Part shown: one piece after another, positions 1 through 64,000 of the stretch
Layout: every line of letters starts with the position of its first letter
Position numbering within the stretch: position 1 is the first letter of the stretch
NCBI GenBank assembly: GCA_029964075.1
Contig: CM057129.1
Coordinates: forward strand, 17,475,430 to 17,539,429
DNA: 64,000 nt
From: Patiria pectinifera
Taxonomy: Eukaryota; Echinodermata; Asteroidea; Valvatida; Asterinidae
Reading direction: 5' to 3'
Notes under the pieces: generated by a model
What the model was told of the DNA's origin: nothing
Database searches by the model: none
What the model saw: the letters and a program-made list of their open reading frames with translations, nothing else
Position numbers and translations under genes: made by a program

Positions 1-148
1 ATTGAGAATATGCTAGAGTGCCCGGGAGAATTTTATTTAAATGGATTTTGCGCTATATAATGTATTTTATTATTAGAGAAAGTATAAGGATTTTCGGGGA
101 AAATGTGCTCCCCCCCTCCCCCTAGACAAAATCCTGGCGACGCCCATG
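1..148. mobile_element. hAT-like MITE, right part (cut by window start)
   Basis: Same element as 46040-46303. The window opens inside it. Its right end reads ATCCTGGCGACGCCCATG, followed by GTGATAGC (149-156), the copy of the 8-bp target duplication seen around the complete element. Confidence 0.75.
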
Positions 149-156
149 GTGATAGC

Positions 157-1895
157 GTAGCTGAATTTGTCAGCCAGAGAGGGCGGGTTTTAAATTAATT
201 AATTTTAATTATGGTAATGTGGCTTCCCCTTTCAGCATTACCGTAACAACAAATACCATCGCTTACAAAAGATGTGTTCAAGTAATTGTTTAGGCTAGCA
301 TGGATACAGTCTTGTCCAGCCTGAGTTCACGAAGTGCGCCCTCTCCAGTCTAGAGTGGTACTTTAATTGCTATGCCGTCTAGAAGGAACTTGCGGATGTG
401 GATCACTCATTGCCCCAGACTGTGATGGCCAAAACAGATGGCTTGAAAGTTATCCCAGTGTCTCTGCAGTGCGTGTGATACATTTGACAAATTTATTAAA
501 TTTTATGTTTTATGAAAACATGTCCTTAACATAAAGGGATAAAATAATTAGTATCTAGTATAAGAAATGCCATCCTCAAAAATAATAAAATGAGAATTTT
601 TTGAGGCCGTGATCATTCTGAGGCTTTTTACTTTGTACATTCGTAACCTGTCTTTTGATATTCATGCCCTTAAATAAATTTGGGGGGCTAATCATCCTTA
701 CTTGCAGCCAAAGCAGAAACGCAATGGACGCAGCTACAGCACGGTTGTGCCGAAGGCATGTTAGACCCTAGTCTTATGGCAAAAGAACACATGATATTTT
801 TTTCCCCAGTTGAAACTGCATAAATCGCAGTTTCATGCCCAGTGTCTTTTGTTTCAAACCTACAGGAATGAACTGACTTTAGTATGTTGGTCTATCAAGT
901 ACCGTTATCATTGATGAAAGGAAGCCTGAACTAAAGCCTTACAAAACAAGGAACTCTGAGGTAAGTTAGTCATAGTGGTCTAAAGGAGGATGGTGTGGCT
1001 TGTCCATTATGCACCAGGGATGGTCATTTTCCATTTCACCAGTAAAAGGCCAAAGAATGAGTTGTATACTGTCCAGTTTTCTCTTCACCCTAACCCTCAA
1101 TCCTCCAACATCCTCCAGGCATTTTGGAGGATTTAGCTAAATGGCAAAAAGTCGGTCGATTCTGGAGGATGCTTTGTGTCGATTTCGTAGGCTGTACCCT
1201 GCATTGTTTATGTTCAGCCATGCATAATTGAGGCCAGAGTAATGCTCGGTGTCATCTGCACTGCTTTTGAATGTCATTGGCACTGCCTCAACCCATTAGC
1301 AGTGATTGTTGGAGGAGTTTGAAGGATTGAGGCAATGCATGGTCACCCCTCCATTGAACGAATTGAAGAAGTAACGGATGATTTTGGAGGATTGAGGCTG
1401 AATCCAATTTTTACATGGTGGCAATTCGGGCACAATGCAGTGCGCCACAAAGAGTTTGCCATGGAGAGTTCGTTTTGCAAATTTATGGTCGACGAAACAC
1501 GGCTCATTTGAATGAGTGTCAGTAGACAACTTAAGCTAATTTGTTATAAATTGGGGCATAGCGTTCTGCTGCCTTACAAAAACACACCATATTGATAAAA
1601 AGAAAAGAAAGGGCACACTTATAACAGAAAGTAAAAGAGGTTGAATCATGCTTTAATTTGATGTATATAAGTGAACACCTTTGAGAGACTTTTCCTATTT
1701 TGTTTGTTAAGTGGGGGCATTTATCATTGGCGCCTGTGAGAATTTATTGACTGGTCTGCACCCGCAAGTGTATAGGCTGTGTACATTGTACATGCCCCAG
1801 AGGTGTCTGAAACTTGTGATAGATGGCATTTTGCACTTGTAAGAAAGGTGTCAGTATTGTCAAGTGAGTGTTGTTAAAAAATACATGAACGATGA
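157..1895. other. Non-coding, no element defined
   Basis: Unassigned sequence shared with copy B (46312-48400). The block 1375-1620 does not align with 47925-48130 of B, so one of the two was replaced or gained there. Several GGAGGATT words are scattered from 1100 to 1400. No gene seen. Confidence 0.5.
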
Positions 1896-1898
1896 GTT

Positions 1899-2080
1899 GT
1901 GAGTTACATTTTTCAGGCCTGCAACTTTTCCTTGGATCCGCTGATTTCCTCATTGACTTCTCATGAATGCCATTACAAATTGAAAAACACTGTACAAAGT
2001 CTTGTGTGGTTTGGAGTTTCCTCATTTTTTTTCCAAATTCCCAGTTGCATACTCTCTCTTGCCCATGGGAGCCGCCACAT
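1899..2080 (+). repeat. Dispersed repeat R2
   Basis: A stretch centred on ATGCAACTTTTCC...CTGATTTCCTC occurs here, in copy B (48405-48570) and, diverged, in a CEP120 intron (34165-34345). The third location shows it is a dispersed family and not part of the A/B duplication only. Ends are not defined. Confidence 0.6.
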
Positions 2081-2842
2081 TTTGTTCGTGGATGTGTTAT
2101 TTATTTTCCCCAAATCTCACCCATGCATTGTACACATAAAATTGTACATCACGATGCAAATGGACAATAAACAACATTTCAAAACACACGTAATAAAGAC
2201 ATCAATTAAGAAGATGGAACCCAATTTGGCGTTCAAGTCGCACCTAATGAAACAATTTTCAATTAATTAGGATTAAAGATACATTGTAAAAAAAAAAAGC
2301 GGGGTCAAGGAGATGAAATGACCATGTCGACAATTCCATTTTGGTCAAGCTCCATGTAATTGGGTTTGGCAGCTTTTGCCACAAAGGGACGAACAAGCAG
2401 AGTTTTATAGCGCACGAAATTGAGTTGCAGCTGTGTGGGACACCCACAAATTAGTCGGATCAGCCCCGTCATCTTCACACATGGCTGTTTTTGCGGTCGA
2501 CTGCCCCTAATCTGCCCTTTCCTGTTTTTTTTTTTTTTAGGGGGGGTTGGGTGTTTGGTTTTGGTTTTTTTTTTTATAGCCTGGGCCATCACAAATGAGG
2601 TTGCTTCATGAACCAATCACAGACTCTGAACATTGAGATGTCAAGTGTGACAGCTAAAGCACCATTTCCTGAAAATTAGTGCCAGACTGACTTGAACATA
2701 AGGGGTATTGTTTACAAAATGTCTACATTGTATTTTGTATTGGTCTTTGCTGTGTCAGTTGCCTAGGCTTATTCCCCATCGTAGTTACAGTCAAGTGAAA
2801 ATGTTATACCCTACCAAAACAACTTGTTGAGAAGTGAGAACC

Positions 2843-2965
2843 AATGTCTATACCTCTGGTTCTTTTCAGAACCATTCTCTTAGTTGAGAAATTATTCGCA
2901 CATGGTGTTTCCGCAAACCTTTCATTATTTAGTATCTCCACCATGCAAAGCCTCAAATCTTACTC
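2843..2965. other. A-only segment
   Basis: About 120 bases are present in A and absent in B, where GAGAACCAGTACCAG runs straight into GTTAATGTCTCAGG near 49370. No terminal inverted repeats are obvious, so a deletion in B is as likely as an insertion in A. Confidence 0.45.
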
Positions 2966-3094
2966 AATGTTAATGTCTCAGGTACATTACACGATCTGTC
3001 CTATGGAAATTTATACATTGTATCCTATCTTCTGGCTGACAACTTCAGTTATGCCATCACAGCAGTCAAAATCAATCAAGATGACTGTTTTTAA

Positions 3095-3606
3095 AGCTAT
3101 AGTCCATCATTTGTAATTAGTGCATTTTGTTCGTTTGAAGCAACAAAAGTGTTCAAAATCCAATGAGGGATACTGAGCAACTAACCTGATGAAGTTTCAG
3201 CTAAGCTTCAGCTGTACATTCCGAGAAAAGCAGCTTTCTAAGATCTCAATTTCAAATCAAAAGTTACTGAATCATGTTTTGAATTGTTTTGAATTGCAGC
3301 TATACGCGGCGTCGCGCACTGATCCGACGAATTATAACAACCGCGCGCGCGTGTGCGTCGTTCCAATACTTGTGCGCGCTGCGCTGAATAACAATTTACA
3401 AACTACTAATTTAAATTTACCAACGGTGCTTCTTAAGAATCACCGTTGGAAATGCCTTCTTTCGTTGATTACTTCAAAATGACAGCTTCCCAGAAAGAAT
3501 AATTTCACAGGGAGTTTAGTTCCCTACTATCTTTCAACCAAGTTTGTTTTTCAACAGTAATTACGCCAGTTACTTTTCGGATGGCTGCAAATGATGGACT
3601 ATAGCT
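3095..3606. mobile_element. TTAA-target MITE, family 1 (piggyBac-like)
   Basis: The terminal inverted repeats are AGCTATAGTCCATCATTTG and its complement. The element is flanked on both sides by TTAA (3091-3094, 3607-3610). The allelic site in copy B (49500-49503) is an uninterrupted TTAA, so the 512-bp insertion and its 4-bp target duplication are directly seen. TTAA is the piggyBac target. There is no transposase inside; the interior has a CG-rich patch near 3305-3385 (GCGCGCGCGTGTGCG). Confidence 0.85.
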
Positions 3607-3610
3607 TTAA

Positions 3611-3890
3611 CAGTTACGAATTCCCTTGCTTATCATGTAGCCATGCTTTGACTGCTTTAGCCATGCTTTGACTGGAGGTCTGGAGGTGATATGCCAGCTA
3701 TACATGTACACCTACCAGTTACCTCTTTTGTCTGTTGATGGAACTTGACTAGTCACAGTGTTAACATGAATGTGAGCTGACTGTTTTTTGCTGGTGTGTA
3801 TTCAAATGCATGGCAGAGGAAGTGGAAGAAATTGATTTGACTGTCTGTGACTGATCAAACAATAGGAGGGTTTCAATTATTAATGCAAAC
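3611..3890 (+). repeat. Dispersed repeat R1
   Basis: Continues from about 3040, split by the TTAA insertion at 3095-3606. Shared words include CAGTTACGAATTCCCTT, GACTAGTCACAGTG and ACTGATCAAACAATAGGAGG. Other copies: 31640-31960 (plus, diverged), 45790-46039 with 46304-46345 (minus) and 49450-49870 (plus). Confidence 0.65.
3640..3674 (+). repeat. 20-bp VNTR, about 2 units
   Basis: The unit GCCATGCTTTGACTGCTTTA occurs about twice, the second unit incomplete. The copy B locus has seven units. Confidence 0.9.
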
Positions 3891-3907
3891 ATGGCATTTC
3901 CTGTTAA

Positions 3908-4422
3908 AGGGAATGTACAACATTTGCTTTTGCTGCAATTTTCAGAAATAAATGGATTTGGAGGATTAGTATGTTATATAAAATATTGTTAAACTGACTT
4001 GTTTCATGTTTTGGGCTTGTAGATGCTGGAAAAACCAAGAAAACCTATCATTTTCTTGTACTCTGGTTCCCTGACCCCACTTAAGATGAAACGAAGCAAT
4101 TAATACACTTTGGGGAAATGTAAGGTCAGAGAATCAGTCTAGCAGGCTTGTGCCCCTTCACAGGTGTGTGATCAATTGCAAAGAAAAGTCAGAATAACTA
4201 AATATGAAAATTAAGAACAGTTTTTGAAAAAAAGCCAGTTTTCTCCAACGCTGGTCAGCCGACCAGCGTTGGAAAAATACAGTTTTTCTTGAAATGTCAG
4301 CCCACCAGGAGCCACGATTTTAAAGGATGCTTTAGACTGTCAGTCCCTAACAATTCAGTAAGGTATTTCGTGGTAATTTGATCATTTCGTTTTTTGATGT
4401 TTGCAAATGTTGTATTTTCCCT
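3908..4422 (+). mobile_element. TTAA-target MITE, family 2 (piggyBac-like)
   Basis: A 515-bp element starting AGGGAATGTACAACATTTGC and ending in a related inverted sequence closing with CCCT. It is flanked by TTAA (3904-3907, 4423-4426). The copy B site (49901-49904) is a single TTAA. A near-perfect internal hairpin lies at 4245-4272. At least five other insertions of the family occur in the window. Non-coding. Confidence 0.85.
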
Positions 4423-4426
4423 TTAA

Positions 4427-5229
4427 GTCAATATTGGCCAGTTAAATTTTTCTTGTTTACAGTAAACCTGTACAACAAACACTAAACATACATGTAGAAG
4501 TTATTCTTGTGTCCATTACATGTACTTCTCAATTGCTTCAGTCTCACAGTGCAGTCGTTTCCCCTCCCGTTCCAGTCTTATTTGTTCATTCCGTTTGCCT
4601 GCATTAATCACAGGAATTTAAGCAAACCTTGTCTTGCCCGCGCACCTTGCCGTCGAAATGAAACCCATTTCCTGAGGCGTTCTTTCTTGTTCTCATCAAC
4701 ACTCCTCACATGCTCCATTTGCTTGCAGCCGCAAAGATCACCATGACGATAAATATCGAGAACTGAGCTTGGGAAGAGCGCACTCAGGGCAGGCGACACT
4801 GCATGTTTGCGTTGGATCGATAAATAAGTCATTTTAATGAATGAATGCTTGAAACTTTAGCCATAGGGGGAAAAAAACATAATTAATGTGCATTTAAATT
4901 GAGTATGTGTAAATTCCAATGTTTAACAATTTATGTGGAGGCTTTGAACAGACAATCGTAACTGAACAAATTGTGAACTTGTTATTTGATGTTGCCTTAA
5001 GGAATTGTTTATGATCGTGTGGCGTGAAATCTGTGCTGTACAGTTCTTCAAGGAATACTTACGATCGGAATGCACCTTTCGGGCATCTAAAGCATGTTTC
5101 TAACAAATGTTGGAAGGGTCATTAAAATGTAGAAAATAAATGTTCACTGGTCAGAACAACAAGGATACCTTGAAAATGAGCATTTTGGTCCCTAAAAATC
5201 GTGCTGTTAGAGCGCTATTCTTTGGAAAA
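4427..5229. other. Non-coding, conserved with copy B
   Basis: 4500-4840 is nearly unchanged in B (49978-50320). Short open frames run on both strands here, but neither has start context, splice sites or a recognisable domain. Treated as non-coding. Confidence 0.5.
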
Positions 5230-5975
5230 GTTGCTTCAATGTATGTGTTTGAAGGGTTCATGAAATGAGTTTTACATTGGTGCATATATTTGTAGAAAAT
5301 TTCCAGCCCTCTGAAATGTACAAAAAACTGTGAAACATCCCTTTATTTGGGGGTAAAAATCACTATTTTAAACATTTGAAAATGTTTCATGCTTTTCCTG
5401 ACAACTGAGGGCACTGTTGCTGTGATGTCACTTTAGCAAAATGAATCTTTGGATTAGGGTTGTAAACCCAAGATTTTGCTTATTGAAAACATTTGGGCAT
5501 AAAGTTTTCTCATATAGTCTTACTGAAACAGCAATGAGTCACCGCAAGCAGGGAGGTAGCCACAGCAAACTCCCAATGTCAGGGGTGTGAAATCTCAGCT
5601 TTAAAGCTGATTTCAGCTTTTTTTGTTTTGGATTTCAGCTTTTTTCCCTCACTTGCTGTGTACAAAAGTATAGGAGATTTCCAAAGTTCAGCTTTTTTAC
5701 ACCTTTTTCAGCTGTTTTCAGCTATTTTTATCAGTGGTCACTCACACCCCTGCAATGTTGACTGTTTATGCTGAAGCAGATGTGAAACTGAAGTTTCTGC
5801 CTTGAATGACATCACAGTTTTGCTCATAAATATGGAAATTTGCATTAGCATAACAATAAAAAAGGCACTAGAACGCCCTTGAAATGCCAATATGAAGATT
5901 ATAAATAAAGTTAAATATAGGACACAAAGGTATATTTCAGGGATCGCATTTTTAAAAAGTCCATAACATGGGCCC
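5230..5975 (+). repeat. Dispersed repeat R3
   Basis: Diverged match to 18740-19310: both contain, in order, TGTCA(C/T)TTTA/CAG, GTGAACCCAA or GTAAACCCAA, ATATGGAAATTTGCATTAGC and GGGACACAAAGGT or similar. The counterpart in copy B is 50690-51270. Interrupted by the small element at 5580-5752. Confidence 0.6.
5580..5752. mobile_element. Small A-only MITE with CAGGGGTGTGA ends
   Basis: A 173-bp insertion with inverted ends CAGGGGTGTGA / TCACACCCCTG, flanked by CAATGT (5574-5579, 5753-5758). Copy B lacks it near 51055. The CAGGGG...CCCCTG ends recall hAT elements, but the visible duplication is 6 bp rather than 8, so the family is left open. The interior is rich in TTTCAGCT words. Confidence 0.75.
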
Positions 5976-6289
5976 ATATGATAAGCTTGTGGCAGTTAAA
6001 TCTGTGCAGTTCTTATTTGTTATCAGCGCATAGCAATTTTCTAATAAGTATTTTTCTTCCATTTTAAGGATCTGCCGCTCTGCGAGTAACACGTACATGT
6101 TGTAAATCCACAAATTCAAATTCACCAGATGAGTTGGTTCAGTAAAAAAAAAGCGGCTTGCGGCAATTCATGAATATTCATTCCATGGAATCTAGGGCCT
6201 CTTTCATGCATCAGTTTCACTACGAGGCGCCTTTCGCTCTTTTTTAGTGGTTTTTTTTTTTCATCCAGAATCTGGAATGATCCCCAGGA

Positions 6290-6900
6290 GGCATTGAAGC
6301 AGCGCACACATGCACAAGTAACATCATTTCCATATTGGTCGGAAAAGCTTCGCCGTCAATACACGCACATGTCCAATCTTTTTTTTCTTTTTTTTCCCTT
6401 CCACTCTCTTGAGTCTCTTCCCTCTCCATTTCTAGATCCTACTCTCGATTTTAACCCCCCCCCCTTTCAATAATCGTGTATTTTGATAAGAGGAAACAAG
6501 ATCAGCTCCCGCTGATAAAATATTATTAAAAGCATATCTCGGTGCCAGGGCTGTATCTCGCCCGGAACACACTCTGCGGAGGAACGAACGAACGTGACAT
6601 GATTGCATGCAAATTGATTGCAGGGCCCTTAACTCTGGCTTGCCGAGTCGGTGCCATGCGCGCGGTGTTTACTCAATGTAATATTGATTGCTATTTTAAT
6701 AGGCTAGTTTGCCGTACAGCTGCTAGTTGGTCACACAGCATTGCGGAGATACACCCGGACATGGCGCACAAACAAAATAAAAGAAAAACAGTGGGAAGGC
6801 GGGGGATAGGGTGGGGGGATGTATAATTGATACAGACAGCTTCATTTCTGTTACTCTGCCCAATCCATTGTTTATTCATATGAGGGAAACCCATATAAAT
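6290..6900. other. Highly conserved non-coding block, shared with B
   Basis: Nearly unchanged at 51590-52235. It includes TTGATTGCAGGGCCC and GTTTACTCAATGTAATATTG. No splice-compatible coding frame is kept. It could be a cis-regulatory module; low mutation rate or recent gene conversion are alternatives. Confidence 0.4.
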
Positions 6901-7689
6901 GGATTGTGAGAAAGCGCCTTTGTTTATAAAACAATACTCTTGTCAGGAGGGGGCAGGGGAGGGTGTTCTGCTAATGATGTGAACACGAACATCGGTTACG
7001 CTAACTATAATGCCATTTTGCTTTGTAGTTGAGGATTGAAATACGTGTGACTAATTCCACACGTTGTCTGTAATTACTGACTCGGCTTCCTTTCTACTCA
7101 TGAACAGTGTAAATCATTCTGTCTGTCTGTCTGTGGGTGTTTGCTTTAGCGTCTATATTATTGTGCACTCATGCACACATAGAATTGAGCGATAACTCTG
7201 TTTATTAAGAAAGTAAATGCACATTAGTTATAGCATAACCGAGCGGTGTCTTGTTATGACGGCCTGTGTACAATACATCTAGATGTACACGTATGTAAGC
7301 CCTTCCAGCCAATTTGTGAATATTCCTAGCAATCAGAATTTATGTTTGCTGAGAAATCCTTTTTGTTTTTCAATCTTAAATAAAAAAAAAACTGTGTGTC
7401 AAAAACAACCAAAACCAAAAACAGTGTCATTAAGTCCTAATAAAAATCTGTTTGTGTGCACATGTTTGAACACGTGCGGGTATTTGCGGCCTCACCAGTT
7501 AATTTCGCTTTTAGCCTCACAGCAATTGTTTACTGTGTGCAATTACTCAACGTACATGTACATGTACTTTTGAGATGATTTTTGTAGTCCCAAGGTCCAT
7601 TCTTTTAAAAAAAAAAAAATTTCATCTTTCAATATATAATTGATAACTGGATGTAAGTTTTTAGCTGTGGATAGCAGCTATACAAGTAC

Positions 7690-7990
7690 TCGTGTCTCTC
7701 TGTTAGTTCGTAGGTTACAGTGTAGTTAGTTAGTTAGTAACAAACGTTCACATTGTCTATTGCTCCTCGGACCGATTTCAACCAAAATTTGTCAAATGTA
7801 GCAGTAGCCCAGCCCCAACATTTTACATGACCCAATTAGGGCAAAGGTCATCATGGGGTCATGGTCAAAATAATATCAGATTTCAAATAAGCTCAAATAA
7901 GCTCAAATAAGCTCAAATGTAGCGCTGTCAACATGTGGGCCTTGGTCAAACATTAAAAAATGTCCGTGGTGACCTCTTTATTTGACCTAC
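7690..7990 (+). repeat. Dispersed-type repeat R4 with AGGTCA-like words
   Basis: Begins CTCTCTGTTAGTTCGTAGG with TTAG tetramers, then GACCGATTTCAACCAAAATTTG, then GCAAAGGTCATCATGGGGTC. Copy B (53000-53240) keeps AGGGTCAAAGGTCATC intact. A three-unit AATAAGCTCA decamer repeat follows at about 7885-7917. The style matches common invertebrate dispersed repeats; the AGGTCA words also resemble nuclear-receptor half sites. Confidence 0.45.
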
Positions 7991-7999
7991 AGCATGTGC

Positions 8000-10070
8000 A
8001 ATACTACCAGTGAGTCGGTACTTCATACATGTAGTACTAAATTCACAATACACTGCCACGGCTGCATTCTACGCCACATCGCGCAGTTTGCGTGATGTGC
8101 GGGCCAATCTCCATATGAGGTGTTGTTAAATGACTTCTAGCGAGAAGGACATAATATCACTAGAGGAGTGTTTCGAAAAACATAGTAAAATCATTGGAAA
8201 TTTATCATTTTTGACTTGTTTTGACTTTTGGACCGAAAAAGTTTTCATTTTTTTTACCAAAAAGGTTTTTATGAATGGGAATAAATATGTTGCACTCCTT
8301 ATGCAGTCGTCCTCCAAGTGAAATTATGAATATAAGCAAACTACCTACCCAACAGCTATAGAAAATACTTTGAAGTTTATTCATTCTTACTGATACTTGA
8401 ATGCCAAGGAAACAGAGACAGAAAAATGATCACATTTCAGCCCCTAAATTAATAGAATTACTCATATACATGTGCAACCACTTACCAGCACAGAATTCAC
8501 CCTGCGTAACCATCTCATTAATAACACCATTGTTCCCAATTCACGCCCTTTAATCACATCCTAAAGGACGCAGATTTTTCCCCTTTTTTTTTTACCCTGA
8601 GAGTAGGAAGCCCTACCCCTCCCCTTCCATCTCCCCCGAGCTGTAACTTGCTTCCTACCCTCCGTCAAGACAATATTAATTATTTCCCTAGCCGTGGGGT
8701 CCTTGATTCAAGAGGTTTGGCAAACGCCCTTTTGCTGGCAACCTGCCCAGATCAATTTGGGGGTTTCTTATTTTCAGTTTTGTCCTTCTGAAGTCGGCTT
8801 TTTATTGGCGAAACTCTTTTGTTTTGTGACATCCTGTGGCATCTCGATCAACCACCAAGGAAGTATGAGTATACCATATTTATAAGTTTCAGGAATCAAA
8901 GTTATAAATAGAGTCTTTTTAGAGGGAAGAGGGTTGACGTACGGTAAAAACTTGGTTAGTTTTCATGCTTTGTAACACACATTTATGCTGGATAAAAAGT
9001 ACGGACTGAAATTGAAAGTCCTCGCAAATTATTATTATTTTTTTTTGCTTTGGCATGAATTTACCAGCTTGTACAGTGAATGGTTGAATGATTAAAAAAT
9101 ACTGGTTTTGGGGGGTTTTTTTTGTCTTCTTTGAAAGAGAAGTTTGAGCAAACTCTCTTTTTTTAACAATATTTCTATTCTTGTTTTGCTTATATATGTT
9201 TTATCTTGTACCAAAGATGGGTGGACAAACTGTAACGTGAGTTACCGTAACATGAGTTACCGAATATATCCCTCTAGAGCTGTTATGATTAGTTTTGTTA
9301 AATAATTGTTATGGTAGCATATGACTTAATGTACCATGTAACAGAACTAAACAGATTTCTTCAACAGTTCTCATTATGAGGAAACTTTTATGCAAGGTGC
9401 TTATTATTTTTTATTTCATGTGTCATTATTTTACAATATGAGTTACCAGTAAAAAATGTATTGCCAAACCAGCAGAACTTTATTTGTTTGCAAGATTTTT
9501 TTTATAGGTTAGTCACTTAATTTTAAGGGGTTTTCTGTGAGAAAAATCCATTCTAAATACTTTGACTATAGAATAACAGTACAAAATTGATGGAATACCC
9601 ATCTACATGTACATGTAAATGTAACTTTAGCGATTTACCATGGAATTACCCATAGAACAAACAACTGACTGCTGTTATACACCTACTTCAATTTGATGGC
9701 AATGTTAAAAAAAAAAAAATCTCCCTAGTCACATTATTGATGTTATTGATGTCCGTTCTGCATGACCGCTCGTCGAGCATGTCTAGCGCCCAGACGGACC
9801 GTTATCCTTCCTGAATGAGTCTGAGAAAATGATGGCTTTGAAAGCCTGTTGATGTTTTGACAATCGATTAGTTCCACGTTTATAATTCCGGAAAAGCGAT
9901 TCGATTTTACACAAGTTCCCAAAGCTTTCTAGATTTTTGAATGGATTTGAAAAAAAATCTAATCAAAATGATTTGTGATTGATTACCTTTATTTTTTTTT
10001 GTTAAACAGGCTGCTTGATATACGTGCAGAATATCATTTCCAAGGGAGTTTTTGAAGCTTCTGTCTGTGT
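8000..10070. other. Non-coding, conserved with copy B
   Basis: Collinear with 53290-55740 of B. 9232-9275 contains GTAACGTGAGTTACC words related to the ends of the nested MITE at 10093-10326. No gene recognised. Confidence 0.45.
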
Positions 10071-10077
10071 TGTCAGT

Positions 10078-10828
10078 ATAAAAGTAATATTTGGGCAATT
10101 CCACGGTTACTCACATTACATTTTCGTAACTTGAGTAACCGATTTTGTGTGTCTTGTTTATCATACATAACACATTTTTCTGGATGTCATCTTTGGTGCT
10201 TTAGGTCTAGGTCTACTCTATCTACCATGGGGATAACAGTATTAAACTTGTTAAGTAAGGTAATTACAGCCCAAGGAAACTCAAAAGTACATCAAAAATG
10301 TAACGTGAGTAACCTTGGAATTGCCCATTTGCTTTTGCTGTAATTTTCAGAAATGGATGGATTTGGGGGTTAGTATTTTATAGTAGATATTGTTACACTG
10401 ACCTTTTTAAAGTTTTTTTTTCATAGATGCTGGACAAACCAAGGACAAAAATGCTGTTCCTGTAGTCTGGTTCCCTGACCCTACTTCAGACGAAACGGAC
10501 AAACATATAGACCTCGGGAATTGTCAGGTCAAGGAATTAGACTAGCACCCGTTCACAGTATGTAACCGTTTGCAATTAAAATGTGGTCTAACTAAATTTG
10601 GTAAATTGGTGGCAGTATTTAAAAAAAGGCAGTTTTATTCCGATGGTCGGCCGAACATCGTTTGAAATTGATACAAAAATTCCACTTTCCTTGAAAATGA
10701 CAGCACACCAGGGGCCATTGTTTCACAGGATGTTTGAGGTTATTGTTCACTTACGGTCAAGTAAGGTATTTCATGACAATTTGACAGTTTTGTTTTCTGA
10801 TGTTTGCAAATGTTGTATATTATTACCT
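10078..10828 (+). mobile_element. TTAA-target MITE, family 2, interrupted by another MITE
   Basis: Same family as 3908-4422, ending at TTAA 10829-10832. Its left end is split by the 234-bp element at 10093-10326; the uninterrupted counterpart is 55744-56265. The central hairpin is partly decayed. Confidence 0.75.
10093..10326. mobile_element. Nested MITE with GGGCAATTCC ends
   Basis: Inverted ends of about 30 bp begin GGGCAATTCCACGGTTACTC and close with the complement. ATTT flanks both sides (10089-10092, 10327-10330). Copy B lacks it at 55755-55765, where the host element reads straight through, apart from about 7 bases missing in A. Superfamily not assigned. Confidence 0.75.
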
Positions 10829-10849
10829 TTAACTTGAGTTTGAAAACAC

Positions 10850-11345
10850 AGGCCAACAAATAGTGCACGATAAGACTTGCAACCCAGATTGCTGTATAAT
10901 TTATCAAATCTTGTACCCGGACTCGAAATCTTGCCGTCTCTGTGTAAGTACATGTAGCTTGAGGGCGAGCCTGTGCAATCTGCACTTTAGCCTGACAGTT
11001 GAGCGGTTCGGGTTCGCCTAGCCTCGGTAATCAGGCATCGTGTGAGCTTTTCAGAAGGGGAATCAAGTACATGCCAAAGTGAACAATCTCCCGTGAACCT
11101 AGCCTGGACACCCAAACCTTAAGCCATGGGTTTTTGATAATGTGTAGTGTCTGCAGCGTGCAACGCGGGAGGGCTTCCTTCAATAGGTGGCTGGCATACC
11201 AGGCTTGCTCTGGGTCTTATAATATAGTATTTGGGACAACAGATAACATCATCATCAGCGAGGGAGCTGCACAGTGCAAAGCCAATCTCCCGGTGAAAAT
11301 ATTTGACTTGCTTAAAGTGGCAGCCGCTCTTGTTTGGTTAAAGAT
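10850..11345. other. Highly conserved non-coding block, shared with B
   Basis: About 500 bases with only a handful of differences from 56290-56780, far fewer than in neighbouring sequence. No compatible exon was recognised. Candidate regulatory element or unannotated non-coding exon. Confidence 0.4.
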
Positions 11346-11599
11346 GCTCTCAGAATGATAAAAACAAAATGCGGGTATCTCGCATAGATTCTTTCTCTAA
11401 ATAAACAAAAAAATAGGTTTCATTTTTAATTTAATGGGTTTTTTTTCTGTAACAAACTCTCACAGGCACTTTTGCCAGGATCCTTCCTGCATACTCTGAA
11501 AATCCACTGTGAAGGTACCAAATCAATGTTTACGAAACTCGAGGGTCATCAAACTCTACTTCACTTTCCTAAATCCTGCAATATGGTGATATAAAGCAA

Positions 11600-12115
11600 G
11601 GTGATATAAAACATTTGCACACATAAAAAAAAACACACCATACTATCATGACTATGTAAGTGAATAATAGTCTCAAGCATCCTGTGAAATCATGGCAATT
11701 GGTGGGCTGTCATTTTTAAGAAAATTTGAATGTTTGTATCAATTTCCAACGATGGTCAGCCGACCATCGTTGGACAAAAACTGATTTTTTTTTTTTCTTC
11801 AAATACTGCCCTCAGTGTACCAAATTTAAGTCCACATTTTGTTTGCAATCACTTACGCATCCGTGAACGAGTGCAAGCCAGCTAGTCTGGTTTCCTGACC
11901 TGACAATTCCCCGACTCTATAAATTGCTCCGTTTTGTCCGAATTAGGGTCAGGGAAACCAGACTAAAAGAACAGCATTTTTTTCTTGGGTTTTCCAGCAT
12001 CTATGAACACGAAACTTTAAACAGGTCAGTGTAACACTATAAACCTATTAAATACTAACCCCCAAATCCATCCCTGAAAATTACAGCAAAAGCAAATGTT
12101 GTATATATTACCTTT
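11600..12115 (-). mobile_element. TTAA-target MITE, family 2
   Basis: Minus-strand copy with hairpin at 11746-11773. It is shared with copy B (57030-57541), so it predates the A/B split. Its terminal TTAA is decayed here and better kept in B. Confidence 0.75.
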
Positions 12116-12764
12116 GAAGTATTAATCTGGAAAAAAGTATACGACTCTTATATTACCTTTAAAAACTTTTGGGTGACTTGGAAAGCTGTGGGAGGGTCAG
12201 AGTATGCAATCATACACACGAAAAGGGTCCTACATTAACAATGTAAATGTACGTGTTACGTGTGTACTAGTATGGGTTTTGAAGATTTTACAGTAAGGCC
12301 GAATAAAAAAACCCACGTTTCTCGTCCAGGTTTTTGAAAAAAAGGAGGAAGAGGGGCTTTTTATTTTTTATTTTTGCTCGCAGGGTATAGACTCTCACGA
12401 AGACGTGTTTAGCGATCGCGCGTCGATTTATGTGGTGTACAAAGTGTCCGACAGAGTCTATACTGAATTTTTGACTTGCATATTTCGTAAGTATTTATTT
12501 TCCGATGAATTTGTGGACTTTTTTGGTGTTTTTTTACTGCATTTTTCAAAAGTAAAAAATAATTTAAAAAATCCAGGCTGCCTCCAAAAAGGAAGCGGGC
12601 GGGGACAAGAAACATGTTTTTTTTTACTTCGCCTAATTCCAACTTGTGATTATACACGTAGTGTGCTCGTATTCATAACACATATGTACATGTATGAAAG
12701 TTGGTCCCTATTGAATTTTTCATTTGCCCTTTTCAAACAAGACAAATAACCCTCCTATAATTGG

Positions 12765-13185
12765 CCATCCTTTTCACATTTTAACTTCTGCGACCATGAA
12801 TAATACGATGGAAATGAGAACCAAATGGTAGCCGGGGCCACACTTTGTGCCACGGGCAGTGATATTTGCCGCAGTATGTACACGAAGCGTACGTCATTAT
12901 AGACTGTTTCGTGGAGGTACTCGCTTTCAGTCAACAATCTCTGCCGATGACAAATACACTGTAGACGTCTACTACATCTTGAGTGGTTAATTAAAATGCA
13001 CAGTCTTTGTTTCTAATGGGAAGGCGTACCAGCGCACAGACAGACTTGGCACACATAGCAGTGCAGGCATGTGCTTCATGTAGTCTAGCCACGGGTTGTT
13101 TTCTTAAAGCAGATTTGTTTTGTTTTTTCAATGACACGGTAGAGGTACACTTAAAACTGTCACCCACCAAAAACTTAAGTTGCAT
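12765..13185. other. Highly conserved non-coding block, shared with B
   Basis: Matches 58200-58625 with very few changes, including GGTAGCCGGGGCCACACTTTG and CTGTAGACGTCTACTACATC. No conserved coding frame or splice pattern seen. Confidence 0.4.
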
Positions 13186-14044
13186 TTAGTTCACACATTT
13201 GAGGCAGAATACCTAAACTATGCAGTTAAAATAACGAGTGCTACATTGTAAGTTACTGAATTCGGTATCTGTAATTTTCAGGTGAGGGGAGCTGTGTAGG
13301 GCTGTTCATTTCGTGTTTGTTTATTCAAAACTGCATTGGATCGAATATTCAAAATTTGCTGATCAAGTTTTACATTTACAGCTGCAACAGCGCGCTACGC
13401 CGTTCAAAGTTATATGCAGAGCGCTCACCAGTTAAAATTGTGTGCTGCGTTGATATTATGGACTGTGTTTTGCAGTAGGCTTAGTTTGTTACTTGGGCTT
13501 TAACCTGCTAAAAGGAACCGGCATTGACACAGAAAAGCCACAAAAGTGGCATCTGACAATAAAGCGTCGCAAATTTATGACTAAAATAACATCACAGTCG
13601 TGTGTTTCTACGTGCATAGTTTTTTTTTTCCTCCCCAAATATTCAAACCAGCAAAATCCTATTCGAATATTCAGTTGATGATCAAATATTTTAATTTTCG
13701 GGGAAAACCCTAAAACTGTGGAATATTTGCATGTAATTATTAGTAAACTGAAAATTGTGGAAAATTCAATGTGTTTGTGCTCAAGAAAATGTAATTATAA
13801 AAAAAAAATTCTAGTACAATTTAGATCAAACAAATTGCTGAGATATGGCTTGGATGTTTTTCTTTTGACCTGCTAAAGTTTATATCTGTAACCACAGACA
13901 GTCTATTGTCACACTCAGCCTTAGTCACCCGTTCTTTGTCTAGCCTTTGTTATTCTTAGACTTTTTTATTACGTCCCTTGATAAGTAAAATATTAAGCCA
14001 TACAAAATTAAATCCATATGAATCAATTGATTTAAAAGCACTTG

Positions 14045-14320
14045 AAGGTAATGCAATATATGTACAACATTTGCAAGATATGGACTAACCAAATTTGGTA
14101 AATTGGGGGCAGTATTTGAAAAAAAAAGTCAGTTTTTTTCCTACGATGGTTGGCCAACCATTGTTGGAAATGGAAAATCCACTTTTCTTGAATATGACGG
14201 CACACCAGGTGCCATAATTTCACAGGAGGCTTGAGACTATTATTTACTTACAATCAAGTAAGGTTTTTAATAATAATTTGGTAGTTTTGTTTTTGATGTT
14301 TCCAAATATGTATATTACCT
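14045..14320 (+). mobile_element. TTAA-target MITE, family 2, internally deleted
   Basis: Keeps both ends and the central hairpin (14140-14167) but lacks roughly half of the full length. TTAA follows at 14321-14324. Shared with copy B (about 59475-59741). Confidence 0.7.
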
Positions 14321-14329
14321 TTAACGAAA

Positions 14330-14850
14330 TGAAAAACATAAAACAGAGGAAACAATGTTGAGTTTGCAATGGAACAAATTAAATGTATACCGGTAAATAT
14401 TAATTATTACAAATGAACCAAAATTTTCATTTTTTCCCCCTGCCATGGCTGTCTGCACATGCCAAACAACACGCTTTTAAACAATGTATCCACGGTGAAT
14501 TTAAGCAACAGAGCATAAAAGCCAATCGCCCCAAAAAAGACACACACACACAAAAACGGAGTACTACAAACGCTGGCCGGCGTAGTCCAAGGCATTTACT
14601 TGCCGCAGCTGTTCCTGCACTCCATTATTCCTATCACTATTAGCCTTTTCCCCCCGCGCTGTTGACACAGCATGCACAGAGCTAGCTGGGGAGATACGGG
14701 AAACCGGTTAGATATCTCCAGCACGGATGCTGCCTGGGTATTGTGTGTGGGTAATTGAGCCGGTTCCCAGCATCTTCACACTGTGTGCAACTGTTTTTTG
14801 CTTGGCGCAAAATTGTGTTCATGAACAAGGGGTGTATCTATTTTATCTTA
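14330..14850. other. Highly conserved non-coding block, shared with B
   Basis: Nearly identical to 59750-60270, including the CCGGCGTAGTCCAAGGCATT and GGGAAACCGGTTAGATATC words. Contains a short CA repeat that differs in length between copies. No gene recognised. Confidence 0.4.
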
Positions 14851-15449
14851 AACATTTTGTTTGATTGATGCTAGAAGAAGTACCGGTACATGTACTTAAG
14901 ATAAAATACGACTATAAATAAATGTTTAAACTATGCAACACTGTTATCATTTTTGCTTTAAATGAATGTTGTTGTTTTTTTAATTACACATCATCTGACT
15001 GAAATAAAACATAATATTAAAATGAAACAACCCATACAAATATTTGTCTGTTTTTACTTATTTTGTGTAAATACTAGATTATAAATTCAAGCATAATTAC
15101 GAAAGTACATCAAGATATTTTTTATTGAACAATGGAGCTAATGAATTAAACAGAATATTTGTTCAACCTAAAATCAACAGAGGCATTCTTAAAGTTGGCG
15201 AATTAGTTTTCCAAAAAAATATATTATGGAGAGATTCCAAGAAACCAATTTCTTTTACATGCATTTAGTATGCACATGTAATGCAGTGCATGTTTATTTA
15301 TGGTTTTATTAATTGTTTTTGCACTATATGTACGCATCATACAAATGGGCATATATACATCGTGACTAGCAGAAGTATCATTAGGTAATTATCAAGTCAT
15401 TATCTAATGGTGTCCAATCATTTCTTTTTAACAAAGAGAGAAAAAAAAT

Positions 15450-15880
15450 CCCTCTGTGTAAATTGTATCATAAGCCTAGCGCTAAGACCTCATTGCGGTG
15501 TGCCCAGCAGTAGTGCAGTTGCATTAGGAAGCATCCATCAGGCTTGGATTTAATCAAAGCAGGAGGCCCTATTGTGAAGTTAATGGCAGCTCGACGGCTT
15601 AAAGCAGTCCGCGAGGGTTTTATTATTATTTTTTTCTGTCTCCTTCTCTCTCTCTTGGAGTAGCATGCTGATCACAGTAAACAGTAATTGCTTTATTTAT
15701 GACGGGAGCGCGGAGCTCGCCGGATAATGCATTATGTACGGGCTGGTGGGCTGAATTAGTTGGGGTCCTGTTGATCCGCGATGGCTCGTACCGCTAATGC
15801 AACTGTGTCAGTGTGTTTGGATAGCGAGGGCCGGGAATTGATCAGTCGGGGAGAGAAACGGGACCGTCTGGAAGAAAAAT
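15450..15880. other. Highly conserved non-coding block, shared with B
   Basis: Only a few differences from 60870-61300 over about 430 bases, with a CG-richer base composition than its surroundings and homeodomain-type ATTA/TAAT words (GGATAATGCATTATGTACGG). A good candidate cis-regulatory module; no coding signal. Confidence 0.45.
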
Positions 15881-16799
15881 TGATATGAATGTGTTAGCAG
15901 ATAGAAACATTGGATTTTTGTATCAGTTCCAATTTTTGAGGCAAGGCTTAGAAAAAAATGTTGTGTTTCCTTCTACATTGGAAAGCAGGGTGGTTGGGCG
16001 GATTGTAACATGTTGTTTGTTGTTGGGGTTTTTTTTTGGCTCTGAATTTTATGGTCAGAAACAAAAATAGGTTGGGATGATGAAATTTTAATATTTCATT
16101 TATTTATTAATTTTTTACAAGCATTTGTAGCAGTTCACTTGTGAATCATTGTGCAAAATTAAAAAAAATCAAACAAATGCAGGATGATGTCTGCAAGAAC
16201 TAGGTTAGGGGCGACACAATAACCTTCTTTTTTTTCGAATGAAAAGATAGGGTCTGCATGACGTTTTGGTTGGTATTGGTAACCGGAAACACAAGCATTT
16301 TTTGTCTTCGCCTAAAAGGAACGCTGTTCAGTTGCCCTATATGAAACCAGACATGTACAAATGTAGGTAATTAACTTGCATGTTTTTGCATGTGTGAAAC
16401 ATTTTCTTGCCAGCCTTCTTGAACAATGTTTTCTAGTTTTAGGGGGGGGGGGGGGACTCCAAGACACTTTTTTTTGCTGCATGTGATTAAGCATACTGAA
16501 ATAGAAATAATTTCTAAAAAAAACTGACTAAAGTACATGTTCGTAAGTAAATAACAAAGTCATAGTGAAAGTGAATTTTTAGTTTAAAAAAAATTGAACA
16601 TTCAATTCTTGCACTATTCCTCGGTATTCCCCAAGTAAAAAAAAAATGAAATAGTTTCTCGCTCCTGCCCGATTCCTTTTTTCCGGCCACCTTCTTTTAA
16701 AAAAAAAAATGTATTCATACGTTTGTGGTCTAATTTGTACATTGTCACTATATTGTCTTTTCATTGTTTCCAACAAATTTGTAGCTAAAGGCTGCTTTA

Positions 16800-17168
16800 G
16801 GCCAAAAAAAAAAAGTCTCTGGTTTCTGGTATGGAGCTTGCCCAAAAAGCGGTGCGGCGACACGGCTTTTTTTTTTTTTTTTACCTGTTTTTTGCTTCAA
16901 ATGTCGGCTGATAACTGCAAATGGTGCCCGACTAAATTTAGTGCAATATTATGGGAGTCCAGAGAGGCCACATATAGCTTATTCTCGATCATAACCCCAT
17001 CTAAAAACACGTTAAAATTGTGCAGCAGCAGGATTCCAGTCAATCCAGTGAGTTTGGCGGTTTTGAGACATCATCTTTTATTGAAAAAAAAAAAATTTCA
17101 TTTTGCCGACGCGCATGGCTAGGGGGACGCGCGCGCATACCAGAAACCGGAGACTTTTTTTTTTGGCC
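16800..17168. mobile_element. Harbinger-like MITE (A-only), TTA target
   Basis: A 369-bp element starting GGCCAAAAAAA...GTCTCTGGTTTCTGG and ending with the complementary CCAGAAACCGGAGAC...GGCC. TTA flanks both ends (16797-16799, 17169-17171). Copy B has the empty site (GCTTTAGATAC near 62214-62225). A 3-bp TWA duplication is typical of PIF/Harbinger. The interior has CG-rich words (GCGGCGACACGGC, GACGCGCGCGC). No transposase. Confidence 0.85.
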
Positions 17169-17449
17169 TTAGACACAATTTTTTATCAGCAAAATAGTTG
17201 AGAAAACTGAAGAATTCATCCTCTATCTGGGAAAATCCACCATCTTGATTCAAACAGAAGAAGGAAAAAGGCGCTTACCTCCTTCATTTTTTGAAAACGG
17301 CCAAAGTATGGTAAATAGTAAAATTGTTAAAAGAAATCTAAACAATAAAATAAATTGGTGTTAGAAACAAGTAAAAATGTAAGTACATGTACTTGGTGTG
17401 ATTGCATTGAATCCTAATTAAACAAAATTAATTAAGAAATATGTACTGG

Positions 17450-17840
17450 TAATTCCAAATTATCTCCTGCAAGGACCAGCATGTGTTCAGATACTATATT
17501 TTGTCATTAAGCTATCCTTTCTCATTAATCTTCCCGCTATGCTTTGTCCCTGGGGAACACAGCCTGGTTCTGCCGTATATAGAAAGCTTCTGCCGTTATC
17601 AGTAATTGTATAGACTGATCGGGTGACAACAATTAGTTAGTCATAACTGCGGTGGTATTATCATGCTTGTGTGTGAAGCATTTTAGTGCTCGCCGAGTGC
17701 TCATTGGCCATGGACCCCACGCTCGAACAGTAGATGTTTTGCGACCACTTTCGAGAGTCTAGTGGGCAGGACTTACTGTGCGGACGGATTGGTTCGCACA
17801 ACTGAAAGTTATTTTATTTATGGGTGCAGAAACCAGTGGC
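17450..17840. other. Highly conserved non-coding block, shared with B
   Basis: Matches 62510-62900 with few differences, including CCTGGGGAACACAGCCTGGT and GACTGATCGGGTGACAAC. No gene recognised. Confidence 0.4.
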
Positions 17841-18739
17841 ATCTTTTTGTGTGAATTGGGTGCCTATGGTAATGCGTTTTGGAACGTCCATCCCAGTTGT
17901 CTTCGCCCAACTCTCCCTTTGTAATCGTTCGGGGTGCTTCTGTGCGTTGTAGGTACTCGTGTTTATATACGTATATCTCATATGGTGGGCTTTGTTATTT
18001 TAAATTTAGTTACAATGAGTGCACGAAAGGTTCACTCATGTCTATCCCCGGTGATGCAAAGCCACTGCGCTCAGACTCTGCCTGAACGCATTGAAGGTCT
18101 ATGGGCTCCGTGCGCAAACAAGAGGGGGCCTTTATTGACTGCCTTCCAGAGCCCCATGGATGGAACACTCACGTGCACGTACTCGTTTTATTCCGAATGT
18201 GCATAAGCATCAGGCATTGTTGGTGGTGCATTTGAATGTCAATCCAAGTGGTCTCCCCCAACTCTCCCTTCATGACCGTTGAGGGGTACTTGTGCACGGA
18301 GCACATAGGGCTGCCAAGATGCACCTTGAAATTTCAAAATGTATTTAAGATGGCCTCAAGTGAGGTGCCACCTCTTTTTTGTCCTCCAATTGTGATTAAT
18401 TACTTAATTAATTTTTTTTGTGGCAGTTCAAAGCTTTTTACTATTTTTTAATGCACTTTTATTTAATGTTACTTTGGTTGTGAGGCTTATGTACTTGGAA
18501 AGGAATTTTAAAAGATACAAAATCAGATACTTTTGTACTTGATTTGGAAATCAGTGTAATTGACAAATAACTGATGAAATTGGGTTGATCATAACTCCGC
18601 TGAATTTAACAAAATCCCGCAGTTATTTCTGTTGAATTCTGCTATCCAGAGACCAAAAGACTGTTTGTTCCAACCATTGGATTCTTCTTGATGGATGTGG
18701 TTTATTTTTGCAAATTTTGGAAAATTCTCTAACAGTGGA

Positions 18740-19310
18740 CGGACCATGAAGTGACTTTTCTTAGGAACATATTTTGTGCAACTTTCTAACCCTCTTAAAT
18801 GTATGAAAAATATTTGACATCCCTTTTTTGGTTAATTTTATTGAAAATCGCACTTCTTTAAACATTAAACACTTTCCGTGCTTTTCTGGACAACTGACGG
18901 TGCTGCTGCTGTAATGTCATTTCAGTTACACTGTTCAGTTTAGGGGTTTTCTGTTCCAATTGTGAACCCAAATTTGCTAATTAAAAATATTTGTGAGAAA
19001 TGATTTGCTTATTAGCTTACTGCCATGTGCTGACACAACGAACCGCCAAAGAAAAGAAAATTAGACAGCGAAATATCCAAAATTCTTGCAACTTTAGGTG
19101 TTGAAATAGCTGTATCATTGAGGTTTCTGCCTGAAATAACACCACGCTTTCCTCATGAATATGGAAATTTGCATTAGCATAAAAACTAATAAGACACCAA
19201 AATACCCTTGAAAGTGGCAAAGCGAAAATTGAAAATTGGGTTAAATGGGACACAAAGGTGCATTTCCAGGGATTGCATTAAAAAAATTACATTGCATGGG
19301 CCCTGAAATA
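18740..19310 (+). repeat. Dispersed repeat R3, diverged
   Basis: Shares ATATGGAAATTTGCATTAGC, the CCCTTGAAA block and the ending CATGGGCCC with 5230-5975. Roughly a third of positions appear changed, so this is an older copy. Confidence 0.55.
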
Positions 19311-19404
19311 TATCTCATGAATCAGTAGCCTTTAGCTTAAGTACATCTGAAAACATTGTGAGAGATTCCATGAGCACCGGAGATGGGTGTACCATTTTTG
19401 TTAA

Positions 19405-19930
19405 AGGGAAAGTACATCATTGGCTTTTGCTGTAATTTTCAGAAATAAACTATTTGAGGGGTTAGTATAATAGATCAAATATTGTTACACTGACATTTTT
19501 TAAATTTTGTGTTCAAAAAGGTTGGAAAACCAAGAACAACAAAAATGTTCAAGTAGTCTGGTTCCCTGACTCCACAATAGATAAAATGGATCAATTTATA
19601 GATGATGGAAAATTGTAAGGCAAGGGAACCAGTCCAGCTGGCCTGCACCCGTTCATGAACATGTAACCAAAAGCAAACAAAATTTGGACTGAAAAAACGG
19701 TAAATTTTGAGCAGAAGTTGAAAAATAGTTAGGTTTTTCCAACGCTGGTCGGCCGACCACCGTTGGAAATGTATACAAAAATACAATTTTCTTGAAAATG
19801 ACTTCACACCAGGTGCCATAAGTTTACAAGATGCTTGAGACTGTCATATTTACCAACATCCTAGTAAGGTATTTCATAAAAACTTTGTAGTTTTATTTTT
19901 TGATGTTTGCAAATGTTGTATACATTCCAT
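19405..19930 (+). mobile_element. TTAA-target MITE, family 2
   Basis: Preceded by TTAA (19401-19404) and begins AGGGAAAGTACATC. Hairpin at 19739-19766. The right end is decayed, so the boundary is approximate. It lies beyond the part of copy A that can be compared with B. Confidence 0.7.
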
Positions 19931-20234
19931 TTTACCAAACGTTTTGTACTTTTTCTAATTATTACACAGAAAGTACATGTAGGATCACCGGCCATCATGC
20001 ATGAAACTGAATTGGATATTGAAGAGATATTTCCTTGCAGAGACAAAGCTTTTAATGTCTGTTTGTCCACTTATGCCATGCATCATTTCCATGTCGACTT
20101 GCAATTAATTCCATAAATTGGCTTACCCCAGGGACAATGATCCATGGAGCTCTGTAACAGACGGACAGCTTGATTAGCAAAGTCATCAGGACTTACGCTT
20201 TTTAATAGGAAATGTAGCTGAATTGTTTAATGTG

Positions 20235-20365
20235 AAATCTAACCAGCACCCCCCCCCCCAAAAAAAAATGGAAACAAAACAAAAACGAAATGAAGCAAAA
20301 CAAAAATACCACAAACAAAAACAAAACTCACACCCCCCCCCCCGAAAAAAACCAAAACAAAACAA
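20235..20365 (+). repeat. Low-complexity C and CAAAA-rich tract
   Basis: Two long C runs frame an AAACAAAAC-rich stretch. Simple sequence. Confidence 0.9.
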
Positions 20366-20384
20366 AATTCCAGCAGCAAAGAGT

Positions 20385-20690
20385 CAGGTTTTCCTCACCT
20401 TCAACATCTATTGCCCAGGTTTGATTCCTGCCCCGGTGGCCTGGTCCACCATGTGGATGGGGTTTTCAGTCCCTACCTGATTCGTGGGTTTTTCCCAGAA
20501 CATTCTTCTGAGGTTTTCCTCCCACCTCTAAAACTGTAATTTCTTCTCTTTGTCTCCTCTCTACAGGTTTGTCAGGCTTACGAGCTACAGTGCCTAGGGC
20601 GCTTTTGAGGAATCCTTGGTTCATTACCAGAAATACTTTGTACTTATCACTAATTATAATAACATGTATACCAGCACTTTTGGTTAACAT
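20385..20690 (+). mobile_element. tRNA-derived SINE-like element
   Basis: Contains a B-box-like AGGTTTGATTCC followed by the GGGTTTTTCCCAGAACATTC and GGTTTTCCTCCCACCTC words, which are related to the SINE at 32207-32545. The A-box region is decayed, and the left boundary is approximate. Confidence 0.55.
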
Positions 20691-20829
20691 CCATATTTAA
20701 TCCAAAGAGCCTTTTTTTTTCAGTTCGGTTGGATGTAAATGGTGGTCCTATACCAGTAGATGTATTTATCAATTCAATCCATGGATAGAGAGCTGTCAAG
20801 CGACAGCATCAATAATGATTTATCACCTG

Positions 20830-21020
20830 TGTGTGCGACCCGACCGAAACCAGCCCTCCCGATTGGCTGGCCGAGGGGCCTACTGGACCCCGCGATTGGC
20901 CGATTGTAATCCTAGAAGCTTCTAATGGCACAATAGTCTCAAGTGTCTGCAAAGAGCAGGGCCCGGCTGCCGTGCTGTGCGCTGCACCGTGCCTCGCCGC
21001 ACGCTACACACTCCTATTTT
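20830..21020. promoter_or_regulatory. CG-rich patch with CCAAT boxes next to the gap
   Basis: Locally CG-rich, with two ATTGG motifs (CCGATTGGCTGG, GCGATTGGCC), i.e. inverted CCAAT boxes, about 36 bp apart. It resembles a housekeeping promoter. If the scaffold order is right it could drive CEP120, whose 5' end is missing and may lie in the adjacent gap. Prediction only. Confidence 0.3.
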
Positions 21021-21158
21021 TTTTTAATGAATAATGCAATCCCAAATAGCAGGGTGACGAACACAGTGGGTAGTTATGGACGGCTGTTAACGGAAGCCGG
21101 CCAGGAGCCTACGGGGCATTTTCCAGGTTTTTTTTTTTTTCTTTCTTTCTCTTTCTGG

Positions 21159-21658
21159 NNNNNNNNNNNNNNNNNNNNNNNNNNNNNNNNNNNNNNNNNN
21201 NNNNNNNNNNNNNNNNNNNNNNNNNNNNNNNNNNNNNNNNNNNNNNNNNNNNNNNNNNNNNNNNNNNNNNNNNNNNNNNNNNNNNNNNNNNNNNNNNNNN
21301 NNNNNNNNNNNNNNNNNNNNNNNNNNNNNNNNNNNNNNNNNNNNNNNNNNNNNNNNNNNNNNNNNNNNNNNNNNNNNNNNNNNNNNNNNNNNNNNNNNNN
21401 NNNNNNNNNNNNNNNNNNNNNNNNNNNNNNNNNNNNNNNNNNNNNNNNNNNNNNNNNNNNNNNNNNNNNNNNNNNNNNNNNNNNNNNNNNNNNNNNNNNN
21501 NNNNNNNNNNNNNNNNNNNNNNNNNNNNNNNNNNNNNNNNNNNNNNNNNNNNNNNNNNNNNNNNNNNNNNNNNNNNNNNNNNNNNNNNNNNNNNNNNNNN
21601 NNNNNNNNNNNNNNNNNNNNNNNNNNNNNNNNNNNNNNNNNNNNNNNNNNNNNNNNNN
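21159..21658. other. Assembly gap, 500 N
   Basis: Exactly 500 N, a round number that suggests a nominal scaffold gap. It separates the contig ending with copy A material from the contig with CEP120. Confidence 1.
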
Positions 21659-22894
21659 AACTTTATTTTCAATCACCTCACGCAGGGCTCAAATTTCATG
21701 AAAAAAAGCACTAGACAGCAGGTCTAGTAACTGAAGAGTCTTACTGGACCTGAACTATTTTTACAAGACCTGTGTCATAAATAAGGAAAAAAAACCATTG
21801 TGACAGGAATACAACAAAATGCTATTTATTTTGTATAAGGTCAAATGAAGTCTATCATTTCTAAATGCCATCCAGAAATTTCCACATCTTGAAAACAGAG
21901 AACCTAGACGGAGCACAGATTGCAAGAAAAAGTTTATGAGTCGCCCGTTTCGTGTGTGCACTTGGCTAGTTCCCCTGGAAAATTAGTCTAATTCTCTTGC
22001 CAGCGGGCACGGTTATTGCTTCGTAAAAGTCTGGGAACTAGACCGTACAACTAATTCCCATGCAGTACAGGGATTCTGTTTGTCTGCCCGCAGTGAACCT
22101 GGACGTTTAGTAGAGAGATACAGCGGTAATATAAATACAACGTATTGCTACCAATCTAAGTTGTGTGGCGCGACATCACGCGTGACATGTACTAACGGAG
22201 CATCAACATACCTGTACTGTACCTGGCACATGACTGGCGCGTTGGCCAGGCAGCTTCGTTGCATTTCGGCACGGCACAGGGAGTTTTTTGTCGGTAATTT
22301 TAATCAATCACTGTCATTGACAAATGGCAACTAGAAAAAGTGCCATACAGCTATCAATTTTCTTTTTGTCGGGACTTCCTTGTCCTGCATCTGTTTCTTG
22401 GATCCTTGTTCAGTACGGCTGAAAGTCAGCACTGTCATCGAAGTAGGCAAAGAGCGTATAGCACTGCACAAAGAAGGTAGTAGATGAGCCTTCAAAGCTG
22501 TGATAGATGGGAAAAACTGTGAGAAAAATGTAGAGCCAACACCCAGTGTTGGGTCGGCATGATTATGACAACTGTACACGGCACAGGTAGTGACCATATA
22601 CCATTTGATAAAGAGGTCTCTTTTTTGTGACGTCAAAAACAGCCCTTTTGTCCAGTTTACAACCCACGATAGTGGCAGATCATGGGGATACCAGATGGTC
22701 TTGTGATACTTTGACGTCATACGATTGGAACCTATATCAGTCTTACAACCCCTTAGGGAGCTTAGCGTGGCACTGTGCTCATTTGCTCACTCAGTTGCAG
22801 TGTAGCAAAAGGAACACTCCAGTAGCAGTGTTGTTGGCAAGTTCATCACAAGTCCTCCAGTTCTTGGTTCTTGATTGGTTCTTCTCCTAAATAC
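21659..22894. other. Non-coding, no CEP120 exon recognised
   Basis: Searched by eye for the first C2 domain of CEP120; none found. Two TGACGTCA palindromes occur at 22628-22635 and 22712-22719. Confidence 0.5.
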
Positions 22895-23157
22895 TCCACG
22901 TGGGAGTTTAAACAGGAGGCCAGAAACACCGGGGCAAACCCCTTCTCTGAGCGATAAGTGTTTACTGGGTTCTTTTACGTACATTATACAACACACGGGA
23001 CCTACGGCTTTACGTCCTATTCGAAGGACGAAGCAATAATGGTTAAGTGCCTTGCTTAAGAGCACAAGTGTCGGCTGGCGAGCTCGAACCCATGCCACTG
23101 TTGCCTCTGAAACACCAGAACATGAGTCCGGTGCTCTTAACCGCTAGTCCATGAAAC
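22895..23157 (-). mobile_element. tRNA-derived SINE
   Basis: Read on the minus strand it begins GGACTAGCGGTTAAGAGC (A-box-like), followed about 60 bases later by GGGTTCGAGCTCG (B-box-like), then the body words CTCTTAAGCAAGGCACTTAA and CGAATAGGACGTAAAGCCG. The long distance between boxes suggests a class II (Leu or Ser type) tRNA ancestor. Confidence 0.65.
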
Positions 23158-23224
23158 TCCAAGTCAAGTCACAAGCTATTCAAATCAGCTGTGACAAAGG
23201 CATTTCTCTGTGATTGTTCATCCC

Positions 23225-23335
23225 CTATTGTTTGTGACTGGACTTGTGATTAGCTTGTGAGTGACTTGTGACTGACTTATGACTGACTTGTGACTGACTT
23301 GTGACTGACTTGTGACTGACTTGTGATGGACCCGA
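23225..23335 (+). repeat. 11-bp minisatellite
   Basis: About six units of GACTGACTTGT with minor variants, preceded by looser copies. A diverged relative appears near 33910-34090 in a later intron. Confidence 0.85.
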
Positions 23336-23424
23336 CTACAACACTGTCCGGGAGAGTCCACAGGTTTCCAGATTCTTTCCTAACCTCAATCAAGGCATCT
23401 CAAACCCCATTTTCCTCATAACAG

Positions 23425-23585
23425 GCATGCCAGATGACGACTCCTCCGATGTCGAGATAGACCCAAGTTCCCTCAAACCCATTCTGAATGACGCAAACGG
23501 CTTCTATCAGATCGGGCCAGCTGACCTATGCACCGAAAGTTTTGTGCTGTCCGTCACCATTGCCTATGCTGCAAATCTAGCACAG
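23425..23585 (+). CDS. CEP120: CEP120 exon 1 of those visible
   Basis: Acceptor ...ATAACAG, donor GTATCA. Two bases complete a codon from a missing upstream exon, then 53 codons follow, with [20 protein letters not shown] equivalent to the vertebrate [20 protein letters not shown]. It starts the second C2 region. The ATG at 23427 is internal, not the initiator. Confidence 0.93.
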
Positions 23586-26500
23586 GTATCAATTGCTATT
23601 TCCATAATGTCCATTAAGCGTTTTATGCAGTATGTTTTATCTTCAGTGTTCAATATCTTCAATAAAAACCATTTTATTAAAGCCTAAGCAAATATATTTT
23701 CTTTCATGGTTTGTTGCTGTAGACTTTCTGTGATTGCAATCTTGAATGCAGCATCATCCTATAAATGTCTTTTCATTATGGCCCTTGAAGAAAATTTAAA
23801 TAAGCCAAATCAATGTTTCAGGGTTGTTTTTTTTGGGGGGGGGGCAATCCTTACCCCATAGTTCCCACTCACATTGGTTTGTTTATCCAAAATCTTTAGC
23901 ACAAGTCTTTGCGCATCTGAAACTTTGATTTAAAACCAGAAAAGGGCTTTAAGAATAACATATAGAACATGAAAATATAAAAATAAGAAAAACGTTTAAA
24001 TTGCTCATTCATTACAAAATTCAGAAATTAATAAAAATTTACATGTCAAATATTTTGGGGAGAAACTATGTTTTTTTACTCATTTCTTTTCCATTGATTT
24101 CAGCTTGTACCTTCCAACATTCCCCTTCCGTCGCGAGACAAAGGTTTCTTCTTCTACTACTCCCTCTTTGGTAACGATGTCACCAACGAGCCGTTCCATG
24201 ACCTGCTGAATGCCAGCTTTCCAGCTGAGAGGGCGTCGGTCCGACTCCGCAGCAGCGTGGCAGCGCTCAGGATGATGCTTGCGCGGGAACCGGCACTCAC
24301 GGTGGGTACCGCTCAAGAGACATCTTCATGTGCATCATTCAGCGCATATGTTGGGCGCGATCGGTGGATCTGCGCGATCGGTCGATCTCGCTGCGCTTTT
24401 GGTCAAATGTGTCACCATCGGTCAATCTCGCCGCCATCAGTCGATCACATTTTCTTTCTTATTCACGGCTCTGGAGGATTGTTTTGAAAACGGAAAGTAA
24501 AGTCTGGGGTTTCCTACAGGATCGACCAATCGCACAAGTGCATTTCTTCTTGATCAAGTGATAGCTCAGATCCACTGATCATGCCCAACACGAAAATCTC
24601 ATGTATTTAAGTGTTGTTTTTTGTAACCACAATCCAAACCGCACTCGGACTTTGGTCATTGGTCATTGGTTGAATGTTTCAGTTGTGCTTAGTTGCTAAG
24701 GTTGCCTTCAACTATTTTACCGTCACTTGAATCACCAGCAACTTTTGATGATTTCAGGTCTTGTAAATTGTTCACTCCCGTGTTATTTTTGTAAGGATTC
24801 ATCAAATTAAGACAAATAAAGGGATGATATGTTTGCAGTAGGTGCAAACGAAAACTCACAATACCAGCATTGTCCTCTGCTATGCTCATAGAATGATGTT
24901 TTACAAAATTAAAGGAAAACTGTGTGCCATGAAATCAATTTCCAGTGCAGCGCTTGGACTGAGACGGATATGGTCCAGCCACTATGGGTATATAGGCCTG
25001 TCGACCTTTGAAAGTTTTGACCATGATGTTAGGTACCTGTATATTGTTTTTTTGAGAACCCCCGAAGGTCTTTTTTAAAAATGCTTCAGCAGCTGCAGCA
25101 GCTGAATGTGTTATTTCAAGTCGTAGCCAAGTAATTCGGAGTTTCGGACGCATCCTATATTCTGTACTTGAAGAGTTAACGAGAATCCCATCTCTCACAG
25201 GTGCATCTGTGCTGCGGCGAGCAATCCCTGGGAAGTGCCGAGATCCCCTTGAATTCTCTCCTGCGTCCCCACAGCGACGCCATCAACAAACAGCCTCTCA
25301 TTCTAGAAGGGTCCTTCCGTCTCGCCCCTCCCCCACTCTCCCAGCCGGCGATACCCCCGGGGGATGGTAGCAGCACTGCATGCGTCGGGGTGTCTGTGGC
25401 GCTACGAAGGGAGGAGATACCACTACAGCCCGTCCTACCAAAGGTAAGAACTTGTCAGCAAGTTCAGAATTTGAAAACTGTGATGTGAGAAAATTGGTTT
25501 TGAAAATGTTTTGTTAAGCATTTTACTGATGTGGTCTGGTTATAAGCACTAAATGCTGCACGCTGTCTGAGAGGGCGTAAAAATAAATTTAGAAGTTTGC
25601 GTAGGTGGGGCTCGAACCCACAACCCCTGTTTCTTTTTTGTTTGCTTGCAGATTTGCTTAATTGAAACCTCAAAAATGGAGAAATGAATTATTGATGATA
25701 TGTGAACAGTGATATTTAAAATTCCTCATGATTTGTATGATGACTGTTGACGGCTTATTGTTTCATTTATTTGCTGATCATGAATAATGATCATGAAAAA
25801 ACAGAGAATTTTTTTGGGGGGGGTCTCATAACTTGTTTCTGTTGCTAACACACGTAAAGAAAACCTGTGCCCGTGGGCACATTTTCTTAAACCACCTACG
25901 ATGCGTGTTTTCTTCCGATTTATACCATTTCAAGCGGAATAATTTCACGAGGTATTAAGCAGCAATCCTATTTTCCTTTTGAACAAGGATTTTCTTGTTA
26001 AATCGGTACGTATGTTTCCGGGTAATTGCAAATAAATGTGCCTTTAAAGTTAATAATTTTTTCACCTTAGGTGCCATCTTCTCAACCCACCTCAGCCCCA
26101 TCTAGGATTCCTCCCCCTACTCCCCCTCACCTCACCCCTCCAAAGCCCCCCGGCGATGGGCAGGGTAGACCCCCACAGCAGCCCGCCAAAGAGGGGCCCA
26201 AGTGTCTGAACTCACCAGCCGGTGGGAGTCAGGATAGTTACACAGAGCCTACGGATACCAGCAGGACGGATGCCGATGCAGGCAGTATTCCCGAGGAGGA
26301 GGTCAAGAGAGGAGACAGGAAAGGTGAGCTGATGAGATGACGATGAGGATGGTGACAAATGATGAAGGTGGTGATGATGGTGGGTGATCTTAATAGTGAA
26401 GATGGTGAAGATGATGATGGTGATAATGATGATTACAGCAGTGGAGTTGGTGGTGATAGTGTGGAGTGTTGTGGTCCAATGGTTAACGGTGTTCGACTTC

Positions 26501-29500
26501 GGTGCCTTGGTACGGGAAGCATGGTGCTTGTGCTCTTGGGCAAGACACTTTACTACAATTGCCTCTCTCCACCCAGGAGTATAAATAGGTACCTGTGAGG
26601 GTAGAGACTAGAATGCGCTGATTTGAGCGGCTGCAAAAACTGGTCTCATTGCCTGATAAACAGGGTAATAATTGTAAAGCGCTTTGAGACCTTTGGTATA
26701 AAGCGCCATATGTGACCTGTTCTGTCAAAATCAGACTTTTCTGGGCATAAGGTCGAAAATGATATTTATACATATTGTTAAACATATGTTCTTTTTCCTT
26801 TTAATAGGTGGTTTAATTTCTGAAACCGGTCATTCCTGGGCAGAGTTATGCTATTTTGAAGTTCATTGTGTCGAAAAGTAGAAAACGGAGAAAATGGCCA
26901 CGAACGTCACAAAACAGTTATTTCTTGAACTGATATACCTTATCAAAATCATCAAAAATAGTAAATGTAGAGTTCAAATTAGGGTTTCAAACTTTTATAA
27001 TATATTTTAGACATGTTCAGGATTACAAATATGCAAAAATTTGAAAATCGATAAAAATCACCCCCACATGTTTTTTTTGGCCCTATCTCAATTTCAACTT
27101 CTGCCCAGAAGCGTCTGCTATTGACAGAACAAGTCACATATAAGCACCACATTATTATTATTATTATTGTGACAATAACGATGGCAGTGGCTATGAAAGT
27201 GACAGCGACAGTTAAAGTGACGATGGGAGTGACAGTAGCGGTGACAGTACCATTGACTACTGTCAATAACAGTGACATTGACAATGGTGCAGAAAGTGAC
27301 CGTTCCTGTGAATACAGTGACAGTCACAGTGACGATTGGGGTGACAATAACAATGACGGTAACTGTGACAACGGAAGTGACAATGACACTGAGAGTGACA
27401 AGGGTGATGAAAGTGACCGTGGCCGTGACATATTGATGACAACAATAATGGTGACCACGATAATAACAGTGACAATGTCAGTGGTGATTACAGTGATAAT
27501 CAAGATGATGATAATCATTTTTAGTGCTGGTGGTGTTGACAGTGGTATTGGTCATAATGACAAATCACATGGACAATGATAATCATAGTTATGTGGATGA
27601 GAGTGACATCAGATATAGAGTACGGAAGTCTGACGTCACCTGTCTTTGTTCTGGTTCACACGCTGGTTCACGCGATGAAGTCTTCACACACGTAAGCTAT
27701 GCGTGTGAAACAGAATATGTGGCACACTTCAGCACTCTGTAAGTGATTGGGATGATGGTGATAAAAAGGACAAAGACAACAATAGTGAACATTTTTTTCG
27801 AACTTTGTTTTATCTATTAAAAGATTTACCTGTCTCAGCAAATCACAGGGTCTTAACAACTTCTTTTTGTTGTTGACTTCATCCAGTTGATTCCAGGCAA
27901 CCAACAGCAACGACGAATATGCACCCAGTGCCAGAACCCACAGCACAACCCCCGACACAACCAGTGAGAGACGACGCCTCTATCTCCACCAGCCAGCCAC
28001 ATGTCATGATTGATGCCCCAGCGCATCACTTCTCAATCTCTATCGATCTCCGCAGCATTAAGAATGTTGAAACCGCTACAAATTTGAATATTTATTTAAG
28101 GTGAGATTAAATTGGTTTACTCTGTTCTAGTCATGTGAGCTTGGGATTCGCTTTGCAATAAAGCTTTTCACCTGATAAGATTCAGGTAGGCCTAAAAATG
28201 AATTCTACTTATTTTCACAAAACTCTACCCACTTTATTTTGTCTGTTTTTGTTTTCTGGTTTGTGTATTATTATTATTGTCTGTGTGTTTTTATTTTTTT
28301 TTATTTATACGTATTTTTCTGGGTTCCTGGCAGTTAAATTGCTTTACATGCTTATTGTTTCTCTTCTCGGTTTCTATTTTTCTCTTTTCTGGTAACGTAC
28401 ATCATGTAACTGGTTGTCGATTGTCATGTCTATCTGCCTTTGTCATTTTTTTTCTGCTATATACAGTAAACTCTTGTTAAAGGGAAGATACAACATTTGC
28501 AACCATCAAAAAACGAAATGATCAAATTATCACGAAATATCTTACTGCATAGTAGGGAATGACATTCTAAAGCACCCTGTAAAACCGTGGCTCCTGGTGT
28601 GACATTTTCAAGAAAATGGTATTTTTCCAACGCTGGTCGGCTGACCAGCTTTGGAAAAAACTGGCTTTTTTTTTTTAAAACTGCTCTTAATTTTTCATAA
28701 GTAGTTTTTCCACATTTTCATTGCAATTGATTACACACCTGTGAAGGGGTACAAGCCTGCCGGACTGATTTTCTGACCTTTTTCCCCAAATTTGACAAAC
28801 TGCTCCGTTTCATCTTGAGTGGGGTCTGGAAACCAGACTACAAGAACACAATGTTTTTCTAGGTTTTTCCAGCATCTCTAAGCCCAAAACGTGATACAAG
28901 TCAGTTTAACAATATTTGCTATACATTTCTAATCCTCCAAATCCACTTACTACTGAAAACTGCAGCAAGAGCAAATTTTGTACATTCCCTTTAACTTGAA
29001 ACTCAGTTTGTCTCAAAGTGATGCTCCATTCCTGTGAAGAGAATAGGATATTATGTACATGAATACCCCGGTAACTCAAAATGCCCGCACGGTTGATCTT
29101 GAACTGTTGTTCGGCCAGTCTATAGAAAACACTACCAAAACAGTCACAAAGAAGCGTAAAAAAATCGCGAGTTTTTTTTCATTACTGCACTACGTACTTT
29201 GTCTTTTCGTGTGGGGATACAGCGTGCATGCTGCATTGTGATTGGACTCAAGCCCGTAACTGCAACAAATTTTGGCTTTGACTTAACAAGGGTTTACTGT
29301 ATTTGTTTTGGGTCTTTATCTAAATCATTTTATATGTTTGTATTTTCTTGAAGATACCTGTATCCCTTTTTCGGGAGTGTGTCTCCCATCCTGACCCACC
29401 CACCCATCGAGGTGCGACGTCACACTGAGGTCCTCCTACCCCACTCCTACTGCTCCTTCAACCTGGCTGCTAAAACTAATCTATTTCATTTCCTTGCAGG

Positions 29501-32500
29501 TACCTGTATCCCTTTTTCGGGAGTGTGTCTCCCATCCTGACCCACCCGCCCATCGAGGTGCGACGTCACAACGAGGTCCTCCTACCCCACTCCTACTGCT
29601 CCTTCAACCTGGCTGCTAAGACTAATCTATTTCATTTTCTTTGCAGGTACTTGTATCCCTTTTTCAGGAGTGTGTCTCCCATCCTGACCCACCCACCCAT
29701 CGAGGTGCGACGTCACACCGAGGTCCTCCTACCCCACTCCTATTGCTCCTTCAACCTGGCTGCTAAAACTAATCTATTTCATTTCCTTGCAAGGTACCTG
29801 TATCCCTTTTTTGGGAGTGTGTCTCCCATCCTGACCCACCCGCCCATCGAGGTGCGACGTCACACCAAGGTCCTCCTACCCCACTCCTACTGCTCCTTCA
29901 ACCTGGCTGCTAAAACTAATCTATTTCATTTCCTTGCAGGTACCTGTGTCCCTTTTTCGGGAGTGTGTCTCCCATCCTGACCCACCCACCCATCAAGGTG
30001 CGACGTCACACCGAGGTCCTCCTATCCCACTCCTATTGCTCCTTCAACCTGGCTGCTAAAACTAATCTATTTCATTTCCTTGTCAGGTACCTGTATCCCT
30101 TTTTCGGGAGTGTGTCTCCCATCCTGACCCACCCACCCATCGAGGTGCGACGTCACACCGAAGTCCTCCTACCCCACTCCTACTGCTCCTTCAACCTGGC
30201 TGCCACCGTGCAGCAGCTCCAGGAAACCCTGCTCAGGTTAGTGGCCAGAAAACAAACAAATGGTTTCTTTCTTTCTAAAAATAAGCTCCTTGTGGCACCC
30301 ATTCAAAGCAATGTTAGAAATTGGCAGAGGTACTTGCTCACAGAGTCTATTTAGTAATTAGAAATATATCTGGATAGTAGCGCAATGACAGTGTACTATA
30401 GTTTGTTCTGCGCTCCCACCAAAACTGTACATTTTTGACAAATTGATATACTGCTAGATCCTTTTCCCATTTCCCAAGATTAATTTAGAATTGGGATTTT
30501 ATTGCCCTTCACCAGAATAGTTTTGTATCCTCAGGATGGATGGAGAGCTTGCGGGGAAAATATCCATTCAATAATATCCTTTAAAAAAAAATTACATTTC
30601 CCTGTGCGAAATTTAATCCCAAAAGCATGACGGGAGACATTGGTCATTAGGGAAACATTTTCATGTCTCCCTAATGTCACAGCCCCCCTTTAGAGGCAAA
30701 ATGTTACTGTGGCAACTAGAATATATATTTGTTGCTCGTGGTCTAATTAGTAAACATACCGAAATTCGTGGGAAAAGAACAAGGGAATATTGGGTTAGGG
30801 CACATTTAAGTTTGAAAAATTGTGTGCACAAGTCTATGGGGAGGTCTCCCAAATGTCCAATCCGGGGTAATTATTATTATCATTATTATTATTATCATTA
30901 TTATTTAACAAGACGAATCAGGTAGAGCGGGAAAAGTGCAAGCACTATAAGTTGCCCCTGGGCAACCCCCACACACTTCTGAAGCGTCGAAGAAGGAAAC
31001 ATGAAACAATACAGAGACAACAATAAAACAAAAACAAAAAACGAGCTACGGACGTTGGCCGGCAATTTCGTGGAGCTCCAAAAAAAAATGCTGCTTGGCA
31101 TGTACATTTGGTGAAAAAAAAAATGTGCCGGGAACAAGTCACAAGTAACCTAAATCCAATGACAATTCAGTTGGTAACACTTTCTTGCTCCAAACATATT
31201 TTGTTTGCTCTACAAATTTCTGTGTTTGGAAGATCCGTAAAATTGGCCGCCAACCCTTGAGGCCAAGCAAGTATTGACTCCCTTGTGTGAAATAGTTGTC
31301 AGCAGCGTATTGATTTCTGTAGACTGATAATTTGTCCAGGGTTCCTTTGCTGGTGGAAATATGGCACAGAGACAGGATGACCAAGGACCAACTGCTGGGA
31401 GTGGCCAGGGTGCCTCTAGCTGGCGTACTGAGGGCTGAGAAGGCTAGAACAGCCGTGAGTATTACTGACATATTGAGTAAGATTCTGGCTAGGTTGGTCA
31501 TTGTCCCTTTTATCTTTTGCCGTGTAAAGTAAGTAGAGCAAAGTCTGTCAAGATCCAATATGATGACAATCACCGTAAATTGACTAGGGAAGCTCAAATG
31601 TTTATAATTAGGTATGCAAGCATACATTCTGTGCCAAGTAGTCCTTTCAGTCACAATCAATCAAGTGACTGTTTTCAGCAGTTAATTCCCAGCCCACATA
31701 AAGCAGGATTGACTGGCTGGGACTGTTTATGTACCTCAATGCAGCTTTGCTTTGGCTGTGGGTAATTGATAAGCAAGCTGTGCCCACAACTTGCCTGCTT
31801 TGTCTGTTTATGGTCTGTTGACTGAGTTTGACTAGTCACAGTGCTTGCTTGCCATATGATCTGACTGCTGGTGACTAGCGTGTGTTAAAAGTGTAGCAGG
31901 GGAAGTGGATGGAAATTTTGACTGTCTGTGGCTGTTTAAATAGCAGGAGGGTTAGTGGCGCAAATAGGCCTGTTGCGACCCTCAGTTTGTTTCACAGATG
32001 TTTTCGTGGTCATTACTCCCCTAGTCTATCCAACCTGGGACCTCCAATCAGAATGTTTAAGAAACTCGACTTTCCATCTGTTTTCATCCATATGCTGTTG
32101 CTATCACCTAGATGTAGAACAAAAGGATATTCCCATCACTTTTTCTCACGTGCTGCATCTCTTTGGAATTCCTTGCCTGGTGCTTGTTTCCCTCCAACAT
32201 GGGTTGGGTGGCATGGGTGGCTTGTGCATAAAGCGCTCGCCTCTCACTAAGGTGACCACGGTTCGAATCCTGGCTGCGGATCACATGTGGGTAGAGTTGT
32301 GCGTTGGTTCTCTCCAGTGCCAAAAGTTTTTTTCTCCGGGCCCTCCGGTTTTCCTCTCTCCGGAAAAATCAAACACTTTCGATCTCAGGCTGTGCTCCAT
32401 GGTCATATATGGGTCGATGTGGCTGGCAGCCATAGGCGCCTTTATGTGCCAGCGGCCCGACCACGTTGTAGTCGCGTCCTTCGCATTTCAGCATACCAGC

Positions 32501-35500
32501 TGCGAGTAAGGATGGTTAGCCTCCCAAATTATTATTATTATAACATTCGATCTGTCATGTTTCAAGAGGACCTTCGGTTTTCCTGAGTATATAGTCTTCT
32601 TTGTATTTCTCTTGTAGCCCTGTACCTTGAGCGGCTTCTAGCCTTGTTCAGGGCAAATAAACATAAAACAGTTGTTATGTCACAAATCAACTGCTGGTCA
32701 ACAATGATCCTCAATCCAACTGGTTCCATATACATACCCATCAAGTTTGAGGATGAGAGTGTGTGTGTTGATTATCAGATTTGGGCAGATTCCGAGGTAG
32801 TTAGCACAACACAAAATTAAGTACTTTGAGTTCTCTGTTATTTTTTCAATTTCATATTTGTTTAAAACCAGACTCCAAGTTCCGGTGGGGCAGAGGGCAC
32901 GAGACAAATCCACAGCGAGAGAGTGACAGCCGAGACTGCATCAGACGGCCAGCCAACCAGACTGGCTGAGATGCACGTTGTGTTGGGATTGGAGGATTAT
33001 GGACCAATCAGAGCTCAGCAGGTCCTCATGGGGTCAGAGGTCAGAGATTGAGTTCATTCCTCAGCTTTACCAAATTTTATCTGGGTTTTTTTTGTCGTTC
33101 TTTACGATATTTTTCAATATCTATATTTATTATTAACCTATACTCTGTTGCGTTAATGCCTGAATAGGTTTCTGCAACGTAGCCATACAGATACAGATAA
33201 TCCAACAACGAGATCATTACCAATTACAGCATAGGCATTTAGAGAAACATTAATAATTAGAAAAACAAAAATTTGCCATGAACAATTACATTTCAAAGAG
33301 AAGAGTAATATGAATAAAGAGACTTAAGGTGCCAGGTTCAGAAATTGAGAAAGCTGACATCCTTATCACTGAGTGCCACATGACGGGATCTCCATCTGAG
33401 ATAGGGACTGTTTAGGCCTTCCTGCAATAGTTCACTGTTCCAAGTATACACTTTTCTATTTTCGTGCAAAAAAAAGCTTTGCCATCAACCTGTAGGTCAA
33501 CTATATTATGGCAACTATAATTCCTCATTCATTTGGACTGGAATTCCTTTACGTGTCGTCTCTTGCAGATGACATCGAGTAGTTCCATGGCTCCGCCTCC
33601 CCAGCATCGTCAGGCTCCTCCCCCTGCCCCGCCCCCAGCCCAGCAGGCCCCGCCCCCAGACCCAAGGGAGACGGCCGAATACAAGGCAGCCTTGGAGCTA
33701 GAGATGTGGAAAGAACAGCATGTACGAGACTTTGAGAACCAGGTAAAAGAATTCACAGAGATTGTCAACGCTGCAACCAAAACAAAACAATTTTCAGATC
33801 TCTAATCCTTAACTCCTTGGGCACATTCTTGCTGGAAAATCTCCTAAATCCACTCAGATTTAGTGCTCGAATGGGGGATTTCAGCCAGTGTAGTAGTCCA
33901 GTGCATCAAAAGTTCTCCAGAAGTCCAGACACAAGTATGTCACAAGTCACTTGACAACTTTGGTCGTAGGGAACAAGGCCATGAACAATAACAAAGAAAT
34001 GCCTTCGTTAGAGGTCGGTTGAATAGCTTGCCACTCGACTTGGCACTGGGAGGACTCGTGATAGACTTGTGAAGACTTGTGGTGGACTGGACTTCTACGC
34101 TACTTTAAGTTCCAACTAAGGTATCCTGAAATTTTTCCATTGCGCTTGGCAGTATCAGAAGGAAGAGTTGCATTTTTCCGCTCTGATACATTTAATATCC
34201 AGGCATGCAACTTTTCCTCGGATCAGCTGATTTCCTCTTTTTTTACTTCCCAAGTGTGCCATTAAAAATAGAAAAACACTGTACAAAGTCTGTGAAAAAT
34301 TTGAATTTCACCTTTTTTTGTGATTTCCCAGTTGCATGCCTGATTATCTTAGAATCTTTCTCTCAGGAGAACGCCACTGATCCACATCCTTAATTTTGTG
34401 GCCATTTTGTCATGAGGTTTTATTGGAGATTGGATTGGAATGTTGACGGAATGATATCTTTCTGTGTCGTAGCTCAAAGAGAAGGAACTGCAGCACCTGA
34501 AATCCCTGACAGAGGAGTGGAAGCGGAAAGACAGGGAGAGGGAAGCACTCATTGAGAAGAAGGTAACTTTCTCTTGAAAACTGGCTATTTTCAAGTGCCA
34601 TCGTGTTTCTGATATATTTTTACATCATGAAACAGGTGGCGTTAAATGGCCTAGGACGGACACGTCGCTAAAAAAACGTAGTGGTGCTTTTACAGCACAG
34701 TATACAAAAGTCATTCGCTGCTTCATAATTCCATCAGCTGTTGGAAATCGAGCAATTTTTTTCTCTAATCCCGCACAGGTACCTACTTATACACCTTGGT
34801 TGTGAGAGGCACTTGTGGTAAAGTGTCTTGCCCAAGAACACAAGTGCAATGAACCTTGTTGTGGTTTGAACTTACATACTGCTGCATGTTAGTCGTACGG
34901 CATAATAATAATAATAACAGGTTCTTATATAGCGCTTTTAACTAAGATCAAAGCGCTTTACATTATTATTACCCCTAATCATTGGGCCAATTAAACATTC
35001 CATATACCATCTCAGCTCCCTGGGGAGTATACAGCTCGATGCTGCCTGTTAGGCGCAAGGAAGCTAATTCAATCACAATAACCATCACTGCCCTCATAGG
35101 TACCCATTTACTCCTGGGTGGAGAGAAGCAATGAGTGACAAAGTGCCTTGCTCAAGGGCACACGCACCATGACCCCGCCAGGACTCGAACCCACGACCTG
35201 CAGCTTTACCCACATAACTGTTGGACCGTGGTGTATTGGACCAAAGTACTTGTCATGATAAAAAATAGCCTCTTGCATAAAGTTAATAGTGTCAGCAAAA
35301 AAAGTATGTGAAAGGAGACCTTAAGCTTTCTTCTTTTTTTTCCCTCTCAAAGCTGAAGGAGCACACACACTTGGAGACCCAGCTGCGCAGCGCCTTCGCC
35401 GACATTGAGAAACGTGAACGCCAGCTGGCTGCCAATGAGGCGGAGGTGATGCGTCTCCGTGGCGACATGCAACGAGAGCAAGAGAGGCAGATGACGGAGA

Positions 35501-38315
35501 TGAGGGAGGTGTCTCGGAGGATAAAGGAGGACCACATCGCTCAGAGTGAGATTGAAAAGTGGGTGATGTTTTCTTGGTGTTTTTTTTTCATTGTACTTTT
35601 AAGCCATCAGCACCTGTACTACATTGTGTTACATTGTATTTATTCCCAAATAAATCCATAAAACCATAGAATGCTGCGGTTGGGGGCAGAAATGAGGAGT
35701 AACAGGCAGTGCAGTTTGGGACGATGCATGAAGTTTATTTGGTTATTTAGCACTAGCATTGGCCAGGGTTGTGAAATTTAGCTCATATCATGGTTAGCAG
35801 ATGGAGATGTTTGAGATTTCTCTCGTTCATCACTTTCTTAAGCAAACTCTTCATCTGATGTTGGAATGCTCTTTGCTGTGCTAACGGTCTCTGTGAAAAT
35901 TAACAAAGGCTCTTTTTGCAGAAAATTGTGTGCTGAGCAGCGCCACGAAATCAGCCCGGTGTTGCGTTGCAATCAGAATCATGGTCAAGTTTGTTACAAG
36001 ACAGATCACAAATCCTCAAAGTCACATTTTAAGTCCAATTATTTTCTTGAGATTGACTTGTGAGCATTGTTAGGCCTTGACCACAACTTGGTGCAGAGGA
36101 CACACCAACACCCTTCCTTCGTGACATGGTTCAATTAAAGAATGCCCTCCTGTCCATCGTTTCTCAGGTCCAAGGTTCGTTTGCTGGAGGAGGAGAAGCA
36201 TCACCTGTCTCAGCTTCTGAGCCAGGCCCAGGCTCAGCTGCAGGAAAAGGACAGGGAGTTCCAGGCCTACAAAGACCAGATAGCCACCAAGCCGGAGGTC
36301 AGACTGCAGTCCGATCTCAGTCTGCTCAAACTGGAGAAGGTAAGGCCACAAAAAAAAATATTCGGTCTCTGGTCAGACCGAAGTTCCGGAATTGACGCGG
36401 CCACGCGGCTTTTTTTTTTGGTTGCTTTTTTTCTTTTTTCTTCAAGCTTGGATTGTACAGACAAGGTGGGTACTATTTTGCTTTTTTGGTGTCCTCATGT
36501 ACATTGGTGTCCTCCATAATTTGCCTTGGTGCTTTCGATCATTTGCCTTGGTGCAATTTCCCATTCCTTGGTGCTCTTTGGTAAAAAAAAAATGAGGAGG
36601 TGCGGAAATAGAGGGCGCTGTTGGAGCTACCGCGGAACATTTTGGAATAAAAAAAGATCGACGCGCATGATTAAAATTGACGCGCGCGCTGACCAGAGAC
36701 CGACTTATTTTTTTGGGGGGCCTAACTTGCAACTTTTTTTTTGTTTTTTTGTTTTTGTCTGTGGAATTTATTTCTGAGTTTAGTCCAAATAGGTATCTTT
36801 TTGGGATCATCTATTTTATGTTCACAATGGGTTCAAAAAGAGAGTGCCGTGCTATTGAATGGTTTTAAAGGGCTCGCGGAGTCAGTTCCCCTCCTGTAGT
36901 CAACGGGCAAATAGTTACAATGTCTTGTGGTGCTTGTGTTCTTGGGCAAGACACTTTACTACAATTGCCTCCCTTCACAGGTGTAAGAATAATATTGTTG
37001 AACTGCTACATAAAGTCGATATGGCCTGATCAGTACGGACAGTAAATCTGAAGTTCATTTGGGTGTAATGTCTGTCTGAAGCCAATATTTAGTATCCATC
37101 ATCGTCAGGCTTGTGTTTATGACCAGTTTTTGTGAGACAAAAAGACGGAAGATATTTCGTTTCCCATCAGATGAGATACCAGTCCATTGCAGATTACTCC
37201 CCAGCTAATGCCAGTACCCATGTATACTCTTGGATGGAGAGAAGCAAGTTGGGTTCAAGTGCCCTGCCCAAGGACACAACAGATTACCAGCCGCTGGATT
37301 CGAACCCCTGACCCTCTGATCTTAACTCAAAAAACCCTTACAACTAGGTCACTCAACCCGATGAATAAAGTCATAATTTGTTTTCAACAGGTCGAGCTGG
37401 AGCGAAAACTGGAATCAGTGACCAAATCCAAGGTGCACTACAAGCAGCAGTGGGGGCGGGCCCTAAAGGAACTGGCCCGCCTCAAGCAGCGAGAGCAGAC
37501 GGAGGCCAAGGCGCGGCTGAAGAGAGAACAGCAGGAGCTGGAGCACATGAGGCTGAGATATCTGGCTGCCGAGGAGAAGGAAGTGGTGAAATCGGAGAGG
37601 CAGCAACTGGATGAGATCAAGGGAGAGCTCAATAGGTAAAAATGAAAGAAAACGTATTCACCCCAAAGATTGCTTTTGTTTTCAAATGAAACCTCAATGG
37701 GAAACTGACAAGGTGCGTTTTGTTTTAAAGTCGAAAAAAGAAATTGACTTGAGCGGGGTTTGAACCTGCAACCTCCGGATTACCATTCCAACACTCTACC
37801 AACTGAACTATCCCCACTTTGTCAATGTCTTTGTTCAAGCGGCGCTAGTTAGAAGCCAAACCCATATATGCCACGTAGCCAGGGATCACGCCCAAAGTCA
37901 TGATGCTGCCAACTTTTGTTTTTCATTCTTGCGTTGATTTGAGTCAGAAACTATTATCTTAATAAAACTTCCACCCTTCTCTTTGCAGATTGACAAATGA
38001 AATCATACTCTTGATTTTTGAAATATTTCTCTAATTGTCAGATTGAAGCAGCAAGAACTTGAGAAGGAGCAAAAAGCACAGCACCGACAGACCTCACCAG
38101 CTCAACCACCAGCCCCTCAACCCCAAGATCACAAGGAGAATGTGCAACCCCCAGGGGTGGGGACGATGGACCCAGGGGTAGAGGCCCATGTGGCAAGGCT
38201 TATAGAGGAGCGAGATACGTTGCTTAGGACGGGGGTGTACACCCACCAGGACCGGATCATTAGTGAACTGGACAGGCAGATCAGAGAGTCCATAGCCAGG
38301 GGCCAGGCTGTTTAG
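23425..38315 (+). CDS. CEP120: CEP120 (centrosomal protein 120), 3' part, 14 exons
   Basis: CEP120 is a centriole protein needed for centriole duplication and elongation, known in vertebrates to work with CPAP and SPICE1. Fourteen exons were identified by similarity to remembered vertebrate CEP120, and every splice junction has GT/AG and matching phase. Together they code for about 886 residues: the second C2 region, a Pro/Ser-rich linker, the third C2 domain, a second Pro-rich linker, a long coiled coil and the conserved C-terminal tail ending in ARGQAV. Human CEP120 is 986 residues long; its first roughly 160 residues (first C2 domain, start codon) have no match here. Signature words include [37 protein letters not shown] and [15 protein letters not shown]. 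Span includes introns; exons are listed separately. Confidence 0.95.
24104..24301 (+). CDS. CEP120: CEP120 exon 2
   Basis: 66 codons, phase 0 at both ends; acceptor TTGATTTCAG, donor GTGGGT. Codes [17 protein letters not shown] and [11 protein letters not shown], strongly conserved in CEP120. Part of the second C2 region (DUF3668 area). Confidence 0.95.
24350..24589. mobile_element. GATC-rich MITE in CEP120 intron
   Basis: Inverted ends of about 30 bp: GTTGGGCGCGATCGGTGGAT at the left, and at the right a sequence whose complement begins GTTGGGCATGATCAGTGGAT. The interior is unusually rich in GATC/ATCGGTC. No clear target duplication, so the family is unassigned. It lies only 48 bases after the exon 2 donor. 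Confidence 0.65.
25201..25443 (+). CDS. CEP120: CEP120 exon 3
   Basis: 81 codons, phase 0 at both ends; acceptor TCTCTCACAG, donor GTAAGA. Codes [16 protein letters not shown] (vertebrate HLCCGDQSLGSTEIPL) and ends the second C2 region with [15 protein letters not shown]. Confidence 0.95.
25590..25635 (-). pseudogene. tRNA-like fragment (SINE head remnant)
   Basis: On the minus strand, GTGGGTTCGAGCCCCAC is a good T-arm with B box, but no D or anticodon arm precedes it. A tRNA or SINE remnant. Confidence 0.45.
25636..26070. other. CEP120 intron, nothing recognised
   Basis: AT-rich intron with a short G run near 25815. No element or RNA gene seen. Confidence 0.5.
26071..26323 (+). CDS. CEP120: CEP120 exon 4, Pro-rich linker
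   Basis: 253 bases, phase 0 to 1; acceptor TTCACCTTAG, donor GTGAGC. Codes a low-complexity linker rich in Pro, Ser, Thr and acidic residues ([17 protein letters not shown]) between the second and third C2 domains. Sequence is not conserved with vertebrates, as expected for the linker; placement rests on phase and position. Confidence 0.85.
26330..26460 (+). repeat. GATGGT-type trinucleotide-like repeat
   Basis: Degenerate GATGATGGT units starting six bases after the exon 4 donor. Confidence 0.85.
26461..26710 (+). mobile_element. SINE with AAAGCGCTTTGAG tail, split
   Basis: tRNA-like head (GTGGTCCAATGGTTAACGG as A box, GTGTTCGACTTC as decayed B box), body words CTTGGGCAAGACACTTTAC and CACCCAGGAGTATAAATAGG, then a LINE-type tail TGTAAAGCGCTTTGAGACC. 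The tail resumes after an inserted element as TATAAGCACCAC and (ATT)n at 27139-27170. Confidence 0.75.
26711..27138. mobile_element. Tc1/mariner-like MITE, TA target
   Basis: Inverted ends: TGTGACCTGTTCTGTCA and the near-complement TGACAGAACAAGTCACA, with further inverted words GACTTTTCTGGGC / GCCCAGAAGCGTC. Flanked by TA on both sides (26709-26710, 27139-27140). It lies inside the SINE tail, so it is younger than the SINE. 428 bp, non-coding. Confidence 0.8.
27168..27600 (+). repeat. Degenerate GTGACA hexamer minisatellite
   Basis: Dozens of GTGACA/GTGACN units, often spaced by 3 or 6. The periodicity opens long frames on both strands, coding for Val/Thr-rich or His/Cys-rich runs. These are artefacts of repetition, not genes. 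It seems to have grown from the ATT tail of the neighbouring SINE. Confidence 0.85.
27887..28100 (+). CDS. CEP120: CEP120 exon 5, start of third C2 domain
   Basis: 214 bases, phase 1 to 2. The acceptor CTTCATCCAG was chosen because the alternative AG ten bases downstream gives the wrong phase and a stop. Codes a Pro/Thr linker, then [19 protein letters not shown] (vertebrate SHHFCFSIDLRSIHALE), which opens the third C2 domain. Donor GTGAGA. Confidence 0.92.
28101..28480. other. CEP120 intron, nothing recognised
   Basis: T-rich intron sequence before the TTAA MITE; no RNA gene or element seen. Confidence 0.5.
28481..28990 (-). mobile_element. TTAA-target MITE, family 2, in a CEP120 intron
   Basis: Flanked by TTAA at 28477-28480 and 28991-28994. 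Starts AGGGAAGATACAACATTTGC and ends TTGTACATTCCCT. Hairpin at 28627-28654. It lies in the intron between the exon ending 28100 and the exon array at 29354. Confidence 0.85.
28995..29353. other. CEP120 intron before the exon array
   Basis: Unassigned sequence ending in the pyrimidine-rich tract and AAG acceptor of array unit 1 (TATTTTCTTGAAG). Confidence 0.5.
29354..30086 (+). repeat. CEP120: Tandem array of five partial copies of CEP120 exon 6
   Basis: Five units of 146 or 147 bp start at 29354, 29500, 29647, 29794 and 29940, followed by the complete exon at 30087. Each unit has most of the exon and then a pyrimidine-rich tract and AG (CTATTTCATTTCCTTGCAG), so each carries a 3' splice site but no 5' splice site. 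Units differ by a few substitutions. Spacing is 146, 147, 147, 146, 147, so only the acceptors at 29940 and 30087 keep the reading frame into the final donor. Use of 29940 would add 49 residues to the third C2 domain; earlier acceptors lead to premature stops. Confidence 0.92.
30087..30236 (+). CDS. CEP120: CEP120 exon 6 (complete copy of the array)
   Basis: 150 bases, phase 2 to 2. Codes [20 protein letters not shown] and [20 protein letters not shown], matching vertebrate [20 protein letters not shown] and [20 protein letters not shown] in the third C2 domain. It is the only array member that continues past ..AA into TVQQLQ and reaches a 5' splice site (GTTAGT). The acceptor is TTCCTTGTCAG. 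Confidence 0.93.
30237..31339. other. CEP120 intron, no element defined
   Basis: Contains an (ATT)n microsatellite near 30870-30905 and an A-rich tract near 31020-31120. No gene or named repeat recognised. Confidence 0.5.
31340..31454 (+). CDS. CEP120: CEP120 exon 7
   Basis: 115 bases, phase 2 to 0; acceptor TTTGTCCAG, donor GTGAGT. Codes [20 protein letters not shown] (vertebrate [20 protein letters not shown]), then [18 protein letters not shown]. Third C2 domain. Confidence 0.95.
31640..31960 (+). repeat. Dispersed repeat R1 in a CEP120 intron
   Basis: Diverged copy: ATCAATCAAGTGACTGTTTT at the left, GACTAGTCACAGTGCTT in the middle and GACTGTCTGTGGCTG at the right, in the same order as at 3611-3890. 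Confidence 0.6.
31960..32190 (+). mobile_element. LINE 3' remnant (reverse-transcriptase C-terminal part)
   Basis: One frame reads [19 protein letters not shown], then [20 protein letters not shown] and SLPGACFP. The pattern of basic residues followed by 'aa.lWNsLP' is typical of the end of non-LTR retrotransposon ORF2 (jockey/CR1/I group). Truncated and without the catalytic region. Confidence 0.65.
32207..32545 (+). mobile_element. tRNA-derived SINE
   Basis: Head with A-box-like TGGCTTGTGCATAAAGCG and an exact B box GGTTCGAATCC (32260-32272 region), body words CTCCGGTTTTCCTCTCTCCGG and CAGCCATAGGCGCCTTTATG, and an (ATT)n tail at about 32526-32540. Intact enough for RNA polymerase III boxes. 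It sits right after the LINE remnant. Confidence 0.75.
32872..33039 (+). CDS. CEP120: CEP120 exon 8, end of third C2 domain
   Basis: 56 codons, phase 0 at both ends; acceptor TTAAAACCAG, donor GTCAGA. Codes [20 protein letters not shown], matching vertebrate [20 protein letters not shown]. The 5' half is not conserved. The donor lacks the usual A at +4 position preference but keeps GT and +5 G. Confidence 0.88.
33040..33568. other. CEP120 intron, nothing recognised
   Basis: AT-rich; no element or RNA gene seen. Confidence 0.5.
33569..33742 (+). CDS. CEP120: CEP120 exon 9, Pro-rich linker and start of coiled coil
   Basis: 58 codons, phase 0; acceptor GTCTCTTGCAG, donor GTAAAA. A Pro/Ala/Gln-rich run ([19 protein letters not shown]) leads to [20 protein letters not shown], equal to vertebrate [20 protein letters not shown]. 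The Pro-rich run is more repetitive than in vertebrates. Confidence 0.95.
33743..34164. other. CEP120 intron
   Basis: Contains loosely repeated GACTTGTGR words (33910-34095), a diverged relative of the minisatellite at 23225-23335. Nothing else recognised. Confidence 0.45.
34165..34345 (+). repeat. Dispersed repeat R2 in a CEP120 intron
   Basis: Shares the core CAGGCATGCAACTTTTCCT and the downstream AAAAACACTGTACAAAGTC with 1899-2080 and 48405-48570, with moderate divergence. Confidence 0.6.
34473..34562 (+). CDS. CEP120: CEP120 exon 10, coiled coil
   Basis: 30 codons, phase 0; acceptor TGTGTCGTAG, donor GTAACT. Codes [20 protein letters not shown], then [10 protein letters not shown], matching vertebrate [20 protein letters not shown]. 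Confidence 0.94.
34778..34900 (-). mobile_element. SINE fragment
   Basis: Minus strand shows the CTTGTGTTCTTGGGCAAGACAC body word and a decayed B-box region (GTTCAAACCAC). Shorter than the neighbouring SINE. Confidence 0.5.
34905..35230 (-). mobile_element. tRNA-derived SINE, complete
   Basis: Minus strand: head with exact B box GGTTCGAGTCC, body words GCCCTTGAGCAAGGCACTTT and CACCCAGGAGTAAATGGG, then the tail GTAAAGCGCTTTGATC...AAAAGCGCTATATAAG and (ATT)n. Same family design as 26461-26710, with a better preserved head. Confidence 0.8.
35353..35558 (+). CDS. CEP120: CEP120 exon 11, coiled coil
   Basis: 206 bases, phase 0 to 2; acceptor TCTCAAAG, donor GTGGGT. Heptad-rich, charged sequence with [20 protein letters not shown] (vertebrate [20 protein letters not shown]) and [18 protein letters not shown]. 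Confidence 0.94.
35559..36167. other. CEP120 intron, nothing recognised
   Basis: No element or RNA gene recognised. Confidence 0.5.
36168..36339 (+). CDS. CEP120: CEP120 exon 12, coiled coil; donor altered by a MITE
   Basis: 172 bases, phase 2 to 0; acceptor GTTTCTCAG. Codes [20 protein letters not shown] and [17 protein letters not shown] (vertebrate KPEIRLQSEINLLTLEK). The intron begins GTAA, which is host sequence, and continues GG from the Harbinger-like MITE at 36344. Without the insertion the same site would read GTAACT. The new sequence GTAAGG has the favoured G at position +5. Confidence 0.95.
36344..36722. mobile_element. Harbinger-like MITE at a CEP120 splice donor, TAA target
   Basis: A 379-bp relative of the two elements above: GGCCACAAAAAA...GGTCTCTGGTCAGACCG at the left, GACCAGAGACCG...GGCC at the right. 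TAA flanks it (36341-36343, 36723-36725). It begins at the fifth intron base after the exon ending at 36339, so it changes the 5' splice site context (see the exon entry). The interior shares the CG-rich GACGCG words. Confidence 0.85.
36726..37390. other. CEP120 intron with SINE fragments
   Basis: 36925-36985 carries a plus-strand SINE body fragment (GTTCTTGGGCAAGACACTTT). 37150-37345 carries a minus-strand fragment with GGGGTTCGAATCC (B box, complement of 37296-37308) and a GTGTCCTTGGGCAGGGCAC body word. No RNA gene. Confidence 0.6.
37391..37635 (+). CDS. CEP120: CEP120 exon 13, most conserved coiled coil
   Basis: 245 bases, phase 0 to 2; acceptor TTTTCAACAG, donor GTAAAA. Codes [20 protein letters not shown] and [15 protein letters not shown], nearly identical to vertebrate CEP120, then [20 protein letters not shown]. 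The strongest single piece of evidence for the gene assignment. Confidence 0.97.
37744..37818 (-). pseudogene. tRNA-like sequence (Thr-type GGU anticodon), decayed
   Basis: Minus strand begins GTGGGGATAGTTCAGTTGG. It has a D-arm (GTTC/GAGT), an anticodon arm TTGGA-ATGGTAA-TCCGG with GGT in the anticodon position, and a T-arm loop TTCAAAC. The T stem has one mismatch, and the 3' acceptor strand (TCAAGTC) does not pair with GTGGGGA. So a pseudogene or SINE head rather than a working tRNA. It lies 109 bases after the exon 13 donor, antisense to CEP120. Confidence 0.65.
38042..38315 (+). CDS. CEP120: CEP120 exon 14, C-terminal exon with stop
   Basis: Starts phase 2 after TAATTGTCAG and ends at TAG 38313-38315. 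A Gln/Pro-rich stretch ([20 protein letters not shown]) precedes the conserved tail [20 protein letters not shown] and [13 protein letters not shown], matching vertebrate [20 protein letters not shown]. Ends ARGQAV. The last coding bases take part in a tandem repeat that continues into the 3' UTR. Confidence 0.96.
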
Positions 38316-38872
38316 GGTCCCCTGCCTGCTGATTGCAGTGTAGAATGGTGGTGGAGTGATTAGGGTACCAGACCCAGTTGTGTTCTTGAGCAAGGTACTT
38401 GACTCTGTGTCTGTCCACCCAGAGGTAAATGGGTGTAAATGCAGATCAGAGAGTCAAGAAACAGGCGCCAGGCTGTACGGACCCCTGCTTCCTGAATGCA
38501 GAGGAGTAGTGTAGAATGGATTGGGTACCAGACTTACATCTGTGTCCCAAAGCAAGGTACTTGACTGTAACTTTGAAGCAAGTGTTTGCAAATGCAGATC
38601 AGAGAGTCCCGAGCCAGGGGCCAGGCTGTGATTTGTCCCCTGCATGCTGAATGCAGTGAAGCATTTTGGTGGGGTGCTCGTGGTACCAGACTTGCATCAG
38701 TGTCCCCTAGCAAGATACTTGACTGTAACAAATTCCATCCACCATTGAGGGGATTAGGAATCAGACCACCTTGTTTACCATGAGCAAGATACTTGACTGT
38801 AACTGAGCCTGTCTACTGATTTAGTGGATAGGGTACCAGACCAGCTTGTGTCCTTGAGCAACGTACTTGACT
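38277..38872 (+). repeat. Tandem repeat of the CEP120 stop region into the 3' UTR
   Basis: CAGATCAGAGAGTC starts at 38277 (coding), 38442 and 38595, giving units of 165 and 153 bp. Each unit includes RQIRES-coding bases, the former stop region, and a GGTACCAGAC...GAGCAAGGTACTTGACT segment of SINE-body type. The latter segment continues in two further partial copies to 38872. Copies differ at about 15-20% of bases by eye. Confidence 0.85.
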
Positions 38873-39284
38873 GTAATTGACCTCTCTTTCCATTTAAAGA
38901 GAATGGAAACAAGCTAGTTTTGCCTTTTTAGTTATGGCTTTTACATATCATCAAACAAACTGAAATAGCTTGTTTTCTTTTTGCAACATGCAAAATTTGA
39001 CCTGGAACTTTCACAAAAGTTTGAATCGTTTGCAGATTTGTTTTCAACTTCTCAAACTTCACTTCTCATGTCCTCAATTTTTGAGCAAGGGTTGAAGAGA
39101 CTGGGACTTTAGGAAATGTTGGCTTTTGTTAAGCTGACTAGGGGTGTAAAAGCCCAAAAAAAACGGGGAAAATATTGTACAGTTCTACTATTTATCATAT
39201 AATTTGCAGTAGAATGCAGACTATGTGGGTGAATTTCTTGTGGGTGAACGTGTAACGTTGGAAGTGAAAGTGTATTAAACATTG
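38873..39284. other. CEP120 3' UTR or flank
   Basis: No strong AATAAA was found close to the stop; ATTAAA occurs near 39274, so the polyadenylation site is uncertain. No gene. Confidence 0.4.
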
Positions 39285-39454
39285 AATGAATTATTATCAC
39301 ATTCTGGCCAGTTCATACAAAATATATGCAGATTGTTACGAGGACAACATTTTCCATTTGTGATGTGCTCTTCACGTTTTGATTTTCCTTGAAGTATGAA
39401 TGCAACATTTCAAAACTTTGCATGTTTATAACAAATGTATCGACAGATGAATTC
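39285..39454 (+). repeat. Local direct repeat, left copy
   Basis: About 170 bp repeated at 39937-40105 with about 85% identity by eye (TCTGGCCAGTTCA, ATATATGCAGATTGTTA, TGTGATGTGCTCTT). The copies frame 482 bp of unrelated sequence with inverted CGCTACGCG-type words. No LTR landmarks. Confidence 0.8.
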
Positions 39455-39936
39455 AAGGTTCGTTGCTCATAAAAGCATTTATGTGTCAACAAACATTTTG
39501 AATAGCTATTTTTGTAGTTTTAACTGCATTTTTTCTGCAGAAGGTCTGGAAAAAAAAATGTTATTTTGACCATCTCTCAGCCCTAAGATCTCGGCCATCG
39601 AGTGACGAAAAATTTTGAAACTCAGCACATGCATAGAGCAACTCTTCCTAAACATACCCAATAAATTTCATGACTATAGGTCAAAGGGTTTGGGAATAAT
39701 GGCTAATTAATTATTCATATGTGCGAATGGCAATTCTGCTCTGTGTACACGACGTATATGCGAAAATTCAGTTTTCACAGCGCGTAGCGCCGGAAAATTT
39801 TTCGCTACGCGGCAACCCGTGGTCCGATTTTTATGTTTTTGGTATCAAAAGATGCGCAAAGCTCGAGGCTAAAAAGTCATAACAGCTCGGGTCGCGAAAA
39901 AATTTTTTTTAGAGGGTTAAAAGCAATTAAAGATAT
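39455..39936. other. Spacer between local direct repeats
   Basis: Contains GGTCAAAGGGTTTGGGAATA and the CG-bearing words GCGCGTAGCGCCGG and CGCTACGCGG. It has no coding frame of note and may be a separate insertion. Confidence 0.4.
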
Positions 39937-40105
39937 ATGAATTATTATTACGCTCTGGCCAGTTCACACAAAATATATGCAGATTGTTATGACGACAACA
40001 TATTTCTCTTGTGATGTGCTCTTAACTTTTTGATTTTTCTTGAAGAATGAATGCAACATTTCAAACTTTGAATGTTATATAACAAATATATCAACGGATG
40101 AATCC
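39937..40105 (+). repeat. Local direct repeat, right copy
   Basis: Partner of 39285-39454. Confidence 0.8.
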
Positions 40106-40329
40106 AATTGGGTTTTTTTCCACTGCCAGTGGAATTGCTGTAACATGATTCCCCTCCCGCCCCCCCCCCCCCAAAAAAAAGACAAAGATTATCTGGGCAA
40201 ATTGAGATAGCAGTCCTGATCTGTCATTCACTAAAATTGCTCCGTTATCAAAATAAACAAGTAAAAAAAAGTAGAAAATTCATTAAATTTAAGTGTCCTT
40301 GAAAATGGCATAAGTACGTGATCCCCCCC

Positions 40330-40495
40330 CCCTCCAGCCCGCCCATTTCCAAACAGCCGCATGGCGTGCGAATTGCGCCCTCTATCGTCAGCTCAGAGCA
40401 ATGGATGGGATCGTGTGAGCCGAGTGAGAATGATCAAACTTCGAAGGATTTTAGCTTTTGTCTGATGGCGATTCGGTAAGATTTCATGTGTTTCG
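40330..40495 (+). promoter_or_regulatory. CG-enriched segment ending in a consensus 5' splice site
   Basis: Unusual CG content for the intergenic region (AACAGCCGCATGGCGTGCG, GCGCCCTCTATCG) followed by GGCGATTCG and GTAAGA at 40480-40485. It could be a non-coding first exon and promoter of a gene further right. No coding exon was found to pair with it. Confidence 0.25.
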
Positions 40496-43426
40496 TGCTG
40501 TTTATTTTGCAGATCGAGGATAAGGCTTTCCATCAATCTATATGGTTTCAAAAGTCAGGTTTTGAAACCGCGGGAAAGGATGTAAAATGAACTTGTTTTG
40601 ATTAGAAAAAGGTCGCAAACCGGTCCACGGACATATTTTTTTTAGTGAGGGCGCTATTCAGATTGCCTGTAATTTTCTTTGAAAAATGCAGCGTGCATTT
40701 AAAATGTTAAAAGGAAAAAAAACTTGTTATTGTTTGCTCCCGCCTTTGTTTACCCACTTCTCTGCTAGGATAGATATCCATTCACCCTATGTACAAACCA
40801 TGAGGCTGTGCTGAAAATGTCTAAACCAGCTTTAATCTAAAATCCTGTAGTTCAGCCTGCAGGTCTGGCAAGAGCATAGCTTTAAACTTGTAAAATAATG
40901 ATACTAGGCCTAGTGGATATATTGCCGGCGGCAATCCCTATCAACAGAGGGCGCTGTACACTCCAAGATAGTGCCGAATTATAAGCTATATTAAATTACC
41001 ACCAACGGTTGTGAAGCACCTGTGTCCTAGTGGATACAGATCTCATGAGCGGGAAGATCCAGGTTTGATCCCCGCTGACGAAATTTTAAAGTTTTTTTTC
41101 CCCATCCCCCCAAAATAAGAATATTCTTCTTTCATTATTTTAACATGTCTCAAACATTTTATTGCAGAGTATTACATTTTCTTTTCCAGATTTGTGGCTC
41201 TGGAAGATATTTTGTAAAGGGAAATAAAGTCCGAAATTGTAAAATGGTCTGATTCCCATATGAAGTTACAACGATATTGTTGGTATGGAGCCAGACTAAA
41301 TTTGCACAAAAAAAAGCAAAAAAAAAAGCAGGCCTAACACGTTCAGTGCATATCCGGCAAGCTAATGTTTACTAAAGGTTTGCCGTCTCCGGCTAAATAT
41401 TCACTGCTTAAAATAATAGTATCTCTCGCACTCAAGGTGACTATTAAAATCTCCTTTTCTTACCATTGAGGGGGCTACTTGTGCATGGAACCCATTCTGA
41501 TCTGGCAGATGTCTGTAAAGGGATCCAGTAGATATTAATTAATGAAATAATTTCTGGCTATATAGACGCGTCGTCTTGAGGTCTTTCATCCGAGCTTTGT
41601 GACTCGGTATTCAATGGTCATTGATGAAAACTTTCAATTTTAGTTGTTTGTTTTGTCCAGACAATTGCCTCATGAAATTCACTCCATTTTAAACATCTTC
41701 TTTCCTGCTGATCTGCATAATGAATAATGAATTTTCTGTGATTATGTGAGATATTTTACCATTAATGAGAATTGTTCTCAATTTATTGTTTTGTTCATTT
41801 AGCTTTTAGTCCAATCCAAAGGGTGTTTTTTAAATCAAGTATTCAAAGAAAATGATGTTTGTGTTGTAAATGTAACCTCATATAAACATCGTCATAACCA
41901 TGTGAAAACATTTATCCTGATTTTTGAAAATAATTAAAGCCACAATATTTTCCAAAAATTTGATGAGTAAGTCTTTGGTTTTTTTTAGTAGGCTTGTAAA
42001 AATATAAGACAAGTTGCTCTTGCATTGAATTCATACCTTGTATCAAGGTTTTATCATGAGATTTGCTCCATAGTTTCATGAAAGTGAGACATAATTAAGA
42101 AATGGTTTCATTTAATAAAATGAAATCACTTCATAATTACATGTATGGTGGAAAAGATGTATTGTGAAAAACAGAGATTAATAAAATAATATGTTACAAA
42201 AATCATTGACAAAGGAAAATAAAAAAGAGTTCCTCGAGTGATTTATGATGTCCAATTTTCAACAGAAATTCTCTGCGGTTGTTATTCAGTCAAGTGCGAC
42301 TGCCAGCTGCTGTGTAAGATTTTGGTCAACGGAAACAATCTGCATCAAGGTCTGCAAATATGCATACAATACACTACACACAGTTTTTCTTTACGTCGTA
42401 TGCTCCACATGCGGTGTTTCATTCAGATGAGTCAGCGCAACGCCTCCCGGTTCCCCCCCCTCCCCCCCCCCCTCCCCCTTTAATTATAATGATATCTGCC
42501 CTTGCCGGGGTCTCCACACACAGAGTGAGATGAGTTCACTAATTAAATGGGTGATGATCTCACAGACGCAGGAGCCGGGATTTATAAATTGCCAAAGCAG
42601 GCACGGTGACTGTTTAGCTGCCAGATCTTATTATCCGGGCTCGTCCAGCCGTGTACGTTGATCTGGCGCTCACACCAGTTCGTACGAACAATCGTGTGGG
42701 ATTTGCATGATCAGACAAGTGTGCTGATGATTGTGTTGGGGGGGGGGGAGGAGGGATTAGACTGATAATCTTACAAGTTACAGCATGTGGGTGTTCATTC
42801 TTTGTCAAGATTTACTGCTTGCCAAGAAATGCGAGATAAGCAGATCGTCTTGTCATAATTGAAGGCTCTTGCCAGGCCTGCAGGTTTTAATGGTGGCCAG
42901 TTATTAACTTCACTGTTCAACTTCAAGCAGAAGTGATACATGTATGTTGTTCATAAGATTTTATTTATGAGAAAGGTCCTGAGCCCAATATCACGACTCT
43001 GCTAACCACAAAACTCTGTGCTAATGCTCACCATTCTGTGCTAACTGCTAACAGTGCAAGCAAAAAATTCTAACCCTGTATGCACAGGATCCTTTTTATG
43101 AAATGTACGATAGGCGCATAAGCCAAAAGTCCTCGCTAATTTGTGAAATATGCTAAGCAAGGCATGTTCTGCTTTTTTAAGCAGGATTTTTTGTTGGCTT
43201 AAGGTAAGCAGAGTCGTGAAATTGGGCCCTGCTTAAAAATAGAGTTCCTCACTCAACCTCCTTCCAAAAATTTGCAATTTTTCCAGCTTCACTCTGATCC
43301 CACATCACAGTTTATTATTTGTTTTATCAGAAACCACAAAAATGCTGCTAAAAATACTGTCATCCCAACATTTTGTTACACCCCAAGTATAGCAATGGTA
43401 TACAAGTATTGAGTGGATCAGCGTGG
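40496..43426. other. Intergenic, mostly unassigned
   Basis: Includes a tRNA-like SINE head at 41018-41080 (GTGTCCTAGTGGATACAG, GGTTTGATCCC), a C-run tract at 42447-42480 and a CG-richer segment at 42490-42720 with no repeat character. No gene recognised. Confidence 0.5.
41018..41080 (+). pseudogene. tRNA-like SINE head
   Basis: A-box-like GTGTCCTAGTGGATACAG and B box AGGTTTGATCCC at tRNA-like spacing. The sequence is too short and decayed at the acceptor ends to be a working tRNA. Confidence 0.5.
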
Positions 43427-43537
43427 AATGGGAGGAATATTATCGCAAGGTAGAATCTGGACTTTTCCATTTCACGAGGCGAAGCCGAGTGAACTGGAAA
43501 AGTCCAGATTTTACCGAGCGATAATATTCCTCCCATT
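43427..43537. mobile_element. Foldback element, long nested hairpin
   Basis: Left arm AATGGGAGGAATATTATCGC...AATCTGGACTTTTCCA, right arm its near-perfect complement, with a smaller hairpin TTCAC-GAGGCGAAGCCGA-GTGAA at the tip. About 110 bp in total and almost fully self-complementary. Confidence 0.8.
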
Positions 43538-45080
43538 TCACAATTTAAAGCCACTTAATATTTGTTTTATATAACTGACTTATAGATCTTTGTCATTTGA
43601 TATACTTTGTCATTTCATTTGGTATTTGAACTTTATTTCAATACAAAATTGGTGAAAAAAATGTATTTCTCTCTTCCAAACCACCCCTTCTTGAAAATGT
43701 TTGAACCCAACGCTGTAGCACTGGCTCTTTGAAACAATACGCGCTACGCGCAATGCTAAACGTGCACACCAGCATGCATTTTCACACAAATATCACGTCA
43801 TGGAACAAGACTGATCCCAACTGTTCAATAGTATTTCCCATTCCCCATGGGCGGATAGTACTTTTTGAGCTCTGGCGTGAATGGCAGTAATAACGAATGA
43901 CACGTGATGTGAGTTCCACCAATCAAATGACAAGGATCTGTATGTCGGTTATATAATCCCAACTACTGTTGGGCAGTCCCAGCTACATGTATAGTTGGGA
44001 CAGTCCAAACTATAGTTGGGGTGTAGCAAGTCCGTTAGGAATTGCTATTAACTCTTAACTAACACTTTTCGTCTTAAAAAAAAGAAAGGTTTTGCTACTG
44101 ATGTCAGATAAACTGCATGGTAACCCCTTGAAACTAGACATGTACTTTAGGACTACTACATATATCAGAAGGTACATGTACATGTACTTGTACTGCTAAG
44201 GAAAAAATGAGTAATTTCTTTGCAAATTTCCACTTTTTCCTCTCGGAAATTGGTCTTACAGCCTTGTTATGGGATAGGTTTCCTCCCAGGGGCTTTTTGT
44301 AGTACCCAGATTTAAAAATATATAGGCCTACCGGGTACGTGTACAAAATTGCATGGTACAGATTTCTGAATGCAATTTTATGCACACGTATCGAGAAAGA
44401 AATTGGGGCGACGACAGTGTGTCCAAAGAAGTTTAGACAAAGAGGCCCTGATGTTCCTGGTTGAAGTCTCAACTCGTGCCTGCCTGCTTCTGATTTCCTG
44501 TTTGAAAACTGGCCTTTCCTGTCCTGATATTCCCCCACTCCTAACTTCTTTTTCCCCTCCCCCCAGTCCTTTACACCCCCTTCACCCCCAGCACGCCAGT
44601 GTTGTACACATGGGAAATGGATGGCTAACGCTAATTGGGCACCAGACACCTGGCTACAGGAACTCTGTGAGTTGAGGGCACGTGTTGACATTTAGTCCGT
44701 CCCTGCAGGCTTTCTGTTTTCCCCCTCGAGGTCCCCCCAGGCAACCAGATACCTAGCCACCTCTTTCCCTCCTTTTTTACCCCCTTCCTTTTAGTTACAA
44801 TTTCAAAATAAATGTAACTGTGCATAATAACTCTAGTTTATTCAATTTAATTGAATGATTGATGGTGATTGAGTCAATATGTCAACTTGTAAAAATTGAC
44901 GCCTAGGTTGGTGATTTTCTTTTTGTAGGGGCCGATTTCCCTTTTCCAATTGCTCAAATGTTACCAAAAAAATAGTCAAATAGTGGAGGCATTTTCAGTG
45001 GGATTTTTTCCCTCTGTCATTCAACATGCATCTGATGGAGTCTGTTTCTTTCTATAGAATGTGTGCGAGGAGCACGACTC
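43538..45080. other. Intergenic, nothing recognised
   Basis: Contains GTACATGTACATGTACTTGTA near 44172, and C-rich stretches near 44540-44600. Open frames here have no family signature. Confidence 0.5.
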
Positions 45081-45360
45081 ACAAAAGAAACTTTACAGTA
45101 ACGCCTTGTTACCTCAGAACAAAACGAACGAAGGGCTTTGCAATGAAGTGAAGCCATAATAGAAAGCCAGTGCTCATTAACAGGTGGATGATGACGTACA
45201 TGTACTATAAGGTTTTTGAGTTTTCACAAAAGAAACTTTATAGTAATGCCTTGTTACCTCAGAAAAAAAAATGAATCAAGGGCTTTGCAATGAAGTGAAG
45301 CCATAATATAAAGCCAGTGCTCATTAGCAGGTGGATGATGACGTACAGATGTACTTACAC
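45081..45360 (+). repeat. Two-copy tandem duplication, 145-bp period
   Basis: ACAAAAGAAACTTTA starts at 45081 and 45226. Both copies continue with GGGCTTTGCAATGAAGTGAA and CAGGTGGATGATGACGTACA. Small differences only, so a fairly recent duplication. Confidence 0.9.
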
Positions 45361-45789
45361 GTAAAGGTTTCATATTTGTGTGGACTCCGTTTATCTTTCT
45401 GACTTATCCCCTTGCAAGCTGCAGAGTCCATATCCGCAGCGTCAGTCACGAACAACCGTCACACACACGACTTTGAGCTTTTTTGTACTCTTTCATTCAT
45501 GGGTGAAATTAAAATGTGAGTTTTTGAAAAGGGGTATTTGACTGGAAAATATCAAAAGAAAACTGTGAAAGAGACGGAAGTTAATACTCATTCAGCTGTT
45601 GTAAAGAGGAGACTTTGACAAAAGAAATATGTAATTTGCCCATACAATTTCCTGAGAAACGAGAAGTATTTGCCTTGTGAAGATAAGATATAAGAGATTG
45701 CTTTTCTGTGAACTTTGTTCTTGGTTTAATAAATATGTCTTAGTATATTGTTAATTACATAGTAAACACTAGAAACAAGACAGTTTATA

Positions 45790-46039
45790 CCTCCTATTGT
45801 TTGATCAGTCACAGACAGTCATAAATGCACTTCCCCTGCCATGCATTGGTATACAGACTAGTAAAAAAAACAGTCCGATCACATTCGTGTAAACACTGTG
45901 ACTAGTCAAATTCCATCAGCAGACAAAAAGAGGTAACTGGTAGACCTGTACAGCTACAGCTGGCATATCAATCACCTTAACAAGGGAATTCTTAACTGTT
46001 GAAAACAGTCGCTTGGTTGATTTCGACTGCTGTGATAGT
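45790..46039 (-). repeat. Dispersed repeat R1, minus strand
   Basis: Reverse complement matches 3055-3880 in order (CTGACTGTTTTTT..., GACTAGTCACAGTG, CAAACAATAGGAGG). The hAT-like element 46040-46303 interrupts it, and the rest continues at 46304-46345. Confidence 0.65.
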
Positions 46040-46303
46040 CATGGGCGTCGCCAGGATGGGGCATGGGGGGTACTTACCCCCCCCCCCTTCCCAACGGGGT
46101 TGGGGTGGGCAAATGTCCCCCTGCCCACCCTCGAAAAAATGATAAATTGAGAATATGCTAGAGTGCCCGGGAGAATTTTATTTAAATGGATTTTGCGCTA
46201 TATAAATGGATTTTATTATTATTATTATTAGAGAAAGTACAAGGATTTTCGGGGAAAATGTGCTTCCCCCCCTCCCCCAGACAAAATCCTGGCGACGCCC
46301 ATG
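46040..46303. mobile_element. hAT-like MITE with 8-bp target duplication
   Basis: The ends are perfect inverted repeats of 18 bp (CATGGGCGTCGCCAGGAT and its complement), flanked by GTGATAGT (46032-46039) and GTGATAGC (46304-46311). It has no coding capacity and contains a long C run. It sits inside a minus-strand copy of a dispersed repeat. The related plus-strand copy near 49460 keeps the uninterrupted site (GCTATCAC), which confirms the target duplication. Eight-base duplications are typical of the hAT superfamily. Confidence 0.8.
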
Positions 46304-47129
46304 GTGATAGCGTAGCTGAATGTCAGCTACGGTAGAGAGGGCGGGTTTTTAAATTAATTAATTTTAATTATGGTAATGTTGCTTCCCCTTTCAGCATTAC
46401 TGTAACAACAAATACCATCGCTTACAAGAGATGTGTTCAAGTTATTGTTTTACCAGCATGCCATGCAGTCCAGCCTGAGTTCACAAAGTGCGCCCTCTTT
46501 AGCGGATGTGGATCACTCATTGCCCCAGACTGTGATGGCCAAAACAGATGGTTTGAAAGTTATCCCAGTGTCTCTGCAGTGCGTGTGATACATTTGACAA
46601 ATTTATTAAATTTTATGTTTTATGAAAACATGTCCTTAACATAAAGGGATACAATAATTAGTATCTAGTATTAGAAATGCCATCCTCACAAATAATAAAA
46701 TGAGAATCATTTGATGCCGTGATCATTCTGAGGCATTTTACTTTGTGCATTCGTAACCTGTCTTTTGATGGTCATGCCCTTAAATAAATTTGGGGGGAGG
46801 GGGGCTAATCATCCTTACTTGCAGCCAAAGCAGAAGTGCAATGGACGCAGCTACGGTTGTGCCGAAGGCATGTTAGAACCTAGTCTTATGGCAAAAGAAC
46901 ACATGGTATATTTGTTTTCCCAGTTGAAACTGCAGAAATCGCAGTTTCATGCCCAGTGTCCTTTTGTTTCAAACCTACAGGAATGAACTGACTTTAGTAT
47001 GTTGGTCTATCAAGTACCGTTATCATTGATGAAAGGAAGCCTGAACTGACGCCTTACAAAACAAGGAACTCTGAGGTAAGTTAGTCATAGTGGTTTAAGG
47101 AGGATGGTGTTGTGGCTTGTCCATTATGG

Positions 47130-47564
47130 GGTAATCCTTATCTTTAGGACACCTCTATTTTTACGAGTTCTGTTCAAAAACTGACTTTTGCAGATGACTG
47201 TCCAGTACCAAAGTGACTTTTGCTGGCTAAAGCAGTCTTGTTTCTTCAGATAAACTCGTGTTAGTTGTAATTTTGAAAGCACTTTCAACGAAAATGTGAC
47301 TTTTCTACCTTTTTTTGCAGTTCGCCATCTTGCTTTTTTGATATATTTTCTGTTTGTCATCGTCGTCTTTAATCCCTCATAAATCAAAGCCCTACCATCT
47401 TTCTACAAAATTAAACCTGCTGTTTAAGAAGGTGTCATTGCCAACTGTTCAAATGTGTCAAGAAATATCAGAATGTCACTTTTGAGTGTCATTTAGTCAG
47501 CAGTTTTGGTGAGTCTTTTATAAAAACCTTATATAGGAAAGGGGTCCTAAAAGTAAGGATTACC
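47130..47564. mobile_element. hAT-like MITE (B-only), 8-bp target duplication
   Basis: A 435-bp element with inverted ends GGTAATCCTTA / TAAGGATTACC and further paired words (CTTTAGGAC / GTCCTAAAAG). Flanked by CATTATGG (47122-47129, 47565-47572). Copy A has the empty site near 1006-1020. Non-coding. Confidence 0.85.
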
Positions 47565-48404
47565 CATTATGGGATGGTCATTTTCCATTTCACCAGTAAA
47601 TATGCCAAAGAATGAATTGTTCTGTTTTCTCTTCGCCTCAATCCTCCAACAATCTCCATGTGGTTTTGGAGGATTTAGCTAAATGGCAAAAAGTTGTCGG
47701 TTGATTTTGGAGGATGCTTTGTGTCGAGTTCGTATGCTGTACCCTGCATTGTTTATATTCAGCCATGCATAATTGAGCCCAGAGTAATGCTCGGTGTCAT
47801 CTGCACTGCTTCTGAATGTCAGCGGCACTGCCTCAACCCATTAACAGTGATTGTTGGAGGATTTTGAAGGATTGAAGCAATGGTCACCCCTCCATTGAAA
47901 AAATTCAAGAAGTAACGGATGATGTAGCCCCTGTACTTTTAGTTTTAAAAGGGTCCCAACTCTGAACTAGCCTATAGTTGTATCTGAGAAATTTGGGATA
48001 AAATGGGACCCGAAAATTGCCCTCTTTTTTGGCAATAATTCAAACTGGCGATGGGCTTCAAGACTACTTTTAGGTTATCATCTTTGGAGGGAAAGAATCA
48101 CCCAAATGTTAACCCCCCATAAAAAAAAATTGAACAGAAAGTGAAAGAGGTTGAATGCATGCTTTAATTTGATGTATAACGTGAACACCTGTGAGAGACT
48201 TTTCCTAGTTTGTTTGTTAAGTGGAGGCATTTATCATTGGCGCCTGTGGGAATTTATTGACTGGTCTGCACCCACAAGTGTATAGGCCTATGTACATTGT
48301 ACATGCCCCAGAGGTGTCTGAAACTTGTGATAGATGGCATTTTGTGCTTGTAAGAAAGGTGTCAGTATTGTCAAGTGAGTGTTGTTAAAAAATACATGAA
48401 CGAT

Positions 48405-48570
48405 GAGTTGCGAGTTACATTTTTCAGGCATGCAACTTTTCCTTGGATCCGCTGATTTCCTCATTGACTTCTCATGAATGCCATTACAAATTGAAAAACA
48501 CTGTACAAAGTCTTGTGTGGTTTGGAGTTTCCTCGTTTTTTCTAAATTCCCAGTTGCATACTCTCTCTTG
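48405..48570 (+). repeat. Dispersed repeat R2 (copy B)
   Basis: Counterpart of 1899-2080, sharing the same core and order of words. Confidence 0.6.
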
Positions 48571-49449
48571 CCCAGGGGATCCGCCAAATATTTTTCGTGG
48601 ATTTGTTATTTATTTTCCCCAAATCTCACCCATGCATTGTACACATAAAATTGTACATATCACGATGCAAATGGACAATAAACAATATTTCAAAACACAC
48701 TTAATAAAGACATCAATTAAGAAAATGGAACCCAATTTGGCATTCAAGTCACACCCAATGAAACAATTTTCAATTAATTAGGATTAAAGATACATTGTCA
48801 ATCAAATATGCGGGGTCAAGGAGATGAAATGACCATGTCAACGATTCAATTTGGTCAAGCTCCATGTAATTGGGTTTGTCAGCTTTTGCCACAAAGGGAC
48901 GAACAAGCAGAGTTTTATAGGCACGAAATTGAGTTGCAGCTGTGTGGGACACCCACAAATTAGTCGGATCAGCCCCGTCATCTTCACACATGGCTGTTTT
49001 TGCGGTCTACTGCCCCTAATCTGCCCTTTCCTGTTTTTTTTTTTTTTAGAGGGGGGGTTGGGTGTTTGGTTTTGGGTGTTTTTTTTTATAGCCTGGGCCA
49101 TCACAAATGAGGTTGCTTCATGAACCAATCACAGACTCTGAACATTGAGATGTCAAGCGTGACAGCTAAAGCACCATTTCCTGAAAATTAGTGCCAGATT
49201 GACTTGAACATAAGGGGTATTGTTTACAAAATGTCTACATTGTATTTTTTTATTTATTTTTTTGGTCTTTGCTGTGTCAGTTGCATAGGCTTATTCCCCA
49301 TCGTAGTTACAGTCAAGTGAAAACGTCATACCCTTCCAAAGCAACTTGTTGAGAAGTGAGAACCAGTACCAGTGTTAATGTCTCAGGTACACTACACGAT
49401 CTGTCCTATTTACACATTGTACCCTGTATACAACATATCTTCTGGCTGA

Positions 49450-49870
49450 CAACTTCAGTTACGCTATCACAGCAGTCAAAATCAATCAAGTGACTGTTTT
49501 TAACAGTTACGAATTCCCTTTCTTATTTGATATACACGTAGCCTTGCTTTGACTGCTTTAGCCATGCTTTGACTGCTTTAGCCATGCTTTGACTGCTTTA
49601 GCCATGCTTTGACTGCTTTAGCCATGCTTTGACTGCTTTAGCCATGCTTTGACTGCTTTAGCCATGCTTTGACTGGAGGTATGGAGGTGATTGATATGCC
49701 AGCTATACATGTACATGTACTTACCAGTTACCTCTTTTGTCTGTCGATGGAACATGACAGGAATGTGATCTGACTGGATTTTTTTTGCTAGTCTGTATAC
49801 AAATGCATGGCAGAGGAAGTGGAAGAAATTGTTTTGACTGTCTGTGACTGATCAAACAATAGGAGGGTTT
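49450..49870 (+). repeat. Dispersed repeat R1 (copy B)
   Basis: Uninterrupted form of the repeat at 3040-3890. It contains the expanded VNTR and preserves the empty target site of the hAT-like element found at 46040-46303. Confidence 0.65.
49541..49675 (+). repeat. 20-bp VNTR, 7 units
   Basis: Seven head-to-tail units of GCCATGCTTTGACTGCTTTA: the first has one substitution and the last is incomplete. Units are otherwise identical, so the expansion is recent. Confidence 0.95.
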
Positions 49871-50689
49871 CAATTATTAATGTACACATGGCATTTCCTG
49901 TTAAGTCAATATTGGCCAGTTTCAATTTTTCTTGTTTACAGTAAACCTGTACAACAAACACTAAACATGCAGTAGAAGTTATTCTTGTGTCCATTACATG
50001 TACTTCTCAATTGCTTCAGTCTCACAGTGCAGTCGTTTCCCCTCCCGTTCCAGTCTTATTTGTTCATTCCGTTTGCCTGCATTAATCACAGGAATTTAAG
50101 CAAACCTTGTCTTGGCCGCGCACCTTGCCGTCGAAATGAAACCCATTTCCTGAGGCGTTCTTTCTTGTTCTCATCAACACTCCTCACATGCTCCATTTGC
50201 TTGCAGCCGCAAAGATCACCGTGACGATAAATGTCGAGAACGGAGCTTGGGAAGAGCGCACTCAGGGCAGGCGACACTGCATGTTTGCGTTGGATCGATA
50301 AATAAGTCATTTTAATGAATGAATGCTTGAAACTTCAGCCATAGGGGGAAAAAACATAATTAATGTGCATTTAAATTGAGTACATGTAAATTCCAATGTT
50401 TAACAATTTATGTGGAGGCTTTGAACAGACAATCGCAACTGAACAAATTGTGAACTTGTTATTTGATGTTGCCTTCTGGAATTGTTTATGATCGTGTGGC
50501 GGGAAATCTGTTCTGTACAGTTCTTCAAGGAATACTTTCGATCGGAATGCACCTTTCAGGCATCTAAAGCATGTTTCTAACAAATGTTGGAAGGGTCATT
50601 AAAATGTAGAAAATATATGTTCACCAGAACGACAAGGATACCTTGAAAATAAACATTTGGGTCCCTGAAAATCGTGCTGTTAGAGCGCT

Positions 50690-51270
50690 ATTCTTTTGGA
50701 AAAGTTGCTTCAATGTATGTGTTTGAAGGGTTCATGAAATGAGTTTTACATTGGTGCATATATTTGTAGAAAATTTCCAGCCCTCTGAAATGTACAAAAA
50801 ACTCTGAAACATCCCTTTATTTGGGGGTAAAAATCACTATTTTAAACATTTGAAATGTTTCATGCCTTTCCTGACCATGCACTGAGGGCACTGTTGCTGT
50901 GATGTCACTTTAGCAAAAGAATCTTTGGATTAGGGTTGTAAACCCAAGATTTTGCTGATTGAAAACATTTGGGCATAAAGTTTTCTCATATAATCTTACT
51001 GAAACAGCAATGAGTCACCGCAAGCAGGGAGGTAGCCACAGCAGGCCCCCCAACATTCTGTTGACTGTTTATACTGAAGCAGATGTGAAACTGAAGTTTC
51101 TGCCTTGAATGACATCACAGTTTTGCTCATAAATATGGAAATTTGCATTAGCATACAAATAAAAAAGGCACTAGCCCTTGAAATGCCAATATGATTATAA
51201 ATATAGTTAAATATAGGACACAAAGGTATATTTCAGTGATCGCATTTTTAAAAAGTCCACTACATGGGCC
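50690..51270 (+). repeat. Dispersed repeat R3 (copy B)
   Basis: Counterpart of 5230-5975 without the 173-bp insertion. Confidence 0.6.
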
Positions 51271-52999
51271 CTTTGATAAGCTTGTGGCAGTTAAATCTGT
51301 GCAGTTCCTATTTGTTATCAGCGCATAGCAATTTTCTAATGAGTATTTTTCTTCCATTTTAAGGATCTGCCTCTCTACGAGTAACACATGTACATGTACA
51401 TGTTGTAAAATCCACAAATTCAAATTCACCAGACGAGTTGGTTCAGTAAAAAAAAAAAAACGGCTTGCGGCAATTCATGAATATTCATTCCATGGAATCT
51501 AGGGCCTCTTTCATGCATCAGTTTCACTACAAGGCGCCTTTCGCTCTTTTTTAGTGGGTTTTTTTTTTTATCCAGAAACTGGAATGATCCCCAGGAGGCA
51601 TTGAAGCAGCGCACACGTGCACAAGTAACATCATTTCCATATTGGTCGGAAAAGCTTCGCCGTCAATACACGCACATGTCCAATCTTTTTTTTCTTTTTT
51701 TTTCCTCCCACTCTCTTGAGTCTCTTCCCTCTCCATTTCTAGATCCTACTCTCGATTTTAACCCCCCCCCCCCTTTCAATAATCGTGTATTTTGATAAGA
51801 GGAAACAAGATCAGCTCCCGCTGATAAAATATTATTAAAAGCATATCTCGGTGCCAGGGCTGCCTGTATCTCGCCCGGAACACACTCTGCAGAGGAACGA
51901 ACGAACGTGACATGATTGCATGCAAATTGATTGCAGGGCCCTTAACTCTGGCTTGCCGAGTCGGTGCCATGCGCGCGGTGTTTACTCAATGTAATATTGA
52001 TTGCTATTTTAATAGGCTAGTTTGCCGTACAGCTGCTAGTTGGTCATACCGTACAGCATCGCGGAGATACACCAGGATATGGCGCACAAACAAAATAAAA
52101 GAAAAACGGCGGGAAGGCGGGGGATAGGGTGGGGAGGGGGATATATAATTGATACAGACAGCTTCATTTCTGTTACTCTGCCCAATCCATTGTATATTCA
52201 TATGAGGGAAACCCATATAAATGGATTGTGAGAAAGCGCCTTTGTTAAAACAATACTCTTGTCAGGAGGGGGAAGGTGTTCTGCTTAGTTCTGCTAATGA
52301 TGTGAACACGAACATCGGTTACGCTAACTATAATGTCATTTTGCTTTGTAGTTGAGGATTGAAATACGTGTGACTAATTCCACACGTCGTCTGTAATTAC
52401 TGACTCGGCTTCCTTTCTACTCATGAACAGTGTAAATCATTCTGTCTGTCTGTCTGTGGGTGTTTGCTTTAGCGTCTATATTATTGTGCACTCATGCACA
52501 CATTGAATTGAGCGATAACTCTGTTTATTAAGAAAGTAAATGCACATTAGTTATAGCATAACCGAGCGGTGTCTTGATTTGACGGCCTGTGTACTTATAC
52601 ATACATGTAAGCCCTTCCAGCCAATTTGTGAATATTCCTAGCAATCAGAATTTATGTTTGCTGAGAATCTTTTTTCTTTTTTCAATCTTAAATTAAAAAA
52701 ATAAACTGTGTGTCAAAAACAACCAAAACTAAAAACAGTGTCATTAAGTCCTAATAAAAATATGTTTGTGTGCACATGTTTGAACACGTGCGGGTATTTG
52801 CAGCCTTACCAATTAATCTCGCTTTTAGCCTTGCAGCAATTGTTTACTGTGTGCAATTACTCTTAAACGTACATGTACATGTACTTTTGAGATGATTTTT
52901 GTAGTCCCAAGGTCTATTTAAAAAAAAAAAAAATTCATCTTTCAATATATAATTGATTACTGGATGTTATTTTTTAGCTGTGGATAGCAACTTACTCAT

Positions 53000-53240
53000 G
53001 TCTCTCTGTTAGTCCGTAGGTACTGTAGTTAGTTAGTTAGTAACAAATGTTCACATTGTCTATAGCTCCTACATATTTTGACCGATTTCAACCAAAATTT
53101 GTCCAAGGTAGCAGTAGCCCAGCCCAACACTTTACATGACCAAATTAGGGTCAAAGGTCATCATGGGGTCAAGGTCAAAATAATGTCAAATTTCAAATAA
53201 GCTCAAATAAGCTCAAATAAGCTCAAATGACAAAAGAAGC
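53000..53240 (+). repeat. Repeat R4 (copy B)
   Basis: Counterpart of 7690-7990, with GGTCAAAGGTCATCATGGGG and the same AATAAGCTCA decamers. The right flank differs from A after the decamers. Confidence 0.45.
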
Positions 53241-55268
53241 CCTAGGTTGAATGTTCACAATCCTTAGGTAGGCATGTGCAATACTACCAGTGAATCAGTA
53301 CCGGTACTTCATAGTCCTAAATTCACAATACACTGCCACGGCTGCATTCTACGCCACATCGTTTGCGTGATGTGCGGGCCAATCTCCATATGAGGAGTTG
53401 TTTACGAATTCTCGCGAGAAGGACATAATATCACTAGAGGGGTGTTTCGAAAAACATATAAGTAAAATTGTTGAACACGAGCATTGGAAATTTATGATTT
53501 TTGACTTGTTTTGACTTTTGGACCGAAAAGTTTTAATTTTTTTTTTACCTAAAAGGTCTTTATGAATGGGAATAAATATGTTGCACTCCTTATGCAGTCG
53601 TCCTCCAAGTGAAATTATGAATATAAGCAAACTACCTACATGTACCCAACAACTATAGAAAATACTTTGAAGTTTATTCATTCTTACTGATACTTGAATG
53701 CCAAGGAAACAGAGACAGAAAAATGATCACATTTCAGCCCCTAAATTAATAGAATTACTCATGTGCAACCACTTAACCAGCACAGAATTCACCCTGCGTA
53801 ACCATCTCATTAATAACACCATTGTTCACAATTCACGCCCTTTAATCACATCCTAAAGGACGCAGATTTGTCCCCCTTTTTTTTTTTACCCTGAGAGTAG
53901 GAAGCCCTACCCCTCCCCTTCCATCTCCCCCGAGCTGTAACTTGCTTCCTACCCTCCGTCAAGACAATATTAATTATTTCCCTAGCCGTGGGGTCCTTGA
54001 TTCAAGAGGTTTGGCAAACGCCCTTTTGCTGGCAACCTGCCCAAATCAATTTGGGAGTTTCTTATTTTCGGTTTTCTTTTTGTCCTTCTGAAGTCGTTTT
54101 TTTTTATTGGCGAAACTCTTTTGTTATGTGATATCCTGTGGCGTCTGGATGAACCACCAAGGAAGTATGAGTATACCATATTTATAACTGTCAGGAATCA
54201 AAGTTATAAATAGAGTCTTTTTTAGAGGGAAGAGGTTGACGTACGGTAAAAACATGGTTAGTTTTCATGCTTTGTATTAACACAGATTTATGCTGGATAA
54301 AAAATACGGACTGAAATTGAAAGTCCTCGCAAATTATTATTTGGTTTTTTTTGCTTTGGCATGAATTTACCAGCTTGTACAGTGAATGGTTGAATGATTT
54401 TAAAATACTGTTGTTGTTTTTTTGTGTCTTTATTGAAAGAGAAGTTTGAGCAAACTCATTTTTGTAAACAATACTTCTATTCTTGTTTTTCTTATGTGTT
54501 TTATCTTGTACTAAAGATGGGTGGACAAATTGTAACGTGAGTTACCGTAACTTTAATGATTAGTTTTTATTAAATAATTGTTATAGCATATGACTTAAAG
54601 TACACCCTAATAATGTAAACAGAACTAAACAGATTTTTCCAACAGTTCTCATAATGAGGAAACTTTTACATTTTATGCAAAGTGCTTATTATTTTTTTAT
54701 TTCATGTGTCATTTTTTTACAATATGAGTTACCAGTAAAAAAATTATTGCCAAACCAGCAGAACTTTATTTGTTTGCAACATTTTTTTATAGTTTAGTCA
54801 CTCAATTTCAAGGGATTTTCCGTGAGTAAAAATCCATTCTAAATACATTGACTATAGAATAACAGTACAAAATTGATGGAATACCCATCTACATGTACAT
54901 GTAAATGTAACTTTAGCGATTTACCATGGAATTACCCATAGAACAAACAACTGACTGCTGTTATACACCTACTTCAATTTGATGGCAATGTTAAAAAAAA
55001 AAAATCTCCCTAGTCACATTATTGATGTTATTGATGTCCGTTCTGCATGACCGCTCGTCGAGCATGTCGAGCGTCCAGACGGACTTTTATCCTTCCTGAA
55101 TGAGTCTGAGAAAATGATGGCTTTGAAAGCCTGTTGATGTTTTGACAATCGATTAGTTCCACGTTAATAACTTGGGGAAAACGATTCGATGTTACACAAG
55201 TTCCCAAAGCTTTCTAGATTTTTGAGTGGATGTGAAAAAATCTAATCAAAATGATTTGTGATTGATTA

Positions 55269-55648
55269 GGCCAAAAAAAAAAAGTCTCCGGTTTCTGGTA
55301 TGGAGCTTGCCCCAAAAGTGGTGCGGCGACGCGGCTTTTTTTTTTTTTTACCTGGGTTTTTTTTTTTTTTTGGCTTCAAATGTCGGCTGATGACTGCAAA
55401 TGGTGCCCGACTAAACTTAGTGCAAATATATGGGAGTCCAGAGAGGCCACAGAAATCTTATTGTCGATCATAACCCCATCTAAAAACACGTTAAAATTGT
55501 GCAGCAACAGAATTCCAGTCAAACCAGTGAGTTTGGCGGTTTTGAAACATCATCTTGTATTGAAAAAAAAACTTTTTCATTTTGCCGACGCGCATGGCTA
55601 CGGCGACGCGCGCGCATACCAGAAACCGGAGACTTTTTTGGGGGGGCC
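55269..55648. mobile_element. Harbinger-like MITE (B-only), TTA target
   Basis: Close relative of 16800-17168 at a different locus. TTA flanks it (55266-55268, 55649-55651). Copy A has the empty site GATTGATTACC near 9980. The two elements are very similar along their length. Confidence 0.85.
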
Positions 55649-55743
55649 TTAAGTTTATTTTTTTTTTAACCAGGCTGTTTGATATATACATGCAGAATAT
55701 CATTTCCAAGGGAGTTTTTGAAGCTTCTGTCTATGCTGTCAGT

Positions 55744-56265
55744 ATAAAAGTAATATACAACATTTGCTTTTGCTGTAATTTTCAGAAATGGATGGATTTG
55801 GGGGTTAGTATTTTATAGTAAATATTGTTACACTGACCTTTTTTAAGTTTTGTGTTCATAGATGCTGGACAAACCAAGGACAAAAATGGTGTTCTTTTAG
55901 TCTGGTTCCCTGACCTTACTTCAGATGAAACAGACAAACATATAGACCTCGGGAATTGTCAGGTCAAGGAATTAGACTACCCGGCTTGCACCCATTCGCA
56001 GATGTAACCGTTTGCAATTAAAATGAGGTCTAACTAAATTTGGTAAATTGGGGGCAGTATTTCAAAAAAGGCAGTTTTATTTCGATGGTCGGCCGATACG
56101 TTTGAAATTGATACAAAAATTCCACTTTTCTTGAAAATGGCAGCACACCAGGGGCCATTGTTTCACAGGATGCTTGAGACTATTATTCACTTACAGTCAA
56201 GTAAGGTATTTCATAATAATTTGATAGTTTTGTTTTCTGATGTTTGCAAATGTCGTATATTACCT
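55744..56265 (+). mobile_element. TTAA-target MITE, family 2 (copy B)
   Basis: Counterpart of 10078-10828 without the nested insertion. Ends at TTAA 56266-56269. Confidence 0.75.
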
Positions 56266-57029
56266 TTAACTCGAGTTTGAAAACACAGGCCAACAAATAG
56301 TGCACGATAAGACTTGCAACCCAGATTGCTGTATAATTTATCAAATCTTGTACCCGGACTCGAAATCTTGCCGTCTCTGTGTAAGTACATGTAGCTTGAG
56401 GGCGAGCCTGGGCAATCTGCACTTTAGCCTGACAGTTGAGCGGTTCGGGTTCGCCTAGCCTCGGTAATCAGGCATCGTGTGAGCTTTTCAGAAGGGGAAT
56501 CAAGTACATGCCAAAGTGAACAATCTCCCGTGAACCTAGCCTGGACACCCAAACCTTAAGCCATGGGTTTTTGATAATGTGTAGTGTCTGCAGCGTGCAA
56601 CGCGGGAGGGCTTCCTTCAATAGGTGGCTGGCATACCAGGCTTGCTCTGGGTCTTATAATACAGTATTTGGGACAACAGATAACATCATCATCAGCCAGG
56701 GAGCTGCACAGTGCAAAGCCAATCTCCCGGTGAAAATATTTGACTTGCTTAAAGTGGCAGCCGCTCTTGTTTGGTTAGAGGTGCTATCAGAATGATAAAA
56801 ACAAAATGCGGGTATCTCACATAGATTCTTTCTCCAAATGAACAAAAAACTAGGTTTCATTTTTAATTTAGTGGTGTTTTTTTTCTGTAACAAACTCTCA
56901 CAGGCACTTTTGCCCGGATCCTTCCTGCATGCTCTGAAAATCCACTGTGAAGGTACCAAATCAATGTTTACGAAACTCGAGGGTCATCAAACTCTACTTT
57001 ACTTTCCTAAATCCTGCAATACCCTTTAA

Positions 57030-57541
57030 GGTAATATAAAACATTTGCACACATCATAAAAAAAATACCTTACTATCATGACTATGTAAGTGAATAATAG
57101 TCTCAAGCATCCTGTGAAATCATGGCACCTGGTGGGCTATCATTTTAAAAAAAAATTTGAATTTTTGTATCAATTTCCAACGATTGTCAGCTGACCATCG
57201 TTGGAAAATATTTCTTCAAATACTGCCCTCAATGTACCAAATTTAGTTAGTCCACATTTTGTTTGCAATCGCTTTAATACGCATCCGTGAACGAGCGCAA
57301 GCCAGCTAGTCTGGTTTCCTGACCTGACAATTCCCCAACTCTATAAATTGCTCCGTTTTGTCCGAATCAGGGTCAGGGAAACCAGACTAAAAGAACAGCA
57401 TTTTTGTTTCTTGGTTTTTCCAGCATCTATGAACACGAAACTTTAAACAGGTCAGTGTAACACTATAAACCTATTAAATACTAACCCCCAAATCCATCCC
57501 TGTAAATTACAGCAAAAGCAAATGTTGTATATATATTACCT
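57030..57541 (-). mobile_element. TTAA-target MITE, family 2 (copy B)
   Basis: Counterpart of 11600-12115, flanked by TTAA at 57026-57029 and 57542-57545. The central hairpin is retained near 57177-57204. Confidence 0.8.
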
Positions 57542-59474
57542 TTAAAGTGTTAATCTGGAAAAAAGTAAACGACTCTTATATTACCTTTAAAAACTTTTGG
57601 GTGACTTGGAAAGCTGTGGGAGGGTCAGAGTATGCGATCATACACACGAAAAGGGTCCTACATTAACAATGTACATGTACGTGTCACGTGTGTACTAGTA
57701 TGGGTTTTGAAGATTTTACAGTAAGGCCGAATTAAAAAAAAACTTATTTCTCGTCCAAGTTTTTGAAAAAAAGGAGGAAGAGGGGCTTTTTATTTGTTAT
57801 TATTTATTTTTGCTCGCAGGGGTATATAGACTCTCATGAAGATGGGTTTAGCGATCACCCGTCGATTTACAAAATGTATGTGGTGTACAAAGTGATCGAC
57901 AGAGTCTATACTGAAAACTTCGACTCACATATTTCGAAAGTATTTATTTTCCGATAAATTTGTGGACTTTTTCGGTGTTTTTTCACTGCATTTTTCAAAA
58001 ATAAAAAATAATAAAAAAATCCAGGCAGCCTCTAAAAAGGAAGCGGGCAGGGACGAGAAACATGTTAATACTTCGCCTAATTCCAACTTGTGAAATACAC
58101 GTAGTGTGCTCGTATTCATAACACATATGTACATGTATGAAAGTTGGTCCCTATTGAATTTTTCATTTGCCCTTTCAAACAAGACAAATAACCCTCCCAT
58201 AATTGGCCATCCTTTTCACATTTTAACTTCTCCGACCATGAATAATACGATGGAAATGAGAACCAAATGGTAGCCGGGGCCACACTTTGTGCCACGGGCA
58301 GTGATATTTGCCGCAGTATGTACACGAAGCGTACGTCATTATAGACTGTTTCGTGGAGGTACTCGCTTTCAGTCAACAATCTCTGCCGATGACAAATACA
58401 CTGTAGACGTCTACTACATCTTGAGTGGTTAATTAAAATGCACAGTCTTTGTTTCTAATGGGAAGGCGTACCAGCGCACAGACAGACTTGGCACACATAG
58501 CAGTGCAGGCATGTGCTACATGTAGTCTAGCCACGGGGTGTTTTCTTAAAGCAGATTTTTTTTTTTTTTTCAATGACACGGTAGAGGTACACGTAAAACT
58601 GTCACCCACCAAAAACTTATTAAGTTGCATGTAGTTCACACATTTGAGGCAGAATACCTAAAACATGCAGTTAAAATAACGAGTGCTAAGTTACTGAATT
58701 CGGTATCTGTAATTTTCAGGTGGGGGGAGCTGTGTAGGGCTGTTCATTTCGTGTTTGTTTATTCAAAACTGCATTTGATCGAATATTCAAAATTTGCTGA
58801 TCAAGTTTTACATTTACAGCTGCAACAGCGTGCTACGCCGTTCAAAGTTATATGCAGAGCGCGCACCAGTTAAAATTGTGTGCTGCGTTGATATTATGGA
58901 CTGTATTTTGCAGTAGGCATAGTATGTTATAATCGTCAAGGGCTTTAATCTGCTAAAAGAAACGAGCATTGATAAAAAAAACCCGCAAAAGTGGCATCTG
59001 ATAATAAAGCGCTGCAAATTTATGATTTAAAAACATCACAATCGTGTGTTTCTACGTGCATAGTTTTTTTTTCCTCCCCAAATATTCAAACCAGCAAAAT
59101 CCCATTCGAATATTCAGTTGATGATCAGATATTTAAATTTTTGGGGAAAGTCCTAAAACTGTGAAATATTTGCATAGTGTACATGTAATTGTTAGTAGAC
59201 TGCAAATTGTGGAAAATTCTTAAAAAAAAAAATCTAGTACAATTTAGATCAAACAAATAGCTGAGATATGGGTTGGATGTTTTTCTTTTGACCTGCTAAA
59301 GTTTATATCTGTAACCACAGACAGTCTATTGTCACACTCAGCCTTAGTCACCCGTTCTTTGTCTAGCCTTTGTTATTCTTAGACTTTTTTATTACGTCCC
59401 TTAATAAGTAAAATATTAAGCCATACAAAATTAAATCCATATGAATCAATTGATTTAAAAGCACTTGAAGGTAA

Positions 59475-59741
59475 TGATGTATGTACAACATTTGCAAGAT
59501 ATGGACTAACCAAATTTGGTAAATTGGGGGTAGTATTTGAAAAAAAAAGTCAGTTTTTTTCCTACGATGGTTGGCCAACCATTGTTGGAAATGGAAAATC
59601 CACTTTTCTTGAATATGACGGCACACCAGGTGCCATAATTTCACAGGAGGCTTGAGACTATTATTTACTTACAATCAAGTAAGGTTTTTAATAATAATTT
59701 GGTAGTTTTGTTTTTGATGTTTCCAAATATGTATATTACCT
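59475..59741 (+). mobile_element. TTAA-target MITE, family 2, internally deleted (copy B)
   Basis: Counterpart of 14045-14320; TTAA at 59742-59745. Confidence 0.7.
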
Positions 59742-62700
59742 TTAACGAAATGAAAAACATAAAACAGAGAAAACAATGTTGAGTTTGCAATGGAACAAAT
59801 TAAATGTATACCGGTAAATATTAATTATTACAAATGAACCAAAATTTTCATTTTTTTCCCCCTGCCATGGCTGTCTGCACATGCCAAACAACACGCTTTT
59901 AAACAATGTATCCACGGTGAATTTAAGCAACAGAGCATAAAAGCCAATCGCCCCAAAAAAGACACACACACACACAAACGGAGTACTACAAACGCTGGCC
60001 GGCGTAGTCCAAGGCATTTACTTGCCGCAGCTGTTCCTGCACTCCATTATTCCTATCACTATTAGCCTTTTCCCCCCCGCGCTGTTGACACAGCATGCAC
60101 AGAGCTAGCTGGGGAGATACGGGAAACCGGTTAGATATCTCCAGCACGGATGCTGCCTGGGTATTGTGTGTGGGTAATTGAGCCGGTTCCCAGCATCTTC
60201 ACACTGTGTGCAACTGTTTTTTGCTTGGCGCAAAATTGTGTTCATGAACAAGGGGTGTATCTATTTTATCTTAAAAATTTTGTTTGATTGATGCTAGAAG
60301 AAGTACATATGTACTTAAGATAAAATACGACTAGAAATAAATGCTTAAACTATGCAACACTGTTATCATTTTTGCTTTAAATGAATGTTGTTGTTTATTT
60401 AATTACACATCATCTGACTGGAATTAAAAACAATATTAAAGTGAAACAACCCATACAAATATTTGTCTGTTTTTACTTATTTGTGTCAATACTAGATTCT
60501 AAATTCAAGCATAATTACGGAAGAACATCAAGATATATTTTATTGAACAATGGAGCTAATGAACTAAACAGAATATTTGGCCAAACTAAAATGAACAGAG
60601 GCATTCTTAAAAGCACAAAGTTGGCAAATAAAAATTAAAAATAATTGTAGAGATTCCAAGAAACCAGTTTCTTTTACATGCATTTACAATGCATAATGTA
60701 ATACAGTACATGTTTATTTATCTTTAAATTAAATGTTTTTGTACTATACATATGCATCATACAAATGGGCATATGCATCGTGACTCGCAGAAGTATCATT
60801 AGGTAATTATCAAGTCATTATCTAATGGTGTCCAATCATTTCTCTTTAACAAAGAGAAGAAAAAAATCCCTCTGTGTAAATTGTATCATAAGCCTAGCGC
60901 CAAGACCTCATCACGGTGTGCCCAGCAGTAGTGCAGTTGCACTAGGAAGCATCCATCAGGCTTGGATTTAATCAAAGCAGGAGGCCCTATTGTGAAGTTA
61001 ATGGCAGCTCGACGGCTTAAAGCAGTCCGCGAGGGTTTTATTATTATTTTTTTCTGTCTCCTTCTCTCTCTCTTGGAGTAGCACGCTGATCACAGTAAAC
61101 AGTAATTGCTTTATTTATGACGGGAGCGCGGAGCTCGCCGGATAATGCATTATGTACGGGCTGGTGGGCTGAATTAGTTGGGGTCCTGTTGATCCGCGAT
61201 GGCTCGTACCGCTAATGCAACTGTGTCAGTGTGTTTGGATAGCCAGGGCCGGGAATTGATCAGTCGGGGGAGAAACGGGACCGTCTGGAAGAAAAAATGA
61301 TGTGAATGTGTTAGCAGATAGAAACATTTGATCTTTGTATCAGTTTCTTCAAATTTTTGAGGCAAGGCCTAGAAAAAAAATGTTGTGTTTCCTACTGCAT
61401 TGGAAAGCAGGGTGGTTAGGCGGATGGTAAAATGTTGTTTGTTAGTTTTTGGGGGCTCTACATTTTATGGCCAGAAACAAAAATAAGGTTGGGATGATGA
61501 GAGATTAATATTTCATTTATTTATTATTTTTTTACATGCATTTGTAGCAGTTAACTTGTGAATCAGTGTTTATTGTGCACAATAAAAAAATCAAACAAAT
61601 GCAGGATGATGTCTGCAAGAACTAGGTTAGGGGCGACGCCATAACTTTTTTTTTTGAATGAAAATATAAGATCTGCATGACGCTTTGGGTTGTATCGTTA
61701 ACCGGAAACACAAGCATGTTTTGTCTTCGCCTAAAAGGAATAGCGTTGTTCAGTGGTTCTATATGAAACCAGACATGTACAAATGTACGTAATTAATTGC
61801 ATGTTTTTGCATGTGTGAAACATCTTCTTGCCAGCCTTCTTGAACAATGTTTTCTAGGTGTTTTTTTTTTGGGGGGGGGGGGACTCCAAGACACTTTTTT
61901 TTGCTGCATGTGATTAAACATACTGAAATAAAAAATAATTTCTCAAAATACTGACTAAAGTACATGTTTGTAAGTAAATAACAAAGTCATAGTGAAAAGT
62001 GAATTTTTAGTTTTACATAAAAATTGAACATTCGATTCTTGCAGTATTCCTCGGTATTCCCCAAGTAACAAAAAAAATGAACTAGTTTCTCGCTCCTGCC
62101 CGCTTCCTTTTTCCCGGCCACCTTCTTTTAAAAAAAAGAAATATTTGTGGTATAATTTGTACATTGTCACTATATTGTCTTTATATTGTTTCCAACAAAT
62201 TTGTAGCTAAAGGCTGCTTTAGATACAATTTTTTATCAACAAAATAGTTGAGGACATTGAAGAATTCATCCTCTATCTGGGAAAATCCGCCATCTTTGAA
62301 CAAACAGAAGAGGGAAAAAGCGCTTGCCTCCTTCATTTTTTGAAAACGGCCCAAGTATGGTAAATAGTAAATTTGTTAAAGTAATCTGAACAATAAAATA
62401 AATTGGTGTTAGAAACAAGTAAAAATATAAGTACTTAGTGTGATTGCATTGAATCCTAATGAAACCGTCAAAGCATCGTCTGTTGCTAATATTTCTCTTT
62501 AACGGCAGAAATATGTACTGGTAATTCCCAATTATCTCCTGCGAGGACCAGCATGTGTTCAGATACTATATTTTGTCATTAAGCTATCCTTTCTCATTAA
62601 TCTTCCCGCTATGCTTTGTCCCTGGGGAACACAGCCTGGTTCTGCCATATAGAACGCTTCTGCCGTTATCAGTAATTGTATAGACTGATCGGGTGACAAC

Positions 62701-63200
62701 AATTAGTTAGTCATGACTGAGGTGATATTATCATGCTTGTGTGAAGGGCATTTTAGTGCTCGCCGAGTGCTCATTGGCCATGGACCCCGTGCTCGAACAG
62801 TAAATGTTTTGTGACCACTTTCGAGAGTCTAGTGGGCAGGACTCACTGTGCGCGCGGATTGGTTCGCACGACTGCAAGTTATTTTATTTATGGGTGCAGA
62901 AACCAGTGGCATCTTTTTGTGTGAATTAGGTGCCTATGGTAATGCGTTTTGGAACGTCCATCCCAGTTGTCTTCGCCCAACTCTCCCTTTGTAATCATTC
63001 GGGGTGCTTCTGTGCGTTGCAGGTACACATGTGCATACGTATATCTCATATGGTGGGCTTTGTTATTTTAAATTTAGTTACAATGAGTGCACGAACGGTT
63101 CACTCATGCCTATCCCCGGTGATGCAAAGCCACTGCGCTCAGACTCTGCCTGAACGCATTGAAAGTCTATGGGCTCCGTGCGGGAACAAGAGGGGGCCTT

Positions 63201-63805
63201 GTCTATCGGAGTCTATCTGCAGGAAGTAGATGACCAAAAGGACCTGGGTGTGAAAGTCAGTAACACTCTTACCCCAACAAAGCATCCAAGATATTGTGAA
63301 GAAGGCTCGACAGAAGATTGCTGTGTTCAGAAGATGCTTCACCGGATTTGATGAGGATAAAGTCACCATCTTATATAAAGCTCTCGCCCGACCAGCACTC
63401 GAATATGCATCATCTGCCTGGAGCCCACTTACCAAAGAGAATAGTAATTTGTTAGAAAAGGTGCAGAAGAGGTGCCATGCCTATGCAAAGATGATATTGA
63501 TATGGAGTCGTTGCAGGAGAGGAGGCTGAAAACAGATTTGGTTGAAACATATAAGATTATAAATGGCTTATTCAAATCTTCAGAAGATACATTTTTCACC
63601 CTCCCCCACAAAGATTTAAGAGGACACTCCAAAAAGTTATTTGTCAGGCGTACAAGAACCAAGCTAGCAGGCCACTTCTTCTCTAATAGAGTGGTGAGAC
63701 ACTGGAATAAATTGCCAGAATCACTAATTTCTGCACCAACTGTGGCTATTTCTAAGAATCAACTGAGAGTCCTGCCCATTGGCGAAGAGGACTAATCAAC
63801 CAAGT
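63201..63805 (+). mobile_element. 5'-truncated LINE 3' end (B-only)
   Basis: Absent from copy A, where GGGGGCC is followed directly by TTTATTGACTGCC (18125-18142). Reading pieces match the end of a non-LTR reverse transcriptase: KVTILYKALARPALEYASSA, then RRLKTDLVETYKIINGLF, HSKKLFVRRTRTKLAGHFFS and VVRHWNKLPESLI. The pieces lie in more than one frame, with at least two frame changes, and the catalytic region is missing. Jockey/CR1-type clade by style. Confidence 0.8.
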
Positions 63806-64000
63806 TTTTATTGACTGCCTTAGAGAGCCCCATGGATGGAACACTCACGTGCATGCACTCGTTTTATTCTGAATGTGCATAAGCATCAGGCATCCTCGGC
63901 GATGCATTCGAATGTCACTCCAAGTGGTCTCCCCCAACTCTCCCTTCCTTACCGTTGAGGGGTACTTGTGCACAGAACACATAGGGCTGCCAAAATGTAC

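Follow-up and report, generated by a model that had tools for sequence, protein, structure and literature searches.

The CEP120 gene of Patiria pectinifera contains six tandem copies of a unit that spans an intron–exon boundary, and this array is best read as a young minisatellite that is mostly tolerated. The array agrees with every structural feature examined of the 'mirage' minisatellites of amphioxus genes, a likeness known here from the sequence of one assembly. We consider it probable that the array is a mirage-type minisatellite that lacks a selected function and is spliced mainly to the acceptor at 30087. The window analyzed here is the whole stretch of 64,000 nucleotides, numbered from its first letter.

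Organization of the repeated intron–exon boundary in CEP120

Each unit joins 117 nt from the start of a CEP120 exon, 150 nt long when complete, to an intron tail of about 28 nt that includes the AG. TRF delimits the array at 29342-30203 with a period of 147, 5.9 copies and a score of 1564, and it reports a second period of 293 bp, equal to two units. The exon starts of the six copies (Table 1) are spaced by 146, 147, 147, 146 and 147 nt, and a branch-point-like CTAAT lies about 20 nt 5' of the AG in every unit. The end of the exon and the donor, CAG|GTTAGT, are found in copy 6 only. The array exon matches the third C2 domain (C2C) of mouse CEP120 (PDB 6flk, 6ewp; E about 5e-17), Pfam PF12416 (Cep120) is matched by an exon near 23.4 kb, and further CEP120 exons were located between 24.1 and 38.3 kb by tblastn with a human CEP120 probe that served as a search query only. 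The complete exon is in phase 2 on both sides and joins the flanking exons in frame across introns of about 1.1 to 2 kb; the splice boundaries were placed by hand, and the frame is consistent across the array. The same human query detected no N-terminal (C2A) exons of CEP120 in the window, including between the assembly gap and 23424, and the number 6 given to the array exon in the original prediction is therefore provisional.

Table 1. Positions of the array copies, the adjoining CEP120 exons and the neighboring DNA element in the window
Feature	Position	Strand	Description
CEP120 exon 5' of the array	27887..28100	+	ends TATTTAAG|GTGAGA, phase 2; placed by tblastn with a human CEP120 fragment, splice boundaries and frame
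DNA element	28462..29302		841 bp; terminal inverted repeats TACAGTAAAC...GTTTACTGTA; recognized by inverted ends and diverged copies in the window
Copy 1	29354..29499	+	146 nt; exon part and intron-like tail; acceptor TTTTCTTGAAG|AT (TTGAAG|AT)
Copy 2	29500..29646	+	147 nt; acceptor TTTCCTTGCAG|GTACCT
Copy 3	29647..29793	+	147 nt; acceptor TTTCTTTGCAG|GTACTT; G-to-A change creates an acceptor-like site at 29668
Copy 4	29794..29939	+	146 nt; weakened acceptor TTGCAAG|GTACCT
Copy 5	29940..30086	+	147 nt; acceptor TTTCCTTGCAG|GTACCT; in-frame gain of 49 residues if used
Copy 6	30087..30236	+	complete 150-nt exon; acceptor CCTTGTCAG|GTACCT; donor CTGCTCAG|GTTAGT
CEP120 exon after the array	31340..31454	+	placed by tblastn with a human CEP120 fragment, splice boundaries and frame

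The copies have diverged from one another. Their 117-nt exon parts differ pairwise at three to seven positions, and private changes are present in all six. One substitution is shared by copies 2 and 4 and another by copies 3 and 5, which, in combination with the 293-bp period, suggests that two units were duplicated at once. The units differ by three indels in all, every one of them located in the intron-like tail rather than in an exon part (Fisher p 0.0045), a bias that might reflect a degree of constraint on the copies, short runs prone to mutation or simply the youth of the array. These three, single-base changes adjoining the AG, account for all of the differences in unit length; selection for 147-nt units, with three separate 1-nt gains if 146 nt is ancestral, is suggestive only. 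Six amino-acid changes in the internal copies stand against four synonymous events, and copies 1 and 6 carry synonymous changes only. The numbers are too few to test and small, and the changes in the internal copies, which include Y-to-C, E-to-K and P-to-S in copy 5, are consistent with relaxed constraint or with internal copies that are not translated. Copy 1 is a distinct edge copy, preceded by GTATTTTCTTGAAG|A instead of the repeated tail; the two upstream sequences are weakly alignable (19 of 500 shuffles score equally well). The original prediction of an array in CEP120 at these coordinates, with an exon end and donor in the last copy alone, is thus borne out by TRF, the unit boundaries and the C2C match, and the private substitutions in every copy agree with its view that the array is not a simple assembly stutter.

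Acceptor strength and the predicted product of each acceptor

What would be made from six acceptors and a single donor? When the upstream exon is joined to acceptors 1–4, the reading frame meets premature stops 259 or 699 nt before the next exon junction, and the corresponding isoforms, with exons of 443-883 nt, are therefore predicted targets of decay. Acceptor 5 defines a 297-nt exon that is translated in frame with 49 additional residues, and acceptor 6 defines the 150-nt exon of the normal protein. An intact CEP120 frame thus requires the acceptor of copy 5 or copy 6. Translation here reproduces the outcome that had been predicted for every acceptor.

The acceptors had also been described as six near-identical sites of which the last may be the strongest. 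Copy 1 differs from the others, which follow the repeated tail, and the strengths are uneven, with altered AG contexts in copy 4 (GCAAG) and copy 6 (GTCAG). In a general metazoan matrix, a rough one built on approximate frequencies, copies 1 to 6 score 6.4, 12.1, 12.4, 5.7, 12.1 and 9.4 bits. In a matrix of the gene's own sites, likewise rough and drawn from the inferred sites of 11 other CEP120 introns, they score 5.0, 10.7, 8.6, 2.8, 10.7 and 4.9. The acceptor of copy 6 lies below those of copies 2, 3 and 5 in both matrices, so that its description as the strongest is not supported, and the extra acceptor-like site in copy 3 is also strong. On these scores, the strength of the last acceptor was rejected as the ground for a neutral expansion. 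The neutral option itself is favored by the precedent of the amphioxus mirages (PMC3087553, PMC3902484), and the position of copy 6, nearest the only donor and favored by exon definition, is a better reason for neutrality than acceptor strength.

We propose that a tandem duplication took in the 3'-terminal part of a CEP120 intron, with its branch point, pyrimidine tract and AG, as well as the first 117 nt of the next exon, and that the duplicated segment may have expanded to six units via unequal exchange or conversion. The pre-mRNA would be spliced mainly at 30087, as we infer because this acceptor is nearest the only proper donor and defines the normal 150-nt exon. Transcripts that use acceptors 1–4 would be removed by decay, and some leakage to acceptor 5 may place the 49-residue insert in C2C. 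In long-intron contexts, the sites that are closest across the exon are favored, and for alternative 3' sites in long introns the preference for the upstream site is reduced, not clearly reversed (PMC9225289). The lack of a clean reversal in that 3'-site result and the stronger acceptors of copies 2, 3 and 5 argue against the dominance of 30087.

Amphioxus mirages and alternative readings of the array

The closest counterparts of the CEP120 array are the mirages of amphioxus, in which an intron–exon boundary is duplicated in tandem like a minisatellite (Adh3, TnC, BflGb6/BflGb9 and PGBD5). In the globin gene BflGb6, the 3' end of an intron and the 5' part of an exon are repeated as 150-160 bp units, six and three of which are present in two haplotypes with unit identities of 81-100%; edge units are excluded from homogenization, and many units carry AG/GT (PMC3087553). 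RT-PCR suggests that splicing of BflGb6 is undisturbed by the repeats (PMC3087553). Further amphioxus mirages are found in troponin C (TnC), PGBD5 and Adh3 (PMC3902484), the last as described in PMC3087553. The CEP120 array resembles that of BflGb6 in boundary make-up, unit size, a copy number of up to six, turnover by unequal exchange and the presence of AG/GT. It displays units that span the boundary, a complete in-frame exon adjacent to them, and signs of turnover with a distinct edge copy. Unlike the published mirages, it lies in a new gene, its unit of 146/147 nt makes the frame outcome vary, and its copies 2–6 all keep AG|GT together with the branch point and pyrimidine tract. From the present analysis, neutrality is the best-supported reading of the array.

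The retained AG|GT sites raise the unlikely alternative that the array erases itself. Units with dual-specific AG|GT would be removed whole as introns after the upstream exon has been joined to any of copies 2–5: the regenerated donor AAG|GTACCT would be spliced to a later copy, leaving a normal mRNA by way of an exon of zero length, comparable to recursive splicing and to the UBC repeats. Copies 2–6 read [C/A]AG|GTAC[C/T]T at the unit junction and are thus potential dual-specific sites, each unit has its branch-point-like CTAAT before the AG, and as donors these copies score 5.0-5.2 bits in the general matrix, inside the 3.9-11.2 range of the gene's inferred donors. However, the true donor GTTAGT is stronger in that matrix (8.6), the gene-matrix scores of copies 2–6 (2.3-5.8) lie below those of all inferred CEP120 donors (6.2-11.9), and copy 1 has no GT at its junction. 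The tandem AGGT units of human UBC are removed by stochastic splicing, and introns of that type show an 8.4-fold enrichment in tandem repeats (PMC10809524). UBC resembles the CEP120 array in that AG|GT at each unit boundary could make the units removable as introns, whereas its units are complete in-frame coding modules and those of CEP120 hold an intron tail, with only the last complete. In potato, an RdRp gene acquired a new intron when a segment crossing an intron–exon boundary was duplicated (PMC4974935). Under this AGGT model, the duplication spans the intron 3' end and the exon start with branch site, pyrimidine tract and AG, as in CEP120, where use of a new intron would be hypothetical. 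Donor competition and post-splicing suppression of regenerated donors, as seen in Drosophila, disfavor recursion (PMC8605326). If the array did erase itself, missplicing to copies 2–5 would be corrected, which would explain the tolerance of boundary repeats in lancelet genes and show intron gain under way.

The remaining alternatives concern the transcripts and the assembly. If acceptor 5 were used often enough, CEP120 would also be expressed as an isoform in which 49 residues of C2C occur twice; copies 5 and 6 are in frame and free of stops, acceptor 5 outscores acceptor 6 (general matrix), and the exon that it defines is of normal size. Such an isoform is nevertheless quite unlikely, given that the insert would break the compact eight-strand beta sandwich of the C2 fold (PMC5990496), that copy 5 bears the three substitutions named above and that ciliopathy mutations in the neighboring C2B domain destabilize the protein. 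The original prediction had also raised a regulatory role, in which alternative 3' splicing between a productive acceptor 6 and upstream acceptors that lead to stops and decay tunes CEP120 output. The upstream acceptors are indeed strong and the frames differ by acceptor, but unstable tandem repeats are a poor substrate for a conserved switch, published mirages reportedly leave mRNAs unaltered (PMC3087553, PMC3902484) and the UBC repeats show neither tissue nor feedback regulation (PMC10809524). This reading is very unlikely, and nothing in the present analysis supports an output-tuning role. Inflation of the copy number or misjoining of haplotypes in the assembly is highly improbable: the units bear private substitutions and distinct acceptor variants, the array lies outside the duplicated segment of the window, and BflGb6, whose draft assembly was itself aberrant, demonstrates that arrays of this kind can be real (PMC3087553). 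However, the window does contain an assembly gap of 500 N, and its colinear ~17-kb repeat resembles an uncollapsed haplotype, which makes the copy number somewhat provisional.

As a probable mirage-type minisatellite, the CEP120 array is a clear further case beside the few lancelet genes known to have repeated intron–exon boundaries. Its unit-specific markers make it a natural test of acceptor choice among several good acceptors with one donor, and it offers a test of whether tandem AG|GT duplications lead to new introns. A single locus read from its sequence does not change the general picture.

Repeats and a putative transposon around the array

The intron upstream of the array contains the 841-bp element, which ends about 40 nt 5' of the array and, judging from its inverted ends and its diverged copies, is likely a non-autonomous TA-target DNA transposon. 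These copies, which cover most of the element, lie near 3.9-4.4, 10.3-10.8, 19.4-19.9 and 55.7-56.3 kb. A transposon origin of the array was considered and rejected because the sequence of the element is absent from the repeat unit.

Among the TRF arrays of the window, no other mirage was found at the edges of CEP120 exons. A repeat with a period of 147 bp also occurs at 45079-45347 (1.8 copies, 91%), and it overlaps no located CEP120 exon. A direct repeat of ~17 kb flanks CEP120, with its colinear copies at 1-18132 and at 46146-63200. The copies share 90-96% identity over most of their length, differ by indels as well, and have the appearance of either a segmental duplication or a second haplotype that was left uncollapsed and set in tandem. 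The assembly gap, exactly 500 N at 21159-21658, lies between the first copy of this repeat and CEP120. The two ~17-kb copies each contain 3.6 copies of the 10-bp repeat TCAAATAAGC, at 7883-7918 and 53193-53228.
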